Source of the DNA: an uncultured Lachnospiraceae bacterium
GTDB taxonomy: Bacteria; Bacillota; Clostridia; Lachnospirales; Lachnospiraceae
Assembly (NCBI GenBank): GCA_947174505.1
Contig: CAMWJF010000017.1
Coordinates: forward strand, 1-64,000
Reading direction: 5' to 3'
Length of the DNA: 64,000 nt
Part shown: one piece after another, positions 1 through 64,000 of the stretch
Position numbering within the stretch: the stretch's first letter is position 1
How the letters are laid out: every line of letters starts with the position of its first letter
The notes under the pieces: model-generated
Told to the model about the DNA's origin: nothing
The model's database searches: none
Seen by the model: only the letters and a program-made list of their open reading frames with translations
Position numbers and translations under genes: made by a program

Positions 1-832
1 CCAGCCGGTCCTGCTCAATCTTGCGCTCATAGTTTCGTAGGTCCTGATAATACTCCTCCCGGTCACGGCACCTCTTGCGCACCAGATCGTCCGCACTCAT
101 GCGGTATATGGTTTCAGACGCTTCCTGTAAGTATTCATCCTTGGATGCCAGCATTTTGATCTCCTCCCAGGTTGTGGCCTTAAAGAGCATGGCCCACTCG
201 TGAATATGATACTTCTTATCCTCTTCGGTTGCCAAATCTATCCGAGATAAGTCTACCACATTTAAGGTGAGGCTGTCACTATATTTTTGATAATTTTTAA
301 CGTTTACCAGTTTATACGACGCATAAAACTCCGGCTGTCCCTCAAACAGGGTATAGTCTAGGAACCCGATATGTATGGCCGGTTTCGCTTCCGGATAATC
401 CTGCCCGCGGTTCAACTGGTCGAAAGAGCGGCACAGATACATCACCGAGCGTTCTTTCCAGTTGAGCTTATTGGCAATCTGCATTTCCAGATTAATCAGC
501 GCATGGTTATTTAAAATGACATTGATATCCAGGCGAAACTCCTTGTCTGTCACCGCCTCTCCCAATATCACGGGATTGGTAATCTCCATGGAGACAACTG
601 TCTTTTCTGACAAATGGAGCAGGGAGCAGACCAGTCCGCGCAGGACTTTGTTGTTGGATTGCAGTACAGCCCGGAACATATAGTCGTTGGTCATGCCATA
701 GGGGACCGGTCCGTGGGCATCGCGAAAAAACGCAAGGGAATCCGGTAACGTCTGATGGGGCTGTACGCCGGCGTCAATAAATGCCGTTGCCTGACGGGTT
801 TCGGGGAAATGAATGACAGGTTTCTGCTTCAT
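1..832 (-). CDS. Rpn-family PD-(D/E)XK nuclease / putative transposase, 3' end outside window
   Basis: Read on the minus strand, an open frame starts at 832 (MKQKPVIHFPETRQ) and runs off the left edge, so about 277 residues are visible and the C-terminus is missing. After a leader comes PYGMTNDYMFRAVLQSN, then the nuclease core FRLDINVIL...LINLEMQI, which fits the D...E-x-Q catalytic pattern of the Rpn (recombination-promoting nuclease, formerly transposase_31) family. Later come HIGFLDYTLF and LNVVDLSRIDLA, typical of the same family. These proteins are DNA endonucleases linked to RecA-independent recombination and are scattered in many copies in Clostridia. An AGAAAGGAAA ribosome site precedes the ATG. 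Family call is confident; the cellular role is not known. Confidence 0.85.
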   Translation of the reverse strand, partial: MKQKPVIHFPETRQATAFIDAGVQPHQTLPDSLAFFRDAHGPVPYGMTNDYMFRAVLQSNNKVLRGLVCSLLHLSEKTVVSMEITNPVILGEAVTDKEFRLDINVILNNHALINLEMQIANKLNWKERSVMYLCRSFDQLNRGQDYPEAKPAIHIGFLDYTLFEGQPEFYASYKLVNVKNYQKYSDSLTLNVVDLSRIDLATEEDKKYHIHEWAMLFKATTWEEIKMLASKDEYLQEASETIYRMSADDLVRKRCRDREEYYQDLRNYERKIEQDRL

Positions 833-1120
833 AGATGTGTTTTCCTTTCTTAGACAAAAATGACGGAGCAATGCTCCAAAGAGCTGCGGAACCAGAAATG
901 AAGAACCCCGGTTCTAAGAGAAATGAATGGTAAAGGATTTCCATAAATCTTCCGCTAAGACAGATATACCACAGTGAAACGCATATTGCAAAGAGTTTTA
1001 AGGAAAAAGATTGTAGAAAAAATATAAACGTAATGTCGTATGTGCGTTATAAATATCAATATATGGGATAGAAAGATGGGAGAAGAGGGAGAGGATACAA
1101 AATATAGTATGTTCAATTTA
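833..1120. other. Intergenic stretch without a recognisable gene
   Basis: This AT-rich spacer separates the start of the Rpn nuclease from the 3' end of the antiporter operon. The imperfect palindrome GAACCCCGGTTC lies near 905-916. No convincing open frame with a ribosome site was seen on either strand. The Rpn promoter should lie in its left part, but no clear -35/-10 pair was picked out. Confidence 0.5.
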
Positions 1121-1152
1121 CACAAAACAGGGGAAGAAACGGCATTCTTCCC
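1121..1152 (-). terminator. Terminator of the antiporter operon
   Basis: GGGAAGAA at 1131-1138 pairs perfectly with TTCTTCCC at 1145-1152 (6-nt loop). Read on the minus strand, the stem is followed by CTGTTTTGTG, a modest U-rich tail, about 65 nt beyond the last operon stop codon. On the plus strand a TTTTTT run follows 9 nt after the stem, so it may work in both directions. Confidence 0.6.
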
Positions 1153-1218
1153 TCCCCTCGATTTTTTATTATGCTAAAATACGCCCGGCTTTATGGTTTC
1201 TATCTGGCCGATCCGAAA

Positions 1219-3369
1219 TCAAAGCCCGAAAACATCCTTAATAAACAGATATGCCACCGTCAGAATCAGTCCGACGCAGAAGAGTAGAAGTCCGAAAGAC
1301 ATACTTCTGGTAATCATCATAGTGTTTTCACTCCACTCCGCATGCATCAGCGCCAGCTTATGCTCGTAGTCCTGCGTCCTGGGCTTCTTCCGGCGAAGAA
1401 TCAGGCTGACAAGCCTTTCGAAGAAGGAGGCGGTGCAGGCGGCAAGATGCGTAAGGAGGTTGCCCTCGGGACGCTCATGGGGCAGCTTTGCATCGCGGTA
1501 AACGGTTTTTCTCAGCATGACGACAATGGTATCGACCAGACTGTCCAGAAAACGGCAGACCATCCCGAAAGCAAACGGCAGGATTTTTAACAGGACAGGT
1601 CTGTAAATCAGATTTTCCAAATCCAGCCAAACCGGCCAGAGGTTTATATAAATTTTTTCTGTGCTGCCGCTTTCCCGCTTCATAAGCAGGAAACGCACGA
1701 TGAATCCATAGATCAGTGCGCCGAGGATAAGGGAAATCAGCGCGCCTTTTAAATTGCCGGGAGAAAAATAGGAAATCCTTTCCGCTGTTTCTGTCCGCAG
1801 GAAAGACTGCCCCATATCGGCAACACCGTCCATCACGATATCCGGCAGAAGTCCCATAAGCGGCAGCAGGGTGGCGCTTACGGCGAGGGCAATCGCGCTC
1901 ACACGGTTCATATACTTGCCGCCTTGCGCATCATATCTGTTCTGGACGGCTTCGCTGGTATTCTTTTCAACAAAGAGACAGACATAAAGCTTAGTCATAT
2001 AAGCGATGGTCAGACCGCCGCTTAACAGGAAAATCCGTTCGACGCCGCTTATAAACGAGGTACTGAAGCATGCAGGGATCACGCCCGCATTGATCAGGAA
2101 CATGTACTCCACAATGCTCTCATGAAGCAGCGTTTTGCTGATATAGCCGTTAAAGAGCGGTATGCCGCCGATACCCAACGCCCCCATCAGGAAAATATAG
2201 TTTAAGAGCGGCTTTTTTCGTCCAAAACCGCGGATTTCATTCAAATCCAATTTGTGTACATTCATAAAGACCACGCCCGCCGCCATAAAAAGCACAAGTT
2301 TAATAAGAGAGTGGTTTACCATATGCAGGAGACTGCCGCGCAGGGCGATTGTATTTTCCGCTCCAAGCAGATCGGACATACCCACGCCCACCAGAATAAA
2401 GCCGATCTGGGAGACGGAGGAGCATGCCAGCGTCCGTTTCAAATCAACCGAGAACAGGGCGAGCACTGCGCCGATCACCATGGTAAAAATGCCTAAAATC
2501 AGTATCATACCGCCCCAGGCCGCGCTTCCGAAAAAGAGATCAACCGTTAGAATCAGGATGCCGTACATACCGGCCTTCGTCAGAATGCCGGAGAGCAGGG
2601 CGGAGGCGGGAGCGGGAGCCACCGGATGCGCCTTCGGCAGCCAGATATGCAGCGGGAATGCGCCGGCTTTTGCACCGAAGCCGAACAGAAGACATAGTCC
2701 CGCCGCCCAGATCCTCTTTTCTGGAATCCCGCTGTCGGACAGAAGGGCATATTGATCATAGCAGCCGGACAGTTCTTCAAAGTACAACGTTCCCGTCGTA
2801 TGATATAAGAGGAAAATACCCATCAGCATTACCAGACCGCCGATGACGGCCACGGCCAGATACGTCGCGCCTGCCCGCAAGGATTCGGGCTTCTCATCGT
2901 GTGCCACCCACACATAGGAGGTAAACGACATGATTTCAAAAAAAAGGAAGGTGGTAAAAAAATCCGCAGAGAAAAAGACACCCTCGGTTGCGCCCAGCGT
3001 CACCAGCAGAAACAGATAGTAGCGGTTCCGGTTTCTGTAGTGGCCGAAATATTCTTTGGAAAAGAGAGTGGTCATAAACCACATAAAGGCAGCCACGGTT
3101 CCGTACAGCGCGCGGAAACCGTCTAAGGTGAAATGCAGTCCCATGCTGCAGACATAGGGGATTTCCCAAACCGGTCCGGGGCTTCCTGACGCACCGGTCA
3201 GCATCTGTATAGCCAACATACCGCAGAGAATAAAGGTAAAACCTGTAATGATGCCTGCAAAGGCGCTCCGGCCGCCCTTATTCCTCCGTCCGATGCCGTA
3301 ACTTACAGGGGCAGCAAGCATGGGCAGGAAAACAGCGCTTTCGATTAAGATATTTGCATAGTTATACAT
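1219..3369 (-). CDS. NuoL/MrpA-like proton-conducting membrane subunit
   Basis: A 716-residue polytopic protein of the ND5/MrpA antiporter-like family and the last gene of the operon. GGAGGTtacc sits before the ATG at 3369 (MYNYANILIES), so this start is preferred over the upstream ATGs at 3390 and 3381. The protein has about 14 or more hydrophobic segments. It keeps the family's transmembrane glutamate (FLFFEIMSF) and the lysine of GFGAKAGAFPLHIWLP followed by KAHPVAPAPASALLSG. A long C-terminal extension (about 530-716) carries further helices and a charged cytoplasmic stretch, as in NuoL/MrpA-type subunits. It probably forms part of an ion-translocating channel with the three other ND-like subunits upstream. 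The MbhD/MbhE parts that belong to MrpA in Bacillus are encoded separately here. Confidence 0.85.
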   Translation of the reverse strand: MYNYANILIESAVFLPMLAAPVSYGIGRRNKGGRSAFAGIITGFTFILCGMLAIQMLTGASGSPGPVWEIPYVCSMGLHFTLDGFRALYGTVAAFMWFMTTLFSKEYFGHYRNRNRYYLFLLVTLGATEGVFFSADFFTTFLFFEIMSFTSYVWVAHDEKPESLRAGATYLAVAVIGGLVMLMGIFLLYHTTGTLYFEELSGCYDQYALLSDSGIPEKRIWAAGLCLLFGFGAKAGAFPLHIWLPKAHPVAPAPASALLSGILTKAGMYGILILTVDLFFGSAAWGGMILILGIFTMVIGAVLALFSVDLKRTLACSSVSQIGFILVGVGMSDLLGAENTIALRGSLLHMVNHSLIKLVLFMAAGVVFMNVHKLDLNEIRGFGRKKPLLNYIFLMGALGIGGIPLFNGYISKTLLHESIVEYMFLINAGVIPACFSTSFISGVERIFLLSGGLTIAYMTKLYVCLFVEKNTSEAVQNRYDAQGGKYMNRVSAIALAVSATLLPLMGLLPDIVMDGVADMGQSFLRTETAERISYFSPGNLKGALISLILGALIYGFIVRFLLMKRESGSTEKIYINLWPVWLDLENLIYRPVLLKILPFAFGMVCRFLDSLVDTIVVMLRKTVYRDAKLPHERPEGNLLTHLAACTASFFERLVSLILRRKKPRTQDYEHKLALMHAEWSENTMMITRSMSFGLLLFCVGLILTVAYLFIKDVFGL

Positions 3370-3456
3370 GGTAACCTCCATAAATTCCATGCGGAAAATT
3401 CCCGCAGCGGATAGCCGCAGTTTAAATTGCCCGAAAGAATATGCGCATCGGGCAGC

Positions 3457-4920
3457 TTACGCAGCGCCTGCTGCAACGCGCATAAAAAAGTCCACAATCG
3501 GCTGTGAGTAAACACCAAACAGTATGATAAATACGGTGAATACTAACAGCGGCAGCAGCATTTTCCAGTTAGGATCGCAGATGCCGGAAAGTGCACTGTA
3601 GTCAAAATCCTTTCCGGGAAAGAAAGCGCGCACGATCATCGTAAGCATGTAAATGGCCGTCAAAAGCGCTGACACCAGAAGGCAGGCAATGCCGCCCCAA
3701 GCCAGAGGATTGCCGCTTGCCACCGCCGCGCCGGCCAGATTCCATTTGCTGATAAAACCGGCCAGCCCCGGAACGCCCATAAGAGCCAAAGCGGAAATGG
3801 TAAAAATGCCAAATATACGGGGCATTTTGTAGCCGAGGCCGTCCAGTTCATGCACATAGTGGCGGTCAGTCTGGTGCATGACCGCGCCGGCACAGAAGAA
3901 GGAACAGATCTTCATGACTGCATGAAAAACAAGGTGTGTCAGCGCGCCCGCAAGACCCAGCGGCGTCATAATGACAGCGCCGAATAGGATGTAGGACAGG
4001 TTGCTGATGGTGGAGTAGGCCAGCCGTCTTTTAAGATGTGTCTCTTTTACCGCCCGGCTGCAGCCATAGACGATGGTAAACATGACAATAGCCATGACTA
4101 CGTCCTGCGCCCATGTGCCCTTCAGAAAATCCGTACCAAAGCTGTAATAAGTAAGCCTTATGATGGCAAAGGCACCGGATTTCACCACGGCCACCGCATG
4201 GAGTAGCGCGGTGACAGGCGTAGGAGCCACGCCGGCCTGAGGCAGCCAGGAGTTAAAGGGGAAGATCGCCGCCTTTACACCAAAGCCCATAAAAGCCATC
4301 ACGTAGATTAACAATAAGACATTGGTTTTGCCAAAGGTTTTGGCAGGGTCAAGCACGCCGCCCAGAATAAAATCCGTCGTGCTGCCATAGACAATGACCA
4401 TAATCAGCCCGAGGAAGGCGAAGGCTGCACCGCCGAGCGAATAGTAGAGGTACTTGCGGCTTGCCAGAATCGCCTCGCGGGTCAATGTATGCATAACCAG
4501 AGGTACTGTGACCAACGTCAGCAGTTCATAAAAGAAATACATGGTAAGCAGATTGGCGGCGAGGGCGATGCCCAGTGTCACGCCATAGGTCAGTGTGTAG
4601 AAGAGAAAAAACACATTTTCATGTTCTTCCTTCGTCATGTATTCAAAGGCGTAGAGGGTGGCAAAGGGCCAGAGTGCGGACACGAGCCCCGCAAACACCA
4701 TGCTCATGCCGTCCACACGAAAGCTGATATTTAAATTGCCCGTAAAGTGCGCCAGAAGGAAAGTGCTGTCCGAGTGGTGCAGGAGCAGATACCAGACAAG
4801 GATGCTGTTTAACACCACCGCTGTTTCCAGAAATACTTCTTTCTGCCACCTTTTCTGAAAGGGGATAGCGGGCACCAGAATCCCCGTTATAAAAGGAATT
4901 AAGATCACCAAAATAATCAC
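3457..4920 (-). CDS. Mrp antiporter ND-type subunit (MrpD-like, third copy)
   Basis: A 487-residue polytopic protein of the proton_antipo_M family. A GTG at 4920 is preceded by GGAGGTGATTCT and yields MIILVILIPFITGIL. Upstream in-frame codons back to 4983 lie inside the previous gene and lack a ribosome site. Key residues are visible: YFFYELLTL (membrane glutamate), KYLYYSLGG, and GFGVKAAIFPFNSWLP followed by PTPVTALLHAVAVVKSG (membrane lysines). It starts 4 nt after the previous gene stops, so translation is probably coupled. It is one of three MrpD-like paralogues in tandem and is expected to carry protons or Na+ across the membrane. Specific ion use cannot be read from the sequence. Confidence 0.87.
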   Translation of the reverse strand: MIILVILIPFITGILVPAIPFQKRWQKEVFLETAVVLNSILVWYLLLHHSDSTFLLAHFTGNLNISFRVDGMSMVFAGLVSALWPFATLYAFEYMTKEEHENVFFLFYTLTYGVTLGIALAANLLTMYFFYELLTLVTVPLVMHTLTREAILASRKYLYYSLGGAAFAFLGLIMVIVYGSTTDFILGGVLDPAKTFGKTNVLLLIYVMAFMGFGVKAAIFPFNSWLPQAGVAPTPVTALLHAVAVVKSGAFAIIRLTYYSFGTDFLKGTWAQDVVMAIVMFTIVYGCSRAVKETHLKRRLAYSTISNLSYILFGAVIMTPLGLAGALTHLVFHAVMKICSFFCAGAVMHQTDRHYVHELDGLGYKMPRIFGIFTISALALMGVPGLAGFISKWNLAGAAVASGNPLAWGGIACLLVSALLTAIYMLTMIVRAFFPGKDFDYSALSGICDPNWKMLLPLLVFTVFIILFGVYSQPIVDFFMRVAAGAA

Positions 4921-4924
4921 AGAA

Positions 4925-6418
4925 TCACCTCCCTGTAACCGCCATATGAATGAGGCTGGCGATAATGTCTGGAAATAAACCAATCAAAACTGACAATATT
5001 GTCAGTATTAAAATGGGTACAGTCATAAGTTTGCAAGGTTCTTTCTTTTGCAGACTATCATAATCATAATCCGCCCCCGGAAAAAAGCCGTGAATGGTCA
5101 ACGGTAAAAGATATCCTGCGGTAAGTAGTGCACTCACCAGAAGAATCACCGGGCCAAGCACATCAAAAACCGGCAGGCCGCTCTTTAAGGAGCCGAGAGC
5201 CAGATACCATTTGCTGACAAAGCCGCCTGTAGGCGGAATGCCGATCAGCCCCAGAGAAGCGATTGTCCAGCACCACAGGGTAAGGGGCATTTCCTTGCCG
5301 ATGCCGCGCATTTCTTCGACCCGCGTTTTTCCCGTCCTGTAGATAATGGCTCCGGCGCACAGGAAGAGCGCCGCTTTGACAAAACCGTGGGCCAGCACAT
5401 GGCAGAGAGCGCCCGTGAAGGATGTTTCATGCATAACGGCAATACCGAACAGAATGTAGGAGAGCTGGCTTACCGTGGAATAGGCCAGCCTTTTTTTCAG
5501 CACAGGCTCCCGGTAGGCCAGCAGGGAACCCATGAATACTGTTATCAGCGTCAGACAGATCCAGACGGTCTGTACCCATGTGCCCCGCAGAAAATCCGTG
5601 CCGAACATGCCGACCACCCGGATGGTGGCTAACACGCCTGCCTTTACGATGACTGCGGATAAGACTGCGGAGGCCGGGGCTGGCGCCACAGGGTGCGCGG
5701 TGGGCAGCCATGCGTGCATGGGAAACATACCCGCTTTGACACCGAACCCCAGGAGCATGACAAAGGCTGTCAGCAGTAGAAACCCGCCATGTTCCGTCAC
5801 GGCGGAAGCACGGAGCGCGCCGCCTGCCGTAAAAGTCAGCGAGTCGCAGTTCCGATAGAGGAAATAGATGCCAAACAGTGCCGCGTACGCGCCACACAGG
5901 GAATAAAACAAGTATTTCAGGCCTGCCATTGTTGCCTCCCTGGAGCCGCTATGCAGGACAAGGGGCATGGAGGACAGGGTTAGAAGCTCGAAGAACAGAT
6001 AAAAAGTAATCAGATTACCGGCAAAACAGAGGGCGTTTAAAACGCCGGACAACAGAAGATAAAAACCGTAGTAGCGGCTCTCCCGCTCCTCATGTTTCAT
6101 GTACTCGAAGGAGAAAAAGCCTGCGCAGGGCAGGACAATCACTGCAAGCAGGGAAAAAAGCGTGCCCACACTGTCAATCCGAAAATAAATCGGGAGGGTT
6201 TTGGTCAGATAGAAAAGGATAAAACCGTCTTTACCTTTTGCAGTCAGCAGTGAGGCGGCAGCAAACGCGGCCGTGATGACAAGAAAACACCCCGTCAAAA
6301 ACAGTAGTGTTTTTCTATCGGTATTCCCTTTTTCTCCCGATAGGGGTGTCCGATAGCGGATCAGCAAAAACAGTCCCGCCGCAATCGGAAAAAAGATAGA
6401 TAAAAGTATTGGATACAT
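4925..6418 (-). CDS. Mrp antiporter ND-type subunit (MrpD-like, second copy)
   Basis: A 497-residue multi-spanning protein. GGAGGTGATGAC places the start at the ATG at 6418 (MYPILLSIFFPIAAG) rather than at the longer 6448 start. It has the family hallmarks YLFFELLTLSSMPLVLHSG, KYLFYSLCGAYAALFG, GFGVKAGMFPMHAWLPTAHP and APASAVLSAVIVKAG, then RLAYSTVSQLSYILFG and HVLAHGFVKAALFLCAG. It is closely similar in layout to the following gene, which suggests tandem duplication. Its predicted role is a cation/proton channel unit of the Mrp complex. The membrane Glu and Lys are present, so it is probably active rather than a structural relic. Confidence 0.87.
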   Translation of the reverse strand: MYPILLSIFFPIAAGLFLLIRYRTPLSGEKGNTDRKTLLFLTGCFLVITAAFAAASLLTAKGKDGFILFYLTKTLPIYFRIDSVGTLFSLLAVIVLPCAGFFSFEYMKHEERESRYYGFYLLLSGVLNALCFAGNLITFYLFFELLTLSSMPLVLHSGSREATMAGLKYLFYSLCGAYAALFGIYFLYRNCDSLTFTAGGALRASAVTEHGGFLLLTAFVMLLGFGVKAGMFPMHAWLPTAHPVAPAPASAVLSAVIVKAGVLATIRVVGMFGTDFLRGTWVQTVWICLTLITVFMGSLLAYREPVLKKRLAYSTVSQLSYILFGIAVMHETSFTGALCHVLAHGFVKAALFLCAGAIIYRTGKTRVEEMRGIGKEMPLTLWCWTIASLGLIGIPPTGGFVSKWYLALGSLKSGLPVFDVLGPVILLVSALLTAGYLLPLTIHGFFPGADYDYDSLQKKEPCKLMTVPILILTILSVLIGLFPDIIASLIHMAVTGR

Positions 6419-6461
6419 GTCATCACCTCCATGTAAATCATGCAACAAATGCGACAGACGG

Positions 6462-7955
6462 TTATGCGAACATAGCCAGGCCCTGCTCGATCATATTTAC
6501 GACAGGCTGGGAGCTGACACCCAGAATCACATTTAGCAGGATAAAAAATACGAGCGTCACGGCGTAAGCCTTCATATCCCGGAACGTAATGCCGGTATAT
6601 GATGTTTCGTCCGTGGTAGCGTAAATACGGAGTACTGTCTTCATAAAATAAATGGCGTTCAATACAGTGCTGATTCCCAAAACAATCAGCGAGGCGAGCA
6701 TCTTGCCCTCTACCTGAACCGCCGCCTGAGCAAAGAGCAGCTTGCTGATAAAGCCGGAAAACAACGGAACGCCCACCATGGAGAGGGAACCGGCGGTAAA
6801 AGCCACGCCCGCCCACTTATTGCGGTAGGCGGCTCCTGTCAGGTCGATAAATTTACGGCTTCCGCCGGACACATCCGTAAGGCCGATAGCGGCGATAAAC
6901 AGCAGGGATTTTGTGGCGGCGTGGGATAAAATATGGAAAATACTGGCTACCATACCCGCCTGTGTGCCCATGCCGAAACCCATGTAAATGTAGCCGATCT
7001 GTGCCACCGAGGAGAAGGCGATCATCCTGCGGATATCCTTTTCCTTGATGGCGGAGAGGGAACCGAAAATCATGCCCATCAGACCGAAAACGAAGAGCAC
7101 GTCAATAATTCTCGTGTTGTTAAAAATGTCAAAGCCGATCACCCGGTAAATGATTTTAATCAGCAGGAAAATATAACCCTTGGATACCAGACTGGAAAGG
7201 ATTGCCGCTGAGGATACTGTGGAGTATCCGTAAGCGTCCGGCAGCCATGCGTGGAAAGGATACAGCGCGCTCTTGATGCACAGGCCTATGCACATCAGCG
7301 CCACTGCGACAATCAGGGGAATCTGGTATTCGCCGTTTGCCATGATCAGTCTTACCGACTCCTTGATATTGCTCATCAGCAGATGCCCCGTCAGGTCGTA
7401 CATAATACAAAGGCCGAAGAGCAGCAGGCCTGAGCCTAAAAGACTCATGATCATATAGCGGACGGCAGCCTCGATGGTACGCCCCACCTGCCTGATCATA
7501 ATCAGGCCGCAGGCGGAAATGGTGTTGATCTCCACAAAAACGTAGGCCGTAAACATATCGTTTGTGTAAACCAGTGCAAGCAGTGAACTTAACAGGAGGT
7601 TCACGAGAATATAGTACAGGCTGTGTTTGCTCTCCACCACCTCGCCGGGGAGTTTGTGGGCGCCGCCCGCCATGGACAGATACATAATCATGCAGAAAAA
7701 GAGAGCCATGCCGGCTTCCAATACGCCGGCCCGGATCTCATTGCCCCAGGGCGCGGGGAAATGTCCCATCCAGTAGATGAAAGGCTCCCCTGTGGAAAGG
7801 AGGTAGAGAAGCAGCACAGCCGACATTAGTCCGACGGCTGTTATGACTACGCGGTTTACCACCTTTGCCGTCTTTGCGGGCAGCATGGAACAGATGGTAC
7901 CCGAAAACAGACTCAAAAGGATGGAGAAAAAGGGGAAATTGCAGATAAAGTTCAT
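6462..7955 (-). CDS. mrpD: MrpD-type antiporter subunit
   Basis: A 497-residue polytopic protein directly after mrpC, the standard position of MrpD. The start at 7955 (MNFICNFPFFSILLS) is preceded by AAGGGAGGG. Motifs include FTAYVFVEINTISACG (membrane glutamate), CIKSALYPFHAWLPDAYGYS (membrane lysine), SSLVSKGYIFLLIK and RRMIAFSSVAQIGYIYMGFG, then HILSHAATKSLLF. It differs more from the two following paralogues than they differ from each other, so it is the likely orthologue of canonical MrpD. It is predicted to form an ion path in the cytoplasmic membrane. Confidence 0.88.
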   Translation of the reverse strand: MNFICNFPFFSILLSLFSGTICSMLPAKTAKVVNRVVITAVGLMSAVLLLYLLSTGEPFIYWMGHFPAPWGNEIRAGVLEAGMALFFCMIMYLSMAGGAHKLPGEVVESKHSLYYILVNLLLSSLLALVYTNDMFTAYVFVEINTISACGLIMIRQVGRTIEAAVRYMIMSLLGSGLLLFGLCIMYDLTGHLLMSNIKESVRLIMANGEYQIPLIVAVALMCIGLCIKSALYPFHAWLPDAYGYSTVSSAAILSSLVSKGYIFLLIKIIYRVIGFDIFNNTRIIDVLFVFGLMGMIFGSLSAIKEKDIRRMIAFSSVAQIGYIYMGFGMGTQAGMVASIFHILSHAATKSLLFIAAIGLTDVSGGSRKFIDLTGAAYRNKWAGVAFTAGSLSMVGVPLFSGFISKLLFAQAAVQVEGKMLASLIVLGISTVLNAIYFMKTVLRIYATTDETSYTGITFRDMKAYAVTLVFFILLNVILGVSSQPVVNMIEQGLAMFA

Positions 7956-7956
7956 A

Positions 7957-8331
7957 TTATTTTCCCTCCCTTTTCAACTGCGTGGAGATCTCGTCCAGAT
8001 CCAGCGTGTGATATCTGGTATAAAGGCGGATCGTCAGGGACAGCATGAGTGCGGTTACGGAGACGGAAACCACAATGCCCGTCAGTACAAGGCCGCTGGG
8101 AATCGGATTGATATAGGCTTCCGTGCTGGTGACGCCGTCCACCACAATGGGCGCTACCCGTCCGGCGATATAGCCTTTTTCCGCCAGAAAGAGGTAGATC
8201 GCACTGTCCATGATATTCAAACCAATAATTTTCTTGATCAGATTTGTCTGCAAAAGCAGATTGGTAAAGCCGATACAGAAGAGAATCGCTGAGACGGCCT
8301 CTCCGTAGTTGGCAAATAAATTCTGGCCCAT
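7957..8331 (-). CDS. mrpC: MrpC-type antiporter subunit (NuoK-like)
   Basis: A 124-residue protein with three hydrophobic segments. The start at 8331 (MGQNLFANYGEAVSAILFCIG) follows a GGGGG ribosome site; the longer frame to 8385 lacks one and overlaps the upstream gene. The sequence LIKKIIGLNIMDSAIYLFLAEKGY matches the MnhC/NuoK family, which has a membrane glutamate near this place. The size agrees with MrpC (about 110-125 residues). It lies 1 nt after mrpB stops and 1 nt before mrpD starts, the usual B-C-D order. Confidence 0.88.
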   Translation of the reverse strand: MGQNLFANYGEAVSAILFCIGFTNLLLQTNLIKKIIGLNIMDSAIYLFLAEKGYIAGRVAPIVVDGVTSTEAYINPIPSGLVLTGIVVSVSVTALMLSLTIRLYTRYHTLDLDEISTQLKREGK

Positions 8332-8332
8332 C

Positions 8333-9292
8333 TTAAAATCCCCCTTTTCGGAACATAGCGTAAAAAGCGTAGATCGTGCAGGCAACCACGAGTCCTACCG
8401 CGATATTTAAGGGCAGGATCAGGCCGCTTGAGAGGATCGCGCCGGGCGTTCCCTTCGGGATCACGCTGTGAAGTTGGTTTGCTCCTGTGTAGAAGGAGTA
8501 ACTTTTTGCCAGACAATAGAAGGAAAGGGAGAAAAAGCATATCCATTTATAAGTTTTTTCTGTGAAGAACCGTTCCGTTTTCTTGAAACCGAAAGCATTT
8601 AAGTAGAGCACCAGTCCCGCGCCGATGACCGCGCCGCCGGAAAATCCGCCGCCGGGTCCAAGATGGCCGTTTAAGATGATGTAAATACCGAAAATAATGA
8701 TAATCGGTACAAGGAAGGTCGCTACAAGCTGCAGGATCGCGTCATTTTTCGGCTCAAAGCGGCGGTCGCTTACCTCCGCTTCATCCTTTTCGGTCTTATT
8801 CAGGCGCAGCAGGATCAGCACGGTAATGGTCGCCGCAAAAAGTACGTGGGATTCCCCCAATGTATCAAAAGCCCGGTAGTCCAGAATCATGCCGGCGACA
8901 ATGTTGACGGCGCCTGTTTCCTCCAGCCCTTTTTCGATGTAGCGCACCGCGACTTCATTGTTGACCGGACGGGTCACCGCTCCGTTAGGCGGCAGATAAG
9001 AAATCGTCACCAGAAGCAGGGCGATCAGAAACAGGCAAAAGAGAATGCTGGTTGCCTGATACAGCCGGTGAAAACGGTACAGCCATTTATTGTGTTCGGT
9101 ATCATAGACCCTGTCCATGATGGCATCATGCTCCTTCTCGTGGCGGAGCGCTGCTTTCTGATCCGGCTGGTATTCCTTCTGGGGCCGCATTTCCACTTTC
9201 CCGATATAGGGATCCTTTTCGCCGGAAAGCCATCGGAAGAAACGAAAGGCGAAAGTTTTCTGATATTCTTCTGCGGTCTTTTTCCTACTCAT
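8333..9292 (-). CDS. mrpB: MrpB-type subunit with MbhE-like N-terminal half
   Basis: A 319-residue membrane protein joining two pieces. Residues 1-80 are a charged cytoplasmic head. Residues 85-165 contain FCLFLIALLLVTISYLPPNG and YRAFDTLGESHVLFAATITVL, the signature of MbhE and of the C-terminal end of MrpA. Residues 185-319 carry the MnhB domain with IIIIFGIYIILNGHLGPGGGFSGGAV. In Bacillus-type operons the first part belongs to MrpA and the second is MrpB. Here the split lies elsewhere, as in Mbh-like arrangements. It overlaps the preceding DUF4040 gene by 8 nt. The role in the complex is structural or ion-path related. Confidence 0.85.
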   Translation of the reverse strand: MSRKKTAEEYQKTFAFRFFRWLSGEKDPYIGKVEMRPQKEYQPDQKAALRHEKEHDAIMDRVYDTEHNKWLYRFHRLYQATSILFCLFLIALLLVTISYLPPNGAVTRPVNNEVAVRYIEKGLEETGAVNIVAGMILDYRAFDTLGESHVLFAATITVLILLRLNKTEKDEAEVSDRRFEPKNDAILQLVATFLVPIIIIFGIYIILNGHLGPGGGFSGGAVIGAGLVLYLNAFGFKKTERFFTEKTYKWICFFSLSFYCLAKSYSFYTGANQLHSVIPKGTPGAILSSGLILPLNIAVGLVVACTIYAFYAMFRKGGF

Positions 9293-9560
9293 TTTCCTTT
9301 TCCTCCTCTTTTTCCGGCTCCGAAGCGTCGATAGCGTGGATTTTTTTGAGTGTCACAAAAAACAGGACGCTGGTGATTCCCGCGCCGACGGCAGCTTCTG
9401 TGATAGCTAGGTCGGGTGACTCCAGACAGATCCAAAGCATGGACATAACCAGACTGAAAGACATATAAATCAGAATAGAGTTTAAAAGGTTTTTGGAAAA
9501 ACTGACAGAGACCGCGCAGATGATTAACAGTCCCATCAGGATGATCTGAAAAACTGTCAT
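9285..9560 (-). CDS. MbhD-like (DUF4040) antiporter subunit
   Basis: A 91-residue protein with three hydrophobic segments and a charged lysine/glutamate-rich tail. SPDLAITEAAVGAGITSVLFFVTL is the hallmark of the MbhD/DUF4040 domain found near the C-terminus of MrpA or as a free subunit in Mbh-type complexes. Its start overlaps the mrpG stop codon (ATGA), and its end overlaps mrpB by 8 nt, so the three genes are tightly coupled. Confidence 0.85.
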   Translation of the reverse strand: MTVFQIILMGLLIICAVSVSFSKNLLNSILIYMSFSLVMSMLWICLESPDLAITEAAVGAGITSVLFFVTLKKIHAIDASEPEKEEEKENE

Positions 9561-9961
9561 GACGCAGACGCCTCCTTCATTTCCGTATTTTTATCTTCCT
9601 TTGCTGCGGCGAGTTCCCGCTCCAGCACTTCCAAATCTTCGTATATTTCGCAATGTGCCGACAGGTTGTCGTTGGTGGCGGCCTCCAGCCGGGACAGCAC
9701 ATGGGAGGAGACGGGAGAGGCAAACCACAAAAAGACGATGATTAAAAACATTTTCAGGGTTGTAAAGTTCAGACCCGAAAAAATCATCAGACCGATCAGG
9801 CACGCGCTGATGCCCAGCGTATCGCCCATGGCGGCGGCGTGCATTCTGTTCAGGACATATTCAAAATGAAAGACGCCGAACAGCTCTGTAAAAAATATGA
9901 CCATTCCGGTCAATATAAACAGACATCCGACAATAAGCCTGATCCATTCAAACGCGTTCAT
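9557..9961 (-). CDS. mrpG: MrpG-type antiporter subunit
   Basis: A 134-residue protein starting at the ATG at 9961 (MNAFEWIRLIVGCLFIL). GGAGG lies 8 nt upstream, which rules out the ATG 6 nt earlier. It has three membrane helices and the family motif FGVFHFEYVLNRMHAAAMGDTLG. The C-terminus (about 95-134) is a charged helix ending in KEDKNTEMKEASAS. Its start overlaps the end of mrpF by 14 nt. MrpG is a small accessory subunit needed for assembly of the antiporter. Confidence 0.87.
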   Translation of the reverse strand: MNAFEWIRLIVGCLFILTGMVIFFTELFGVFHFEYVLNRMHAAAMGDTLGISACLIGLMIFSGLNFTTLKMFLIIVFLWFASPVSSHVLSRLEAATNDNLSAHCEIYEDLEVLERELAAAKEDKNTEMKEASAS

Positions 9962-10280
9962 CAGCATTTCCTCCCTCCGCAGCTTCCTGATTGTGGTGCT
10001 GTTCCTCGTAGATGCCAATATAAACCTTGGAGATCACAACCACGGAAAGAAAGCTGATCATGGCATAGATCAGACAGATGTCCACCAGGTAGCCCTCCTG
10101 CAAAAGCAGCGCCAGAATTGAGATCATTACCATAACCATCGTCCCCATCATATTGACGGCCATCAGACGGTCGGCCACACGGGGACCCTTTACAGCACGG
10201 ATCAGACAGATCAGCAGCATAACGGATAGTACGATCAGTAATAGGATAAAAAGCGTGTGGTAGATCATTTCTTTTTCCAT
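9948..10280 (-). CDS. mrpF: MrpF-type antiporter subunit
   Basis: A 110-residue protein with three hydrophobic helices. RAVKGPRVADRLMAVNMMGTM is the typical MrpF loop (pDRvvAln). The start at 10280 has GGAGG 7 nt upstream and overlaps the end of mrpE by 16 nt. The tail (about 93-110) is hydrophilic. It lies between mrpE and mrpG as in classical Mrp operons. Confidence 0.87.
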   Translation of the reverse strand: MEKEMIYHTLFILLLIVLSVMLLICLIRAVKGPRVADRLMAVNMMGTMVMVMISILALLLQEGYLVDICLIYAMISFLSVVVISKVYIGIYEEQHHNQEAAEGGNADERV

Positions 10281-10744
10281 ATCTGGCCCTCCTCGATTTT
10301 AGTCAGAAGTTTCACAAATACGGAGGAAGAAATGCCCTCCGCCAGTTCTTTATCAAGACAGTGTACCGTATATTCATTGTCCGTTAAGGCAACGGTAATT
10401 GTACCGGGAGTCAGCGTGATGGAATTTGCCAGAAGTACCCGTGCAAAAGTGGTGTGCAAATTGGCTTTAAAATGCACGACAGTCGGTTCCAGTTCGTACT
10501 CGGCAGTATAAATCAGACGAAAGACGGCGAAATTTGCCTTTAAAATTTCCCAGATTAAGGTTAGTATATATCGAACCAAAAGAGGCGATTTTTTGTATAA
10601 AAAGAGATCGAACCGGGGAGAGTAATTGAAAAACTTACATAAAAACCAGTACATAACCCCTGCAATGACAACACCAAAGGCAGCAATTTCCGCGGTAAGC
10701 TGCCCGTTAAAAATAACCCAGATCAGAAAAAAAAGAATAAACAT
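10265..10744 (-). CDS. mrpE: MrpE-type antiporter subunit, first gene of the operon
   Basis: A 159-residue protein with two or three N-terminal hydrophobic segments (MFILFFLIWVIFNGQLTAEIAAFG) and a soluble C-terminal half. ANSITLTPGTITVALTDNEYTVHCLD is the clear MnhE signature. A GGAG ribosome site lies 7 nt before the ATG. As the first gene it should be close to the operon promoter, which would lie in 10745-10992. No other gene is seen in that stretch. Confidence 0.88.
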   Translation of the reverse strand: MFILFFLIWVIFNGQLTAEIAAFGVVIAGVMYWFLCKFFNYSPRFDLFLYKKSPLLVRYILTLIWEILKANFAVFRLIYTAEYELEPTVVHFKANLHTTFARVLLANSITLTPGTITVALTDNEYTVHCLDKELAEGISSSVFVKLLTKIEEGQIWKKK

Positions 10745-10967
10745 TTTTCTACTCCATTCCTCTGAAAATATTTTGTATTTCTTCCTATTAAAAGGGAGCC
10801 TACATGAACGATGATATTATGGACCTAAAAAAAGGAAGTGTCAAGAGGGGATTCCTTTTCCGCTGTAAAATAATGCTGATCCCATAAAGGAGAAAGTACG
10901 CTTCTGCTATTACCGGTTAGCCAAAGATATCTGCGGTATCCGCTCTTTCGCAAAGCAGGATACCATA

Positions 10968-10982
10968 ATGATATAGTATCAT
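10968..10982. promoter_or_regulatory. Palindrome ATGATA-tag-TATCAT between the channel gene and the antiporter operon
   Basis: A perfect inverted repeat with 6-bp arms and a 3-bp centre lies 10 nt beyond the stop codon of the FNT-family gene. A second perfect 7-bp repeat, GGTATCC/GGATACC (10935-10941 and 10958-10964), is next to it and could be the FNT operon terminator stem, although no U-tract follows. The core resembles the larger palindrome before the LysR gene at 12875-12897, so it may be a regulator site. Confidence 0.35.
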
Positions 10983-10992
10983 TTAATATAGC

Positions 10993-11799
10993 TCACGCTT
11001 TTGATTCTCCCGTATGATACAGATATACATAAAAATAACCCGCTCCAACGATACATGCTCCGCCTAAAATGTTTCCAAGAGTGACAGGCAGCAAGTTATT
11101 GAACAGAAACCCTGACCATGTAAGCGAGTCCGCCAGTATACCATATTCACCGGAAGCAAAGATTCCCGCCGGTATGAAATACATATTTGCTACACAGTGT
11201 TCATACCCCGATACTACAAATAGCATAATCGGCAGATATAATCCTAAAATTTTACCTGCCACATCTTCTGCCGCAAAAGAAATCCAAACGGACAGGCAAA
11301 CCAGGATATTGCACAAAATTCCTCTGAGAAAAGCATCCTGAAATGAAAATAAGACCTTATTTTGCGCCGTTGTTACAACTGACTGTGCCAATCCTCCATC
11401 AAACACGGAATAAGCATGGCTGTATGTCAACAAAAGTGCAACAAAAATACTTCCCGTAAAATTTCCAAGATACACAATTCCCCAATTTCTTAATAATCCC
11501 TTTATACTTGTCTTTTTATGTAATACGGAAATAATGATCAGGCTGTTTCCTGTAAAGAGTTCCGCCCCGGCCATGATAACCATAAGAAGCCCCACCGGAA
11601 AAACTAACGCACTAAGGAATTTTCCAAGAGATTCACTTCCTGCATTAAATGAAGCCACCTGACTGCCAAATGCTCCAAACGCTATAAAAATACCGGCGAA
11701 TACAGCCAGTATAAATGTTTTCCTTATAGTAATCCTCGTTTTGGCCGCACCGGCATCCGAATATCTTTTTGCAATTTCTGATGGTGTAAACATATTCAT
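10993..11799 (-). CDS. Formate/nitrite transporter (FNT) family channel
   Basis: A 268-residue membrane protein with six hydrophobic segments. GYEHCVANMYFIPAGI carries the conserved pore histidine region of the FocA/NirC family, and GAELFTGNSLI is the matching first-half motif. FNT channels move small monocarboxylates or anions such as formate, nitrite, hydrosulfide or lactate across the cytoplasmic membrane. The substrate cannot be decided here because no formate lyase or nitrite reductase gene is nearby. Its start overlaps the stop of the preceding small membrane protein gene by 4 nt (ATGA), so the two form an operon. Confidence 0.88.
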   Translation of the reverse strand: MNMFTPSEIAKRYSDAGAAKTRITIRKTFILAVFAGIFIAFGAFGSQVASFNAGSESLGKFLSALVFPVGLLMVIMAGAELFTGNSLIIISVLHKKTSIKGLLRNWGIVYLGNFTGSIFVALLLTYSHAYSVFDGGLAQSVVTTAQNKVLFSFQDAFLRGILCNILVCLSVWISFAAEDVAGKILGLYLPIMLFVVSGYEHCVANMYFIPAGIFASGEYGILADSLTWSGFLFNNLLPVTLGNILGGACIVGAGYFYVYLYHTGESKA

Positions 11800-12050
11800 T
11801 CCCTCATTTCCCCAGTTTCTCTGGTCTTCTCATTTTTTCTTTTTATATGTGCAGCCAGATCAATGGAAATTGCCATACCGAGAATCATACCAAACCCTGT
11901 GTAAAGAGGTATATCTTTCGCCACTGCACCAATAAAAACACCCAGAATTGCGCCACCAATCATACCCGCAAGTAATCCAAAATTTACATGGATCTGTCTT
12001 TTACCGTTTCCATCTTCTTCCCGTCTTTCGTTCATAGTTACTTTGCTCAT
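11796..12050 (-). CDS. Small two-helix membrane protein, operon partner of the FNT channel
   Basis: An 84-residue protein not recognised as a named family. Residues 1-20 are charged. Two hydrophobic segments follow: FGLLAGMIGGAILGVFIGAV, with glycine spacing typical of packed helices, and TGFGMILGMAISIDLAA. A basic tail (HIKRKNEKTRET) ends the protein. It is translationally coupled to the FNT gene by a 4-nt overlap. A role as a small regulator or assembly partner of the channel is inference only. Confidence 0.7.
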   Translation of the reverse strand: MSKVTMNERREEDGNGKRQIHVNFGLLAGMIGGAILGVFIGAVAKDIPLYTGFGMILGMAISIDLAAHIKRKNEKTRETGEMRE

Positions 12051-12137
12051 TTCTAATCCTTATGCCTTTCTTCCCGTTTACAAACTTTAAATAAGCGTAA
12101 AAATTGTTTTTCATTGCTTTATGTATTTGATGTGTAA

Positions 12138-12152
12138 CTATATAATATATAG
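12138..12152. promoter_or_regulatory. AT palindrome CTATATA-a-TATATAG in the divergent promoter region
   Basis: A perfect 7-bp-arm inverted repeat lies between the divergent FNT operon (start 12050) and the XRE regulator (start 12214). It is well placed to be the operator of the XRE protein or part of overlapping -10 regions. The sequence is purely AT-rich, so chance is possible. Confidence 0.35.
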
Positions 12153-12213
12153 CGTTAGGTCATTATAGCACAACTAATATTTTATTACAATTACCAAATG
12201 AGGGTTTTGGAAT

Positions 12214-12528
12214 ATGAAAGAGATTAACTTTGAATTAATCAGTAAAAAAATAAAAGAAACCAGAGTCGCAAAAGGACTGACACAGGAATATCTCGCAAAT
12301 GCTTCCGATGTGAATGTTTCACATATCAGCAATATTGAAAATAACCGTGTGAAAATATCTCTTTCAACTCTGGTCAATATATGTAATGCGCTGGATGTAA
12401 CCGTAGATTATATTCTCTCTTCTGAATATACGGTTGCTTCATCCCTTGACAATGAAGTGATTAAAAGACTTCAGAATTGTTCCGATGAACAGAAAGACAA
12501 GCTGTTAAAGATGATGGATATCATCTGA
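12214..12528 (+). CDS. XRE-family helix-turn-helix transcriptional regulator
   Basis: A 104-residue protein. Residues 8-66 form an HTH_3/XRE domain: ISKKIKETRVAKGLTQEYLA, NASDVNVSHISNIENNRVKIS, LSTLVNICNALDVTVDYIL. The remaining 35 residues (LDNEVIKRLQNCSDEQKDKLLKMMDII) are a helical tail common in clostridial single-domain regulators. It is divergent from the FNT operon, with a palindrome between the genes, so local regulation is plausible. Its last 24 nt overlap the convergent gene at 12505-12762. Confidence 0.85.
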   Translation: MKEINFELISKKIKETRVAKGLTQEYLANASDVNVSHISNIENNRVKISLSTLVNICNALDVTVDYILSSEYTVASSLDNEVIKRLQNCSDEQKDKLLKMMDII

Positions 12529-12762
12529 GGATATGCCGCTTTCATACATAAGCTGAATTCCATGTTTAAAGCCTATTGCAAACATTTCACGTTCAGTCTG
12601 ATAAAGCACACCTGTGAGCATATCTCTCGCTTCTTCTTTCGTAATTCCCTGTGCACTGCACAATTGCTCTAGTATTCTCTCCAGATCAAAATCAACATTC
12701 GTCTGTACAGTTTTAAATTCCTCAGACTCATAGATAATTTTTTCGAATAATTCGTCAATCAT
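12505..12762 (-). CDS. Small acidic helical protein of unknown function
   Basis: An 85-residue protein, MIDELFEKIIYESEEFKTVQ...GISSDDIHHL. It is predicted to be almost all helix and acidic, with no signal peptide or membrane segment. A GGAG-like ribosome site (AAAAGGAGTG) lies upstream of the ATG. It converges on and overlaps the XRE gene by 24 nt. I do not recognise the family. The closeness to two regulators suggests an accessory role, without direct evidence. Confidence 0.6.
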   Translation of the reverse strand: MIDELFEKIIYESEEFKTVQTNVDFDLERILEQLCSAQGITKEEARDMLTGVLYQTEREMFAIGFKHGIQLMYESGISSDDIHHL

Positions 12763-12874
12763 CTGTACTTTGAGACACTCCTTTTACCATTCTAAATAGT
12801 TGATCCTGAAATAACCGTTCGGATATTTCTTCAAATTAATTATACTACCTCTGGACTTATGTGTAAAAATTATA

Positions 12875-12897
12875 TATGATATATGCAATATATCATA
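12875..12897. promoter_or_regulatory. Palindrome upstream of the LysR-family gene
   Basis: TATGATATAT at 12875-12884 and ATATATCATA at 12888-12897 form a perfect 10-bp-arm inverted repeat around GCA, ending 28 nt before the LysR start codon. LysR-type regulators commonly bind AT-rich dyads (T-N11-A type) next to their own genes, so this is a likely autoregulatory site. Confidence 0.5.
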
Positions 12898-12925
12898 ATA
12901 ATATAGCAGCAACAGGAGAACCCTC

Positions 12926-13840
12926 ATGTCAGTATCTTATGAACATTACAAAATATTTTATTACGTTGGAAAATACAAAAGTTTTAGCAAGGCGGCAAAG
13001 GCATTAAATAATAGTCAGCCTAACATTACAAGAACGATGAATAATCTGGAAACTGAATTAGATTGCAAATTGTTTATCCGTTCCAATAAAGGGGTTGCCC
13101 TCACAGTGGAAGGCGAAAAACTTTTTCTCCATGTTCAGGCTGCCCACGAACAGCTCCAAATAGGAGAAGCTGAAATTAACTTTTCCAAAAACCTCCACAA
13201 TGAGCGCATTTCCATTGGTTTTTCCATTGGTATAACGGAAATCTTGCTCCATGACGAGATACTTCCGGTACTCCGTGATTATCATCAATTATATCCCGGA
13301 ACTCACATTCGGATTGTCAATAATTCTACGCCCAATCTTGTTTCTGCCGTATCAGACGGACTCATTGACATGGCGGTTGTCACTGCTTTTTCTAATTCAA
13401 ACTTGAATCTGCACGAGACAATTTTAAATTCTTTTCAGGATATACTAATTGGCGGGCCATCTTTTTCCCACCTCAAGGATAAGAACCTGGCAATTGCTGA
13501 TTTAGTTCAGTATCCAATCATCAACTTATGGCAGGGAACTGAAACCTTTGAATTTTATAAGAATATTTTTACTTCACATAGTCTGCCGTTTGAACCGGAG
13601 ATTGAAACAGCCACTATCGACCAGGTGCTTTCTTTTGTCGCAAATGATATGGGGATTGGATTTATTTCTCCAGAGTATGCCAAGAACTCACTTCAAAAGA
13701 GCGAAGTCTTTCGGATAAACCTTACCGAAAATATCCCTATGCGTAATATCAGCCTCATTCATGATATCGGAAGACCGGTTAATCTCGCTGCAGATATTCT
13801 TCAGGATATGATTTGTGCTGCTAAAGCATATACTATTTAG
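12926..13840 (+). CDS. LysR-family transcriptional regulator
   Basis: A 304-residue protein. The N-terminal winged helix-turn-helix (about 5-65) has KSFSKAAKALNNSQPNITRT, MNNLETELDCKLFIRSNKG and VALTVEGE, the standard LysR pattern. Residues 90-300 form the LysR substrate-binding fold (ISIGFSIGITEILLHDEILP and QVLSFVANDMGIGFISPEYA). An AACAGGAG ribosome site precedes the ATG. It probably controls its own gene through the palindrome just upstream and possibly the FNT operon. Its ligand is unknown. Confidence 0.9.
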   Translation: MSVSYEHYKIFYYVGKYKSFSKAAKALNNSQPNITRTMNNLETELDCKLFIRSNKGVALTVEGEKLFLHVQAAHEQLQIGEAEINFSKNLHNERISIGFSIGITEILLHDEILPVLRDYHQLYPGTHIRIVNNSTPNLVSAVSDGLIDMAVVTAFSNSNLNLHETILNSFQDILIGGPSFSHLKDKNLAIADLVQYPIINLWQGTETFEFYKNIFTSHSLPFEPEIETATIDQVLSFVANDMGIGFISPEYAKNSLQKSEVFRINLTENIPMRNISLIHDIGRPVNLAADILQDMICAAKAYTI

Positions 13841-14010
13841 ACTAAACATTTAGGAAAAGCAGTTGACGTACATCTAAAAATAACCATCCGATACTCAACG
13901 GAATTTCACCAGCGGCGTCTGCCAGCTTTACATTTGCGTGTGAGAATGGAGGCGGTTCCGTTCTCAACACTTGTTATTCAGCAGAAAATCAGATAAAATA
14001 TGATTAGCAG

Positions 14011-14032
14011 TAAGCCGCAGTAATGCGGCTTA
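14011..14032 (+). other. Perfect hairpin in the leader of the PanE-like gene
   Basis: TAAGCCGCA and TGCGGCTTA pair over 9 bp around the loop GTAA (a GNRA-type tetraloop). No U-tract follows on either strand, so it is probably not a terminator. It lies 66 nt before the PanE-like start codon and may be a leader structure. Confidence 0.4.
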
Positions 14033-14098
14033 TGAACGGTATAGCATGACATACATGACAGGGCTATAAATGGTGGGATGATAAGAATGGAGGAACAC

Positions 14099-15019
14099 AT
14101 GAAATATTTAGTAATCGGCGCGGGCGGCACTGGTGGCAGCATTGGCGCATATATGGAGGAGGCGGGCAAGGACGTTACCCTGATTGCCAGAGGGGAACAT
14201 TTGAAAAGGATGCAGGAGCAGGGTCTTAAGATGGAGACCACGAAGAAGGGAAACTATACCGTGCATCCCGTCAGGGCAACGGATATGGCACACTATGACG
14301 AACAGCCGGACATTATTTTCGTTTGTGTGAAAGGCTATTCGTTGGAGGAAACGGTTCCTTTTATCAGGCGGGTGGCGAAAGAGACGACGATTGTGATTCC
14401 CATTTTGAATATTTACGGGACGGGCGGAAGGCTGCAGGAAAAGCTGCCGGGGCTTCTGGTAACGGATGGCTGTATTTACATAGCGGCGGAGATTAAGGAG
14501 CCGGGAACGATCTGGCAGAACGGAGATATTTTCCGTATTGTATATGGCGTGCGGAAGAAGGAAGAGCTTCGGCCTGAGCTTTTTGAGGTGGCGAAGGATT
14601 TAAAGGAAAGCGGCATCGACGGGGTGCTGTCGGAAAATATTCAGAGAGACGCTCTGCAAAAATTTGCCTATGTGTCCCCCATGGCAGCCTGCGGACTTTT
14701 CTACCATGTGAGCGCCGGGGATGTGCAGAAGACCGGGGAACCGCGGGACACCTTTGTGAAGCTGATGAAAGAGGTGGATGCGCTGGCTGTGGCCATGGGT
14801 GTGCCCTTTATGGCAGATATTGTGACAACGAATTTACAGATTCTGGATGCGCTGAATCCTACGGCCAGCACTTCCATGCAGCGTGATATTTATGCAGGAA
14901 AAGCTTCCGAGATCGACGGCCTGATCTACGAGGTGGTGCGGATGGGAGAGAAATATGGGGTTCCCACACCCACATATCGGATGATTGCGGATAAGGCGCG
15001 GGAGGACGGTCTGAGGTAA
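14099..15019 (+). CDS. Ketopantoate reductase family (PanE/ApbA-like) oxidoreductase
   Basis: A 306-residue protein. The ATG at 14099 is chosen because GGAGG lies 5 nt upstream; the frame extends back to 14078 without a ribosome site. The N-terminus MKYLVIGAGGTGGSIGAYM is a Rossmann NADP-binding loop. Residues 175-300 form the helical ApbA_C domain with DALQKFAYVSPMAACG and PTASTSMQRDIYAGKASEID, which matches the family motif around the catalytic residues. It likely reduces a 2-oxo acid to a 2-hydroxy acid. No pantothenate gene is adjacent, and this family has many members of unknown substrate, so the panE symbol is withheld. Confidence 0.85.
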   Translation: MKYLVIGAGGTGGSIGAYMEEAGKDVTLIARGEHLKRMQEQGLKMETTKKGNYTVHPVRATDMAHYDEQPDIIFVCVKGYSLEETVPFIRRVAKETTIVIPILNIYGTGGRLQEKLPGLLVTDGCIYIAAEIKEPGTIWQNGDIFRIVYGVRKKEELRPELFEVAKDLKESGIDGVLSENIQRDALQKFAYVSPMAACGLFYHVSAGDVQKTGEPRDTFVKLMKEVDALAVAMGVPFMADIVTTNLQILDALNPTASTSMQRDIYAGKASEIDGLIYEVVRMGEKYGVPTPTYRMIADKAREDGLR

Positions 15020-15102
15020 GAAAACAGCCTATCCATAGGAAGAGGGCAGGGATTTGCTTTATAGAAGAAATGATTTAACATAAGCTGACACGGGAGGAAG
15101 GA

Positions 15103-15321
15103 ATGACAGAAAATACGGAGAAAAAATTTAAGGAGAAGTATCTTGCCGGTGAGATAGCGTTTGAGGAGATCGACGATTACAGTCAGGAGTGGGGATTTTC
15201 CGACACCACCGACACTCTGCGGGAGTATCTGGGGCTAAACGCTGAGGAAGAGGACGCATGGGTGAGCGTGGGGGACGAGGCGCTGAAAGAGCTTCTGGAT
15301 AAACAGCGTCAGATAAAATAA
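15103..15321 (+). CDS. Small acidic protein of unknown function
   Basis: A 72-residue soluble, acidic protein (MTENTEKKFKEKYLAGEIAF...LLDKQRQIK). GGGAGG precedes the ATG. The DDYSQEWGFSDTTDTLREYLGL and ALKELLDKQ stretches look helical. No domain is recognised. It is 83 nt downstream of the PanE-like gene and converges on the ABC exporter operon. Confidence 0.65.
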   Translation: MTENTEKKFKEKYLAGEIAFEEIDDYSQEWGFSDTTDTLREYLGLNAEEEDAWVSVGDEALKELLDKQRQIK

Positions 15322-15354
15322 ATTTTATACTTTGTAAATGCGGATATAGTAAGA

Positions 15355-15374
15355 AGGGGGAGTTTTATCCCCCT
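15355..15374. terminator. Hairpin between convergent genes
   Basis: AGGGGGA and TCCCCCT (15355-15361, 15368-15374) form a 7-bp stem around GTTTTA. It overlaps the stop codon of the ABC permease gene at 15373. There is no clear U-tract on either side, so termination is only suggested by its place between convergent genes. Confidence 0.4.
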
Positions 15375-16152
15375 ACCAACCCTTCTTTGTAACCGTTCTT
15401 TTCTGTTTTGCAGCAGTCTTGACGGGCGCATTTTCTTTTGTTGTAAATACAAAAACCGCAGAAATCAAAAATGCCGCAAGCATGCTGGCCAGACAGACGG
15501 GAATATTCCAGTTCACCGCCGGATCATAGCTGCGGTAACGGATTAATCCCAGACTTGCCGTGACAGGATAGATATCAGCCACCGCCGCGTCAGCGGCTGC
15601 AAACATACCGCCATAGCCATAGACAAAAGCAATGACCGTACCTATCATATGCCCGTTGGATATGCGGGCGGTTACCGCGATAATCGGCATTACGGCAATA
15701 TAGAGAAACAGACAGTTCATCATGATCTGTACAAATGCCTGTAATGCGGAGGCGGGGGAAAGCCCCGGAAATCCCATCAGGAAATTACCGATCACGGTAA
15801 AGGCTGCGCTTACCAGTCCCAAAAACAGGGACAGTAATGCACAGACAAGTATTTTCCCCCACAACAGATTGCAGTAGGAAACAGGGACAGGCAGGATACT
15901 TTTCAGCGTATCGTCTTTTGCCTCTCTGGCTATGGTATATCCCGCGATCAGGGAGATGCACACAGGAAAAATCATGGTGACATTATTCTTGATCACCTGC
16001 TCCGCAAAAAAGGAAAATGTCCAGACAGTACCGTCCGATGCCGTAGTGGAAAACATTGTCAGCAGAACGGAGAGCAGCATCAGAAGAACGCCTGCCCATA
16101 TCATATAATACCGTTTTAATTTCCAAATTTCAGTCTTGACCATGCGAAACAT
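15373..16152 (-). CDS. ABC exporter permease, LanG/BcrB-like (second system)
   Basis: A 259-residue ABC-2-type permease with six hydrophobic segments and a short basic tail (KQKRTVTKKGW). The N-terminus MFRMVKTEIWKLKRYYMIWAG is typical of lantibiotic-immunity and bacitracin-type permeases. It is the last gene of a three-gene set (ATPase 17855, permease 16948, this gene), with a 1-nt gap to the previous permease. The set should form an exporter removing a membrane-active peptide from the cell surface. It could also be a plain BcrAB-like system with an unknown substrate. Confidence 0.8.
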   Translation of the reverse strand: MFRMVKTEIWKLKRYYMIWAGVLLMLLSVLLTMFSTTASDGTVWTFSFFAEQVIKNNVTMIFPVCISLIAGYTIAREAKDDTLKSILPVPVSYCNLLWGKILVCALLSLFLGLVSAAFTVIGNFLMGFPGLSPASALQAFVQIMMNCLFLYIAVMPIIAVTARISNGHMIGTVIAFVYGYGGMFAAADAAVADIYPVTASLGLIRYRSYDPAVNWNIPVCLASMLAAFLISAVFVFTTKENAPVKTAAKQKRTVTKKGW

Positions 16153-16153
16153 A

Positions 16154-16948
16154 TTATTCTCCCCTCCTTTTGTACAGATAATCGATGACTATGACAGAAA
16201 GAACAGCATCAATGCCTAAAATAACGCTTGTCTGAAGGGTTGTCGGCAGCAGATAGGAAAGCGTATCCTTCATCTCCATCACCCCATGCTGTGCCATATC
16301 TCCCGCACTCCAGAGTGTTGTAAGGGGAATCGGCATGAGCCAGCAGAAAGTTTTCGGTAAGATGCCAAAAGAGGATTCTGCGGTCATACTTAAAACACTG
16401 TAAAAGACACAGAGCAAAACAGAAAAAATATAGGTTTTGCTGAAGAAAACAACAAGCACGACTAAAGGCAGGGTCCCTGCGGTGATAAAAATTCCCATTT
16501 CCAATGCCACGAACAGTTTATAGGCAATTCCATTTACTTCTGCTATCAGACTCCCGCACAAAATGGCGGCAAAAGACGAAAATACACTGAAAATCATTCC
16601 CATAATAAATAAAACAAGGATTTTCGCCAAAATCATCTGTGTGCCTGTCACCGGAATGGTGCGCAGATTTTTGAAGGTGTCGTTATCCCGCTCCATGAAA
16701 AACAGCATGGCGGCAACGATTCCGATGACGCAGGGCAGAAGCAGCGACACGCCATAGCCCATAATAAACTGGAAACAGGCGTTAAAAACCTCGGCATCAC
16801 TGTCAAATCTCTCAGCCGTCTGTGGTGTTGTCAGCAATACCGTAACAGGTACAGGAAACAAGAACGCGGAGAGTATCACCAGTAAAATGAATTTCTTCCT
16901 CTTTAATTTGGCAAACTCGCATGTGACAAGTTTAAGCAATCCCCTCAC
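16154..16948 (-). CDS. ABC exporter permease, LanE/BcrB-like (second system)
   Basis: A 264-residue protein with six hydrophobic segments, beginning MRGLLKLVTCEFAKLKRKKF, the usual start of this permease family. Its first 17 nt overlap the end of the ATPase gene, so expression is coupled. It pairs with the permease encoded next to form a heterodimeric membrane channel of the lantibiotic-immunity type. Confidence 0.8.
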   Translation of the reverse strand: MRGLLKLVTCEFAKLKRKKFILLVILSAFLFPVPVTVLLTTPQTAERFDSDAEVFNACFQFIMGYGVSLLLPCVIGIVAAMLFFMERDNDTFKNLRTIPVTGTQMILAKILVLFIMGMIFSVFSSFAAILCGSLIAEVNGIAYKLFVALEMGIFITAGTLPLVVLVVFFSKTYIFSVLLCVFYSVLSMTAESSFGILPKTFCWLMPIPLTTLWSAGDMAQHGVMEMKDTLSYLLPTTLQTSVILGIDAVLSVIVIDYLYKRRGE

Positions 16949-17855
16949 CCCCCGTTATCCGCTTGAAATACTCTTCAAGACTTTCTTCGCAGAGACAGGC
17001 TTCCGATACTTCCAGACCGTTTTCCACAAAAGCGGTTACCATTTTTCCGATGGAAATATCCGGATTGTGCAGCTGCATATGATGCCCGTCCTGTATGGTA
17101 AACTGTTTTTCATGAAACCGGTGCTCTATGATGCCGGCGGCAAGCGCCGTATCAGAAACAGTAAACCGGATATGTCTGCTGCTTTTGGCTTCCAGCTTTG
17201 CAAGGCTTTCTTCTTCCAGCAGTACACCGTGGTCAATGATGCTGATATCGTCAGCCAGCAGTGCAATCTCCGAGAGGATATGGCTGGAAATCAAAATGGT
17301 TTTTCCGCGCTTCCTGCAGAGGTCACGAATAAAGGAACGTACCTCCGCAATACCGATTGGGTCAAGACCGTTGATCGGCTCGTCTAAAATCAAAAGCTCC
17401 GGGTCGTGCATCACGGCAAGGGCAATAGCCAGCCGCTGCTTCATGCCAAGTGAATATTGGGAAAACAGCTTCTTGTCTTTGTAGGGCAGACCTACCAAAT
17501 CAAGTGCCTCTTTGATGGCATTACGGTTTGACATGCCTCGGAGGGTGGCAAAAATGCGTAGATTTTCCGTGGCGGTCAGATTGGGATAAAAACCGGGGGA
17601 TTCAATTAGGCTGCCGATACGGGGCAGCAGTTCTTTTTCATTTGCCGGTAAAGGTTTCCCCCAGATTGTCACTTCCCCGGAAGTGGGCTTTGTCAGACCG
17701 AGAAGCATTTTCATGGTAGTTGTCTTGCCTGCTCCGTTTCTGCCAAGAAGCCCGTAGATGCGCCCCTTTTGGACATGAATATTCAGGTCGGAAACACTTT
17801 TTTGTGTACCATACTGTTTGGTGAGATTTTTTGTTTCGATTACATAGTTACTCAT
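16932..17855 (-). CDS. ABC exporter ATPase, LanF/BcrA-like (second system)
   Basis: A 307-residue protein. GGAGG 7 nt before the ATG at 17855 (MSNYVIETKNLTKQYG) decides the start. Walker A is GRNGAGKTTT, the signature is YSLGMKQRLAIALA, and Walker B is LLILDEPINGLDP. The C-terminal 90 residues (HIRFTVSDTALAAG and onward) form the regulatory extension seen in bacitracin/lantibiotic ATPases. It energises the two permeases that follow. Its similarity to the ATPase at 19477-20397 shows that the two exporter sets are paralogous. Confidence 0.9.
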   Translation of the reverse strand: MSNYVIETKNLTKQYGTQKSVSDLNIHVQKGRIYGLLGRNGAGKTTTMKMLLGLTKPTSGEVTIWGKPLPANEKELLPRIGSLIESPGFYPNLTATENLRIFATLRGMSNRNAIKEALDLVGLPYKDKKLFSQYSLGMKQRLAIALAVMHDPELLILDEPINGLDPIGIAEVRSFIRDLCRKRGKTILISSHILSEIALLADDISIIDHGVLLEEESLAKLEAKSSRHIRFTVSDTALAAGIIEHRFHEKQFTIQDGHHMQLHNPDISIGKMVTAFVENGLEVSEACLCEESLEEYFKRITGGEGIA

Positions 17856-17928
17856 TGCAAAACCTCCGTGTGTCATTTTCTTTAAGACGATGCGGCATTA
17901 CACGCCGGCTTATCTGTAAAACGGGGCA

Positions 17929-18666
17929 TTAGTTGGCGGTTATCTCATGCCTGCGCAGATAAAAAACGGACAACGCGGCAAAAACGACCATAAATCCGAC
18001 GGAATTGACTATCAAAGTCGATATGCGGATTTCCATATTCGGATTGTTGGCGCGCATTCCCAGACAGTAGAGAGAGTACGGATAATGCATGCCGTAGCCG
18101 TGAGTGGTCATATACAGCCCCAAAATACCTCCGGCGAGGGCGATGCCGATCGGGATGGCAAAGGAGCGGATCACCAGGGAGAGGAGAAGCTGTACACAGC
18201 AGACCACCACCGCGCCGAGCGTGCCGCACAGAAACCACTCCAAAGCCTCTTCCGGAAAATGGCTTTGAATTCCGGCAAATCTGCCGCAGACATAAAACAA
18301 CAGGAAGATCCATAAATTTCCAAGAATCGATACCCGCACCGCCTGCGTCAGCTTGCCCAGATAAAGGACGGAAACCGGCAGGGGAGTGGTCAGAAAACTG
18401 TTCCAGTTGTGGCGGGTGTGCTCCAGCCGCCAAAGGTAGGAGCAGTAGGTGCCGATCAGCGCAGGCATGAAAAAGTAGCAGAGAAAAAGGGTGTGCTGGC
18501 TCCACAGACTGTACCACTCTGACTTCAGGACGCCTGTATTCAGTTTGTAATTCATGGTGCCGAAGAAGGCGGATATGAGGGGGAGCGCGAAGAACGCCAG
18601 CCATACCGGGCTTCGCTTCAGCTTCAGGGATTCCGCTTTGACGGCTCTCATATAAGATGTACGCAT
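17929..18666 (-). CDS. ABC exporter permease, LanE/MutE-like (first system)
   Basis: A 245-residue protein with six hydrophobic segments. AAGGAGGAAATAAC precedes the ATG at 18666. MRTSYMRAVKAESLKLKRSPVW followed by LALPLISAFFG-like helices fits the lantibiotic immunity MutE/EpiE permease family. It is the third gene of the first exporter set. A 73-nt gap separates it from the second set, so read-through may link all six genes. Confidence 0.82.
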   Translation of the reverse strand: MRTSYMRAVKAESLKLKRSPVWLAFFALPLISAFFGTMNYKLNTGVLKSEWYSLWSQHTLFLCYFFMPALIGTYCSYLWRLEHTRHNWNSFLTTPLPVSVLYLGKLTQAVRVSILGNLWIFLLFYVCGRFAGIQSHFPEEALEWFLCGTLGAVVVCCVQLLLSLVIRSFAIPIGIALAGGILGLYMTTHGYGMHYPYSLYCLGMRANNPNMEIRISTLIVNSVGFMVVFAALSVFYLRRHEITAN

Positions 18667-18727
18667 GTTATTTCCTCCTTGTCAAAAATCATATTTTCGG
18701 GGCGCCGTTTCCTGAAACGGCAGCCGT

Positions 18728-19480
18728 CTAAGCTTCCTTTCTTGCGAATAAGATTCGTCCCGCTGTATAAAAACCCACAATCCAGACAAAGATCATGGCT
18801 ACCGCACACAGCTCGACAGGCGAAAATTCACGGTAATAAAAACGCACGATTCTGGTTTCCGGATTCCAGTCCATTGCCGCCTGTGCGGCGGAGAGAAAGC
18901 CGCCCCAGGGAAGGAAGGAGTACATTTTGATATACATTAAAATGAGTCCCAGCATGGAGCCGCCAAGCCCCGCGACCAGAGGGATCATCTGGTTAAAAAA
19001 CAGCATGGACAAAAGAAGCTGCAGCAGATACAGGGAAAGGCAGCAGGCCAGATTCAACGCAAAGGCGGCGGCATAGTAATTCCAGTCGGGATGCCCGGCA
19101 TAGCCACGGGCGTATCCAAGGGCAATTATAAAGAGAAACTGCGCGATCGAGATTGCCAGAATAAAGAGTGTACCGCAGGCCACCTTTGCGTGATAAAGCG
19201 CGCCCGGGCGGCGCAGCGTATGCAGCAGCTTGTAGGTGTTTCCCTTATGCTCCACGTCGGCAAGACGGGAGGCCAGCACGGACATAATGGTGGGCATCAT
19301 GATAACGCTGATTAAGGGGAGGGAATGGAGCATTTCGATCCAGCCCTGCAGCCGTTCGCTTTCGTTGGGACGACTGCCCGACCAGAGAAGCCATGCAAAC
19401 TGGACACCGATCAGGGCGCACATGGTGAGCCCGATCTTTTTTCTTTTGATTTTTTTAAATTCTGTCCGCAAAGTAATCAT
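18728..19480 (-). CDS. ABC exporter permease, LanG/MutG-like (first system)
   Basis: A 250-residue permease with six hydrophobic segments starting MITLRTEFKKIKRKKIGLTM. Its start overlaps the ATPase stop codon by 4 nt. Conserved features include VEHKGNTYKLLHTLRRPGALY, similar to the coupling region of lantibiotic immunity permeases. It is expected to form the membrane part of a LanFEG-like peptide exporter together with the gene at 17929-18666. Confidence 0.82.
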   Translation of the reverse strand: MITLRTEFKKIKRKKIGLTMCALIGVQFAWLLWSGSRPNESERLQGWIEMLHSLPLISVIMMPTIMSVLASRLADVEHKGNTYKLLHTLRRPGALYHAKVACGTLFILAISIAQFLFIIALGYARGYAGHPDWNYYAAAFALNLACCLSLYLLQLLLSMLFFNQMIPLVAGLGGSMLGLILMYIKMYSFLPWGGFLSAAQAAMDWNPETRIVRFYYREFSPVELCAVAMIFVWIVGFYTAGRILFARKEA

Positions 19481-20397
19481 AAGCTGGTCTCCTTTCCTGT
19501 CAGGGATAAGAAAATATCCTCCAGACTTTTTTCGCGCTTCTCAATACGGTATAGCGATATATTCTGTTCGATAAGCTGGCGGCACAGATTTGCCACATAA
19601 GTATCGTCCATCATGGGCAGCAGGAGATAGCCCTCCTCCTGCGTGGCCTCAATCCCGTCCTGACGGAGCAGATCGAGGGCAATGGCCGTGTGACTGACGC
19701 GGAGTGCAATCTGCTCCTGCGAGTGGGCGTGCAGGGACTCCAGTGTGTCCTGATAGACCAGCGTGCCTTTTCGGATGATTCCCACATGGTCGGCCATCTG
19801 GTCGATCTCGCTGAGGAGGTGGGAAGAAACCAGAACCGTCATGCCATAAGCGCCGGGCAGGGAGCAGATCAGCTCGCGCATCTCCTGAATACCCGCCGGA
19901 TCAAGCCCGTTTGTGGGTTCATCCAGAATCAGCAGCTTGGGAAAGCCAAGCAGCGCGGCGGCAAGGCCGAGACGCTGTTTCATGCCGAGGGAGTAGTGGT
20001 TGACCAGCTTCCCCCGTGCCTCATCCAGACGGACGATTTTCAATACCTTGTCAATATCCTTTTCGGAACAGCCCTTGAGTGTCTGGATGATACGCAGATT
20101 CTCTTCCCCGGTCAGGTGGCCGTAATAGCTGGGCGACTCGATTAACGATCCTGTCTGTGCGAGGAGCTTCATGCGGTTTTTTTCATTGACCGGCATGTTA
20201 AAAAGAGTAATGTCTCCTGCCGTGGGTTTGGCCAGTCCGAGAATCATTTTCAGTGTGGTCGATTTGCCCGCGCCGTTCGGCCCTAAAAAGCCATAAATCG
20301 CGCTGGGCGGAACCTGTATGTTGACGGCGTTGACACAGCGGATCTTACCGTACTGCTTTGTGAGATTATGGGTTTCTACCAGATTTTGAGTTGGCAT
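19477..20397 (-). CDS. ABC exporter ATPase, LanF/BcrA-like (first system)
   Basis: A 306-residue ATPase: Walker A GPNGAGKSTT, Q-loop region TGSLIESPSYYG, signature YSLGMKQRLGLAAAL, Walker B LLILDEPTNGLDP, H-loop VLVSSHLL. The C-terminal domain (about 215-306) is the accessory part of bacitracin/lantibiotic ATPases. It is the first gene of the exporter operon and is divergent from the response regulator, with 335 nt between start codons. This layout is typical of clostridial lantibiotic or bacitracin sensing and resistance modules. Confidence 0.9.
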   Translation of the reverse strand: MPTQNLVETHNLTKQYGKIRCVNAVNIQVPPSAIYGFLGPNGAGKSTTLKMILGLAKPTAGDITLFNMPVNEKNRMKLLAQTGSLIESPSYYGHLTGEENLRIIQTLKGCSEKDIDKVLKIVRLDEARGKLVNHYSLGMKQRLGLAAALLGFPKLLILDEPTNGLDPAGIQEMRELICSLPGAYGMTVLVSSHLLSEIDQMADHVGIIRKGTLVYQDTLESLHAHSQEQIALRVSHTAIALDLLRQDGIEATQEEGYLLLPMMDDTYVANLCRQLIEQNISLYRIEKREKSLEDIFLSLTGKETSL

Positions 20398-20732
20398 AGT
20401 GTTTTGTCCTTTCTCTGAGATATTTTGTGGCAGACCGTTTCTTTGTCAGTATGTCTGTCCATCAGTCCGCCTGTTATAATTAGGATAAGGGAGAAGGCTT
20501 ACATGGGAATGAAGGGGAGATTACATTTACCTTAAGAATCACCTGGAGATCTTTTCAGAAAATGCAGGAAGCAATATACTGATATTGTAGATAGAAAAAT
20601 AAGTTGGATAGCTTATTTCACAACCGGCAATTTAAGGCTTTGACATGGAGAATTAGATTGAAATATTTTTGCCGCATAATGGGGCGGGACATGTTAAGAC
20701 TGACAGTATCTTCAAACTGAAAGGAAATGGTT
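20398..20732. promoter_or_regulatory. Divergent promoter region between exporter operon and two-component system
   Basis: This 335-nt spacer has no open frame with a ribosome site. A TATAAT lies at 20475-20480 on the plus strand, but no well-spaced -35 was found. The region should hold the promoters of both divergent units and the binding site of the response regulator. No repeat pair clear enough to be called its operator was identified. Confidence 0.45.
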
Positions 20733-21449
20733 ATGAATTTATATGACAGTAAAATCCTACTGGTAGATGATGAAAAGGCATTGCGGGAAATGGTGGGCGG
20801 GTTCCTTCGCCGCGCGGGATTTCATAAAGTAACTGTGGCGGGAAACTGCCTTGAGGCCGAGGAGCTGTTTGCGCTGAAGGAGCCGCATCTGGTTCTTCTG
20901 GACGTTATGCTGCCTGACGGAGACGGCTTTTCTCTGTTCAAAAAGCTGCGGGAAATGTCGGAGGCTCCCGTGATCTTCCTCTCGGCACGGGATGAGGACG
21001 AAAACAGATTACGGGGGCTGGGACTTGGCGCGGATGACTACATCACGAAACCTTTTTTGCCGGAAGAGCTGATCCTGCGGGTGACAGCGGTTCTAAAACG
21101 GGTGTACAGGGTAAAGAGTTTACAGGAGCAGGAAACAATTGCGCTTGGCAGATGCCTGATAGACCTGGGCAGCGGCGTTGTGAAATGGAACAGGGATGGG
21201 GCGGACATTGCGGAGAAGGAAATCACGCTGACGGCAAAGGAATATGCCATCATACAGAAGCTGGCGCAGGAGAGAGGCCGGATTGTGACCATTGATGCGT
21301 TGTGTGACGCTGTCTGGCAGGAGGAGAACTACGGATACGAAAATACGCTTGTTGTGCATATCCGCAGACTGCGGGAAAAGATCGAGGAAGATCCTTCCCG
21401 TCCGAAATATTTGCTGACGGTGAGAGGGCTGGGGTACAGACTGGTATGA
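20733..21449 (+). CDS. OmpR/PhoB-family response regulator
   Basis: A 238-residue protein. AAGGA lies 7 nt before the ATG at 20733, which is preferred over the ATG at 20727. The receiver domain (about 5-118) has the acidic pair DDE in ILLVDDEKALRE, the phospho-acceptor in LVLLDVMLPDGDG, and the lysine in DDYITKPF. The winged-helix DNA-binding domain (about 130-238) has LTAKEYAIIQKLAQ and VVHIRRLREKIEEDPSRP. It should activate the divergent exporter genes when the partner kinase senses a peptide antibiotic. Confidence 0.92.
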   Translation: MNLYDSKILLVDDEKALREMVGGFLRRAGFHKVTVAGNCLEAEELFALKEPHLVLLDVMLPDGDGFSLFKKLREMSEAPVIFLSARDEDENRLRGLGLGADDYITKPFLPEELILRVTAVLKRVYRVKSLQEQETIALGRCLIDLGSGVVKWNRDGADIAEKEITLTAKEYAIIQKLAQERGRIVTIDALCDAVWQEENYGYENTLVVHIRRLREKIEEDPSRPKYLLTVRGLGYRLV

Positions 21450-22708
21450 AGGAATTTAAAAGAGATCGGATATATTATAATTATAGAAAAGCAGCGCGCC
21501 TTTTGGCCTATGGCGTACTGGCTGTTTTTGGCGTTGCTGCCCTGACCTGTATACTCAATATCGTGCTTCTGGTATCAGCGGCAGTGGTCTATGTGAACAC
21601 GGATTCCGTGTATATTTACGGGGGAAGGGTTATGGAGTCGTTGACGCCTGCGCAGGACGGCTACACGCTTGACAGGGAGATGGAGGAGGAGTTCGAGCAG
21701 AAGGATCAGTGGGCGATGCTCCTGGACGAGAATGGACGGGTGGTCTGGAGTGTCCGAAAACCGGAAGAGTTGAAGGATGAGTACAGTGGCGCGGACATTG
21801 CCCGCATGAGCAAATGGTATCTGGAAGGATATCCGGTGCAGATGCGTGCCTGGGACGACCGGATTATGGTCGTGGGTATGCAGAAGGAAACAATGTGGAA
21901 ATACAATATAGAATTTTCCATTCCATGGATGTATTTCGTCAAACGGACGATGCTGGCATTCTTCCTTATTAATTTTATATGGATTGTGGCGTTGGCTTTC
22001 GTCTTTACAAAACGGTTTACAAGGAACAGGGAACGGGCGCGTATTGAATGGATTGCCGGTATTTCCCACGACATCCGCACACCCCTGTCTGTGGTGATGG
22101 GGTATGCCGACACCTTGGAACACAGTGAGGAGCTGTCCGAGGAGGCCAGACAGCAGGCCGCCGTGATCCGTCATCAAAGCGTGGTTATGAAGGAACTGAT
22201 AGCAGATTTAAACCTGACCTCCCAACTGGAATATTCCATGCAGGCGCTGCGGAAAGAAAAAGTGCGGCCCGCAGAGATTGTCAGGAGTGTTGCCGTGTCC
22301 TTCCTTAACGATTCCCTGCCGGGAGAACTCGAAATTGAGGTACAGATTGAGAAGGACGCGGAGCAATTGTGTGTAAAAGCTGACAGACAGCTTTTTGTGC
22401 GGGTATTTCGTAATCTGATCAATAACAGCATAAAGCACAGCGGTAAGAGCGGATCGGTTGAAATCAGGATTGCCATGTGGGAAGAAAAGGGGAAATGCCT
22501 TATCCGTCTGGAAGATAACGGCGTGGGATATTCGGAAGAGGTTCTGCGCCGCCTGCGCAGCAGAAAGAAGGATCCGGCGGGTGAAAATATCCGCGGCCTG
22601 GAGATTGTAAAAAAAATTATTCTGGCGCATGGCGGGGAAATTCGATTCGGGAATGGAGAGGATGCCGGGAGTTACTGCATGATAATGCTTCGCAGAGGAA
22701 AGGGATGA
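21446..22708 (+). CDS. Sensor histidine kinase
   Basis: A 420-residue membrane kinase overlapping the response regulator gene by 4 nt. Two transmembrane segments (about 20-45 and 165-190) flank an extracytoplasmic domain of about 120 residues. The H-box is GISHDIRTPLSVVMGYAD, the N-box is FRNLINNSIKHSG, and the G-boxes include LEDNGVGYSEE and ENIRGLEIVKKI, giving a complete HisKA/HATPase_c core. Its extracytoplasmic loop is longer than in the loop-less BceS-type kinases, so direct ligand sensing is possible. Confidence 0.92.
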   Translation: MKEFKRDRIYYNYRKAARLLAYGVLAVFGVAALTCILNIVLLVSAAVVYVNTDSVYIYGGRVMESLTPAQDGYTLDREMEEEFEQKDQWAMLLDENGRVVWSVRKPEELKDEYSGADIARMSKWYLEGYPVQMRAWDDRIMVVGMQKETMWKYNIEFSIPWMYFVKRTMLAFFLINFIWIVALAFVFTKRFTRNRERARIEWIAGISHDIRTPLSVVMGYADTLEHSEELSEEARQQAAVIRHQSVVMKELIADLNLTSQLEYSMQALRKEKVRPAEIVRSVAVSFLNDSLPGELEIEVQIEKDAEQLCVKADRQLFVRVFRNLINNSIKHSGKSGSVEIRIAMWEEKGKCLIRLEDNGVGYSEEVLRRLRSRKKDPAGENIRGLEIVKKIILAHGGEIRFGNGEDAGSYCMIMLRRGKG

Positions 22709-22718
22709 TTTAGACAGC

Positions 22719-22749
22719 AAAAAATTCGCAGAATTGGGCATTCTGCGAA
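22719..22749 (-). terminator. Possible terminator of the Uma2 gene, built from recombination-like site 1
   Basis: On the minus strand the 10-bp stem of the palindrome at 22725-22749 is followed directly by TTTTTT, so it can act as an intrinsic terminator for the Uma2 gene that ends at 22882. The second copy of the same sequence at 24991-25015 lacks a U-tract. Confidence 0.45.
22725..22749 (+). repeat. Palindromic 25-bp site, copy 1 (inverted with respect to copy 2)
   Basis: Arms TTCGCAGAAT and ATTCTGCGAA (10 bp each) flank the asymmetric centre TGGGC. The copy at 24991-25015 has the same arms around GCCCA, the exact reverse complement. Identity extends 4 nt beyond the right arm (AATT). Ten-base inverted arms around a short asymmetric spacer are the design of tyrosine-recombinase core sites, and a tyrosine integrase gene lies between the two copies. 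Confidence 0.75.
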
Positions 22750-22881
22750 AATTGGGCAGGCAGAATCTCTTGTCCTCTAACTGCCTGCTAGTTATGTATC
22801 GTCATAAATTATACTTTAGATAAGACTGTTTGTCAATTTTGCCGCAAAAGACAGTGCTGTCATTTTTTGGCAACAAAAACT

Positions 22882-23466
22882 TCAGTTTTTAATAAATTCT
22901 ATAAAATCGAGATACAGATCCTTATAAATCCCCACTCGAATCCGTTCAGAGAAAGAATGGCAGACAGGAATATCCCACCGATCCGCTTCATATATGGTAA
23001 CCATTTCCTTTTTCGGATCGACAATCCAGTATTCCCGCACGCCTGTTTCCTGATAAAGCGCAGTTTTCCTCACATAATCCATCTTCCTGCTGGAAGGGGA
23101 CACAATTTCGATTACCCAGTCCGGTGCGCCGTGACAGCCCTTTTCATCCAGCTTATCCTCATGGCAGATCACAGAAATATCAGGTTCCACATAATTACGG
23201 TCGTCCTTTTTAATGTAAACGCCAAAGGGTGCGGGAAGAAGTTCACAGTTACCTTTATTTTTTCTGATAAATGTCTCAATTTCAAAAATAAGCTTTACAA
23301 GAATCCTCTGGTGTATCGTCATTGGCGTCGCCATCATAAACATTTCGCCATCAATCAGCTCCGCCCGTTCCCCATCCGGCAGGGCTTCGATATCCGCAGT
23401 CGTATAGCCTTTTCCGCCTTTCCTTTCCATAAATAAGTCCTCTTCTCTGATTCGTGCATAGTTCAT
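22882..23466 (-). CDS. Uma2-family (DUF820) PD-(D/E)XK nuclease
   Basis: A 194-residue protein with GGAGG before the ATG at 23466. Uma2-family features in order: YTTADIEALPDGERAELIDGEMF, MTIHQRILVKLI, NYVEPDISVICHED (catalytic acid in PD), DWVIEIVSPSSRKMD (second catalytic acid E), and KTALYQETGVREYWIVDPKKEMV. It is a predicted restriction-type endonuclease fold common as orphan genes in many bacteria. Its role is unknown. It lies inside the segment bounded by the two inverted 25-bp sites and reads away from the integrase. Confidence 0.88.
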   Translation of the reverse strand: MNYARIREEDLFMERKGGKGYTTADIEALPDGERAELIDGEMFMMATPMTIHQRILVKLIFEIETFIRKNKGNCELLPAPFGVYIKKDDRNYVEPDISVICHEDKLDEKGCHGAPDWVIEIVSPSSRKMDYVRKTALYQETGVREYWIVDPKKEMVTIYEADRWDIPVCHSFSERIRVGIYKDLYLDFIEFIKN

Positions 23467-23776
23467 AGATTGTCCTCCTGTTCTACAGGAGAAAGCTGTA
23501 TAGCTGTATAGAATCTCCTGCTTTTAAGTTGTGTTGGCTGATTTAAAAGCATAGAAATTCTGAAACACAGATTGGAAACCGATATGAAAAACCGGTTTAT
23601 TTGACACTGGCGTAACATAATATTACGTCGAATATTTGTTGTCGAGAAAATAATATGCTTTGTGTTAATTATAGGGAACTGCCCTTTATGTGTCAAGCAC
23701 GAAAAAACGTTTCTGCTAAACTCTATGTAAAATTTTGTCATATTTTGTCTTTCAAACTGTGATTAATGGTATATTT
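23467..23776. other. Divergent spacer between Uma2 nuclease and integrase
   Basis: AT-rich DNA with no supported gene. It contains CGTAA...TTACG around 23610 and must hold the promoters of both divergent genes. Its right end runs into the paired TGGTCA repeats before the integrase. Confidence 0.45.
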
Positions 23777-23777
23777 G

Positions 23778-23797
23778 TGGTCAAAAAAGTGGTCAGA
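23778..23797 (+). repeat. Paired direct repeat TGGTCA-N6-TGGTCAGA, left copy
   Basis: TGGTCA at 23778 and TGGTCAGA at 23790 are 12 nt apart, just before the integrase ribosome site. The same pair with the same spacing occurs at 24930 and 24942 at the end of the gene. Tn916-type integrases have an N-terminal domain that binds tandem direct arm repeats, so these are candidate arm sites. Confidence 0.55.
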
Positions 23798-23811
23798 AAG
23801 GAGAACTACAT

Positions 23812-24954
23812 ATGCCAAGACGAGGTGACAACATAAGGAAACGCACAGACGGAAGGTGGGAGGGACGATATCCGGCAATATCTGAGGATGGAAAAAAGCG
23901 CTACCTGTCCGTTTATGGAAAATCTTACAATGAAGTAAAAGAAAAACTAACTGCCAGAATGTATATGTTAAACAGGGATGATTCCCACCGGGTACAACCC
24001 TCTCAGAAAAGTGGCAGGCTGCCACAACAGATCTGCAATGCCAGTTTTTGCGTGCTTATGGAGGAATGGCTGGAGGAGGTGGCACAAAACAGAAAATATT
24101 CTACTTATATTAAATACAAAAAGCTTTATACATGTCACATCAAAGCCCTCTTCTTCTCCGATAATCTTTCCCAGATGACCAACAGTCACATTCAGGCAGA
24201 AATGGCCAAATTAGAAGTATCTGATTCGACCAGACAAAGCGTTTTGGCTACCGTCAAACAGACTCTGTGTTACATAGAAAAGCAATATGGTTATCCTGTG
24301 CCCACAATTGCAGGCTGTGCCCTGCAAAAAAGAGCAGCTTCGATTGAAATTATGGACCGAGCGGAACAGACAAGGCTGATCCGGTTTCTTCACAGTGACA
24401 TGGACATCTCCAAGGCAGGCATATATCTTTGTCTTTTTACCGGTCTTCGGTTAGGAGAAATATGTTCTTTGAAGTGGGAAGATATAGATCGGGAAAGAGG
24501 ACTGCTACATGTCAACAGAACCGTGCAGAGAATAGAAAGCAGAGAAGGAACAACAAAAACTATTCTTTTAGAGACACCCCCAAAAAGCGTTTTTTCTAAA
24601 CGGGCAATCCCGATATCAGATACGCTGCTGTCACTTCTTACTAACTTTCATCAGGAAGGGCAGGAATATGTTCTGAAAAAAAATAGACCGATGGAACCAC
24701 GTACCTATCAGAACCATTTTAAGAAGTATCTGGAAGGAATTGATGCTCCCAATTATAACTTTCATATATTGCGGCATACCTTTGCCACAAACTGCATTGA
24801 CAGCGGAATGGATGTCAAAAGCCTCAGTGAAATTCTGGGACATTCCAATGTTCAGATTACCATGAACAGATATGTCCATCCAAGCATGGATACCAAGCGA
24901 AAGCATATCAACGCACTTTCCGCCAATTATGGTCAGTTATGTGGTCAGATGTAG
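23812..24954 (+). CDS. Tyrosine recombinase/integrase (Tn916-Int-like)
   Basis: A 380-residue protein preceded by AAAGGAGA. Domains: an AP2-like arm-binding N-terminus (about 1-50, RGDNIRKRTDGRWEGRY), a SAM-like core-binding domain (about 75-170), and a catalytic domain (about 185-375). The active site is complete: Arg in LFTGLRLGEICSLKWEDID, HxxR in FHILRHTFATN, His in LGHSNVQITMNRY and the Tyr nucleophile in that same motif. It lacks an excisionase neighbour and there is no mobile-element cargo beyond the Uma2 gene. It is enclosed by paired TGGTCA repeats and by two inverted 25-bp sites, so it may invert the local segment instead of moving an element. Confidence 0.92.
   Translation: MPRRGDNIRKRTDGRWEGRYPAISEDGKKRYLSVYGKSYNEVKEKLTARMYMLNRDDSHRVQPSQKSGRLPQQICNASFCVLMEEWLEEVAQNRKYSTYIKYKKLYTCHIKALFFSDNLSQMTNSHIQAEMAKLEVSDSTRQSVLATVKQTLCYIEKQYGYPVPTIAGCALQKRAASIEIMDRAEQTRLIRFLHSDMDISKAGIYLCLFTGLRLGEICSLKWEDIDRERGLLHVNRTVQRIESREGTTKTILLETPPKSVFSKRAIPISDTLLSLLTNFHQEGQEYVLKKNRPMEPRTYQNHFKKYLEGIDAPNYNFHILRHTFATNCIDSGMDVKSLSEILGHSNVQITMNRYVHPSMDTKRKHINALSANYGQLCGQM
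24930..24949 (+). repeat. Paired direct repeat TGGTCA-N6-TGGTCAGA, right copy
   Basis: This copy overlaps the last codons of the integrase, with repeats at 24930 and 24942. Spacing and orientation equal those of the left copy at 23778-23797. The 25-bp core-like site 2 begins 41 nt downstream. Confidence 0.55.
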
Positions 24955-24990
24955 TAAAAGGCCTGTGCCTGCAAGGGAAAGGACAGAATT

Positions 24991-25015
24991 TTCGCAGAAT
25001 GCCCAATTCTGCGAA
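24991..25015 (-). repeat. Palindromic 25-bp site, copy 2
   Basis: TTCGCAGAAT-GCCCA-ATTCTGCGAA is the exact reverse complement of the site at 22725-22749. It ends 36 nt before the start codon of the TnpB-like gene, so it lies in that gene's promoter or leader region. Recombination between copies 1 and 2 would invert about 2.3 kb carrying the Uma2 and integrase genes. Confidence 0.75.
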
Positions 25016-25051
25016 ATATGATCTGACAAGCCGGGGAGTAAGTACAGTGAT

Positions 25052-26356
25052 ATGCCGTCGAACACCATATGCAAGACTGTCCGCCAATATAATAGTGTAC
25101 CCCTATCCGAAGCGGATATGAGAAAGCTTCAGGAGATTGCGGGGGATTACAGGACGGTCAAGAATTATGTGTATCAACGTTATGGCGGAATCAAAAGCCT
25201 GTCCATAATTTATCCCGGATATACCGTGCAGAATGAAATGACGGCGAGCGGCCTGCGGGCAAGTCTCGGTCTGCCGTCGGTGTATTTTTATCTGGCTGTC
25301 TTCGATGCGCTGGGAGATATCAAGAACCAGTGGACACAGACGAAGGGCAGGATAGAAAAATGCATTCGGGAAAATGAGAATCTGACGCCGGAGGACAGAC
25401 ATTATCTGCGGTTTGTCATGAAGCAGAGCGATTGCTTCGAGGCGATTCTTCAGGAGAAAGAAATCCAGCTTTCCGAAGCTTGGGAAAAGACGTTCCGGGA
25501 AGTGCGGACAGGCGTCGAGGAGAATCGGCTGAACCAATATTTGCGCAGACAGGTGCGCAGACACTTAAAGAAAATGCATACGGATACTGTGGACGGGTTT
25601 TCCGTATCGGGGAAAGCGTACCGCTATGACAATCATGGTATCTATCTTGCCATAAAAGAAAAGAGAAAGCGGATTTTCATACCGCTTACAGACAATAACC
25701 GATATACGAAACAGCTTTATATCCGTATTTTTCCCGAGGAGAGAAATGTCGTCATTCATGCGCCTGTGGAGAGGAAAGTCAGACAGCATGAGGATTACCG
25801 CGGAGAGATTGGGTTGGCGATGGGAATCCGCACCATGTTTGTGACAGATAAAGGCAGTATTTACGGGGAAAAGTATAGCGATCATCAGTATGCGCTTTCG
25901 GAATATGTCAGAGAGGGCAACATTCGATACCGCAGGAATAAGGATAAGAATCCCGGCAGAAAAAAGTATACGGCTGGCAGGGAGAGGCGGGAAGAGGCTC
26001 TGCATACCTATATTAATGCGGAGATCAACCGTATGCTGCGGACAGAAAAACCGGGTGTGATCTATCTTCCCAAGCTGCCGCAAAGCTCTAAAGCGGGTGT
26101 AAATAAAAAAATCAACAGTTCTGTCAGTATGTGGCAGAAAGGCTATGTGAGAAACCGGCTGACCCAGAAATGCAGGGAACAGGCCATTGAATTGATAGAA
26201 GTGTTTGGGAAGGATATCAGTAACGAATGCAGTCAGTGCGGTGCGACCGGCCAAAAGGAAAATGATGTTTTTACCTGTAAAGCTTGCGGCGCAAAACTCT
26301 CCGAGAGAGAAAACGCTGCGAAGAATGCCCTAAAGCGTGGGCAAATGCGTTCATGA
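25052..26356 (+). CDS. TnpB-like RNA-guided-nuclease homologue with apparently dead RuvC site
   Basis: A 434-residue protein. The C-terminal half has the order of IS605 TnpB: RuvC-I-like strand (about 250-272, GEIGLAMGIRTMFVTDKG), basic bridging helices, RuvC-II-like strand (about 333-345, GVIYLPKLPQSSK), zinc ribbon (about 392-411, CSQCG...CKACG), and RuvC-III-like end (about 413-425, LSERENAAKNAL). The usual catalytic residues are replaced: the Asp of G-[ILV]-D-x-G is Ala, the Glu of E-D-L is Pro, and the Asp of D-x-N-A-A is Arg. The zinc ribbon is intact. The N-terminal half (QYNSVPLSEADMRKL, TVKNYVYQRYGG) resembles TnpB nucleic-acid-binding regions. No TnpA is adjacent. A structured RNA-like region follows at once. 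It could be an RNA-guided DNA-binding regulator of the nuclease-dead TnpB (TldR) kind. A degenerating transposon gene is the alternative. Confidence 0.75.
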   Translation: MPSNTICKTVRQYNSVPLSEADMRKLQEIAGDYRTVKNYVYQRYGGIKSLSIIYPGYTVQNEMTASGLRASLGLPSVYFYLAVFDALGDIKNQWTQTKGRIEKCIRENENLTPEDRHYLRFVMKQSDCFEAILQEKEIQLSEAWEKTFREVRTGVEENRLNQYLRRQVRRHLKKMHTDTVDGFSVSGKAYRYDNHGIYLAIKEKRKRIFIPLTDNNRYTKQLYIRIFPEERNVVIHAPVERKVRQHEDYRGEIGLAMGIRTMFVTDKGSIYGEKYSDHQYALSEYVREGNIRYRRNKDKNPGRKKYTAGRERREEALHTYINAEINRMLRTEKPGVIYLPKLPQSSKAGVNKKINSSVSMWQKGYVRNRLTQKCREQAIELIEVFGKDISNECSQCGATGQKENDVFTCKACGAKLSERENAAKNALKRGQMRS

Positions 26357-26375
26357 TGAAAGATTTCACAGATGA

Positions 26376-26756
26376 ATGTTCCCATTGGGAAACATTTTAC
26401 CAAAACCGATTCTTCGGGAGTAGGACTGCGGAAAATTTCTTTTGATAAAAAATAGGCGTAACGGATCTGCGATAACAAAACCGTTACGCCACGCGGCATT
26501 AGAAGCCGGCTTCGGCCGGGTATTGGGTATGCCATGACCCGTGGGAACTTCCCAAAGGAAGATGTACCGGGAGCGAAGCGGACGGGAATACCGCCAGCAG
26601 CGTCGTAAGACGTCCAATATGCCTTGTTAATTGAGCCGTGCAGTCATGAGTGCGGACAGAAAAGCCTGCTTGCAGAAGTTTTTCTGCTAGGACTCGTGAC
26701 TATAGGGCGAAAGCCCGCAGCGAGATGGAGCGGAAGCGAAATCGAGCAGGCACGGC
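26376..26756 (+). ncRNA. Candidate structured RNA (guide/omega-RNA-like) downstream of the TnpB-like gene
   Basis: No gene is seen here, but stems are dense and ordered. AATGTTCCC pairs with GGGAaACATT near 26376-26395. A 10-bp stem GGCGTAACGG/CCGTTACGCC joins 26455-26464 to 26481-26490. A domain closed by GGCAT/ATGCC (26495-26499, 26619-26623) holds CCGGC-TTCG-GCCGG (26506-26519), CTTCC-CAAA-GGAAG (26548-26561), long-range CCCGT/ACGGG (26538-26542, 26582-26586) and CGTC-GTAA-GACG (26601-26612). A domain closed by GCCGTGC/GCACGGC (26635-26641, 26750-26756) holds a 10-bp stem (26642-26651/26692-26701), GCAGAA-GTTT-TTCTGC (26672-26687) and GGGC-GAAA-GCCC (26705-26716). UUCG and GNRA tetraloops point to a folded RNA. 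Its place matches omega RNAs, which lie 3' of tnpB, although it is longer than most. True ends and guide are not known. Confidence 0.65.
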
Positions 26757-26798
26757 GGGGTAAATAAAGATGTACCTTGACAATTTCATATTTTACAT

Positions 26799-27765
26799 CA
26801 GAGTTCTTTGGTTTACTTTTCGTGTAATCCCAAGCGGAACTATATGGTGGATATTAGCGACAGGCTGAAAAAATAAAAGAAGACTATGTGGATTACGGCA
26901 GTTACTTTGTTATAAACAGAGGCCGTCAGTACGGGAAAACTACCACGCTTCAGGCATTGGCAAATTATCTGTCAGAAGATTATTTTGTCTTCTCACTCGA
27001 TTTTCAGGAAATGCCAGATGAAAAATTCGAGAACGGGGAAACGTTTTCTCGGGCTTTGGTCAACATGCTGTGTGATGTCCTTCGATTTGAGGAAGGGGAG
27101 GAGCAGAGGAAAATACGGGGCATGTTGTTGGACTTCATGGCTGATAATCCGAAAATAGGGATGGATGACATGTTTAAGATTCTGAGCGACATGTGCAGAA
27201 AAAATCCGCGTCCCATTGTGCTGATTATTGACGAAGTGGATAGCGCGGGAAATAATGAAGTGTTTGTCAAATTTCTGGCGTTGTTGAGGGGCGCTTATCT
27301 AAAGAGGGATAAAACACCGACATTTCATTCGGTTATCCTTGCCGGAGTATACAGTATTAAAAACCTGAAATTAAAACGCCGATCGGAATTGAAACATCAG
27401 TATAACAGTATTTATGCGGTCAAAAGGATGCAAAATTTATTGAAAAGAATGGACGGAAATTTTTCCTGCTGTATTTAAAGCCTATTATTAACGGAACCGG
27501 GAATTATTATCTGGAAGCGCAGACGAGGGATGAAAGACGCACGGATGTGATTGTGGATTACAATGGAGAGCAGTTTATCGTTGAGTTAAAGATTTGGCAC
27601 GGCAATGAATACAACGAGCGCGGAGAACAGCAGCTCACGGAGTACTTGGACTATTATCATAAAGATAAGGGCTATATGTTGAGTTTTAACTTCAATAAGA
27701 ATAAAACTGTGGGCGTGAAGGAATTTAAGGCAGGAAATAAGACCATCGTGGAGGTGGTTGTGTAA
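26799..27765 (+). pseudogene. Decayed AAA-ATPase / PD-(D/E)XK (DUF1703-type) gene
   Basis: Fragments of one protein in changing frames. FSCNPKRNYMVDISDRLKK (about 26818-26874) ends in a stop at an A-run. The next frame continues with IKEDYVDYGSYFVINR and GRQYGKTTTL (Walker A). An open piece runs to 27478 with SVILAGVYSIKNLKLKRR. The middle of the usual protein is then missing, and after another frame change GRKFFLLYLKPIINGTGNYY, TDVIVDYNGEQFIVELKIWHG (the nuclease core D...E-x-K) and KGYMLSFNFNKNKTVGVKEF follow to the stop at 27765. Intact members of this family have about 500-570 residues; this copy has at least two frameshifts and an internal deletion. Such genes are abundant orphans in Clostridia and human-gut bacteria. 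Confidence 0.8.
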
Positions 27766-27795
27766 GCCGGTTTATTAACAGGACAGGATAATAAG

Positions 27796-27840
27796 AGATC
27801 TGATGTAAGGTATGAAATTACTTTATGTCAGATCTTTTTC
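27796..27840 (+). terminator. Strong intrinsic terminator
   Basis: A 17-bp stem, including three G-U pairs, joins 27796-27812 to 27819-27835 around a 6-nt loop and runs directly into TTTTTC. It separates the pseudogene from the glycan cluster and insulates the latter. Confidence 0.85.
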
Positions 27841-27878
27841 TATGTACGGAAAAATATGAGGAAGGGTGGTGATAAACG

Positions 27879-29243
27879 GTGGACAGATATAAAAAGAAAG
27901 ATATGCTGCAGACAGTAGACACACTGCTGAAAGCTAATGATGCCATCGTAAGAACACGCACTTCCAATCCGCAGGGGGCAGCAGAGGCTCTCGTACAATG
28001 TCAGGAATCAGCAATTGCGCTGGGCACCTATATTGATACATTGGATGAAAGGTTTGCGCCGCTTGTGCACACGCTTGAGGATTACTGTGAAAACATTTAT
28101 CAGATGAGCGAAAACCTGCCGGATGAAAATCTGTGCAGGAAGTATGCGAAGAAAATCCAGAAACAATTGACTGGTCTTCGGAATGGCATTAAATATGATT
28201 TGCCTGATGATAAAAAAGAAATCGTGTTTCTCCCTTATAAAGCATCTATGTGGGATTCTCTGGAAAGCGTATGGAAGGCGGCGGATGGCGATCCTGAATG
28301 TGACGCTTATGTGATTCCCATTCCTTATTTTGACAAAAACCCGGATGGGAGTTTTCGTGAAGAACATTATGAGGGGGATCTGTACCCTAAAAATGTTCCG
28401 ATTACCCGTTACGACGAGTATGATCTGGAAGCACGTCATCCGGATGTGATTTATATTCATAATCCTTATGATGAATGTAACCATGTGACCAGCGTGCATC
28501 CCTATTTCTATTCTAAAAACCTGAGAAACTATACAGACAAGTTAGTGTATATTCCTTATTTCATCTTAGGGGAGATAGAGCCGGATAATCAGAAGGCGGT
28601 TGACGGAATGAAACACTTCTGCTTCACGCCGGGGACGATTTATGCCCATCAGGTAGTCGTGCAGTCGGAAAACATGCGGCAGATTTATATCAATGAATAT
28701 TTGAAGGCGGCAAAGGAGATGGGACTGCCCGGGGAACACGTGGACAGAAAATTTCTGGAGAAGAAGTTTCTGGGGACGGGTTCTCCAAAGGTAGACAAAG
28801 TATTAAATACAAAGAAAGAGGATCTGGAGATTCCGGCGGAGTGGCTGAAGGTGATTGAGAAGCCGGACGGGAGCTGGAAGAAGATTATTTTTTATAATAC
28901 GAGCGTGAGTGCACTTTTGAAGCATAGCGAGAAGATGCTGCGGAAGATGGAATCGGTGTTTGGGATATTCAAGGAGAATCAGGATGAGGTGGCGTTGCTT
29001 TGGAGGCCGCATCCGTTGATTCAGGCAACGATTGAGAGTATGAGGCCGGAGCTTTGGGCGGCGTACAAGGAGATAAGGGATAGATATATCAAGGAAGGCT
29101 GGGGGATTTATGATGATACCGCGGATATGGATCGGGCGGTCACGATGTCTAGTGCGTACTATGGAGACGGGAGTAGCAGTGTAGTGCAACTGTATAAAAA
29201 AACAGGACAACCAATAATGATACAGAACGTTGAGTGTCTATAA
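27879..29243 (+). CDS. CDP-glycerol glycerophosphotransferase-like / GT-B-fold protein, first gene of the glycan cluster
   Basis: A 454-residue protein with a GTG start at 27879 after AAGGGTGGTGA. Residues 1-110 are helical (repeated QESAIALGTYIDTLDERF-type heptads). Residues 110-454 look like a GT-B fold: KKEIVFLPYKASMWDSLESV, DVIYIHNPYD, VYIPYFILGE, VVVQSENMRQIY, IIFYNTSVSALLKHSEKML, ALLWRPHPLI and MSSAYYGDGSSSVVQLYKKT. The HP-containing and GDGSS motifs near the end match the CDP-glycerol transferase (TagB/TagF-like) family. It may add glycerol phosphate to a surface polymer. Codon and base use are less AT-rich than in the next genes, so it may be the older flank of the island. Confidence 0.65.
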   Translation: MDRYKKKDMLQTVDTLLKANDAIVRTRTSNPQGAAEALVQCQESAIALGTYIDTLDERFAPLVHTLEDYCENIYQMSENLPDENLCRKYAKKIQKQLTGLRNGIKYDLPDDKKEIVFLPYKASMWDSLESVWKAADGDPECDAYVIPIPYFDKNPDGSFREEHYEGDLYPKNVPITRYDEYDLEARHPDVIYIHNPYDECNHVTSVHPYFYSKNLRNYTDKLVYIPYFILGEIEPDNQKAVDGMKHFCFTPGTIYAHQVVVQSENMRQIYINEYLKAAKEMGLPGEHVDRKFLEKKFLGTGSPKVDKVLNTKKEDLEIPAEWLKVIEKPDGSWKKIIFYNTSVSALLKHSEKMLRKMESVFGIFKENQDEVALLWRPHPLIQATIESMRPELWAAYKEIRDRYIKEGWGIYDDTADMDRAVTMSSAYYGDGSSSVVQLYKKTGQPIMIQNVECL

Positions 29244-29297
29244 GGCAAATCATTTAGTTATATTAATAAATAATTTATAGAAAGAACAGGCTGATTT

Positions 29298-30446
29298 ATG
29301 AAAAAAGGAATTTTATATTGGATTACGGGATTATCCGGATCAGGGAAAACGACAATTGGAAACAGATTGTATTATGAGCTTAGGCAGGAAAAGGAAAATG
29401 TAGTACTTTTAGACGGAGATGTTTTGAAAAACATTGTCGGAAGAGATTTGGGTTATACCGAAATTGATAGAAGAAAAAGAGCGGTTCAGTATGCGCGGAT
29501 ATGCAAAGTACTTACTGATCAGGGAATTATTGTTATTTGTTGTACGATCGCGATGTATGACGAAGTGAGGGAATGGAATAGAAAAAATAATAAATCATAT
29601 GTTGAAATATTTTTGGATGTGCCGATGGATGTGCTTATTAAGCGGGATCAGAAGGGGATATACAGCCAATATGAGAACGGAAAAATAAAAAATGTTGCTG
29701 GAATAGATATTCAGGTAGAATTTCCTAAAAGCTCGGATCTTATTTTAAAAAATGATGGGAGCAGAAGCATTAGGGAATGTGTTGCGGAAATTTTAAAAAT
29801 TCCGGTGGAAATTTCGGAAGACTATAAGCGTGATACGGACTATTGGAATGAATATTATAGAAAAACGGATATTGGAGAACCATCTCTTTTTGCGCAGGAA
29901 ATTGGAGATATGTTAATTCCAGCTAAAAATATTCTGGAATTGGGATGTGGGAATGGCAGAGACAGTATTTATTTCTTGAAGCTTGGACTAAATGTCACCG
30001 CGATTGATTCGTCGGATGGTGTAATTACACAACTTAAGAAGAAATACGAGGAAAATAATATTTATTTTATCTGTGATGATTTTGTATCGTCATCGGCAAT
30101 ATTTTCGGGGCAGTATGATTATGTATACAGCCGCTTTACATTGCACGCAATTAATGAGGAACAGGAAATAGAAGTATTACACAATGTATATAAAGTGTTA
30201 AAGAAGAATGGATTGTTCTTTATTGAGGTGAGAAGCATAAACGATGAACTCTATGGAAAGGGAGAAAAAGTAGGGGAAAATTCATACATATTTAACGGAC
30301 ATTTCAGGAGATTTATAAAGATGAAAGACCTTGTGAACAAAATGAAGACAATAGGATTTGAAATTGTAAGCGCTTTGGAGAAAAGAGGATTTGCGCCGTA
30401 TCAGGGGAGTAATCCTCCGATTATCAGAATAATTGCTAAAAGATAA
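29298..30446 (+). CDS. Fusion: APS-kinase-like kinase + SAM methyltransferase
   Basis: A 382-residue two-domain protein. Residues 1-170 match adenylylsulfate kinase (CysC): Walker A ITGLSGSGKTTIGNRL, LLDGDVLKN, GYTEIDRRKRAVQYARICK, CTIAMYDEVREWNRK and a lid region. Residues 180-382 are a class I methyltransferase with motif I NILELGCGNGRDSIYFL, DSSDGV and YDYVYSRFTLHAI. No sulfate-activation partners (CysDN) or PAPS reductase are near. Kinases of this family in polysaccharide clusters can use other substrates; in Campylobacter a CysC-like kinase acts on cytidine diphosphoramidate. The fusion suggests phosphorylation and methylation of one glycan intermediate, which is inference. Confidence 0.85.
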   Translation: MKKGILYWITGLSGSGKTTIGNRLYYELRQEKENVVLLDGDVLKNIVGRDLGYTEIDRRKRAVQYARICKVLTDQGIIVICCTIAMYDEVREWNRKNNKSYVEIFLDVPMDVLIKRDQKGIYSQYENGKIKNVAGIDIQVEFPKSSDLILKNDGSRSIRECVAEILKIPVEISEDYKRDTDYWNEYYRKTDIGEPSLFAQEIGDMLIPAKNILELGCGNGRDSIYFLKLGLNVTAIDSSDGVITQLKKKYEENNIYFICDDFVSSSAIFSGQYDYVYSRFTLHAINEEQEIEVLHNVYKVLKKNGLFFIEVRSINDELYGKGEKVGENSYIFNGHFRRFIKMKDLVNKMKTIGFEIVSALEKRGFAPYQGSNPPIIRIIAKR

Positions 30447-30504
30447 AAGAGCAAGCTACGGCCAGAGTACTTGGAAAGCTAGGGAAGCAGATAAGGAGCA
30501 CACT

Positions 30505-31617
30505 ATGTGCAAAAGTGAGAGAATTAATGTAACGAGATCCTCTATGCCGCCATATGAGGAATATATAGAAGCTATCAGGCCATTATGGGATACACATTGG
30601 ATCACTAACATGGGCAGATATCATATGGAATTGGAAAATCAGCTTAAAAGATATCTAGGCGTGCCGGAAATATCTCTCATGGTAAATGGACATATGTCGT
30701 TGGAGATGGCCATCCAGATGATGGAATTTAATAGGGAAGGAGGGGAAGTAATTACAACCCCGTATTCCTTCATTTCAACAACCCATGCAATTGTACGCAA
30801 TGGATTGAAACCTGTATTTTGTGATATCAAATACGGCGACGCAACGATTGATGAAGACAGGATAGAAGAGCTGATTACAGAAAAAACGGTCGCAATTCTT
30901 CCTGTGCATGTATATGGAAATGTTTGCAACGTGGAGAAAATACAGGGAATTGCGGACAAATATAATTTGAAAGTAATTTATGATGCGGCTCATGCATTTG
31001 GCGTCAGATATAAAAATGAGGGTATTGGAAACTGGGGTGACGCGTCTGTATTCAGCTTTCATGCAACCAAAGTTTTCAACACAATAGAGGGCGGAGCGGT
31101 AACCTTTAAAGAGCAGAAATATTATGAAAAACTGTACAACCTTAAAAATTTTGGCATACATGATGAAGAGTTGGTAGTGGATATAGGTGCTAACGCTAAA
31201 ATGAATGAGTTTTGTGCAATTATGGGTTTGTGCAATTTGCGTCATATTGATACTGCAATACAAAAAAGGAAAAAATATTATGACCTGTATACTCAGGAAT
31301 TAAGTAAAGTCAAGGGAATAAGGCTGCTTGATAGAAATAATGAGGCGGATAATAATTACTCGTATTTTCCGATCGTATTGGAAGAAGATTACATTTGCAG
31401 TAGGAACCAGCTATATGAACGGCTGAAAGAACACAATATATTTTGTAGAAAATACTTTTTCCCTCTGATATCTGAATCAAAATGTTATCGGGATTTATAT
31501 GGAAATAGCGGACTGAATAATGCAAAAAAAATATCTAATAATGTATTGATTTTACCGCTGTATGAAGATATGGAGACGGAACTAATAAATAAAGTACTTA
31601 AGATTATAAGTGAATAA
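30505..31617 (+). CDS. DegT/DnrJ/EryC1/StrS-family sugar aminotransferase
   Basis: A 370-residue PLP enzyme starting at the ATG at 30505, which has AAGGAG 6 nt upstream; the frame is open from 30433 without a ribosome site. It has SLMVNGHMSLEMAIQMM at the cofactor phosphate site, TTPYSFISTTHAIVRNG, VIYDAAHAFGV (Asp to PLP nitrogen) and FSFHATKVFNTIEGGAV (Schiff-base lysine). Members convert a keto-sugar nucleotide to an amino sugar. With the GT56 (Fuc4NAc-type) transferase and the NeuD-like acetyltransferase nearby, it most likely makes a 4-amino-4,6-dideoxyhexose. The dehydratase that would supply its substrate is not in the window. Confidence 0.88.
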   Translation: MCKSERINVTRSSMPPYEEYIEAIRPLWDTHWITNMGRYHMELENQLKRYLGVPEISLMVNGHMSLEMAIQMMEFNREGGEVITTPYSFISTTHAIVRNGLKPVFCDIKYGDATIDEDRIEELITEKTVAILPVHVYGNVCNVEKIQGIADKYNLKVIYDAAHAFGVRYKNEGIGNWGDASVFSFHATKVFNTIEGGAVTFKEQKYYEKLYNLKNFGIHDEELVVDIGANAKMNEFCAIMGLCNLRHIDTAIQKRKKYYDLYTQELSKVKGIRLLDRNNEADNNYSYFPIVLEEDYICSRNQLYERLKEHNIFCRKYFFPLISESKCYRDLYGNSGLNNAKKISNNVLILPLYEDMETELINKVLKIISE

Positions 31618-31648
31618 AAATAGATTTATTAGTTTGGAGGAGATGCAA

Positions 31649-32902
31649 GTGAATAAGATAGAAGAGGAATTGCTGAAAAAGGCAAGAGGATATAAGAACT
31701 CAATAAAGATGTACAATAATTTATATGCTGAAAACCATCTAAAAGAGTTTTCAGAACTACCCTTACTTCGTAAAAGGGATTTGATTGATGATCAGAAGAA
31801 TTATCCTCCCTTCGGTTCGGGTGTCGTTGGTTATAAAAATGAGATTAAACGTGTACATAGAACATCAGGAACATCTAGTATGCCATTGCTGTTGGCATTG
31901 ACAGAAAATGATATAAAAAATGTAATATCAACCGGAAAACAGGCATTTTCGTTGGCTGGTTTAACAGAAAATGATATTGTAATAAATTGCATGAATTATT
32001 GCATGTGGATGGGGGGATTCATGGATCACCAAAGCCTTGAGGCTACTGGGGCTGCAGTTATACCATATGGCGTGGGAAATACGGATAATTTGATTCAGAT
32101 TATTAGACAAATACCACAGGTATGTATTCATGCGACACCGTCATATTTAGGTAATTTAGAAAAAACGGCGAGAGAGAAATATGGTATAAGCCCAGCACAG
32201 TTACAGATAAAAAAGGGTTTTTTTGGTGGAGAAGGAGGGTTAGATGACCTGAATTTTAGAAATAGATTGGAAAAAAAGTGGGGTATGGATATATATAATG
32301 CGAATTATGGGATGTCAGAAGTTATGAGTATTATAGCGTCTGAGGGAAAAGACAAGAATGGTCTTTGCTTTGTTGCAGGGGAGACATTATATCCGGAATT
32401 ACTTGATAGAGGAGAGCAGAATGCATCGAATAGATTCTTTAAAAAAGGTGCTATTGGAGAATTGGTTTTGTCAAATCGTTGTAAAGAATCGCAGCCGCTA
32501 CTCAGATATGCAACAGGTGATTTAATAGAGATAATTGATGCGGAAGAGTGTGAAGCAATTCAAAACTTCAAATTTAAAGTAATTGGACGAAGCGATGATA
32601 TGCTTGTCATTAGGGGAATAAATTTTTATCCGGTAGTATTGAGGGAATTGATTTCAACATATAAGGAGTTTACAGGAAATTATCAGGTTCAGATCATGGA
32701 AAAAGGAATTATAGATTATATAAGACTGATAGTAGAATTAAATAATCAATATAATTCGGAACATTGTGAATTATTAAGAAATAGTTTAAAGAATGCTATT
32801 AGAAGGAAATATTTTGTTTCATGCGATATTAAGCTGACAAGTCATATAGAATGTCAGGATAATAAATTACAATTAGTAAGGAAGGTTGATAGTTTTGAAT
32901 AA
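31649..32902 (+). CDS. CapK/PaaK-like adenylate-forming ligase
   Basis: A 417-residue protein. GGAGG lies 8 nt before a GTG at 31649, which is preferred; an ATG at 31610 overlapping the previous gene is possible. The ATP-binding loop is VHRTSGTSSMPLLL, followed by INCMNYCMWMGGF, GFFGGEGGL, IYNANYGMSEVMSI, LLRYATGDLIEI and GRSDDMLVIRGINFYPVVL, all matching phenylacetate-CoA ligase (PaaK/CapK). It activates a carboxylic acid as the adenylate, and perhaps as the CoA ester. No acyl-carrier protein is seen. The next gene is a KamA-like aminomutase, so the acid could be a beta-amino acid. Confidence 0.85.
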   Translation: MNKIEEELLKKARGYKNSIKMYNNLYAENHLKEFSELPLLRKRDLIDDQKNYPPFGSGVVGYKNEIKRVHRTSGTSSMPLLLALTENDIKNVISTGKQAFSLAGLTENDIVINCMNYCMWMGGFMDHQSLEATGAAVIPYGVGNTDNLIQIIRQIPQVCIHATPSYLGNLEKTAREKYGISPAQLQIKKGFFGGEGGLDDLNFRNRLEKKWGMDIYNANYGMSEVMSIIASEGKDKNGLCFVAGETLYPELLDRGEQNASNRFFKKGAIGELVLSNRCKESQPLLRYATGDLIEIIDAEECEAIQNFKFKVIGRSDDMLVIRGINFYPVVLRELISTYKEFTGNYQVQIMEKGIIDYIRLIVELNNQYNSEHCELLRNSLKNAIRRKYFVSCDIKLTSHIECQDNKLQLVRKVDSFE

Positions 32903-33968
32903 TAAACATAATTTTAATGAAGTAATATCAAAATATTTACAGAATTTGATGTGTAATACAGAAAAGCGCTATGGAAAAGAAAGTAGTGAATATAAAGCAC
33001 TTTATTATCAATATGTAAAAACAGATGCCGAGCTTATGGAAATGAGGGAACATAATGATAAGCATTATGAGGCTATTGTCGACTGTGAACAAAAAGGATT
33101 GCGATATATTGAAAGACTGTATAAAAGGCAGGCAACGATTGATTTAACCACAGCATGTAGCGCACATTGTAGATATTGCTTGCGTCAAAATTATGAAAGT
33201 ATATCTCTGAATCAGGAAGATGAGAACGCGATCATGGAATATCTTGCCAAAGATGAGTATTTAAAGGAAATATTAATTACTGGTGGTGATCCGTTATTAG
33301 TTGTGGATAAATTGATCCATGTGATGGAGAGAATTATAAATGAGGCGCCTAATATTAGAATTATCAGAATAGGGACAAGGGTACCAGTTCAAAATCCGGA
33401 ACAATTAGATAAAAAGCTACTTGAGTTTTTCAATAACAATAATAAAAAGGTCTTTTTTGAAATTGCGCTTCAAATTAATCATAAAATAGAACTGCAAAGT
33501 GAGACACAGAGATGCATAAGGGAGCTACAGAGGGTTGGTGTCTGTATATATGCTCAAAATGTGCTTTTAAAAAACGTGAATTCTTCTATGGAGACTTTGA
33601 TAGAGCTGTATGATGCCCTCAGGTATGAACACATAGAGACGCACTATTTGTTTCATCCGGTTCCAATCAGCAGAACAGCACAGTTTCGTATGCCATTAGA
33701 TGAGTTCTTGAATTTTGCCAGACTTTTGACTTCTTCGGGGGAGATACCCGGAAGAAGTAAACCTATGTTTTCTTTAATGACAGATATTGGAAAATGTACG
33801 CTATATGAAGGGACTTTGAGAAAAACTAATGTGAAGGAATATGTTGATGTGAAAACAGCCTATAGATTAGAAGAGCGTTTAAAGTGGAACCCTCAATATA
33901 AATTACCGGCAAGTGCAAGGATAGCGGATGACGGTACATTAATTGTAAGGTATATGGATGGAATTTAG
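32895..33968 (+). CDS. KamA-family radical SAM enzyme (lysine/glutamate 2,3-aminomutase-like)
   Basis: A 357-residue protein. AAGGAAGG lies 9 nt before TTG at 32895; TTG at 32886 is the alternative. The 4Fe-4S radical SAM motif is TACSAHCRYCLRQN, then ILITGGDPLLV and IRIIRIGTRVPVQNP, which are closely similar to lysine 2,3-aminomutases, and HYLFHPVPISRTAQFRMPLDE. The glycine-rich PLP-lysine loop of KamA is not evident; SKPMFSLMTDIGKC lies in its place. It is shorter than KamA (about 415) and near EpmB size. Its start overlaps the ligase gene by 8 nt. Mutase activity on an amino acid used for glycan decoration is plausible, but the reduced PLP loop leaves this open. Confidence 0.85.
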   Translation: MNNKHNFNEVISKYLQNLMCNTEKRYGKESSEYKALYYQYVKTDAELMEMREHNDKHYEAIVDCEQKGLRYIERLYKRQATIDLTTACSAHCRYCLRQNYESISLNQEDENAIMEYLAKDEYLKEILITGGDPLLVVDKLIHVMERIINEAPNIRIIRIGTRVPVQNPEQLDKKLLEFFNNNNKKVFFEIALQINHKIELQSETQRCIRELQRVGVCIYAQNVLLKNVNSSMETLIELYDALRYEHIETHYLFHPVPISRTAQFRMPLDEFLNFARLLTSSGEIPGRSKPMFSLMTDIGKCTLYEGTLRKTNVKEYVDVKTAYRLEERLKWNPQYKLPASARIADDGTLIVRYMDGI

Positions 33969-34647
33969 TCTTATGAGAAAAGAAAAAGTAATATTAATTG
34001 GTTGTGGCGAACATGCGCGAATGGTTATTGATAACATTGAAGAGGCAGGTAATATTGAAATATTTGGAATGATAACCAGCATTAGTGAAGATGTAGGGAA
34101 GCAAATGTATGGCTATACGATTCTGGGAACGAATGATGATATTGATAATATTTTTAAAGAGAATCCGGATTTGACAGGATATTTTCTGACGATTGGAACT
34201 TTAAAAGATGGAAATATGAAAGCCCGAGAAGAGATGTACCGAAGATTGGATAAATTATATAGGGCCATAAATATTATACATCCGACAGCTATTATATCAA
34301 GACATGCATCAATAGGATACGGAAATATTTTTGAAGCGTATACTAGAGTCGCAAATTCGGCAACAGTTGGGAATCATTGTATTATCAATAGTTTTTCTGC
34401 AATTAACCATGACCAAACAATAGAAAACAATGTTTTAATTGCGGGCAATGTGAGTATGGCTGGATGTAGGATAGGGGAAAATACGATTGTAGCAGACGGA
34501 GCATCGATTGGATTTAAAAAATCTGTTGGTAAAAATTGCGTTATAGGCGACGGAGCTGTTGTTACGAAAGATATACCAGATAACTCAATTGCTTATGGCA
34601 ATCCGGCAAGGGTAATCAGACGAAATCCGCATTATTCAAAAGTATAA
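33958..34647 (+). CDS. NeuD/PglD-like sugar O/N-acyltransferase
   Basis: A 229-residue protein; the ATG at 33958 overlaps the previous stop and the ATG at 33973 (MRKEKVILIGCGEHA) is an alternative. Residues 5-100 are a PglD-type Rossmann N-domain (VILIGCGEHARMVIDNI). Residues 105-225 are a left-handed beta-helix with hexapeptide repeats, including HPTAIISRHASIGYGNIFEA, the catalytic His in INHDQTIENNV and GNPARVIRR at the end. It transfers an acetyl or other acyl group from CoA to an amino sugar. Next to the aminotransferase it probably acylates that 4-amino group. Confidence 0.88.
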   Translation: MEFSLMRKEKVILIGCGEHARMVIDNIEEAGNIEIFGMITSISEDVGKQMYGYTILGTNDDIDNIFKENPDLTGYFLTIGTLKDGNMKAREEMYRRLDKLYRAINIIHPTAIISRHASIGYGNIFEAYTRVANSATVGNHCIINSFSAINHDQTIENNVLIAGNVSMAGCRIGENTIVADGASIGFKKSVGKNCVIGDGAVVTKDIPDNSIAYGNPARVIRRNPHYSKV

Positions 34648-34685
34648 CCATAATTTATCAGGTACTTAATGGTCAAAACGGGTAT

Positions 34686-35741
34686 ATGAAGAAAATTTTA
34701 CATTTATTTAGAACTTCACAATTCACCAAGGACTTTATCGAGCTTATTAATCAGTATTATAATCCGGACAGCCATATTTTTTGGGTATATGGCGAAAGTT
34801 TTTTTGATTATTTAGATAAGTCTATGATTCAGTTTAATAATGTTGTGTACATACCAAGAATTGATATTTTATTAAATAAAGACAGCGTGGTTAAGCAACT
34901 GGAAGAATTTGAATTGATTATTTACCATGGACTATTTGATGAGAATATTATTAATTTTTTTGGATTACACAAACATTTAGTGAATAAATTGGGATTATAT
35001 TTTTGGGGTGGAGATAAAAAACCGGCGGCTTTTTGGGATGAAGACAGCAAGGAGCGTTATAGATACGTTATTCAAAATGCGGCAAAAATTATCACAATCA
35101 TTGAAGAGGATTATAAAAGTATATGCGATGATTATGGTCCTTGCGGAGAACATTATACCGTGGTATATGGAGGGTGTTATGACTATGGTGAATTAGAATA
35201 TGAGGACATAATTTATGGGCAACCAATTAATGTTCAGATTGGAAATTCAGCGACAGTATCTAATAATCACATTAAAGTGCTTAAGGAATTGGAAAAATAT
35301 AAGAATGAGAATATACGGATATGGCTACCACTTTCTTATGGAGACAGAGAGTATGCCAAAAAAGTTATCGATTTTGGACAAAAAGTATTTGGCACCAAAT
35401 TTATTGCGATGGAGAGATATATGCCGGAGAAGCAATACAATGAATTGCTAAAAAGCATGAATGTAGGAATTTTTGATATTGACAGGCAGCAGGCTTTGGG
35501 AAATATCACATCGCTGTTAGAAAGTGGCTGTAAAATTTTTTTGAAAAAAGACACAATGTTAGCAAGATATTTTGAAAATGAATGTGGATGCAAGATATTT
35601 TATATGGAGGATATTTCTCGAATGGAATTTAGGCAATTTATAAAATATTCGAAAAAAGAAGCATGCGGAAATAAGGAAAAATTGGATCGGTTTTTTGACA
35701 TAGACAGAATTACGGAAGTCTGGAATAAAATATTTGATTAA
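34686..35741 (+). CDS. GT56-family glycosyltransferase (Fuc4NAc transferase-like)
   Basis: A 351-residue protein resembling the 4-alpha-L-fucosyltransferase/TDP-Fuc4NAc:lipid II transferase family (WecF/RffT, Glyco_transf_56). Visible family features: ILHLFRTSQFTKDFIELIN, IIYHGLFDENIINFFGLH, LGLYFWGGDKKP, INVQIGNSATVSNNHIKVL, IRIWLPLSYGDREYAKKV and MERYMPEKQYNELLKSMNVG. The presence of this transferase suggests that the amino sugar made by the genes upstream is a 4-acylamido-6-deoxyhexose. It is a cytoplasmic, membrane-associated protein. Confidence 0.82.
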   Translation: MKKILHLFRTSQFTKDFIELINQYYNPDSHIFWVYGESFFDYLDKSMIQFNNVVYIPRIDILLNKDSVVKQLEEFELIIYHGLFDENIINFFGLHKHLVNKLGLYFWGGDKKPAAFWDEDSKERYRYVIQNAAKIITIIEEDYKSICDDYGPCGEHYTVVYGGCYDYGELEYEDIIYGQPINVQIGNSATVSNNHIKVLKELEKYKNENIRIWLPLSYGDREYAKKVIDFGQKVFGTKFIAMERYMPEKQYNELLKSMNVGIFDIDRQQALGNITSLLESGCKIFLKKDTMLARYFENECGCKIFYMEDISRMEFRQFIKYSKKEACGNKEKLDRFFDIDRITEVWNKIFD

Positions 35742-35751
35742 ACAGAGGGGG

Positions 35752-35859
35752 AAAAAGATTGGAATATATGGATGTGGAAGTATCGGCCGACTGGCATATG
35801 AATTATTAAAGGAACAGTATAATACCGGGAAGTCAGGAATTTTAGATTATGTTTTTTAA
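35752..35859 (+). pseudogene. Remnant of a Rossmann-like domain
   Basis: A 35-codon open stretch without a start codon reads KKIGIYGCGSIGRLAYELL...GILDYVF and stops. It matches the first strand, glycine-rich loop and helix of the Rossmann-like domain carried by ten proteins of this cluster. It lies between a finished transferase gene and a free-standing copy of the same domain. It looks like a leftover of domain exchange or gene deletion. Confidence 0.6.
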
Positions 35860-35920
35860 AAAATGATTGCTCAGGTATCTAAAGCCAAAGAGTATTTCGA
35901 AAGATGAAAAAGGATTTGAA

Positions 35921-36322
35921 ATGGAAGAAAGTATTCAGGAATATAAAAAAGGATCAGATAAGCATTTAGAAATGTTTTTGGTTATGTATTTTTGGGTGCG
36001 AAATCTGAACAATAAGAAAAAGATCGGTGGTTTTTTGAAGGATCAGGGATATCATCATATTGCGATTTATGGCGCAAGCTACATGGGTATCTGTCTTTGT
36101 GAAGAATTAGTAAAGGAAGATATTGAGGTAATCTGTTTTATTGATAAAAGAGATATAGATCAGATTATGAAAATTCCAGTCAAAAAAATAGAGGATGATT
36201 TGGAATCGATAGATGCAGTTATTGTGACATCCGTCTATTATTTCTATGAAATTGAAAAGCAATTAAAAGATAAATTAAATTGTGCAATTCTTTCACTTAG
36301 TGATATTGTTTACAAGCTATAG
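35921..36322 (+). CDS. Free-standing Rossmann-like accessory domain protein
   Basis: A 133-residue protein. AAAGGA 7 nt before the ATG at 35921 decides the start; the frame is open from a TTG at 35867. Residues 10-45 are helical (SDKHLEMFLVMYFWVRNL). Residues 46-133 form the shared domain: HIAIYGASYMGICLCEEL, VICFIDKRD, AVIVTSVYYFYEIEKQL and ILSLSDIVYKL. The gene at 42411-42887 is a clear paralogue (SDKHLALFLMMNRW, SIAIYGMSYAGERL). Function unknown; it may be a nucleotide- or sugar-nucleotide-binding partner of the transferases. Confidence 0.7.
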   Translation: MEESIQEYKKGSDKHLEMFLVMYFWVRNLNNKKKIGGFLKDQGYHHIAIYGASYMGICLCEELVKEDIEVICFIDKRDIDQIMKIPVKKIEDDLESIDAVIVTSVYYFYEIEKQLKDKLNCAILSLSDIVYKL

Positions 36323-36349
36323 AAGTAAAGCAGACGGAGGGAAGAGCGG

Positions 36350-38548
36350 TTGGATTTTAATAAAATAATTGATGATATTATCTTTAAATATAATTTAGAT
36401 AGTTTTTATCCCTGTTATAGAAAAATGAGAAAGGCTGAAAAATACATACACATCTGGATGGAAGAATGCCTGAAAAGAGTGGAGGAGAGTGGAAAGATAC
36501 TTTGTATAGCATCTTGTAATGAAGAGGCGGATCGCTTTGATTTTTATACGTTACAGGATAAACATTTCGAGTATTTTATAGGGAACAATGGTCTGCAGAA
36601 TATTGAATGGGAGAAATATCAGGAAGTTTATATTGTTTCCTATCAGGAAAAGGAACAACTTTCCAAGCAGCTTACGCTTAATGGAGTACCTTTTAGCTGG
36701 ATTTATGATTTATTTACAACATATGGGGAACATTTTGACAAAGAATTCTATGATTTCTTAACGGAATGCTCATTAGATAAAGAATATGATTATTATACCA
36801 AAGATAATAATTATTTCTTAGAACTTTTTTTCTTAAAAAGAAAATATAAATCGTCCGCCATAACAAAGGAGGAATTTTTAAAAAGAATATTTTTCCTATC
36901 AATAGTATTTAAAGATTTTTTACTGGCGGAAAAGTATTATCAGGAAATTTTGGGCTGTATGGACAAAGATTTGAAAACGGATTACATTCAGGCATATGCG
37001 GAAATTAAGAATGTATTGCAGGAAATGAGAAAATCTTTGTTGCAAAGAAATAAAGGAAAAAATGACATAGTGATGGTTTGGCTGGATCAAATGAAATATG
37101 GCTTGGAGAAAGATATGCCCTATTTAGCAGAGGAAATGAAAGAAGGAGTTTACTTTGATCATGCCTATACTGTGATTCCTTATACAATACCAACTTTCAG
37201 AGTGCTTTTTACTGATGAAAAGGAGATCACAATTGGTCTACATAGTCATAAGAAAATTTACAAACAAGAAAGTTTGCTCATTCAGGAAATGGAACGGAGA
37301 GGATATGTATTTAAAGTAATCAGTGGCTATATTGGCAATATTGAGAGGGAATGGCAGTGTGAGGAATATTTTGATAAATGGGCACCGATGTCATTGCTGT
37401 GTTGGAATTTTTTATGTTGTTTGGTGAATTCTGAGGAATCGGTTTTTGCGGTTGTACATGAGATGAGCCATACACACACGCCTTATTTTACCAATCAAAT
37501 GAATGAAGAAATGGCAGGAAACAGTAAAGAATCTGTTCAAAAAAGACATGCCCATGCCATGAATGAGACAGACCAATGTTTAGGATATTATATGAATTTT
37601 CTTTCAGAAGATACAACTAAGATTTATATGAGCGATCATGGATTGGGAGAACCTTGGGAGCACGTACATACATTATTTGCGGTTACGAGCAAGAAAATTG
37701 GTAAGGGACGGATATCGGATGTTTTTTCATATTTGAATTTTGATAGATTAGCACGGCAATTAATGGAAGATCGATTTTCATCTGCTGAGTTTGTTGGCGA
37801 AAACGCACCAATTTGCTCAATGCCCTTATATAATTATGAACTTATTAAAGCACGTCTAAGAAGTAAAAGATTAGAGATAAGAGAAATTGGTTATCAGGGA
37901 ATGGTAAATAAAGACTATATCTACCTTAAGTATAATAATCAAAGGGAAGTGTTACTAGACCAGAATCATTTACCTCATAAAATTTATGCTATTCCACATC
38001 CGTCAGATATATGTAATGCGGATAAAGTGCAGTATTTTCGAAGCAATATAAATAAGTGTAATGTCGATTTTCAAAGTGAAAAATTTAAGTATTCCAAATA
38101 TCTTTTGAAAGTATTTGATAATCTGGAACGCAGTCAGAGAAATCAATTGGACTATATTAATGCATGGATAGTTGCTTCGGGGAAGGAAAGAATAGCAATA
38201 AGAATGGGAGGAGAGCATTCTTACACGTTATACGAGTGGTTGACAGAGGATAATCGGGAAAAAATAGTGGGATTTATAGACGAAAATTCAGAATGTATTT
38301 GTAAGGCGTTTAGAAAGAAAATTATTCCAATGGAAAAAATCTCAGAAGAAGAAATTGACTGCGTTATTCTATCATCATTTGAGCATCTAAACTTTATCCG
38401 AGAAGAAGCGACTGCTTACCCGAAGGGGATAGGTGTATTTGATATGTATAATTATTTACAGGAAAAGGGATTCCCGTTTAGAGATATACAATGTGACTTA
38501 GTGGGTATGTCAGACAGTGAATATGATGTTGGCTTTCCAAAGATATAG
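36350..38548 (+). CDS. Sulfatase/alkaline-phosphatase-superfamily protein with C-terminal Rossmann-like domain
   Basis: A 732-residue protein with a TTG start at 36350 preceded by GGAGGGAAG. Residues 1-235 are helical and unrecognised. Residues 240-480 resemble the sulfatase/phosphoglycerol-transferase fold: DIVMVWLDQMKYGLEKDMPYL, TVIPYTIPTFRVLF (nucleophile-region Thr/Ser), VVHEMSHTHTPYF (His-rich metal region) and IYMSDHGLGEPWEH. The last 110 residues carry the shared Rossmann-like domain (RIAIRMGGEHSYTLYEWL, GFIDENS, VILSSFEHL). No signal peptide or membrane helix is seen, so it would act in the cytoplasm, unlike most sulfatases. A phosphoryl or sulfuryl transfer or hydrolysis on a glycan precursor is inferred. 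Confidence 0.6.
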   Translation: MDFNKIIDDIIFKYNLDSFYPCYRKMRKAEKYIHIWMEECLKRVEESGKILCIASCNEEADRFDFYTLQDKHFEYFIGNNGLQNIEWEKYQEVYIVSYQEKEQLSKQLTLNGVPFSWIYDLFTTYGEHFDKEFYDFLTECSLDKEYDYYTKDNNYFLELFFLKRKYKSSAITKEEFLKRIFFLSIVFKDFLLAEKYYQEILGCMDKDLKTDYIQAYAEIKNVLQEMRKSLLQRNKGKNDIVMVWLDQMKYGLEKDMPYLAEEMKEGVYFDHAYTVIPYTIPTFRVLFTDEKEITIGLHSHKKIYKQESLLIQEMERRGYVFKVISGYIGNIEREWQCEEYFDKWAPMSLLCWNFLCCLVNSEESVFAVVHEMSHTHTPYFTNQMNEEMAGNSKESVQKRHAHAMNETDQCLGYYMNFLSEDTTKIYMSDHGLGEPWEHVHTLFAVTSKKIGKGRISDVFSYLNFDRLARQLMEDRFSSAEFVGENAPICSMPLYNYELIKARLRSKRLEIREIGYQGMVNKDYIYLKYNNQREVLLDQNHLPHKIYAIPHPSDICNADKVQYFRSNINKCNVDFQSEKFKYSKYLLKVFDNLERSQRNQLDYINAWIVASGKERIAIRMGGEHSYTLYEWLTEDNREKIVGFIDENSECICKAFRKKIIPMEKISEEEIDCVILSSFEHLNFIREEATAYPKGIGVFDMYNYLQEKGFPFRDIQCDLVGMSDSEYDVGFPKI

Positions 38549-38584
38549 TAAATATGTAGTTTTAAGGGAAAGGAGGGTTATCTA

Positions 38585-39781
38585 TTGACTTTAAATGAAA
38601 AAATGGTGAGCCACATAATACAGAATGATGGTATGAGTGTGGATGGGGACGAGGCATGGTTTGTAGATCGGACAGAAAATGTTTTATACAAATGGAATTT
38701 AAAAACTGAAATCTGTAACTATATAACGACAATACCTATCCAGAGAAAAAATGGATTTCGCAATAATTCTATATGCTTGAAGTGCGATGATAACATTTTT
38801 CTTTTTCCGGATGCTGGAACAAGTATATGGATATATAATGTCGCGACGGACAGTTTCTTGAATATACCGATAGATAATCCAAGTCATATCCGAATAGGAG
38901 CGATTGGCTGCTGGCGTGAGAAAGAAAATATTTGGGTCACTGCATTGGGATTAAAGGAAATATGGCGGATTAGTATAGTGGAAAAGAAAATAACTGCCAT
39001 ATATAAAATTTTTGAAAATATAGAAATTGAATGTGGGAGTGCAACAGAGTTGATTGATGGTAAATTGTATGTTGGCGCTGTAAACACAGGGATTTTATGC
39101 GAATTCTGTACATCTACGGAGGCGGTACGTTATAAGAAAATAAGGGGAATGGAGGATGGCATTAACACAATATGTTATGACGGTGAACGAATATGGTTTT
39201 CCGGAAAAAATAACAAATTAGCAGGATGGAAAAGAGAGGAAGATGATTTTATTGAGATTATCATACCGCCTTGCTTTATAGACAAGCATGAAAGCAGCAG
39301 AAGCACAAAAGAGATAGAGAGGACACTTTTCCACCAAAGTTTATACGATGGAGAGAGAATATGGCTTTTCCCGTGGAAGTTGAAAAATTCCCGGTTCGTA
39401 TGTAAAAATGTTTTATATTTCGATTGTAAGAGTCGTGAGATAAAAACATTGGAGTTGAACAAACAAAAAACAGAAGGAATTGTTACCTCAGCATATATGT
39501 TACGGGGAAAGTGCATGAATTTATCGTACGATGGCATAGATGCGCCGATTTTTGCCGAACTGGATTTGAAAACGTTCGCTTTACAAGAAAAACACATGTA
39601 CAGGACGTATCAGGATGTAAGCAAATCTCTTCGGGAAAAGATTTTAAACAGAGGAAATGTGCAGGAATATAACACTATGGAACTGGAAGCCTATATAAAA
39701 AACTGTAATGTAAATCAGGAAAGGGTTCGGGAAAAAGAGGACAACGTAGGATGTCGCATTTATGAATGTAATGCGCATTAG
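38585..39781 (+). CDS. Beta-propeller-like protein of unknown function
   Basis: A 398-residue protein with a TTG start at 38585 after AAAGGAGG. It contains about six repeats of a four-strand pattern with bulky aromatics: DEAWFVDRTENVLYKWNL, NIFLFPDAGTSIWIYNV, NIWVTALGLKEIWRISI, GKLYVGAVNTGILCEF, ERIWFSGKNNKLAGWKR and ERIWLFPWKLKNSRF, which suggests a beta-propeller. No signal peptide. The last 60 residues are helical. Propellers of this kind are seen in polysaccharide clusters, but no function is established here. Confidence 0.6.
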   Translation: MTLNEKMVSHIIQNDGMSVDGDEAWFVDRTENVLYKWNLKTEICNYITTIPIQRKNGFRNNSICLKCDDNIFLFPDAGTSIWIYNVATDSFLNIPIDNPSHIRIGAIGCWREKENIWVTALGLKEIWRISIVEKKITAIYKIFENIEIECGSATELIDGKLYVGAVNTGILCEFCTSTEAVRYKKIRGMEDGINTICYDGERIWFSGKNNKLAGWKREEDDFIEIIIPPCFIDKHESSRSTKEIERTLFHQSLYDGERIWLFPWKLKNSRFVCKNVLYFDCKSREIKTLELNKQKTEGIVTSAYMLRGKCMNLSYDGIDAPIFAELDLKTFALQEKHMYRTYQDVSKSLREKILNRGNVQEYNTMELEAYIKNCNVNQERVREKEDNVGCRIYECNAH

Positions 39782-39800
39782 AGTGGATGGAAAGATACCT

Positions 39801-39920
39801 ATGAATATCATTATTTTCGCCTATGGGCAGGAAGGAATAGAGCTATACCGAGAATTGAAAAACAGTGATTCTTATTCTGGAGAGCCGGTATATAGTATTG
39901 CGGCAGATTACTATAAATAG
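39801..39920 (+). pseudogene. Short Rossmann-like remnant
   Basis: A 39-codon frame, MNIIIFAYGQEGIELYRELKN..., ends before the next transferase gene. It matches only the first strand, loop and helix of the shared domain, without the rest. No good ribosome site precedes it. It is likely a decayed fragment, similar in kind to 35752-35859. Confidence 0.5.
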
Positions 39921-39933
39921 CAGGAGAAACGTT

Positions 39934-41079
39934 ATGAAGACAGGCATTATTTTATTTACATATAATCGCAGCGAACATTTGCAAAAAGTGGTTGATGGGT
40001 TAGAGAAAAACAAGGGCATATCCAAACTGTATATCTTTCAGGATGGTTTAAAATGTGAGGAGCACCGCAGCGGGTGGGAAAAAACAAGGCAAATTATCGA
40101 TGCGATAGATTGGTGCGAGGTAGTGCCTCACTATGAAACATATAATAAAGGGCTTTCTCGATCTATTGTGGATGGAATTAATGTGGTCTTGGAAGAAAAT
40201 GACACTGTGGTGGTTTTGGAAGACGATTGTGTGCCGGCGCCTTGTTTTATTAAGTTTATGGAACAATGCTTTGAAAAGTATAAAGGAGACCAGAGGGTAT
40301 ATTCGGTGGGAGGGTATTCGTGGCCAATCAATATTCAGAAGAAAGATGAATGCGATATATATTTTTGCAGGAGAATTTCCTCCTGGGGATGGGGGACGTG
40401 GAAAGATAGATGGGAAAAGTATGAGCAGGATTATACTTTTTTACAAAGAATGAAATTTGATCAGAAACTATCAGAAGAGTTGGCTATATGGGGCAATGAC
40501 CTAGAAAGGATGGTAGTGGACCGGGTAAAGGGTTTTAATGATTCATGGGCTGTATTCTGGGCATTAAAGACCATAGAAGATGAGGGCTTTTGTATTAATC
40601 CATATACTTCTCTTATTGAAAATATTGGTTTGGATGGAAGCGGAGTCCATTGTGGAAAGACAGATTTTTATAAAGTAGATTTAAATTTATGTGTAAAAGA
40701 GAAATTTAGTTTTCCGAAAGATATCAGAATCCTGAAGGAAACAGAAAATGCTTTTGCAAAACTGTATGGATGTTATACCGCAATCAAATATGAACAGACA
40801 GTGGAGCGGGATCAAATCCTGGTTTATGGATTGGGAAATTGTTTTTTTGAAAATGAAGAGATTATTAACAAAAACTATAATATTCTTGCATTCATTGATA
40901 AAAACAGAAAGGGATTTTATGCGGGGAAGAAAATTATAAAGGCAAAAGAGATCACGGAATATGATTTCGATAAAATTTTAGTTGCAATTAAAAATGATGA
41001 AGAGCGTATTAAGGTCGCACACTCTTTGGTAGATGAATATCAGGTGTCGGCTGACAAGATTGTATTTGAAAGAAATTAG
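39934..41079 (+). CDS. GT2/GT-A glycosyltransferase with C-terminal Rossmann-like domain
   Basis: A 381-residue protein starting at the ATG at 39934 after AGGAGA; the upstream extension to 39865 has no ribosome site. Residues 1-270 are a GT-A transferase: MKTGIILFTYNRSEHLQKVV, DTVVVLEDDCVPAPCF (metal-binding acids), RVYSVGGYSWPINI and SSWGWGTWKDRW. Residues 285-381 carry the shared domain (QILVYGLGNCFFENEEI, AFIDKNRKG, ILVAIKNDEERIK). It adds a sugar to the growing glycan in the cytoplasm. Donor unknown. Confidence 0.85.
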   Translation: MKTGIILFTYNRSEHLQKVVDGLEKNKGISKLYIFQDGLKCEEHRSGWEKTRQIIDAIDWCEVVPHYETYNKGLSRSIVDGINVVLEENDTVVVLEDDCVPAPCFIKFMEQCFEKYKGDQRVYSVGGYSWPINIQKKDECDIYFCRRISSWGWGTWKDRWEKYEQDYTFLQRMKFDQKLSEELAIWGNDLERMVVDRVKGFNDSWAVFWALKTIEDEGFCINPYTSLIENIGLDGSGVHCGKTDFYKVDLNLCVKEKFSFPKDIRILKETENAFAKLYGCYTAIKYEQTVERDQILVYGLGNCFFENEEIINKNYNILAFIDKNRKGFYAGKKIIKAKEITEYDFDKILVAIKNDEERIKVAHSLVDEYQVSADKIVFERN

Positions 41080-41134
41080 GGCTATATGAGGAGAACCATA
41101 TTACAAGTATTCATCTGACAAGGCAGGGAAGCTT

Positions 41135-42481
41135 ATGAATAGGATTATGTGGATTTGTAATACGCCGCTACCAGAAGTAAGAAAAGAGTTAGGAATAAAA
41201 ATAAGTGGTGAAAGCTGGCTGCAGGGGATCTCTAATCAACTACGCAAGCAGGAAAATATAGAACTGCACTATGTATTTCCTCAAGGAAAAATGCAGGGAT
41301 TATTAAAAAGGCAGATAAATGGTATTTGCTTTTGGGGTTTTTACAGTAATATCGGAAAGGGGTATGAACTTTCAGAGAAAAGGCAACAGCAGATCAAAAA
41401 AATAGTGCAGGAAATCAATCCGGACATTATTCATATTTTTGGCACGGAATTTGCACACACGCTGGAATGTGTACGGAGTGTATCGGATAAAGGAAAAATT
41501 GTAGTGTCAATACAGGGACTGATTTCAGAGCTTGCAAAAGTATATACCCAAAAGATTCCTATTACAGAAATGGTTTTAAGGCTGGGTGATTCGGAAAATC
41601 TGTGGGAAACAAAATATAATTTTTACAGGAGAGGAATCAATGAGAAGTTAGTTTTAAAGGAAGTAACAAATGTTATAGGAAGAACAGCGTGGGATAAGCG
41701 ATGTGTGAAAAAGCGGAATCCGAATTGTAGATATTTCTATTGCAGTGAGACTTTGCGGGAATCTTTTTATGAAGGAACTTGGGACATTTGTAAAATAAAA
41801 AAGCATGCTATCTATATATCGCAGGCAAACTATCCGATTAAGGGATTCCATGTTTTTTTGGAAGCCTTAAGAGATGTGTTGAAATGTTTTTCGGATACGC
41901 ACGTGTATGTAGCGGGAGGGAAAGCATTTCTGGAAACAGATGATGCATATGGAAAATATATTAATAAGCTTATAAAGAAATATGAAATAGGGAATAGGAT
42001 AACATTTTTAGGAGTGCTTTCGATGGAACAGGTAAAAGAGCAGCTTTTACAGGTGCATCTTACGGTTATGCCGTCGTTACTGGAAAATTCGCCCAATTCC
42101 ATTGGTGAGGCAATGATGCTGGGAACACCAGTGGTAGCGGCAGCGGTTGGTGGTATACCAAGCCTTGTCAGAAATGAAGAGGAAGCATTGTTATATTCTG
42201 GACACAGTGCGAAGCAGCTGGCTAAGTGTATCAAACGCATTTTTAAAAGTGATGATCTGGCATTGCAGTTGTCAGCGAATGAAAGGAGCCGGGCTGAAAA
42301 ACTATATGACAGAGAAGTAAATCTGGAGAAGCTGTTGAAGATATATAAGGTGATGGGAAAAAGAGAAAAGTGTATGGAACAAGTCAAAAAACAGCGGGAG
42401 GATTATGGAAATGAAGAACGCGGTTATTTCAGTATTATCCGCAGTGATTGGCGCGGCGGTTGGCGCGGTGGCAATGGGTAA
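41135..42481 (+). CDS. GT4-family glycosyltransferase
   Basis: A 448-residue GT-B protein. The N-terminal half has MNRIMWICNTPLPEV, PDIIHIFGTEFAHTLECV and GKIVVSIQGLISELAKVY. The C-terminal half has the GT4 signature SLLENSPNSIGEAMMLGTPVVAAAVGGIP with the EX7E glutamate. The last 70 residues are charged and overlap the next gene by 71 nt; the tail (SIIRSDWRGGWRGGNG) looks like read-through sequence, so a small frameshift near 42405 may have extended it. It transfers a sugar to a lipid-linked intermediate. Confidence 0.85.
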   Translation: MNRIMWICNTPLPEVRKELGIKISGESWLQGISNQLRKQENIELHYVFPQGKMQGLLKRQINGICFWGFYSNIGKGYELSEKRQQQIKKIVQEINPDIIHIFGTEFAHTLECVRSVSDKGKIVVSIQGLISELAKVYTQKIPITEMVLRLGDSENLWETKYNFYRRGINEKLVLKEVTNVIGRTAWDKRCVKKRNPNCRYFYCSETLRESFYEGTWDICKIKKHAIYISQANYPIKGFHVFLEALRDVLKCFSDTHVYVAGGKAFLETDDAYGKYINKLIKKYEIGNRITFLGVLSMEQVKEQLLQVHLTVMPSLLENSPNSIGEAMMLGTPVVAAAVGGIPSLVRNEEEALLYSGHSAKQLAKCIKRIFKSDDLALQLSANERSRAEKLYDREVNLEKLLKIYKVMGKREKCMEQVKKQREDYGNEERGYFSIIRSDWRGGWRGGNG

Positions 42482-42887
42482 AGAATCACAGAAAACAGTA
42501 AATACGACACAGAGAATGTCGGACAAGCATCTGGCTCTGTTTCTGATGATGAACAGATGGGTTGAAGTAAAGCAGGATGGGAAAAATCTTATAGATTATT
42601 TTCATGAGAAGAGTTATAAATCCATTGCAATATATGGGATGAGCTATGCGGGTGAACGCCTTGTGCATGAGTTAAAAGGCAGCGATATTGAAGTGAAGTG
42701 CGGAATTGACCGGAAAGCGGACGAGATTTATACAGATTTGGATATGATTACGCAGGATGACGAAATTCCGCAGGTAGATGCCATAATAGTAACTTCTATT
42801 TATTTCTTTGATGAAATAAAGGAAAAGCTGGAAACTTTGACTGACAGTTCGGTGATTTCACTGGAGGATATTTTATATGAAATGTGA
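42411..42887 (+). CDS. Membrane-anchored Rossmann-like accessory domain protein
   Basis: A 158-residue protein. GGGAGG lies 9 nt before the ATG at 42411, which is favoured over 42405. The N-terminus AVISVLSAVIGAAVGAVAMG is a membrane anchor. It is followed by SDKHLALFLMMNRWVE and the shared domain SIAIYGMSYAGERLVHEL, KCGIDRKAD, AIIVTSIYFFDEIKEKL and VISLEDILYEM. It is paralogous to the protein at 35921-36322, but with the added membrane helix. It may bring partner enzymes to the membrane. Confidence 0.72.
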   Translation: MKNAVISVLSAVIGAAVGAVAMGKESQKTVNTTQRMSDKHLALFLMMNRWVEVKQDGKNLIDYFHEKSYKSIAIYGMSYAGERLVHELKGSDIEVKCGIDRKADEIYTDLDMITQDDEIPQVDAIIVTSIYFFDEIKEKLETLTDSSVISLEDILYEM

Positions 42888-43055
42888 TTTGGAGGATGAG
42901 GCAATATTGTTTTTGACTGCAAAGGAATGGAAATACAATGAAAATGTATGGAGTTTGTCTTGAACAACGCGTTCCAAAGCCAGCACATTGGAATCCGGGA
43001 AGTGCATGTAATAGAAGAGGCGTAACAGAAGAACGAACTATGAGGGCGGTGTGAG

Positions 43056-44159
43056 ATGAATATAAAAGTATCTGTAATTACGCCCTGCTTAAACAGCGAG
43101 AAAACCATACGGGGTACCATAGAAAGTGTTCTAGGGCAAACCTATGACAATATAGAATATATTCTTGTGGACGGAGGCTCTGCTGACCGAACGGTGGAAA
43201 TCATGGAAGAATATCGCCTGATATCCAGCGGCCGATTACAGTACATTAGTGAAAAGGATAAGGGTATCTATGATGCCATGAATAAAGGCATTATCCGTGC
43301 GTCCGGAGATTTAATTGGTATTATTAACAGCGACGACTGGTATGAGCCTGATGCGGTAGGAAAGGCTGTGCACTGCTTTATGGAGACTGGGGCGGATGTG
43401 GTATATGGAGAGATGTGGGTCGTTGGTGAAAATGGTATGCGGGAATATCATACGAGTCATTCCACATTTCCGCCGCATCCGAGTACATTTATTAAACGTG
43501 AAGCGTATCGGAAGTATGGAATGTTCGACTTGGATTATCAGATTGCGTCAGACCGGGACTTGTTGCTTCGCTTTATTACAGCGGGTGCCCACTTTCAGCA
43601 TATTGATGCCATACTTTCAAATTTTAGAAAAACGGGAATCAGCAGTGTAAACAGGATGGGATGTGCAGAGGAATCTTATAGCATTAATTTGAAATATCTG
43701 GGGAATTGTCCCGAAAGTATATTGACTTGGGAGACAGTAGAGGAAAAATATAGCAGGGACAAGCTGGTATATATTAGCTGCAAAGCACCGGAAGTTATAA
43801 AGAGTGAAGTGTATAGTCAACCTAATATCAAAGATGGTCTGGCAATTTTTGGAGCTGGCACCTGTGGAAAAGAATTGGATTTGATTCTGGAAAGGTGCGG
43901 CATCCCAGTTCGCTTTTTTGTGGACAACGAAGAGAAGAAGTGGGGATTGGAACTGAATGGAACTAAAATATTCTCACCGGAAATTTTAAGGTATGGCAAG
44001 ATACACATAATAGTTACTACAAGCAGATTTCAGGAGGATATCTGTAAGCAGCTTCGGCAGTATTCTAATCCGGGTCTGACATGGAGTGTTTTAGAAGACA
44101 TACGGAAAAATATAGTGACTCAATGGGACAGATTATCCGGGAAATTTGAGCCTATGTAA
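43056..44159 (+). CDS. GT2 glycosyltransferase with C-terminal Rossmann-like domain
   Basis: A 367-residue protein. Residues 1-240 are a GT2 domain: VSVITPCLNSEKTIRGTI, YILVDGGSADRTVEIM, SEKDKGIYDAMNKGIIRASG, IGIINSDDWYEPDAV (metal-binding DD) and DLDYQIASDRDLLLRF. This is the WcaA/WcaE-like group. Residues 260-367 carry the shared domain (LAIFGAGTCGKELDLIL, FFVDNEEKKWG, IIVTTSRFQEDICKQL). The preceding 168-nt spacer has only gene-less sequence. Confidence 0.87.
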   Translation: MNIKVSVITPCLNSEKTIRGTIESVLGQTYDNIEYILVDGGSADRTVEIMEEYRLISSGRLQYISEKDKGIYDAMNKGIIRASGDLIGIINSDDWYEPDAVGKAVHCFMETGADVVYGEMWVVGENGMREYHTSHSTFPPHPSTFIKREAYRKYGMFDLDYQIASDRDLLLRFITAGAHFQHIDAILSNFRKTGISSVNRMGCAEESYSINLKYLGNCPESILTWETVEEKYSRDKLVYISCKAPEVIKSEVYSQPNIKDGLAIFGAGTCGKELDLILERCGIPVRFFVDNEEKKWGLELNGTKIFSPEILRYGKIHIIVTTSRFQEDICKQLRQYSNPGLTWSVLEDIRKNIVTQWDRLSGKFEPM

Positions 44160-44176
44160 ACGGGAAGGTAAAAGGT

Positions 44177-45088
44177 ATGGATGTTCAAAAGTTTCAAATA
44201 GGAAATGTGGATCTGGATCTGCGCCAATATAGTGGAAGCGATCAGTACTCCGATGGGGATATTGAGGAGGAATTACTAAAGATTGTAAAGGAAACAGAAG
44301 CTTATGACGTAGTTTTGTCTAAGTGTGAGAATTTCGCCATATATTATCATCTGGCAAAAGAGAGAGGATTTATTGCTGAGGTGATGAATATTTCAGACCG
44401 GGACGAAGTGCTGGAGATTGGTGCAGGATGTGGTGCGGTGACTGGCGCACTTGCTGACAGAGCCAAGTGCGTACACTGCATAGATTTGTCTAAAAGAAGG
44501 TCTCTTATTAATGCGTACAGGCATAAAAGGTATGACAACATAAGTATTCAGGTGTGTAATTATGAGGACTCGGTACATACGAAAAAATATGATGTTATTA
44601 CTTTGATCGGTGTATTGGAATACGCCTGTTACTATATCCACACAAAAGATCCTTATGCAGCCTTTTTGATGGATGTGAGGAAGAAGTTGAAAGAGGATGG
44701 AAGAATCTATATAGCGATAGAGAACCGCTTGGGACTAAAATATTTTTCCGGCTGCAAGGAGGATCATTCAGGGGTGGAGTTTGACGGCATTGAGGGATAC
44801 ATCGGTCAGAATAAAGCGAGGACGTTTTCGTACTATGAACTGAATAGCTTGTTCAGACGCTGTGGGTTTGACCAGGTGGAATTTTATTACCCGTATCCGG
44901 ATTATAAATTTCCAAGTGAGATTTACTCAGATGAGTATTATCCAAGCAAGGGAAACGGGTTTGTGAAATCAAGTAATTATATAGCCGCGCGAAGAGAGTG
45001 CTTTGACGAAATCAAATTTTTAAACAGTCTGCAAATGGGAGATGAATTTCGGATATTTTCAAATTCGTTTTTGGTTTGTTTAAGGTAG
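44177..45088 (+). CDS. Class I SAM-dependent methyltransferase
   Basis: A 303-residue protein. Motif I is DEVLEIGAGCGAVTGALADR, followed by CIDLSKRRSLINAYRHK, YDVITLIGVLEYACYY and LKEDGRIYIAIENRLGLKYFSG. It is followed at 13 nt by a kinase-like gene. A methyltransferase plus kinase is the design of WbdD, which caps O-antigen chains, so this pair may end chain growth. Substrate unproven. Confidence 0.85.
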   Translation: MDVQKFQIGNVDLDLRQYSGSDQYSDGDIEEELLKIVKETEAYDVVLSKCENFAIYYHLAKERGFIAEVMNISDRDEVLEIGAGCGAVTGALADRAKCVHCIDLSKRRSLINAYRHKRYDNISIQVCNYEDSVHTKKYDVITLIGVLEYACYYIHTKDPYAAFLMDVRKKLKEDGRIYIAIENRLGLKYFSGCKEDHSGVEFDGIEGYIGQNKARTFSYYELNSLFRRCGFDQVEFYYPYPDYKFPSEIYSDEYYPSKGNGFVKSSNYIAARRECFDEIKFLNSLQMGDEFRIFSNSFLVCLR

Positions 45089-45101
45089 CGGGAGAGGGTT
45101 T

Positions 45102-46190
45102 ATGAAAGTTATTTACAGCCGTATGGCACAGGGACGGAAAAGAAAGTTTCAGATTATAACTAAAATTGTGTCTGCAAACGGGAACAAATATGTATGGAAA
45201 GAGGCCGCATGCGTGGAAGCAAAACAACATGTGGAAAATACTTTTCATAATGAGAGTGTAATAGAACCCGTTTACGGTAATTATCTGCTGCATGGACAAT
45301 GGATGGAAGGTGGGATTGTGACTCCGTTTATAGAGGGGAAGACGTTGGGAAGCAGACTGCGGGAGCATCTGGAAGAGCAGAACGGAGAGGAAAAGGTCGG
45401 TAGTCTTTTGCGGCAGTGGCGGAGACTTATTATAGGGGATAAAATGAATGTTTGTAAATTTGTTACCTCTAAGGACTTTGAAACGGTGTTTGGGGAGGCA
45501 GATGATTTGACCGGTGTCGATGCAACCGCCATTTCCAACTTTGACTGCTCAGCAGAAAATATTTTTTTCTTGCAAAACAATGATATTAAAATAATTGACT
45601 ATGAGTGGGTATTTCCATTTCCGATTCCTGTTGAAATGTCATTTTACAGAGTGCTGAAAACATTTTTTGAATGTAATCAGGGACTGACAGACTGGAAAAA
45701 ACTTTTAGAACTGGCGGGGATTTCCAGAAACCACTGTGCCAGATATGATCGGATGATTGAGTCCTTTGCCGAATATACATCTGTAGATCATGAGAAGAAT
45801 GTGAATTATGCGTTGCTTGGCAAGAAGTTTAAGTCGGGACGCATTCTGGAAAGAAATAAAGAGATTTTTTTGTACCGTTTTCCTTATGATTTGATTCCGG
45901 AAGGAAAAGAAATAGTCTTATATGGTGCGGGGCGTGTGGGAGAAGATTTTTATAAATTGATCAGGTGGACAAAGTATTGTCAGATAGCGGCGTGGGTGGA
46001 CAAGAGTGCGGAATATTATCGAAGACAAGGGCTGTCGGTGTCGGATCTTGAGGATATCATGCGAGTCTCTTATGACTATATACTTATTGCCGTATATCAG
46101 GAAAATGTGGCAAAAGAAATAAAAAACGAATTGGCTGCGCTTGGGGTAAGCTCGGATAAAATTGTGTGGGGGAAACCTGAGCTACTATAA
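45102..46190 (+). CDS. Protein-kinase-fold (phosphotransferase-like) protein with C-terminal Rossmann-like domain
   Basis: A 362-residue protein. Residues 1-255 fit a remote kinase/aminoglycoside-phosphotransferase fold: KIVSANGNKYVWKEAACVEA (candidate ATP lysine), GIVTPFIEGKTLGSRL (hinge), SNFDCSAENIFFL (catalytic-loop-like D...N) and IKIIDYEWVF (metal Asp in IDYEW). Residues 265-362 carry the shared domain (IVLYGAGRVGEDFYKLI, AWVDKSAEY, ILIAVYQENVAKEI). With the upstream methyltransferase it recalls the WbdD kinase/methyltransferase pair. Kinase assignment rests on motifs only. Confidence 0.65.
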   Translation: MKVIYSRMAQGRKRKFQIITKIVSANGNKYVWKEAACVEAKQHVENTFHNESVIEPVYGNYLLHGQWMEGGIVTPFIEGKTLGSRLREHLEEQNGEEKVGSLLRQWRRLIIGDKMNVCKFVTSKDFETVFGEADDLTGVDATAISNFDCSAENIFFLQNNDIKIIDYEWVFPFPIPVEMSFYRVLKTFFECNQGLTDWKKLLELAGISRNHCARYDRMIESFAEYTSVDHEKNVNYALLGKKFKSGRILERNKEIFLYRFPYDLIPEGKEIVLYGAGRVGEDFYKLIRWTKYCQIAAWVDKSAEYYRRQGLSVSDLEDIMRVSYDYILIAVYQENVAKEIKNELAALGVSSDKIVWGKPELL

Positions 46191-46219
46191 TTTTTATGCA
46201 AGAATTGGGGGGAACCGGA

Positions 46220-47458
46220 TTGATTAGGGTATTGGTGTGGGGGGCTGGGAAAAAATGTGACAAGGTTCTGGATACGCTGGATTTGCGACGCTGTACAATC
46301 TTAGGTTTTGTTGATAACAATCCGGAAAAGACGGGAGGGCAGTATAAAAATAGGAAAATCTATTCTTTTAATGAGATTCCCGTGGACTTTGAGTACTTGT
46401 TGGTAGCTATCCCTTCCTACAAATCTATTCTGTACCAGTTGGATCAGTCGCGGTTTTCTATGGATAAAGTCATTGTATTTTATGACATATCGTACATAGG
46501 AAAGAAAAAGTACTGGGATTTTATTGATTGGAAAGCATGGAAAATTGCAGTTCTAGAAGAAAAGTTACAGAAGCTTGAAAAGTATGTGGAAAGTGGGTTC
46601 GCAAATATTGGTTATGAAATTATAGACAAAGATAATAAAAATAAATACCAGTATCCGATTATTGCAGATGACAAAGAGCTGATAGACCGAATTACGGGAG
46701 AACACAAATCTTTTATTCGGTTTGGAGACGGCGAGTTTGAAATTATGCAGGGAAATGAGCGGGCGCCATTTCAAAAAGTAGAGTCGGAATTATCCGAAAG
46801 ACTTCGAAACATCATATTAATGCCGAATTCGGATATTCTGATAGGTATTGCGGACAATTATGGGAGCTTGGACAGATATACCCATGAGACAGCACAGGGT
46901 ATACGGGAATACATGACGGAAGAAACACGGGCTTTTCATTTGTCGGTTTTGGATTTGAACAGGACATATTATAACGCGTATATATTTAAGACTTATATGC
47001 CGTATAGAGATAAGGCAGCAACAGAAAGGCGCGTTGCCTTAATCCAAAAAATATGGGATGGCAAGGATATCGTGTTTGTTGAGGGAGACAAGACAAGAAC
47101 AGGATACGGAAATGATCTGTTTGATAACGCAAGATCTATAAAGAGGATATTATGTCCGACCTTTAATGCCTATTCAAAATACGATGAAATATTAGCCGGT
47201 AGCAGAAAAGTTGAAAAGAGCTGTTTGATTCTGGTGGCATTGGGGCCGGCCGGAAAGGTTCTTGCTTTTGATTTGGTACAGGAGGGATATCAGGTGATAG
47301 ATATAGGCCAAGTAGATATGGACTATGACTGGTACATATCGGGCACAGGTTTTAAGGTGCCTAATCCAGATAAGTATGTGTCGCAGCTCCCCCCATCGGT
47401 GATCAATGAAATCACGGATGATACGTATAGGGAGCAGATCCTGTTCAGGATTGTATAG
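46220..47458 (+). CDS. GT-D-fold glycosyltransferase (DUF1792) with N-terminal Rossmann-like domain
   Basis: A 412-residue protein. GGGGGG lies 7 nt before TTG at 46220; the ATG at 46196 has no ribosome site. Residues 1-95 are the shared domain (IRVLVWGAGKKCDKVLDTL, GFVDNNPEK, LLVAIPSYKSILYQL). A coiled stretch follows (about 105-130). Residues 150-412 are the GT-D/DUF1792 domain: SFIRFGDGEFEIMQGN (DxE motif), DIVFVEGDKTRTGYGNDL, LILVALGPAGKVLAFDL and YQVIDIGQVDMDYDW. GT-D enzymes were defined in glycosylation of serine-rich repeat adhesins, which hints at protein-linked glycan, but they also occur in polysaccharide loci. Confidence 0.85.
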   Translation: MIRVLVWGAGKKCDKVLDTLDLRRCTILGFVDNNPEKTGGQYKNRKIYSFNEIPVDFEYLLVAIPSYKSILYQLDQSRFSMDKVIVFYDISYIGKKKYWDFIDWKAWKIAVLEEKLQKLEKYVESGFANIGYEIIDKDNKNKYQYPIIADDKELIDRITGEHKSFIRFGDGEFEIMQGNERAPFQKVESELSERLRNIILMPNSDILIGIADNYGSLDRYTHETAQGIREYMTEETRAFHLSVLDLNRTYYNAYIFKTYMPYRDKAATERRVALIQKIWDGKDIVFVEGDKTRTGYGNDLFDNARSIKRILCPTFNAYSKYDEILAGSRKVEKSCLILVALGPAGKVLAFDLVQEGYQVIDIGQVDMDYDWYISGTGFKVPNPDKYVSQLPPSVINEITDDTYREQILFRIV

Positions 47459-47600
47459 GTTTCTCATGAAGTAGGGATAGATATTCGGGATTAAAGGTAT
47501 GTTGATTTTATGTAATTTCCGTATGACATGGGGATCTTCATAATGGCGTATGGGCAGAGTAGTTTTGGGCTTTGGCAATTGAACAGGGAGCGTAGCCGTA

Positions 47601-48746
47601 ATGGAATATATCAGCATAATTGTACCAATATATCATGGCAGAAAATACATAGACGGCATGACTGCACAGATCGAAGAGTGCGCGTTAACAGCCATGGATA
47701 AATACGCTTTGGAATTGCTTTTCATCAATGACGACCCAACTGAACCTATCGGTGTGCGGTCTTCTGAGCAGATTACTATCAAGGTGATTGAGACGGATAT
47801 AAACAGAGGTATCCATGGGGCAAGAGCTAGAGGACTGGAACATTGCACTGGCGACTATGTCATGTTTCTGGATCAGGATGACAGGATATGGCCGGAATAC
47901 TTTGCAAGCCAGCTATTTCATCTGGGTGGCGCGGATGCGGTGGTGTGTAAGCTGCTTCATGAAAACCGGCAGTTTTACGATACGAGGATGCCCTTTGAGC
48001 AGGTGGTTTCACGAGAATTTATCCTTTCCGTCAGAAATTCCATCATATCTCCGGGGCAGGTGTTGATCAGAAAAGAAAAAATCCCTGCGGCATGGAGGGA
48101 TACAAAATTAAAGAATAATGGTGCGGACGACTGGCTGCTGTGGCTGTGTATGTTAGGAGCAGGAGCAGAGTTTGCCCTCAATCCGGAGATTTTGTTTGAG
48201 CATGTGGTGGAGGGCAGCAATGAATCCATCAATGCGGCGCATATGATGGCATCAGAGCAGGAAGTTTATGATGTGGTGTCATCAGCAGGCATTTTTTCAC
48301 AGGAGGAGCTTGAAAAGCTGAGGGAAGCTGTACTGGCGGTGTCAGAAGACCATATCAGACTGTTAAGTAAGTTTCAGAAAATGTTTTTTATCTATGATGA
48401 CTGGATGAAACAGCAGGAACAGGGAAGATACATCCATGAGCATCTGAAAAGTGCCGGAGTGGGAAGCGTGGCGATTTACGGGGATAGTTACGTTGGGAAA
48501 AGACTGTATTATTGCCTACAAAAAAATGGTGTGGAGGTCAGATATTTTATTGACAGGAACGCCGCATACCTAGAGGAGGAAATTCCGGTATATCTGCCTC
48601 AGGCAGATTTGCCGCCTGTGGATTTGATACTTATATCCTTAGTAGAGGCGCAGGAAGCTATCAGAGGGGAGCTGGCAGCTTTGACAACAGCACAGATTAG
48701 TAGCATTACAGAACTACTTGCGGCCATGAAAAATGAAGAGAAATAA
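47601..48746 (+). CDS. GT2 glycosyltransferase with C-terminal Rossmann-like domain
   Basis: A 381-residue protein. Residues 1-225 are a GT2 domain: ISIIVPIYHGRKYIDGM, LELLFINDDPTEP, GIHGARARGLEHCTGDYVMF, LDQDDRIWPEYF (DxD-like) and NNGADDWLLWLCMLG. Residues 255-381 carry a helix-plus-Rossmann module (FFIYDDWMKQQEQG, SVAIYGDSYVGKRLYYCL, YFIDRNAAY, LILISLVEAQEAI). This module is the same as the free-standing proteins at 35921 and 42411, including the helical lead-in. Confidence 0.86.
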   Translation: MEYISIIVPIYHGRKYIDGMTAQIEECALTAMDKYALELLFINDDPTEPIGVRSSEQITIKVIETDINRGIHGARARGLEHCTGDYVMFLDQDDRIWPEYFASQLFHLGGADAVVCKLLHENRQFYDTRMPFEQVVSREFILSVRNSIISPGQVLIRKEKIPAAWRDTKLKNNGADDWLLWLCMLGAGAEFALNPEILFEHVVEGSNESINAAHMMASEQEVYDVVSSAGIFSQEELEKLREAVLAVSEDHIRLLSKFQKMFFIYDDWMKQQEQGRYIHEHLKSAGVGSVAIYGDSYVGKRLYYCLQKNGVEVRYFIDRNAAYLEEEIPVYLPQADLPPVDLILISLVEAQEAIRGELAALTTAQISSITELLAAMKNEEK

Positions 48747-48774
48747 AGGAAAGGCTTTAGGTGGAGAAAGGAAA

Positions 48775-50187
48775 ATGAAACTTCTTGTTTTTGGGACGGG
48801 CGACTACTACCAGCGATATAAAAAATGGCTTGTACATCAGGATGTTGTGGCGTTGCTTGACAATTCGCCAATAAAACAGAATACCCTTTTGGAAGGGAAA
48901 GAGGTGCTTTCGCCACAAAATGGGATATGCAGAGAATTTGATGCGGTGGTCATCATGAGCTTTTATGTGAAGGACATGAAGGCACAGATGAAAAGCCTAG
49001 GGGTAGCAGAGGAAAAGATATATCACTTTTTTGATCTGCGTAAGCTGATTAATTTGGAAGAAAACAGACAGGACATACAGTATTACGGGATTTCCAGACA
49101 GGAAATAAGGAATAGGGCAAAAGCAAGTATAGCTCTTTTATCGACCGATCTGGCGTTTGGCGGAACGGCGCTTGCGCTCTTCCATATGGCAAAAGCATTA
49201 CATAGGGCAGGGTATCCGATTATATTTGCATCCACGATGGACGGGCCGCTTCGGAAACGACTGGAAATGTGCAAAATTCCGGTGGTTGTAGATCCGAATC
49301 TACAACTTGCGACGATGCGGGAGACAGACTGGCTGTCGGAATTCCGACTTATTATATGTAATTCGATTAATTATTATACGTTATTGATAGAACGTGATTT
49401 TAAAATACCTGTGATTTGGTGGCTGCATGATTCCGCATTCTTTTATGATGGAGTGGATAAAGGGGCACTACGGGAAATCCCATGGAAAAATCTCACGGTG
49501 CTTTCTGTAGGACCAATTCCGGAAAAGGCCATTCACGAGATAGTGCCGGAATTACCCATAGGGCAGCTTTTATACGGGGTGGAGGATAGTGTTGGCAAGA
49601 AAGACAAATCTCGAAAGGTGGATGGAGAGCGGGAATATGCGGGGGAAAGAATCTGTTTTGTGACTATTGGTTATATAGAAGAGAGGAAAGGACAGGATAT
49701 TTTGCTGCAGGCGGTTAGTATACTGGACAAAAGCATCAGGGAAAAAACGATTTTTTATCTGGTTGGGCAGGATACGTCGCTATTGGCGGGAAAACTTAAG
49801 GAACAGGCAGAGACTATTTCGGAGGTAGTTGTGACGGGACCTGTGGGGAGGGAAGAACTTGAATCAATTTTAAATCGGGCAGATGTGATGATTTGCCCGT
49901 CCAGAGAGGATCCCATGCCCACGGTAGCGGCGGAGGCGATGATGCACAGTGTGCCCTGTATCGTGTCGAATGTAGTGGGGACGGCAGCTTATATACAGGA
50001 AGAAAGGGAAGGGCTGATTTTTGAGAGTGAAAACGCCTTCGAACTGTCTGCAAAGATCAAATGGTGCGTAGAAAACAGGGATAGGCTTGAACGAATGGGA
50101 AGAGGCGCCAGACAAATTTATGAACGGAAATTTTCCATGGATGTGTTTGAAAAAAAACTAATAAAAATAGTTGAGGAATTTGTATAA
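48775..50187 (+). CDS. GT4 glycosyltransferase with N-terminal Rossmann-like domain
   Basis: A 470-residue protein starting at the ATG at 48775, with GGTGGAG 8 nt upstream; the frame extends back to 48733 inside the previous gene. Residues 1-95 are the shared domain (KLLVFGTGDYYQRYKKWL, ALLDNSPIK, VVIMSFYVKDMKAQM). Residues 120-470 are GT-B: LSTDLAFGGTALALFHMAKA, PVIWWLHDSAFFYDG, FVTIGYIEERKGQDILLQAV and PSREDPMPTVAAEAMMHSVP (GT4 EX7E). A cytoplasmic transferase of the cluster. Confidence 0.87.
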   Translation: MKLLVFGTGDYYQRYKKWLVHQDVVALLDNSPIKQNTLLEGKEVLSPQNGICREFDAVVIMSFYVKDMKAQMKSLGVAEEKIYHFFDLRKLINLEENRQDIQYYGISRQEIRNRAKASIALLSTDLAFGGTALALFHMAKALHRAGYPIIFASTMDGPLRKRLEMCKIPVVVDPNLQLATMRETDWLSEFRLIICNSINYYTLLIERDFKIPVIWWLHDSAFFYDGVDKGALREIPWKNLTVLSVGPIPEKAIHEIVPELPIGQLLYGVEDSVGKKDKSRKVDGEREYAGERICFVTIGYIEERKGQDILLQAVSILDKSIREKTIFYLVGQDTSLLAGKLKEQAETISEVVVTGPVGREELESILNRADVMICPSREDPMPTVAAEAMMHSVPCIVSNVVGTAAYIQEEREGLIFESENAFELSAKIKWCVENRDRLERMGRGARQIYERKFSMDVFEKKLIKIVEEFV

Positions 50188-50511
50188 GTTGCTTGCGGCA
50201 AATATTTTATTCTATTCATTCTCGGAATGAATTCTGTATGCGACTGGGAAGGATGCTATAGAATTTTTTGGAACTTGCGATTTATACTGATTCGCAATGA
50301 ACAACTTCTTTTCCCCAGAACTGGATCATTTTTTACTGGGCATACTGAATGGCATGGTGTGTTGCCACGCCGTTCTTCATTGGAAATATTTCCAGAGGAA
50401 GGACGGTGAGACAGACAATTCTGGGAGGTTATGTCTTCGGGACTGGTTCCACCATAGTCAGCTTTATTATATTGGGCAAACGACACGCATATTTGAGAAA
50501 GAGGGGAAACA
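50188..50511. other. Intergenic stretch with decayed coding traces
   Basis: A 324-nt spacer with short frames but none with a ribosome site and family match. A frame near 50237-50300 (LGRML, stop, NFLELAIYTDSQ) looks like broken coding sequence. The following gene has its own ribosome site (GAGGGGA). Confidence 0.4.
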
Positions 50512-52578
50512 ATGCCTGATTTACAGAAATTATTTCCGGAATACACGGGCAGCAAAATTGCAATATACGGATTAGGAGTGGAGACAGAGCGGGTTCTCAG
50601 CGAAATAAGAGAAACGTTTCAGGTAATCGGACTGTTGGACAGCTATCAGAGCAGTGGCTGCCTGTATGGGAAACCAATTATTTCCATAGAAAAAGCAGTT
50701 GCAGAGCCGGTCAGGATGATTCTGGTCGTGGCACGACCGGGGTCATGCCGAGCAATCGCCAGACGGATTGGCGGAATATGCAGGGAAAGGCAGATTGCCC
50801 TGTTCGACACAAGGGGTAATGATCTCTGCGACATGAGGCGCGTCGTATATGATTTTAAAAAATTACCGGGCTATACGAAGAGCCAGATCATGCAGGAAGC
50901 CTTGATGTATGATGCTGTCAGCTTTGATTTGTTTGACACATTGATTATGCGTCAGGTGCTGTTACCGGGAGATGTTTTCGAGCTGGTAGATGACAGGCTG
51001 AGGCAGCATGGAATCATGATAGATGACTTTCCGGCCAAACGGACGGCGAGTGAAAAGGAGTTGTCCAGAGAACGTGCACCAAGGCTTTCTGAAATTTATT
51101 TTCACATGAAAAACACCTATCAAATACCAGAGATTGAGCCGGAACAAATGGCAGTGTTGGAGTGGGAGATTGATTGCGGGTTGGTGATTCCGCGCAGGGA
51201 GGTATGCAGGCTGTTATCAGATTTGGAGGCGCGGGGGAAGAAAGTTTATATTGTATCTGATTCCTATTATAATAAGAAGCAGATTGTGCGCATATTGAAG
51301 AAATGTGGAATTACGCACTATACAGATGTTTTTGTTTCCTGTGAATACGGAGTGGGAAAAACCCAGGGACTTTTTCATGAATTTAAGGAGATAACGGATG
51401 CTTGGTCATATCTTCATATCGGGGATGATGTGTTGGCGGATGTGGAAAGCGCTGAAAAGAATGGTATCAGGGCATGCCACATCTACAGCGGCATGGATTT
51501 TCTCGAGTATACCGGATATATGGGATTATGGGATTATACAGAATATCTGTCAGACAAAATCAAAATAGGCATGTTTGTGGCTGATGTTTTTAACAGTCCG
51601 TTCCAGTTTGAGACAAAGGAACATCAGATTGCCGTTCATACGGCGTATGATATCGGCTATGTTTTTTTTGCACCCATGATCTGCGATTTTGTCTTATGGT
51701 TCCGTGAACAGGTGGAAAGATACCGGCTTGAAAATATACTTTTTTGTGCCAGAGATGGCTATCTGGTCAAGCAGCTGTATGATGAACTGTGCAATCAGAT
51801 CTCTTCCGTCTATTTTTTGACGTCGCGGATGGCAGCAATCCGGGCTGGGATGGAGGATGAGTCAGATATTCGGTATGTGGGAGATATGAAGTTCAGCGGC
51901 AGTCTGTTTAGGCAGCTTGAGGAACGGTTTGGAATTCAAGTCAGTTCGGCGCAGGGACAGAGGGACGGGCATGTTAAGTTGCTGGATTATGCGCAGGAAA
52001 TTTTTGACCGGACGACTGTCAGCAGGAGGAATTATCGTACATATATTGAACGGTTGGACTTAAAAAAGGGGGAGACCGGCTTTTTTGATTTTGTGGCAAA
52101 GGGAACGACCCAGATGTATATGGGTAGACTGATGGAACAGCATTTGAAAGGAATCTATTTTTTGCGTCTGGATAAGGAGCAGATGCAAGGGAAAGATTTG
52201 GATATTGTTTCCTTCTATGATACAGAAGAAATGAACAATAGTGTAATTTTTCGTGACTATTATATCCTTGAGACAATGCTGACGGCACCAATGCCATCAG
52301 TTAGGGAGTTTGACGAAAACGGGAAGCCTGTGTATGCGGAGGAAACCAGAAGAGAGAGCGACATCAGGTGTTTTCAGGAAGCACAGGAGGGGATCAGGGG
52401 ATACTTCAGGGAGTACCTGAAGCTGTGCCCCATATCTGCCAGGAGGACTAATAAAAAGCTGGATGAGCTTATTCTGACATTAATCCACGGAATGGAAATT
52501 ACAGACAATGATTTCTTGAGTTTGAAGGTGGAGGATCCGTTTTTTAACCGCGTGACAGATATAACAGATATGCTGTAG
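50512..52578 (+). CDS. HAD-superfamily hydrolase (COG5610-type) with N-terminal Rossmann-like domain
   Basis: A 688-residue protein, last gene of the cluster. Residues 1-110 are the shared domain (KIAIYGLGVETERVLSEI, GLLDSYQSSG, ILVVARPGS). Residues 140-345 are a HAD domain: AVSFDLFDTLIMRQVLLPG (DxxxT nucleophile), GKKVYIVSDSYYNKKQIV and YLHIGDDVLADVESAEKNGI. Residues 380-688 form a second conserved part (YVFFAPMICDFVLWF, ILFCARDGYLVKQLYDEL, FFDFVAKGTTQMYMGRL). COG5610-like proteins are typical of clostridial polysaccharide loci. The enzymatic role is unknown; the HAD core looks intact. Confidence 0.82.
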   Translation: MPDLQKLFPEYTGSKIAIYGLGVETERVLSEIRETFQVIGLLDSYQSSGCLYGKPIISIEKAVAEPVRMILVVARPGSCRAIARRIGGICRERQIALFDTRGNDLCDMRRVVYDFKKLPGYTKSQIMQEALMYDAVSFDLFDTLIMRQVLLPGDVFELVDDRLRQHGIMIDDFPAKRTASEKELSRERAPRLSEIYFHMKNTYQIPEIEPEQMAVLEWEIDCGLVIPRREVCRLLSDLEARGKKVYIVSDSYYNKKQIVRILKKCGITHYTDVFVSCEYGVGKTQGLFHEFKEITDAWSYLHIGDDVLADVESAEKNGIRACHIYSGMDFLEYTGYMGLWDYTEYLSDKIKIGMFVADVFNSPFQFETKEHQIAVHTAYDIGYVFFAPMICDFVLWFREQVERYRLENILFCARDGYLVKQLYDELCNQISSVYFLTSRMAAIRAGMEDESDIRYVGDMKFSGSLFRQLEERFGIQVSSAQGQRDGHVKLLDYAQEIFDRTTVSRRNYRTYIERLDLKKGETGFFDFVAKGTTQMYMGRLMEQHLKGIYFLRLDKEQMQGKDLDIVSFYDTEEMNNSVIFRDYYILETMLTAPMPSVREFDENGKPVYAEETRRESDIRCFQEAQEGIRGYFREYLKLCPISARRTNKKLDELILTLIHGMEITDNDFLSLKVEDPFFNRVTDITDML

Positions 52579-52664
52579 TTTTATAATGATAGAAAAAGAA
52601 GAAATCAATGCCATTTCAAAGTAGGTGAAAATCTGCTAAAATTATTCTAAAAATATATTGGAAG

Positions 52665-52710
52665 CCGCCCCCTCTCATGTTACACTAAGAACATAGCAGG
52701 GGCGGTTTTT
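52665..52710 (+). terminator. Terminator of the glycan cluster
   Basis: CCGCCCC (52665-52671) pairs with GGGGCGG (52699-52705), with an inner ATGTT/AACAT stem, followed by TTTTT. It ends the plus-strand cluster 87 nt after the last stop codon. Confidence 0.85.
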
Positions 52711-52848
52711 CTGTTGCTGTTTACACCGAATTATCAAAAGATGTAAAAGCCGGATGGGGTGTGAATGATAACAGATATGGAGAAGGTGTCGGAACCGTCC
52801 TGATAAATGTGTGCAGCTTGAAGAGCGGACTGCAGAATGGAGGATGGC

Positions 52849-55131
52849 ATGACAGCAGAAAAAATCAAAGAGATCGTTTCACAGATGACGCTGGAGGAAA
52901 AAGCTTCTATGTGTTCAGGCGCGGATTTCTGGCATACGGAGGCGGTGGAGCGGTTGGGGATTCCCGCCAGCATGGTGTCGGACGGGCCGCACGGCCTGCG
53001 CAAGCAGGATCAGGAGGGCGACCATTTGGGGGTGAATGACAGTATCAAGGCGGTATGTTTTCCGGCAGGCTGCGGTACGGCAGCTTCTTTTAACAGGGAG
53101 CTGATTCAGCAGATGGGGGAGACGTTAGGCGAGGAGTGTCAGGCAGAGGGCGTGAGCGTGATACTCGGACCGGCGGTGAACATTAAAAGATCTCCTCTTT
53201 GCGGGCGTAACTTTGAATATTATTCCGAGGATCCTCTTGTGGCGAGCGAGATGGCGGGTGCGCTGATCCACGGCGTACAGAGTAAAAATGTGGGAACCAG
53301 CATTAAGCATTTTTTGGCGAACAATCAGGAGACAAGGCGAATGACCTCGGATTCCAGGATCGGGGAGAGATCCCTGCATGAGATTTATCTGGCGGCTTTC
53401 GAGGGCCCGGTGAAAAAGGAAAAACCGTGGACGGTGATGTGCTCCTACAATAAAATCAATGGCACTTATGCGGCGGAAAACCACAAATATCTGACGGAGG
53501 TGCTTCGTGACGAGTGGGGCTTTGACGGTTATGTGATGAGTGACTGGGGCGCGGTCAACAGTCGTGTAAAGGATCTGCAGGCAGGACTGGATCTGGAGAT
53601 GCCCTCCTCGAACGGGTTCAACGACAGGCTGATCGTGGGTGCGGTACAGAGCGGCGAGCTCCCGGAAAAAGTTCTGGACGCTGCGGTGGCGCGTATTTTG
53701 AACATTGTTTTCCGCTTTGAGGAAAACAGGGATAAGAATGCGGTATTTGACAGGGATAAGGATCACGAGATGGCGCGCAGGGTGGCGCAGGAGACGATCG
53801 TTCTTTTGAAAAACGAGGGTGTATTGCCTTTGGCTGAACAGGATGAGATTGCTTTTATCGGAAAGTACGCAAAGACGCCCCGCTATCAGGGCGGCGGCAG
53901 CTCCCATATCAACAGCCATAAGGTGACTTCGGCATTGGATGCGGTCTGTGGCATGGCGAACGTGGCTTATGCACAGGGCTTTGACGACAAAGAGGATAAA
54001 ACCGATGAAAAGCTCCTTGCGGAGGCGTTGGAGACGGCGAAAAAGGCGAAAGTCGCGGTTATTTTTGCGGGGCTTCCGGATGCTTTTGAGTCGGAAGGCT
54101 TTGACCGTGCGCATATGCGGATGCCGGACTGCCAGAATGAATTGATCTCGAAAGTGGCGGCGGTACAGCCGAACACCATCGTGGTGCTGCACAACGGATC
54201 TCCCGTGGAGATGCCCTGGGTGAACGAGGTGAAGGGCATTGTGGAAGCGTATCTTAGCGGTCAGGCGGTGGGCGGCGCGGTCTGCGATATTCTGTTCGGC
54301 AGGGTGAATCCCAGCGCCAAACTGCCGGAGACGTTCCCGCTTAAACTGGAGGATAACCCGTCCTATCTTTTCTACATCGGAGAAAGGGATAAGGTAGAGT
54401 ACCGTGAGGGTATTTTTGTAGGATACCGTTATTACGATAAGAAGAAAATGGAGGTGCTTTTCCCCTTCGGACATGGGCTCTCCTACACAACCTTTGCGTA
54501 TTCCAATCTGACAACCGACAAGGATCAGATGAAGGACGCCGATTGTATGACGGTGTCGGTGGATGTGACCAATACGGGTAAGATGGCCGGCAAAGAGGTG
54601 GTGCAGCTCTATGTGGCGGATAAGGAGAGCACGGTGATTCGGCCACTGAAGGAGCTGAAGGGTTTTGAGAAGGTGGAGCTTGCGCCGGGAGAGACGAAGA
54701 CGGTGACCTTTACGCTGGATAAGAGGGCGTTTGCTTATTACAGTGTGAAGCTGCAGGACTGGCATGTGGAGACGGGCGTTTTCGATATTATGATCGGCAG
54801 ATCCTCCCGGGATATAGTACTGACAAAGGAGGTTACGGTGGAATCTACAGTAAAGATTCCTTTCGTGTACACAACGGATACCACGATGGGCGACGTGCTT
54901 AAGGATCCCCGTGCGCGGGAGATTGTGAAAGAGCTTCTCAAGTTTGATATTTTCGGCGGAGAACAGGGAAAGGCGGAGAGCGATGCTGCTAACGAAGCCA
55001 TATCCAGTGAAATGACGGCAGCCATGGCGAAGTATATGCCTCTGCGGGGGGTGCTCAGCTTTGGGGCCGGAATGAATATGGCGGATATACAGGAGATTGT
55101 AGATAAACTGAATGCGCTGGAGGAAAGTTAA
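52849..55131 (+). CDS. Glycoside hydrolase family 3 beta-glucosidase
   Basis: A 760-residue protein with GGAGG before the ATG at 52849. The GH3 N-domain has MVSDGPHGLRKQ, ILGPAVNIKRSPLCGRNFEYYSEDP, SIKHFLANNQETRR and YVMSDWGAVNSR, in which SDW carries the nucleophilic Asp (about residue 231). The GH3 C-domain (about 315-540) has KYAKTPRYQGGGSSHIN, and a fibronectin-III-like domain follows (about 570-650, VDVTNTGKMAGKEVVQLYV). No signal peptide, so it acts inside the cell on imported oligosaccharides. An extra 80-residue C-terminal tail follows the usual end. No transporter is adjacent. Confidence 0.92.
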   Translation: MTAEKIKEIVSQMTLEEKASMCSGADFWHTEAVERLGIPASMVSDGPHGLRKQDQEGDHLGVNDSIKAVCFPAGCGTAASFNRELIQQMGETLGEECQAEGVSVILGPAVNIKRSPLCGRNFEYYSEDPLVASEMAGALIHGVQSKNVGTSIKHFLANNQETRRMTSDSRIGERSLHEIYLAAFEGPVKKEKPWTVMCSYNKINGTYAAENHKYLTEVLRDEWGFDGYVMSDWGAVNSRVKDLQAGLDLEMPSSNGFNDRLIVGAVQSGELPEKVLDAAVARILNIVFRFEENRDKNAVFDRDKDHEMARRVAQETIVLLKNEGVLPLAEQDEIAFIGKYAKTPRYQGGGSSHINSHKVTSALDAVCGMANVAYAQGFDDKEDKTDEKLLAEALETAKKAKVAVIFAGLPDAFESEGFDRAHMRMPDCQNELISKVAAVQPNTIVVLHNGSPVEMPWVNEVKGIVEAYLSGQAVGGAVCDILFGRVNPSAKLPETFPLKLEDNPSYLFYIGERDKVEYREGIFVGYRYYDKKKMEVLFPFGHGLSYTTFAYSNLTTDKDQMKDADCMTVSVDVTNTGKMAGKEVVQLYVADKESTVIRPLKELKGFEKVELAPGETKTVTFTLDKRAFAYYSVKLQDWHVETGVFDIMIGRSSRDIVLTKEVTVESTVKIPFVYTTDTTMGDVLKDPRAREIVKELLKFDIFGGEQGKAESDAANEAISSEMTAAMAKYMPLRGVLSFGAGMNMADIQEIVDKLNALEES

Positions 55132-55212
55132 GGGCTTTGCGCTGCATGACGCGTCTGCACCGGGAACAAAAGGCGCAGGATACTATGAAAATAAGGAACA
55201 GGAGGGGGAAAG

Positions 55213-56112
55213 GTGTCTGGTATGGGATTTACAGACGTAAGAGGAAAGCGGCTGCAGGCTGTGGCGTTGACTTTGGGCGTCGTACTTGTGCTGTGCGGAC
55301 CTTTCCCCGGCGGGAGAATTGTCTGTGAGGCGAAGGAGACAGGGGCGGCAGCCACAGTCAAACAGGAGATACGCACGGCTGACAGAGAGGAAAAAGAGGT
55401 CATTGCGTTTGTCACCGCATATCGGAAAGCGCTTTCGCCGGAAGGACTTGACACACTGGCAGATTATGTGGATGATCCGGAGGATGAGGACTTTCAGGAA
55501 GACCTTTTACGGAATCAGGTGATGTTTAAGCTGGGTGTTAAAGGCTGGGAAAACATTAAGGTCGTTGTGTGCCCGATGTCCGACGGGAACCACTGGGTTG
55601 CTTCGGTGAGCGGCGATTTACTCACGGAAAATTTTGATTTCGGGATACCGGGCCTGAATGTGGTGCTGGTCGGCAGAAATGAAGAGGGAGAACTGAAAAT
55701 TGTGTCAGATAATGCATCGGAGTATTCAGACACATTCCTTACGGAAGTGCGGGAGCTTTATCTGTCAGATGAAATGCAGGCGCATTCCATTGAGATTGCC
55801 GCGGCGTACAATGAGCTGCTTGTGGAGCATTCGGAAGTGATCGAGTGGGCGGAGAGTACAAATATGGCGGTCGAGGAAGAGCTGGGAAAGATGCTGGAAG
55901 AGAGACTCTCCGCGAAGGCGGATTCTGCGAAAGAAAAGTCCGAGGGAAAGAAAGGCAGCTATACCGTAAGAAAAGGCGACTGCCTCTGGCACATCGCCCA
56001 AGAACACTTAGGAGACGGAATGCGCTGGGGCAGCCTTTATGAGCGTAACAAAGATGTAATCGGAGATAACCCGGATCTGCTGTATGTGGGGATTACATTA
56101 CAACTCGACTAG
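55213..56112 (+). CDS. Secreted protein with C-terminal LysM domain
   Basis: A 299-residue protein; the GTG at 55213 lies 7 nt after GGAGG. Residues 10-40 are a signal peptide (LQAVALTLGVVLVLCGPF). The middle (about 55-230) is unrecognised, acidic and helical in its second half. Residues 250-299 are a LysM domain (YTVRKGDCLWHIAQEHLGDG, SLYERNKDVIGDNPDLLYVG, ITLQL), which binds peptidoglycan. A wall-associated role is likely; the effector part is unknown. Confidence 0.82.
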   Translation: MSGMGFTDVRGKRLQAVALTLGVVLVLCGPFPGGRIVCEAKETGAAATVKQEIRTADREEKEVIAFVTAYRKALSPEGLDTLADYVDDPEDEDFQEDLLRNQVMFKLGVKGWENIKVVVCPMSDGNHWVASVSGDLLTENFDFGIPGLNVVLVGRNEEGELKIVSDNASEYSDTFLTEVRELYLSDEMQAHSIEIAAAYNELLVEHSEVIEWAESTNMAVEEELGKMLEERLSAKADSAKEKSEGKKGSYTVRKGDCLWHIAQEHLGDGMRWGSLYERNKDVIGDNPDLLYVGITLQLD

Positions 56113-56193
56113 GAGACTGAGAAACGCTGTTTAAAGACTGTATTAGTATTGGGAAAACAGCGGAACGCATCACAACTGTATATTAATTGTGCG

Positions 56194-56244
56194 AAGGGCA
56201 TAATCATAAGCAGATCCTTGCGCGTCTGCGTTGATTATGCCCTT
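56194..56244. terminator. Long hairpin between convergent genes
   Basis: AAGGGCATAATCA (56194-56206) pairs perfectly with TGATTATGCCCTT (56232-56244), with an inner GCAGA/TCTGC stem. It lies between the LysM gene and pyrG, which converge. U-tracts are weak, but place and stability suit a bidirectional terminator. Confidence 0.6.
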
Positions 56245-56277
56245 TGTACAATCTCAATAACCAAAGATGAGATTTTA

Positions 56278-57885
56278 TTAATTATTTTTATATGCGAGCG
56301 CCGCCTCCACAAACCCTTTAAAGAGCGGATGCGGTCTGTTCGGCCGGGATTTTAATTCCGGGTGTGCCTGCGTCGCCACAAAGAAGGGGTGATCTGTCAG
56401 CTCGCACATTTCCACAATACGTCCGTCGGGAGAAAGCCCGGAAAGGCACATCCCCTTTTCGGTGAGCACGGCGCGGTAGTCATTATTGACCTCATAACGG
56501 TGTCTGTGTCTTTCGTGGATGGTTTCCTCGCCGTAAAGTGCATACGCCTTTGACGACTTGTCCAGCGCGCAGGGATAGGAGCCGAGACGAAGGGTGCCGC
56601 CGATATCCTCCACGCCATTCTGGTCAGGCATCAGCGCGATTACGGGATGGGTGGTGGAAGGCGCCAGCTCAATGCTGTGCGCATCGTTGTAACCAATCAC
56701 ATTTCTGACAAATTCCACAATAGCTAACTGCATGCCGAGACACAGTCCCAGGAAAGGCACTTTATGTTCCCTGGCATAAGTAATGGCTTCGATTTTGCCC
56801 TCAATGCCCCGGTCGCCGAAGCCGCCGGGCACCAGAATGCCGTTTACATCGTTAAAGAGGGAATCCACGTTGTCCTTGGTGACAGTCTCGGAATCCACCC
56901 ATTTAATATCTACCACGCAGTGGTGGGAAATGCCGCCGTGCTTCAATGCCTCCACCACACTGATATAAGCGTCGTGAAGCTGTGTATATTTGCCTACAAG
57001 GGCAACAGTGACAGAATCGGTAGGTGTGCGGAGGGATTCCACCATAGCCTTCCAGTCGGCCAGATCAGGCTCCGGGCAGTCCAGTTTCAGACACTCGCAG
57101 GCCACCTGTGCCAGATGTTCTTTTTCCATGGCAAGGGGCGCCTCATACAAGTGCTCCACATCCAGATTTTGTAAAACACGGTTGTTCGGAACATTACAAA
57201 ACAGCGCGATTTTGTCCTTTATGCCCTGATCCAGAGGATGCTCGCTGCGGCAGACGATAATGTCGGGCTGGATACCCATGCCCTGCAAATCCTTGACACT
57301 GGCCTGAGTCGGTTTTGTCTTCAATTCCTGCGAGGCGCTTAAGTAAGGGATCAGCGTCACGTGGATCAGAATCGCGTTCTCCCGCCCCACCTCGTGCTGG
57401 AACTGGCGGATGGACTCCAGGAAAGGCTGGCTTTCGATATCGCCTACGGTGCCGCCAACCTCGATAATGGCGATACGGGTCTCCTGATCCGTAAAGTTCC
57501 GGTAAAATCTGCTTTTTATTTCGTTTGTTATATGAGGGATCACCTGAACGGTACCGCCGCCGTAATCACCCCGGCGTTCCTTCTGCAGCACAGACCAGTA
57601 CACCTTGCCTGTGGTCACATTGGAGTTCTTGTCCAGATTTTCGTCGATAAAACGCTCGTAATGCCCCAGATCCAGGTCTGTCTCGGTGCCGTCCTCGGTG
57701 ACGAACACTTCGCCGTGCTGGATAGGGTTCATGGTTCCCGGGTCGATATTAATGTAGGGATCAAATTTCTGCATGGTTACCTTGTAACCGCGCGCCTTTA
57801 AGAGTCTTCCCAGAGATGCCGCCGTGATGCCCTTGCCGAGACCCGAAACAACGCCCCCCGTGACGAATACATATTTTACTGCCAT
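56278..57885 (-). CDS. pyrG: CTP synthase
   Basis: A 535-residue protein, the standard length, starting at the ATG at 57885 ([20 protein letters not shown]) after GGAAAAGGCAG; the longer frame to 57948 is not needed. The synthase domain has [14 protein letters not shown] and [17 protein letters not shown]. The class I glutamine amidotransferase domain (about 295-535) has [12 protein letters not shown], the nucleophile in [11 protein letters not shown] and [12 protein letters not shown]. It makes CTP from UTP, ATP and glutamine. The leader has a stem followed by a T-run, which could be the CTP-sensing attenuator known for this gene in Firmicutes. Confidence 0.97.
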
Positions 57886-57914
57886 CTGCCTTTTCCTTTC
57901 TAAAAATACGAAAA

Positions 57915-57941
57915 GGAACTGCTCAGTGCCTTCACAGTTCC
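57915..57941 (-). promoter_or_regulatory. Possible pyrG leader attenuator
   Basis: On the minus strand GGAACTG and CAGTTCC (57941-57935 and 57921-57915) form a 7-bp stem followed by TTTTCG, ending 29 nt before the pyrG start codon. B. subtilis pyrG uses a leader terminator and G-addition at a 5'-GGG start when CTP is low. Here the stem begins with GG, but the transcript start is unknown. Confidence 0.45.
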
Positions 57942-57942
57942 T

Positions 57943-58038
57943 ATGCAAAATTCATTTAAAAATCTTCGCTCCGCTTCGGTCCGTTCTAATCAAGCGCCAC
58001 TGGCGCTTAGAACCGTCTCCGACGATGGAATTTTGCAT
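57943..58038. repeat. 96-bp palindromic (MITE-like) element between pyrG and ftsH
   Basis: Terminal 11-bp inverted repeats ATGCAAAATTC (57943-57953) and GAATTTTGCAT (58028-58038) enclose a second stem AAGCGCC...GGCGCTT with flanking GTTCTA/TAGAAC pairing. The whole element could fold into one long cruciform or RNA hairpin. No gene is inside. It lies upstream of both divergent genes. Confidence 0.6.
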
Positions 58039-58292
58039 TATTTAATCATGTTCTTACGGTCTCGGCAGTAAATGCTTCGACCTGTGCTGAATAGTTACCG
58101 TCAAAAACAATACACTGTTTATTATACAATGAAAAGAGAGGAAAAATCTACTCCAAAGGTCAAAAATTGTAAAAAAATTTATAATTCTTTTACACATGTG
58201 TTCAGAATTTCATAATTCCCTCATTGATTTATGATTTTTACTATTTTATAATGAGAGTATTGTATAAAGATGAAAGCGAGGATGCCTCTTTT
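58039..58292. promoter_or_regulatory. ftsH upstream region
   Basis: An AT-rich 254-nt stretch with no further gene. It should hold the ftsH promoter. The frame of ftsH is open back to 58224, but those codons lack a ribosome site, and the AT-rich part (TTTACTATTTTATAATG) near 58240 looks more like promoter DNA. Confidence 0.4.
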
Positions 58293-60632
58293 ATGGCAAA
58301 TACGGATAATGTAAATCAATATGATAACGGCGGAGGTTCTGGCTCCGGCGGACCGGGCGGCCCTGGAAATGGCGGCGGACCGGGCGGGCCCGGAGGAAGC
58401 AGCGGCGATCCGCGCAAGCAGAGCCTGATTATGCTGGTGGTGGCGGCGCTGATTACCCTGCTTTGCGTCAGTGTTTTTATGAAGATGCTGACGGGAGCCA
58501 CCAATCAGGAAATTTCTTACAATGAGTTTGTGAAGATGGTGGAGGATGGAAGGGTAAAAAGCGTACAGGTCGGCTCTGACCGTATTACGATCTATCCGAA
58601 AGCGGAGCAGAAGGATTCCGCCTTTCTCTATGCGTACGGTATGGGTGTAAATACCTATTACACCGGTAAGATGGAGGAGGATGATAAGCTGGCGGAGCGG
58701 CTTTTGCAGCATAATGTGGAGATGAAGAAGGAGGTTTCCGACAGCTCCAGTGTGATTATGACGGTGCTTCTGTATTATATTCTCCCGGTGCTTCTCATGT
58801 GGGGGCTTCTGAGCCTGCTGTTCCGGCGCATGGGTGGCAAAGGCGGGCCCATGGGTGTGGGTAAAAGTACGGCCAAGGCCTATGTGCAGAAGGAGACGGG
58901 CATCACCTTTCAGGATGTGGCCGGGGAGGACGAGGCGAAGGAGTCTCTGGTGGAGGTGGTAGACTTCCTGCATAATCCCGGCAAATATTCCAAGATCGGC
59001 GCGCGACTTCCCAAGGGTGCGCTCTTGGTGGGGCCTCCCGGTACGGGTAAGACGCTTCTGGCGAAGGCGGTGGCAGGCGAGGCGCATGTGCCTTTCTTTT
59101 CCCTGTCCGGCTCAGACTTTATTGAATTGTATGTGGGCGTAGGTGCGTCCCGTGTCCGTGACCTTTTTAAGGAGGCGGAGAAGAATGCGCCCTGTATCGT
59201 GTTTATTGACGAGATCGACGCCATCGGCAGAAGCCGGGATTCCAAGTACGGCGGTGGCAACGAAGAGCGGGAGCAGACACTCAACCAGCTTCTTTCCGAG
59301 ATGGACGGTTTCGACGGGAAAAAGGGCATTATCATTCTGGCGGCTACCAACAGGCCGGAAATTCTGGACAAGGCGCTGCTTCGTCCGGGGCGCTTCGACA
59401 GGCGGATCATCGTGGATAAGCCGGATTTGAAGGGGCGTGTGGAGATATTAAAGGTGCACTCCAAGGATGTGCTGATGGATGATTCGGTAGATCTGAATGA
59501 GATCGCGCTGGCGACCTCCGGGGCGGTCGGGTCCGATCTGGCGAACATGATTAATGAAGCGGCCATCAATGCCGTGAAGCTTGGCAGGGAGTATGTGAGT
59601 CAGAAGGATCTCTTTGACGCGGTGGAACAGGTGCTTGTGGGCAAGGAAAAGAAAGACCGCGTCATGAGCAAAGAGGAGCGCAAGATCGTCTCTTATCACG
59701 AGGTGGGCCATGCGCTTTTGAGCGCACTGCAGAAAAATTCTGAGCCGGTGCAGAAGATCACCATTGTGCCCCGTACCATGGGTGCGCTTGGCTATGTCAT
59801 GCATGTGCCGGAGGAGGAGAAGTATCTTGACACCGAGGCGGAGCTTCGTGACAGGCTTGTGAGCCTGCTCGGCGGGCGCGCGGCGGAGGAGATTGTTTTT
59901 GACACGGTTACCACGGGTGCGGCAAACGATATCGAGCAGGCCACGAGCATTGCAAGAAATATGATTACCCGCTTCGGCATGAGCAAGAAGTTCGGCCTGA
60001 TGGGTCTTGCCACGGTGGAAAGCCAGTATCTGGACGGCAGGGCGTCCCTGACCTGTTCTGATGTGACGGCGGCGGATATTGATTCCGAGGTAATGAAGCT
60101 GCTTCATGAGAGCTATAAGAAGGCGAAGAAGCTTCTGAAAGAAAATCGGGAGATCATGGATAAGCTGGCGGCGCATCTGATTGAGAAGGAAACCATCACG
60201 GGTAAAGAGTTTATGAAGATTTACCGCAGGGAGAAGGGTATTCCGGAGCCTGCGGAGGAGGAAGAAGGCGCGGGAACCAGGGAAGAAAAGGCGCCGCAGA
60301 AGGCGGAGCAGGAAAATGCCGTGAAGCCGGAGACGGCACCTATGGGTCAGATGCAGGGAGCGGCGAATCCTATGGGTCAGCCTCAGAGCCAGCCTGTAGG
60401 GAACTTCCAGATGCCGCCGACGGCAGGAGCCGTGCAGCAGGGCGGCGCGCAGATGCAGGGACAGCCGTGGCAGGGCGGAATGCCAAATGACGTGCAGGGA
60501 CAGCCCGGGGCGCAGAACGCAGGCAACACTGCGGTGCAGGACGGCGCACAGGCGCAGAGCCAGCAGCCCGCAGGGCCCAGGGGCTTATTCTCGCAGGCTC
60601 CCGATCCCGGACATTCTGCCGACGAAAAATAG
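58293..60632 (+). CDS. ftsH: ATP-dependent zinc metalloprotease FtsH
   Basis: A 779-residue protein; the ATG at 58293 ([12 protein letters not shown]) follows GCGAGGA at 10 nt. The N-terminus has an unusual glycine/proline-rich stretch (about 12-40) before the first membrane helix (about 44-64). The second helix is near 150-175. The AAA domain has Walker [20 protein letters not shown] (about 246), [17 protein letters not shown], Walker [16 protein letters not shown] and the SRH region [19 protein letters not shown]. The protease site is [10 protein letters not shown] (HExxH, about 468). The last 110 residues are a low-complexity tail rich in Gln, Pro, Gly and Met. It degrades misfolded membrane and regulatory proteins. 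Confidence 0.96.
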
Positions 60633-60716
60633 TGTGGTTTTGTAAGCGCCAAGTATGCCCCTCGTGCATTTTGTGTGTTTCGGATGTGACATGGAGCTGG
60701 ATATCGAATGGTTATG

Positions 60717-60757
60717 ACAAGGCATAGTCTGCGAAAGACTTTGCCTTGTTTTCTTTA
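60717..60757 (+). terminator. Terminator after ftsH
   Basis: ACAAGGCA (60717-60724) pairs with TGCCTTGT (60742-60749), and AGTCT pairs with AGACT inside it (loop GCGAA). TTTTCTTT follows. It ends ftsH transcripts before uvrC. Confidence 0.85.
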
Positions 60758-60803
60758 ACCGCCTCCTGTACAATAATGGGAGAAGAATGGTGAGGATTTT
60801 TGT

Positions 60804-62696
60804 ATGTTTGATTTCGACGAGGAATTAAAAAAGCTGCCCAATTCCCCGGGCGTATATCTGATGCACGACGACAACGACACGATTATCTATGTGGGAAAGG
60901 CTGTAAATCTGCATAACCGCGTGCGCTCCTATTTCCGGAAAATCGTGGGACGCGGGCCGCAGATTGACAGGATGGTGCAGCAGATTGCGCGATTTGAATA
61001 TATTGTGACGGACTCGGAGCTGGAGGCTCTCGTTTTAGAGAATAATCTGATTAAGGAATACAGTCCGAAATACAATACCATGCTGAAGGACGATAAGACA
61101 TATCCTTATATCAAGGTGACGGTGGGTGAGGAGTACCCGCGTATTTTCCTCTCCCGGGAGATGAAAAAGGATAAATCGAGATATTTCGGTCCCTATACCA
61201 GCGCGGCGGCGGTGAAGGATACCATCGACCTGATGAATAAGCTCTATCAGCTCAAGACCTGTAACCGGAGGCTGCCCCGGGATATCGGACTGGAGCGTCC
61301 CTGCCTGAATTATCATATCAAACAGTGCGCCGCTCCCTGTCAGGGTTATATCAGTAAGGAGGAATACCGGGCGCGGATTGACCAGGCGCTCGATTTTCTG
61401 AATGGAAATTATAAGCCCATGCTCCGGGAATTGGAGCGAAAAATGACAGAAGCGTCAGAAAAAATGGAGTTTGAGGAGGCGGCGGGATACCGGGATCTGT
61501 ATAACAGCGTAAAGAGCGTGGCGCAAAAGCAGAAGATTACGGATTCCGACGGTGAGGACAAGGACATCATTGCGCTGGCGTTGGAGGAGCATGACGCCGT
61601 GGTGCAGGTGTTTTTTGTGCGTGACGGCAAGCTGATTGGCCGGGACCATTTTTATATGACCCATGTGGAGGACTGTGACAGCGCGCAGATTCTCCTTGAT
61701 TTTGTGAAACAGTTTTATGCGGGAACGCCTTATATACCGAAGGAGCTGATGCTGCAGGAGGAAATCGCGGATACGGAGATTCTGGAGCAGTGGCTCAGTG
61801 CGAGAAAGGGCGGAAGGGTCTATATCCGCGTGCCGAAGAAGGGCGCGAAGGAAAAACTGGTGGAGCTGGCGGCGCAGAATGCGAGACTGATTTTAAGTCA
61901 GGATAAGGAGCGCATCCGCAGGGAGGAAGGGCGGACAATCGGCGCGATGAAGGAGATTGCTGCGCTTCTGGAGCTGGAGGACGTGAGCCGCATGGAGGCC
62001 TTTGATATTTCCAATATAAGCGGCTTCGCCAATGTGGGTTCCATGGTGGTTTTCGAGAAAGGCAAGGCGAAGCGCAGCGACTACCGTAAGTTCCGCATAC
62101 AGTCCGTGTCGGGGCCGGACGATTACGCCTGCATGAGAGAAGTGCTGACCAGACGTTTCGTTCACGGCATGGAGGAGAAGGAGGACCTGAACCGCAGGCA
62201 GATGGACCAGACTTTTGGGAGCTTTACCAAATTTCCCGATCTGCTTCTGATGGACGGCGGTAAAGGTCAGGTGAATATCGCTTTGCAGGTATTGGAGGAA
62301 CTGCATCTGGATATTCCCGTCTGCGGCATGGTAAAGGACGACAACCATCGGACTAGGGGGCTGTACTACCAGAATGTGGAGATTCCCATAGACACGCGCT
62401 CGGAAGGGTTTAAGCTGGTGACAAGGATTCAGGATGAGGCGCACCGTTTTGCCATCGAGTATCATCGGTCGCTGCGCTCCAAGGCTCAGGTAAAGTCGGT
62501 TCTGGATGAGATTCCCGGTGTGGGCCCGGCGAGAAGGAAAGCGCTGATGCGGCACTTCGGCTCCATCAAGGAGATTAAGGAAGCGTCGGTGGAACGGCTC
62601 TGCGAGGTGGCTGAGATCCCGGAACATATCGGAAAGCAGATTTATGAGTTTTTTCGGGCGGAGGATGGTGCAGAAGGAAAAAAGGATAGAGAATAA
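60804..62696 (+). CDS. uvrC: Excinuclease ABC subunit C
   Basis: A 630-residue protein. The N-terminal GIY-YIG nuclease (about 10-95) has [20 protein letters not shown] and NRVRSYF. A cysteine cluster (C...[16 protein letters not shown]) is near 155-180. A UVR motif is near 205-240 ([18 protein letters not shown]). The RNase H-like C-nuclease (about 385-540) has [32 protein letters not shown] and HRFAIEYHR. The C-terminal helix-hairpin-helix has [21 protein letters not shown]. It makes both incisions in nucleotide excision repair. uvrA and uvrB are not in the window. Confidence 0.97.
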
Positions 62697-62719
62697 GCAA
62701 CTATTATTAGTTGCTTATT
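62692..62719 (+). terminator. Hairpin overlapping the uvrC stop codon
   Basis: AATAAGCAACTA and TAGTTGCTTATT form a perfect 12-bp stem with loop TTAT (62692-62719), starting within the uvrC stop codon. A short T-run ends the stem. It is a likely terminator. Confidence 0.6.
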
Positions 62720-62801
62720 TGCGATCAAAATGATAAAATGATACTTTAAAGCGATATATATTGGAACAGGTTATAGAGAAACTGAGAAGGGATGGTTTAT
62801 T

Positions 62802-63134
62802 ATGAGTGACCTGCTGTTTTATAAAAATTATAACGGAACCGTTGAGTATTCCAAAGAAGATGACTGCCTGTTTGGAAAGGTTGTTGGGATAAAATCGCTT
62901 CTTTCCTATGAAGGAAATTCTGTACGGGAATTGGAGCAGGATTTCAAAAATGCAATAGATGAATATTTAGAAGATTGTAAAGAGCGCAATGTTGTGCCGG
63001 AGCAGCCTTATAAGGGAACATTTAATGTCAGAATTAGCCCGGAGCTTCATCGCAATATTGCTGTTTATGCGATTGAGCATGGAAAAAGTTTAAATGCAGT
63101 GGTAGAGGAGGCCATTGGAAATATAATCAGATGA
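62802..63134 (+). CDS. HicB-like antitoxin-type protein, no HicA partner seen
   Basis: A 110-residue protein. Residues 5-70 match the HicB RNase H-like fold (YNGTVEYSKEDDCLFGKVVGI, YEGNSVRELEQDFKNAIDEYL). Residues 75-110 are a ribbon-helix-helix DNA-binding end (GTFNVRISPELHRNIAVYA, GKSLNAVVEEAI). HicB normally neutralises the small toxin HicA, but no HicA-like gene lies on either side (106 nt upstream to uvrC, 46 nt downstream to hprK). It may be a solitary transcription regulator. Confidence 0.85.
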   Translation: MSDLLFYKNYNGTVEYSKEDDCLFGKVVGIKSLLSYEGNSVRELEQDFKNAIDEYLEDCKERNVVPEQPYKGTFNVRISPELHRNIAVYAIEHGKSLNAVVEEAIGNIIR

Positions 63135-63180
63135 TTACAAATAACGTGAATGCGCGGAGAAGCGCGGAAATGGGGGAGCT

Positions 63181-64000
63181 ATGGCAAGCATCAACTTGAC
63201 AAAGGTAATTGAAAAATTTAAGTGGGAGAATCTGACGCCGGAGATTGATATCTCGAAGATCAAGGTGACACAGCCGGATATCAACAGACCGGCGCTGCAG
63301 TTGGCCGGGTATTTTGAGCATTTTGAAACGACGCGTCTACAGATCGTCGGATTTGTGGAATACTCTTATATGAACGGTCTGGACGAGGACAGACAGCGGG
63401 AGATTTTTGAAATACTTCTGAATAACCCCCTGCCGGGCATTCTGTTCTGCCGGGAACTGCATCCGAATGAAATTTTCAGGGAGGTTGCAGTGAAGTACGG
63501 CGTACCGCTTCTGATGAGCAGGAAGGCGACATCGGCCTGCATGGCGGAAGTGATCCGCTGGCTGAATGTAAAGCTGGCTCCCTGTATTTCCGTGCACGGC
63601 GTGCTGGTGGATGTTTACGGCGAGGGCGTCCTGATTACGGGTGAGAGCGGCATCGGTAAATCCGAGGCGGCGCTTGAGCTGATTAAGAGAGGACACCGTC
63701 TGGTGACGGATGATGTGGTGGAGATCAGACGCGTCAGCGAGGATACCCTGATCGGCTCCGCGCCGGATATCACGAAGCACTTCATTGAGCTGCGGGGTAT
63801 CGGCATCGTAGATGTAAAGGCTTTGTTTGGTGCGTCCAGCGTAAGGGATACCCAGAATATTGATCTGGTTATCCGTCTGGAGGATTGGGATAAAGATAAG
63901 GAGTACGACCGTCTGGGTCTGGAGGAGGAGTATACCGAGTATCTGGGCAACCGCGTGGTCTGCCACAGCATTCCCATCAGACCGGGACGTAATCTGGCGA
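63181..64000 (+). CDS. hprK: HPr kinase/phosphorylase, 3' end outside window
   Basis: 273 residues are visible from the ATG at 63181, which has GGGGGAG upstream; the gene continues past the right edge. The N-domain (about 1-130) has LQLAGYFEHFETTRLQIVGF. The kinase domain has SVHGVLVDVYGEGVLITG with the catalytic-site His, the P-loop GESGIGKSEAALELI, HRLVTDDVVEIRRV and IELRGIGIVDVKALFG. HprK phosphorylates HPr on Ser46 and controls carbon catabolite repression in Firmicutes. It is a good taxonomic marker for this window. Confidence 0.95.
   Translation, partial: MASINLTKVIEKFKWENLTPEIDISKIKVTQPDINRPALQLAGYFEHFETTRLQIVGFVEYSYMNGLDEDRQREIFEILLNNPLPGILFCRELHPNEIFREVAVKYGVPLLMSRKATSACMAEVIRWLNVKLAPCISVHGVLVDVYGEGVLITGESGIGKSEAALELIKRGHRLVTDDVVEIRRVSEDTLIGSAPDITKHFIELRGIGIVDVKALFGASSVRDTQNIDLVIRLEDWDKDKEYDRLGLEEEYTEYLGNRVVCHSIPIRPGRNLA

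Follow-up and report, generated by a model that had tools for sequence, protein, structure and literature searches.

Phase-variable capsule operons of Bacteroides are controlled by invertible promoters. They begin with a regulator gene (UpxY/UpxZ), and several such loci occur per genome. TldRs are a second point of comparison: TnpB-like, nuclease-dead repressors that fall, in the part of the TldR paper we draw on (PMC13418256), into fliC- and csrA-associated clades. According to the same part of that paper, guides of 6 nt suffice to reduce motility, and csrA-linked TldRs target sites inside fliC ORFs. Upstream of the csrA-tldR loci it describes hin and promoter inversions of about 120 bp, shown in Flavonifractor plautii. 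By structure title, the dCas12f complexes (9n9c, 9n9m) are also among the closest known systems.

The window, by which we mean the whole stretch of 64,000 nucleotides analysed here, carries a TnpB-like gene which the initial annotation had described as lacking all three RuvC catalytic acids and had suggested might represent another, perhaps distinct, lineage of dead RNA-guided DNA-binding proteins like TldR. We found a structured RNA and a surface-glycan type operon downstream of this gene, and upstream of it an invertible promoter with a recombinase (Table 1), which changes the likely purpose of the protein. In our judgement it is probably a phase-variable, nuclease-dead RNA-guided regulator of the TldR type, heading operons of surface-glycan type. 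A recombinase-type switch would flip the promoter in front of the dead gene, and in the ON orientation the dead TnpB, the downstream RNA and the glycan genes could be co-transcribed. Protein and RNA travel together, and both are under selection. The protein would bind the RNA as a guide ribonucleoprotein, and this complex would bind DNA matching the constant 3' end of the RNA without cutting, blocking transcription. The targets would likely be operons of the same kind, own or paralogous, because the only family-wide conserved guide match that we found is the RNA 3' end there.

Table 1. Features of the locus, in window positions.
Feature	Position	Strand	Detail
Invertible segment, 2291 bp, inverted recombination sites at both ends	22725..25015	.	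inverted copies match over 29 bp
Distal recombination site TTCGCAGAATGCCCAATTCTGCGAA	22725..22749	-	0 mismatches
Predicted sigma-70 consensus promoter TTGACA-17-TATAAT inside segment	22808..22836	-	points away from operon (OFF)
Uma2-type putative nuclease gene inside segment, probably a passenger	22882..23466	-	PF05685 8.8e-35
Second 12-of-12 promoter match	23696-23668	-	before Uma2 gene
Tyrosine recombinase, putative invertase of the switch	23812..24954	+	Phage_integrase 7.7e-29
Proximal recombination site	24991..25015	+	ends 36 nt before ATG
Nuclease-dead TnpB-like protein	25052..26356	+	A256, P340, R419 replacing D, E, D
5' hairpin region, stop codon to RNA core	26357..26485	+	perhaps same RNA; outside model R1
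Structured RNA core, candidate guide RNA scaffold and 3' guide	26486..26633	+	R1 E 3.4e-25; covariation
CCAAT, predicted pseudoknot partner of ATTGG	26614..26618	+	paired in 98.5% of cells
Candidate guide ATGCCTTGTTAA	26619..26630	+	family consensus [AG]TGCCTTATT
Gene D, conserved operon gene without Pfam family	27879..29243	+	cluster in 60/91 loci
Surface-glycan type operon	27879..52578	+	DegT aminotransferase, glycosyltransferase-like genes, others

The reading frame of the TnpB-like gene is intact and no TnpA was found among its seven neighbours in the window, both in agreement with the initial annotation. The protein has a TnpB/Cas12f-like fold across its whole length, and residues 4-434 align with TnpB 8h1j. 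Its NCBIfam guided_TnpB score is 58.1 bits, below the cut-off of 100 bits. Unlike the TnpB nucleases of ISDra2 (8h1j, 8exa) and ISFba1 (8iaz), the window family keeps no catalytic acid. We aligned the window protein with the best 80 of 219 database relatives and three divergent genus relatives, and not one of the three acids (D/E/D) is retained in any of these 84 sequences. The loss is thus not peculiar to a single copy among homologues that mostly keep D/E/D, an outcome which had been named beforehand as speaking against the claim. The first position (A256 in the window) is A in 56, S in 25 and H in 3 sequences. At the second (P340) we counted P in 51, V in 26, A in 3, T in 2 and I and M in 1 each, and at the third (R419) K in 51, R in 30 and A in 3. 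This assignment of the positions is supported by the intact TnpB L014 and by L201 and L202, two TnpB-type proteins from viral contigs, which align colinearly with the family from end to end at 31-32% identity but differ from it in keeping D/E/D; for the third motif, their BLASTP alignment with the family required a one-residue shift.

A conserved RNA of about 150 nt follows the dead gene, its core beginning some 50 to 400 nt past the stop codon. Searching the 1.59 Mb of 91 loci at E 0.01 with model R1, which was built from 41 sequences that are themselves among the matched loci, gave this RNA in 89/91 and no match at any other place. It was missed in L086 and in L109 (contig end 22 nt past the stop). 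Six whole genomes hold 20 dead genes and gave 23 RNA matches, all at those 20 loci with two matches at three of them, 150 of the 753 to 1262 first-look candidates per genome being scored. In alignment A3, for which 41/82 extracted RNAs were used, RNAalifold predicted 27 pairs with compensatory changes in 20; when a pseudoknot of five pairs was added, both-side changes were present in 20/32 pairs. Paired cells reached 97.0% with the pseudoknot, a figure favoured by the structure being derived from that very alignment, compared with 82.1% for shuffled and 29-41% for slid versions; the score for covariation was 0.454 vs 0.172. Four of the five pseudoknot pairs never vary and so lend no covariation support. 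A hairpin CAGAT.AAT..ATTTTACC is, by eye, common to many of 15 relatives. Because of its position after the ORF, its linkage to the gene and the fold of the protein, the RNA is likely the guide RNA of the dead TnpB.

A conserved region occupies the corresponding position in L201 and L202 and contains, by eye, a similar motif, CCA.GAC(stem)G.GCGAA. Also by eye, the region shares CCAAGACTT..AAGTGCGAA, the window counterpart being CCAGGACCC..GGGAGCGAAG; R1 gave no match to it at E 1. Past this region both carry the same TTTTTAGAACCAGC (FLEPA codons), by eye perhaps in a viral structural gene, and their TnpB-type genes look as if inserted at one conserved site. In the window, a second structured element of 134 nt (26632-26765), closed by a GCCGTGC..GCACGGC stem, lies directly after the guide. 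It looks like a dispersed repeat, with parts found again at six further positions of the genome as well as in L044, L030 and L101.

The main rival reading is an action in cis, in which the complex would work on the transcript while it is being made and so antiterminate or attenuate the long glycan operon. The constant 3' end would then be an RNA element and not a DNA guide, and the complex would hold the place taken by LoaP/UpxY elsewhere. This strikes us as possible, if rather unlikely. It would suit the location of the RNA, which, in the 89 loci having it, shares the strand of the dead gene and the operon genes and lies between them, as well as the long operon that follows in the window and a constant 3' end for which no DNA target was found. 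Yet that location is also the one of TnpB guide RNAs, and the protein has a TnpB fold over its length and no match to the NusG family in the Pfam scan. Likeness to antitermination RNAs, sought by Rfam only at E up to 10, amounted to two matches near E 10, both far below gathering scores. The locus resembles the Bacteroides capsule operons in its invertible promoter, its leading regulator gene, the glycan genes after it and the several loci per genome, but a dead TnpB accompanied by an RNA takes the regulator's place, where UpxY/UpxZ operons have a NusG-like protein.

On the preferred, TldR-type reading, the guide would start at 26619, after CCAAT, if the pseudoknot is right. The conserved RNA 3' end reads AAT[AG]T[GAT][CT][CT]TT[AG]TT, about AAT[AG]TGCCTTATT. 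Allowing three substitutions, the guide pattern is present in 83/91 loci, in 82 of them adjoining an RNA; beyond about 10 nt the conservation declines. The variation consists chiefly of transitions and would therefore be tolerable by G-T wobble. That the guide hardly differs from operon to operon points to a shared target or to a structural role.

Searches for a DNA target came back empty. In its own genome, the window guide (13 nt, at most one mismatch) has seven matches, two in RNA genes and five in open frames no shorter than 150 codons, none of them a convincing target. The guide 10-mer ATGCCTTATT matched 77 times in five genomes, 11 to 20 times in each, with no clear excess over a control word (8 to 14 each). 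When the contexts of 40/77 such matches from three genomes were inspected, 38/40 lay in open frames of at least 98 codons and no promoter site was shared; the contexts common to several matches were near-identical genes. Within 1.5 kb upstream of the dead gene, at most one mismatch allowed, the guide occurred in 10/74 loci and the reversed guide in 9/74, which is no excess.

The VYIPYF codons of gene D resemble the guide (TATATTCCTTATTT). We rejected them as a target, as their matches are little above controls (at most one mismatch in 7/75 loci for the sense guide, 2/75 for the reversed and 0/75 for the shuffled guide). Gene D was also rejected for being rare where dead loci are many: G061 has two matches to it and seven dead loci. 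Across 48 loci the guide fitted its own gene D slightly worse than permuted partners, with 2.60 vs 2.47 mismatches (P 0.016), and with wobble 1.375 vs 1.227 (P 0.002, shared ancestry ignored). Since shared ancestry is uncontrolled, these weak statistics lead us to claim neither targeting nor self-avoidance.

A more specific scheme would be a one-at-a-time surface-sugar system, in which every switchable operon would have a dead TnpB and a guide of its own and, when flipped ON, would silence its sister operons through them. Guide and target would be the same DNA word, the target standing at the head of the sister operons, and this word would be kept similar between paralogues. We regard the scheme as unlikely. 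Among 94 directed guide pairs within genomes (10 nt, G-T wobbles allowed), 36 fit, 44 have one mismatch and 14 have two. Compared at equal protein distance, guides differ by 1.43 mismatches within a genome and by 1.65 between genomes, which is not significant (P 0.086). Clostridium porci (G064) has a single locus and keeps the guide nonetheless, so cross-silencing alone does not explain it. Some guide tests were run without the near copies L080, L084 and L113.

Downstream of the RNA, the gene D cluster, where present (60/91 loci), always lies on the same strand as the dead gene. Genes on that strand in various loci include nucleotidyltransferase, epimerase-like, aminotransferase, NeuB-like and glycosyltransferase-like genes; the Pfam scan covered few operon genes and several names were given from the look of the translations. 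This gene content leads us to infer a role of the operon in surface glycans. Within the operon, positions 29298-30446 of the window encode a fusion of an APS-kinase domain and a methyltransferase domain. An AAA-ATPase-like gene in pieces (26888-27766), which looks like a broken insertion, is found between the RNA and gene D. By eye, similar genes seem to start there in L027, L023 and L034.

The window segment is bounded by inverted copies of a 25-bp site without a mismatch (0 expected in 100 shuffles). An inverted pair lies near the gene in 63/83 loci with enough upstream sequence, against 1/65 and 0/55 in controls, and 20/83 have no pair at threshold. In most loci the site spacer is identical (inverted) at both ends, and it differs from locus to locus. 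Two site types occur. The first, TTCG(C/T)AGAA, often has a tyrosine recombinase between the sites, and the second bounds a short segment of about 130-170 bp. Assigned by ORF cluster, tyrosine recombinases are found upstream in 21/91 loci and serine recombinases in 9/91; many loci have neither close by. Relatives of the tyrosine recombinase stand upstream of the dead gene in both orientations. The serine type is exemplified by L123 (Resolvase 7.5e-30), its best NCBIfam models being XisF and Mpi, both below cut-offs.

In three pairs of relatives the segment and its surroundings align in opposite directions. The case is clearest between L060 and L065, two loci of one MAG, where the segment is 91.8% identical in minus and the flanks are 87.6% and 95.8% identical in plus. 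The figures for L061/L072 are 88% in minus for the segment and 80% in plus for the near flank, and in L079/L094 the segment is 91% identical in minus with its surroundings in plus. By comparison between relatives, and not of one locus within one strain, the inverton segment is thus seen in both orientations. On the minus strand, the distal site (22725-22749) reads like a terminator hairpin and has a T run, facing transcription that exits the segment when OFF; the proximal site has no T run. The region as a whole holds no more terminator-like sites than chance would give (5 vs 4.9). Upstream of L096, from -425 to -47, a perfect inverted repeat of 135 nt adjoins two copies of the switch segment.

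The inverted recombination sites surround a predicted promoter, which is the feature of a promoter inverton. The window operon is drawn as OFF because this promoter points away from it, and a similar promoter is directed at the gene in L048, L056, L072, L027 and L032. We counted promoters in hand-listed segments, over the outer 300 nt at each end and without shuffles, taking the ON/OFF state from one assembly per locus. A promoter with at least 11/12 consensus bases was present at one end only in 26/32 long segments, pointing toward the gene in 8 and away in 18; the other 6/32 had none at this level. All five long segments that combine a reversed recombinase with such a promoter have it pointing toward the gene, and in all twelve with a forward recombinase (one a remnant) it points away. 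L050, L051, L053 and L068 also have a weaker 10-of-12 match toward the gene. TTGAC[GT]-17-TAGAAT was found in 18/33 short segments, directed toward the gene in L118, L094 and L096 and away in 15, and the other 15/33 have weaker or different promoter matches only.

It is very unlikely that the complex steers the neighbouring recombinase as an RNA-guided accessory factor in inversion, for instance by fixing which way the switch lies or by selecting sites. The recombination site ending 36 nt before the ATG in the window and the recombinases of both classes upstream would fit such a role, but one and the same protein-RNA pair occurs alongside two unrelated recombinases and both types of site, no recombinase was found close by in many loci, and by eye we saw no likeness between guide and site.

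Three copies of the dead gene are present in the window's own genome. In the genus, the family occurs in 11/37 genomes, one of which (G036) has nothing but a broken copy; the twelfth match, in G051, proved to be an ordinary TnpB. Among 84,980 species genomes scanned, we obtained 219 relatives. Titles, read for the best 80 of the 219, name Lachnospiraceae or genera such as Dorea, Blautia, Acetatifactor, Schaedlerella and Sporofaciens; others name Clostridium, Clostridiaceae or Hungatella, or no taxon. We drew 298 genomes of the bacterial family and found a match in 29. Thirteen of these are strong (E under 1e-100), including one with an internal stop (G230) and one in two pieces, and 16 are weak (E above 1e-11) and resemble ordinary TnpB or fragments. 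Sporofaciens musculi (G061) has seven loci, Dorea sp. 5-2 (G063) four, Schaedlerella arabinosiphila (G062) three and Acetatifactor muris (G065) two, small protein fragments in G061 and G062 being excluded. Phage and plasmid collections gave distant TnpB only (3 and 15 records). Database loci within one genome and between close species are non-independent. The duplicates L024, L025, L036 and L026 (copies of L045, L113, L047 and L048) were removed, and the alignments were made without the broken G036 copy and the G003 fragments. The divergent clade of L033, L023, L034 and L200 (34-38% identical) is likewise dead. It has an RNA related to that of the family (R1 E 2e-7 to 2e-4) with a differing 3' end, which in L200, L023 and L034 contains CTTATGAT-like words.

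Rearranged RuvC sites occur in some TnpB. That the protein is still a nuclease, drawing its acids from other positions, is nevertheless highly improbable. Near-invariant acids are present elsewhere in 55 aligned rows (D32, E62, D85, D89, D214, E324, E332 and E376), but this sequence alignment contains no fully invariant D or E, and the third catalytic position holds K or R in 81/84 members. Least credible of all is a decaying transposon gene without function, since the lost acids, the broken copy in G036 and the internal stop in the G230 copy stand against open reading frames in all of the best 80 of 219 database loci, acids never kept, dN/dS near 0.08 and a covarying RNA, and this selection and conservation refute decay as far as sequence can. 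With the acids absent in 84/84 members and dN/dS of 0.045-0.161 across 11 pairs, the family is a conserved dead lineage, as had been proposed for it.

Three of the features by which TldRs are recognised are found here: inactivated RuvC acids, an adjacent conserved structured RNA, and the loss of transposon partners together with linkage to a host function. Derivation from TnpB, a dead RuvC, a downstream RNA and linkage to non-transposon surface genes are shared with the TldRs as described in the part of PMC13418256 considered, and the csrA-linked loci likewise have a recombinase (hin) and promoter inversions upstream. Compared with that description, the family here is tied to surface-glycan type operons and not to flagellin or csrA, its recombinase is a tyrosine recombinase or a serine recombinase nearest to XisF/Mpi models (below cut-offs), and its guide is nearly constant across operons. 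A TldR-like lineage is most likely, a likeness that we judge by features and by the published descriptions covered here. The suggestion of the initial annotation is borne out in part, for the dead lineage, the purifying selection and the linked structured RNA, all of which a TldR-like protein would be expected to show; searches for a guide target were empty. That nearly constant guide, unlike a programmed one, and the missing DNA target speak against the TldR-type reading, as do the guide kept in the single-locus C. porci, the lack of a significant likeness of guides within genomes, a near-invariant pseudoknot whose CC is lost in some loci and the 20/83 loci without a site pair at threshold.

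The link between a dead TnpB and an inverton is not wholly new, given csrA-tldR in the part of PMC13418256 used here. What appears new within the open PMC literature is the connection with glycan operons, together with the other recombinases and this RNA. Our searches of that literature, which leaves most subscription papers outside, yielded no paper that connects TnpB with invertible promoters and glycan operons, none on TnpB with a tyrosine recombinase and polysaccharide, and none on invertible promoters with capsular polysaccharide and Lachnospiraceae.

The family is a rich natural source of dead TnpBs that come with a distinctive RNA, and its acid-keeping relatives on viral contigs are useful for tracing the change from nuclease to regulator. 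If the TldR-type reading is true, RNA-guided transcription control by a domesticated TnpB would extend from flagellin to phase-variable surface glycans. The setting is a major gut family, with up to seven loci in one of the six genomes counted. DNA inversion, a dead RNA-guided protein and the choice of the cell-surface coat would thereby be tied together in a way open to testing, and that choice likely shapes phage sensitivity and host contact.
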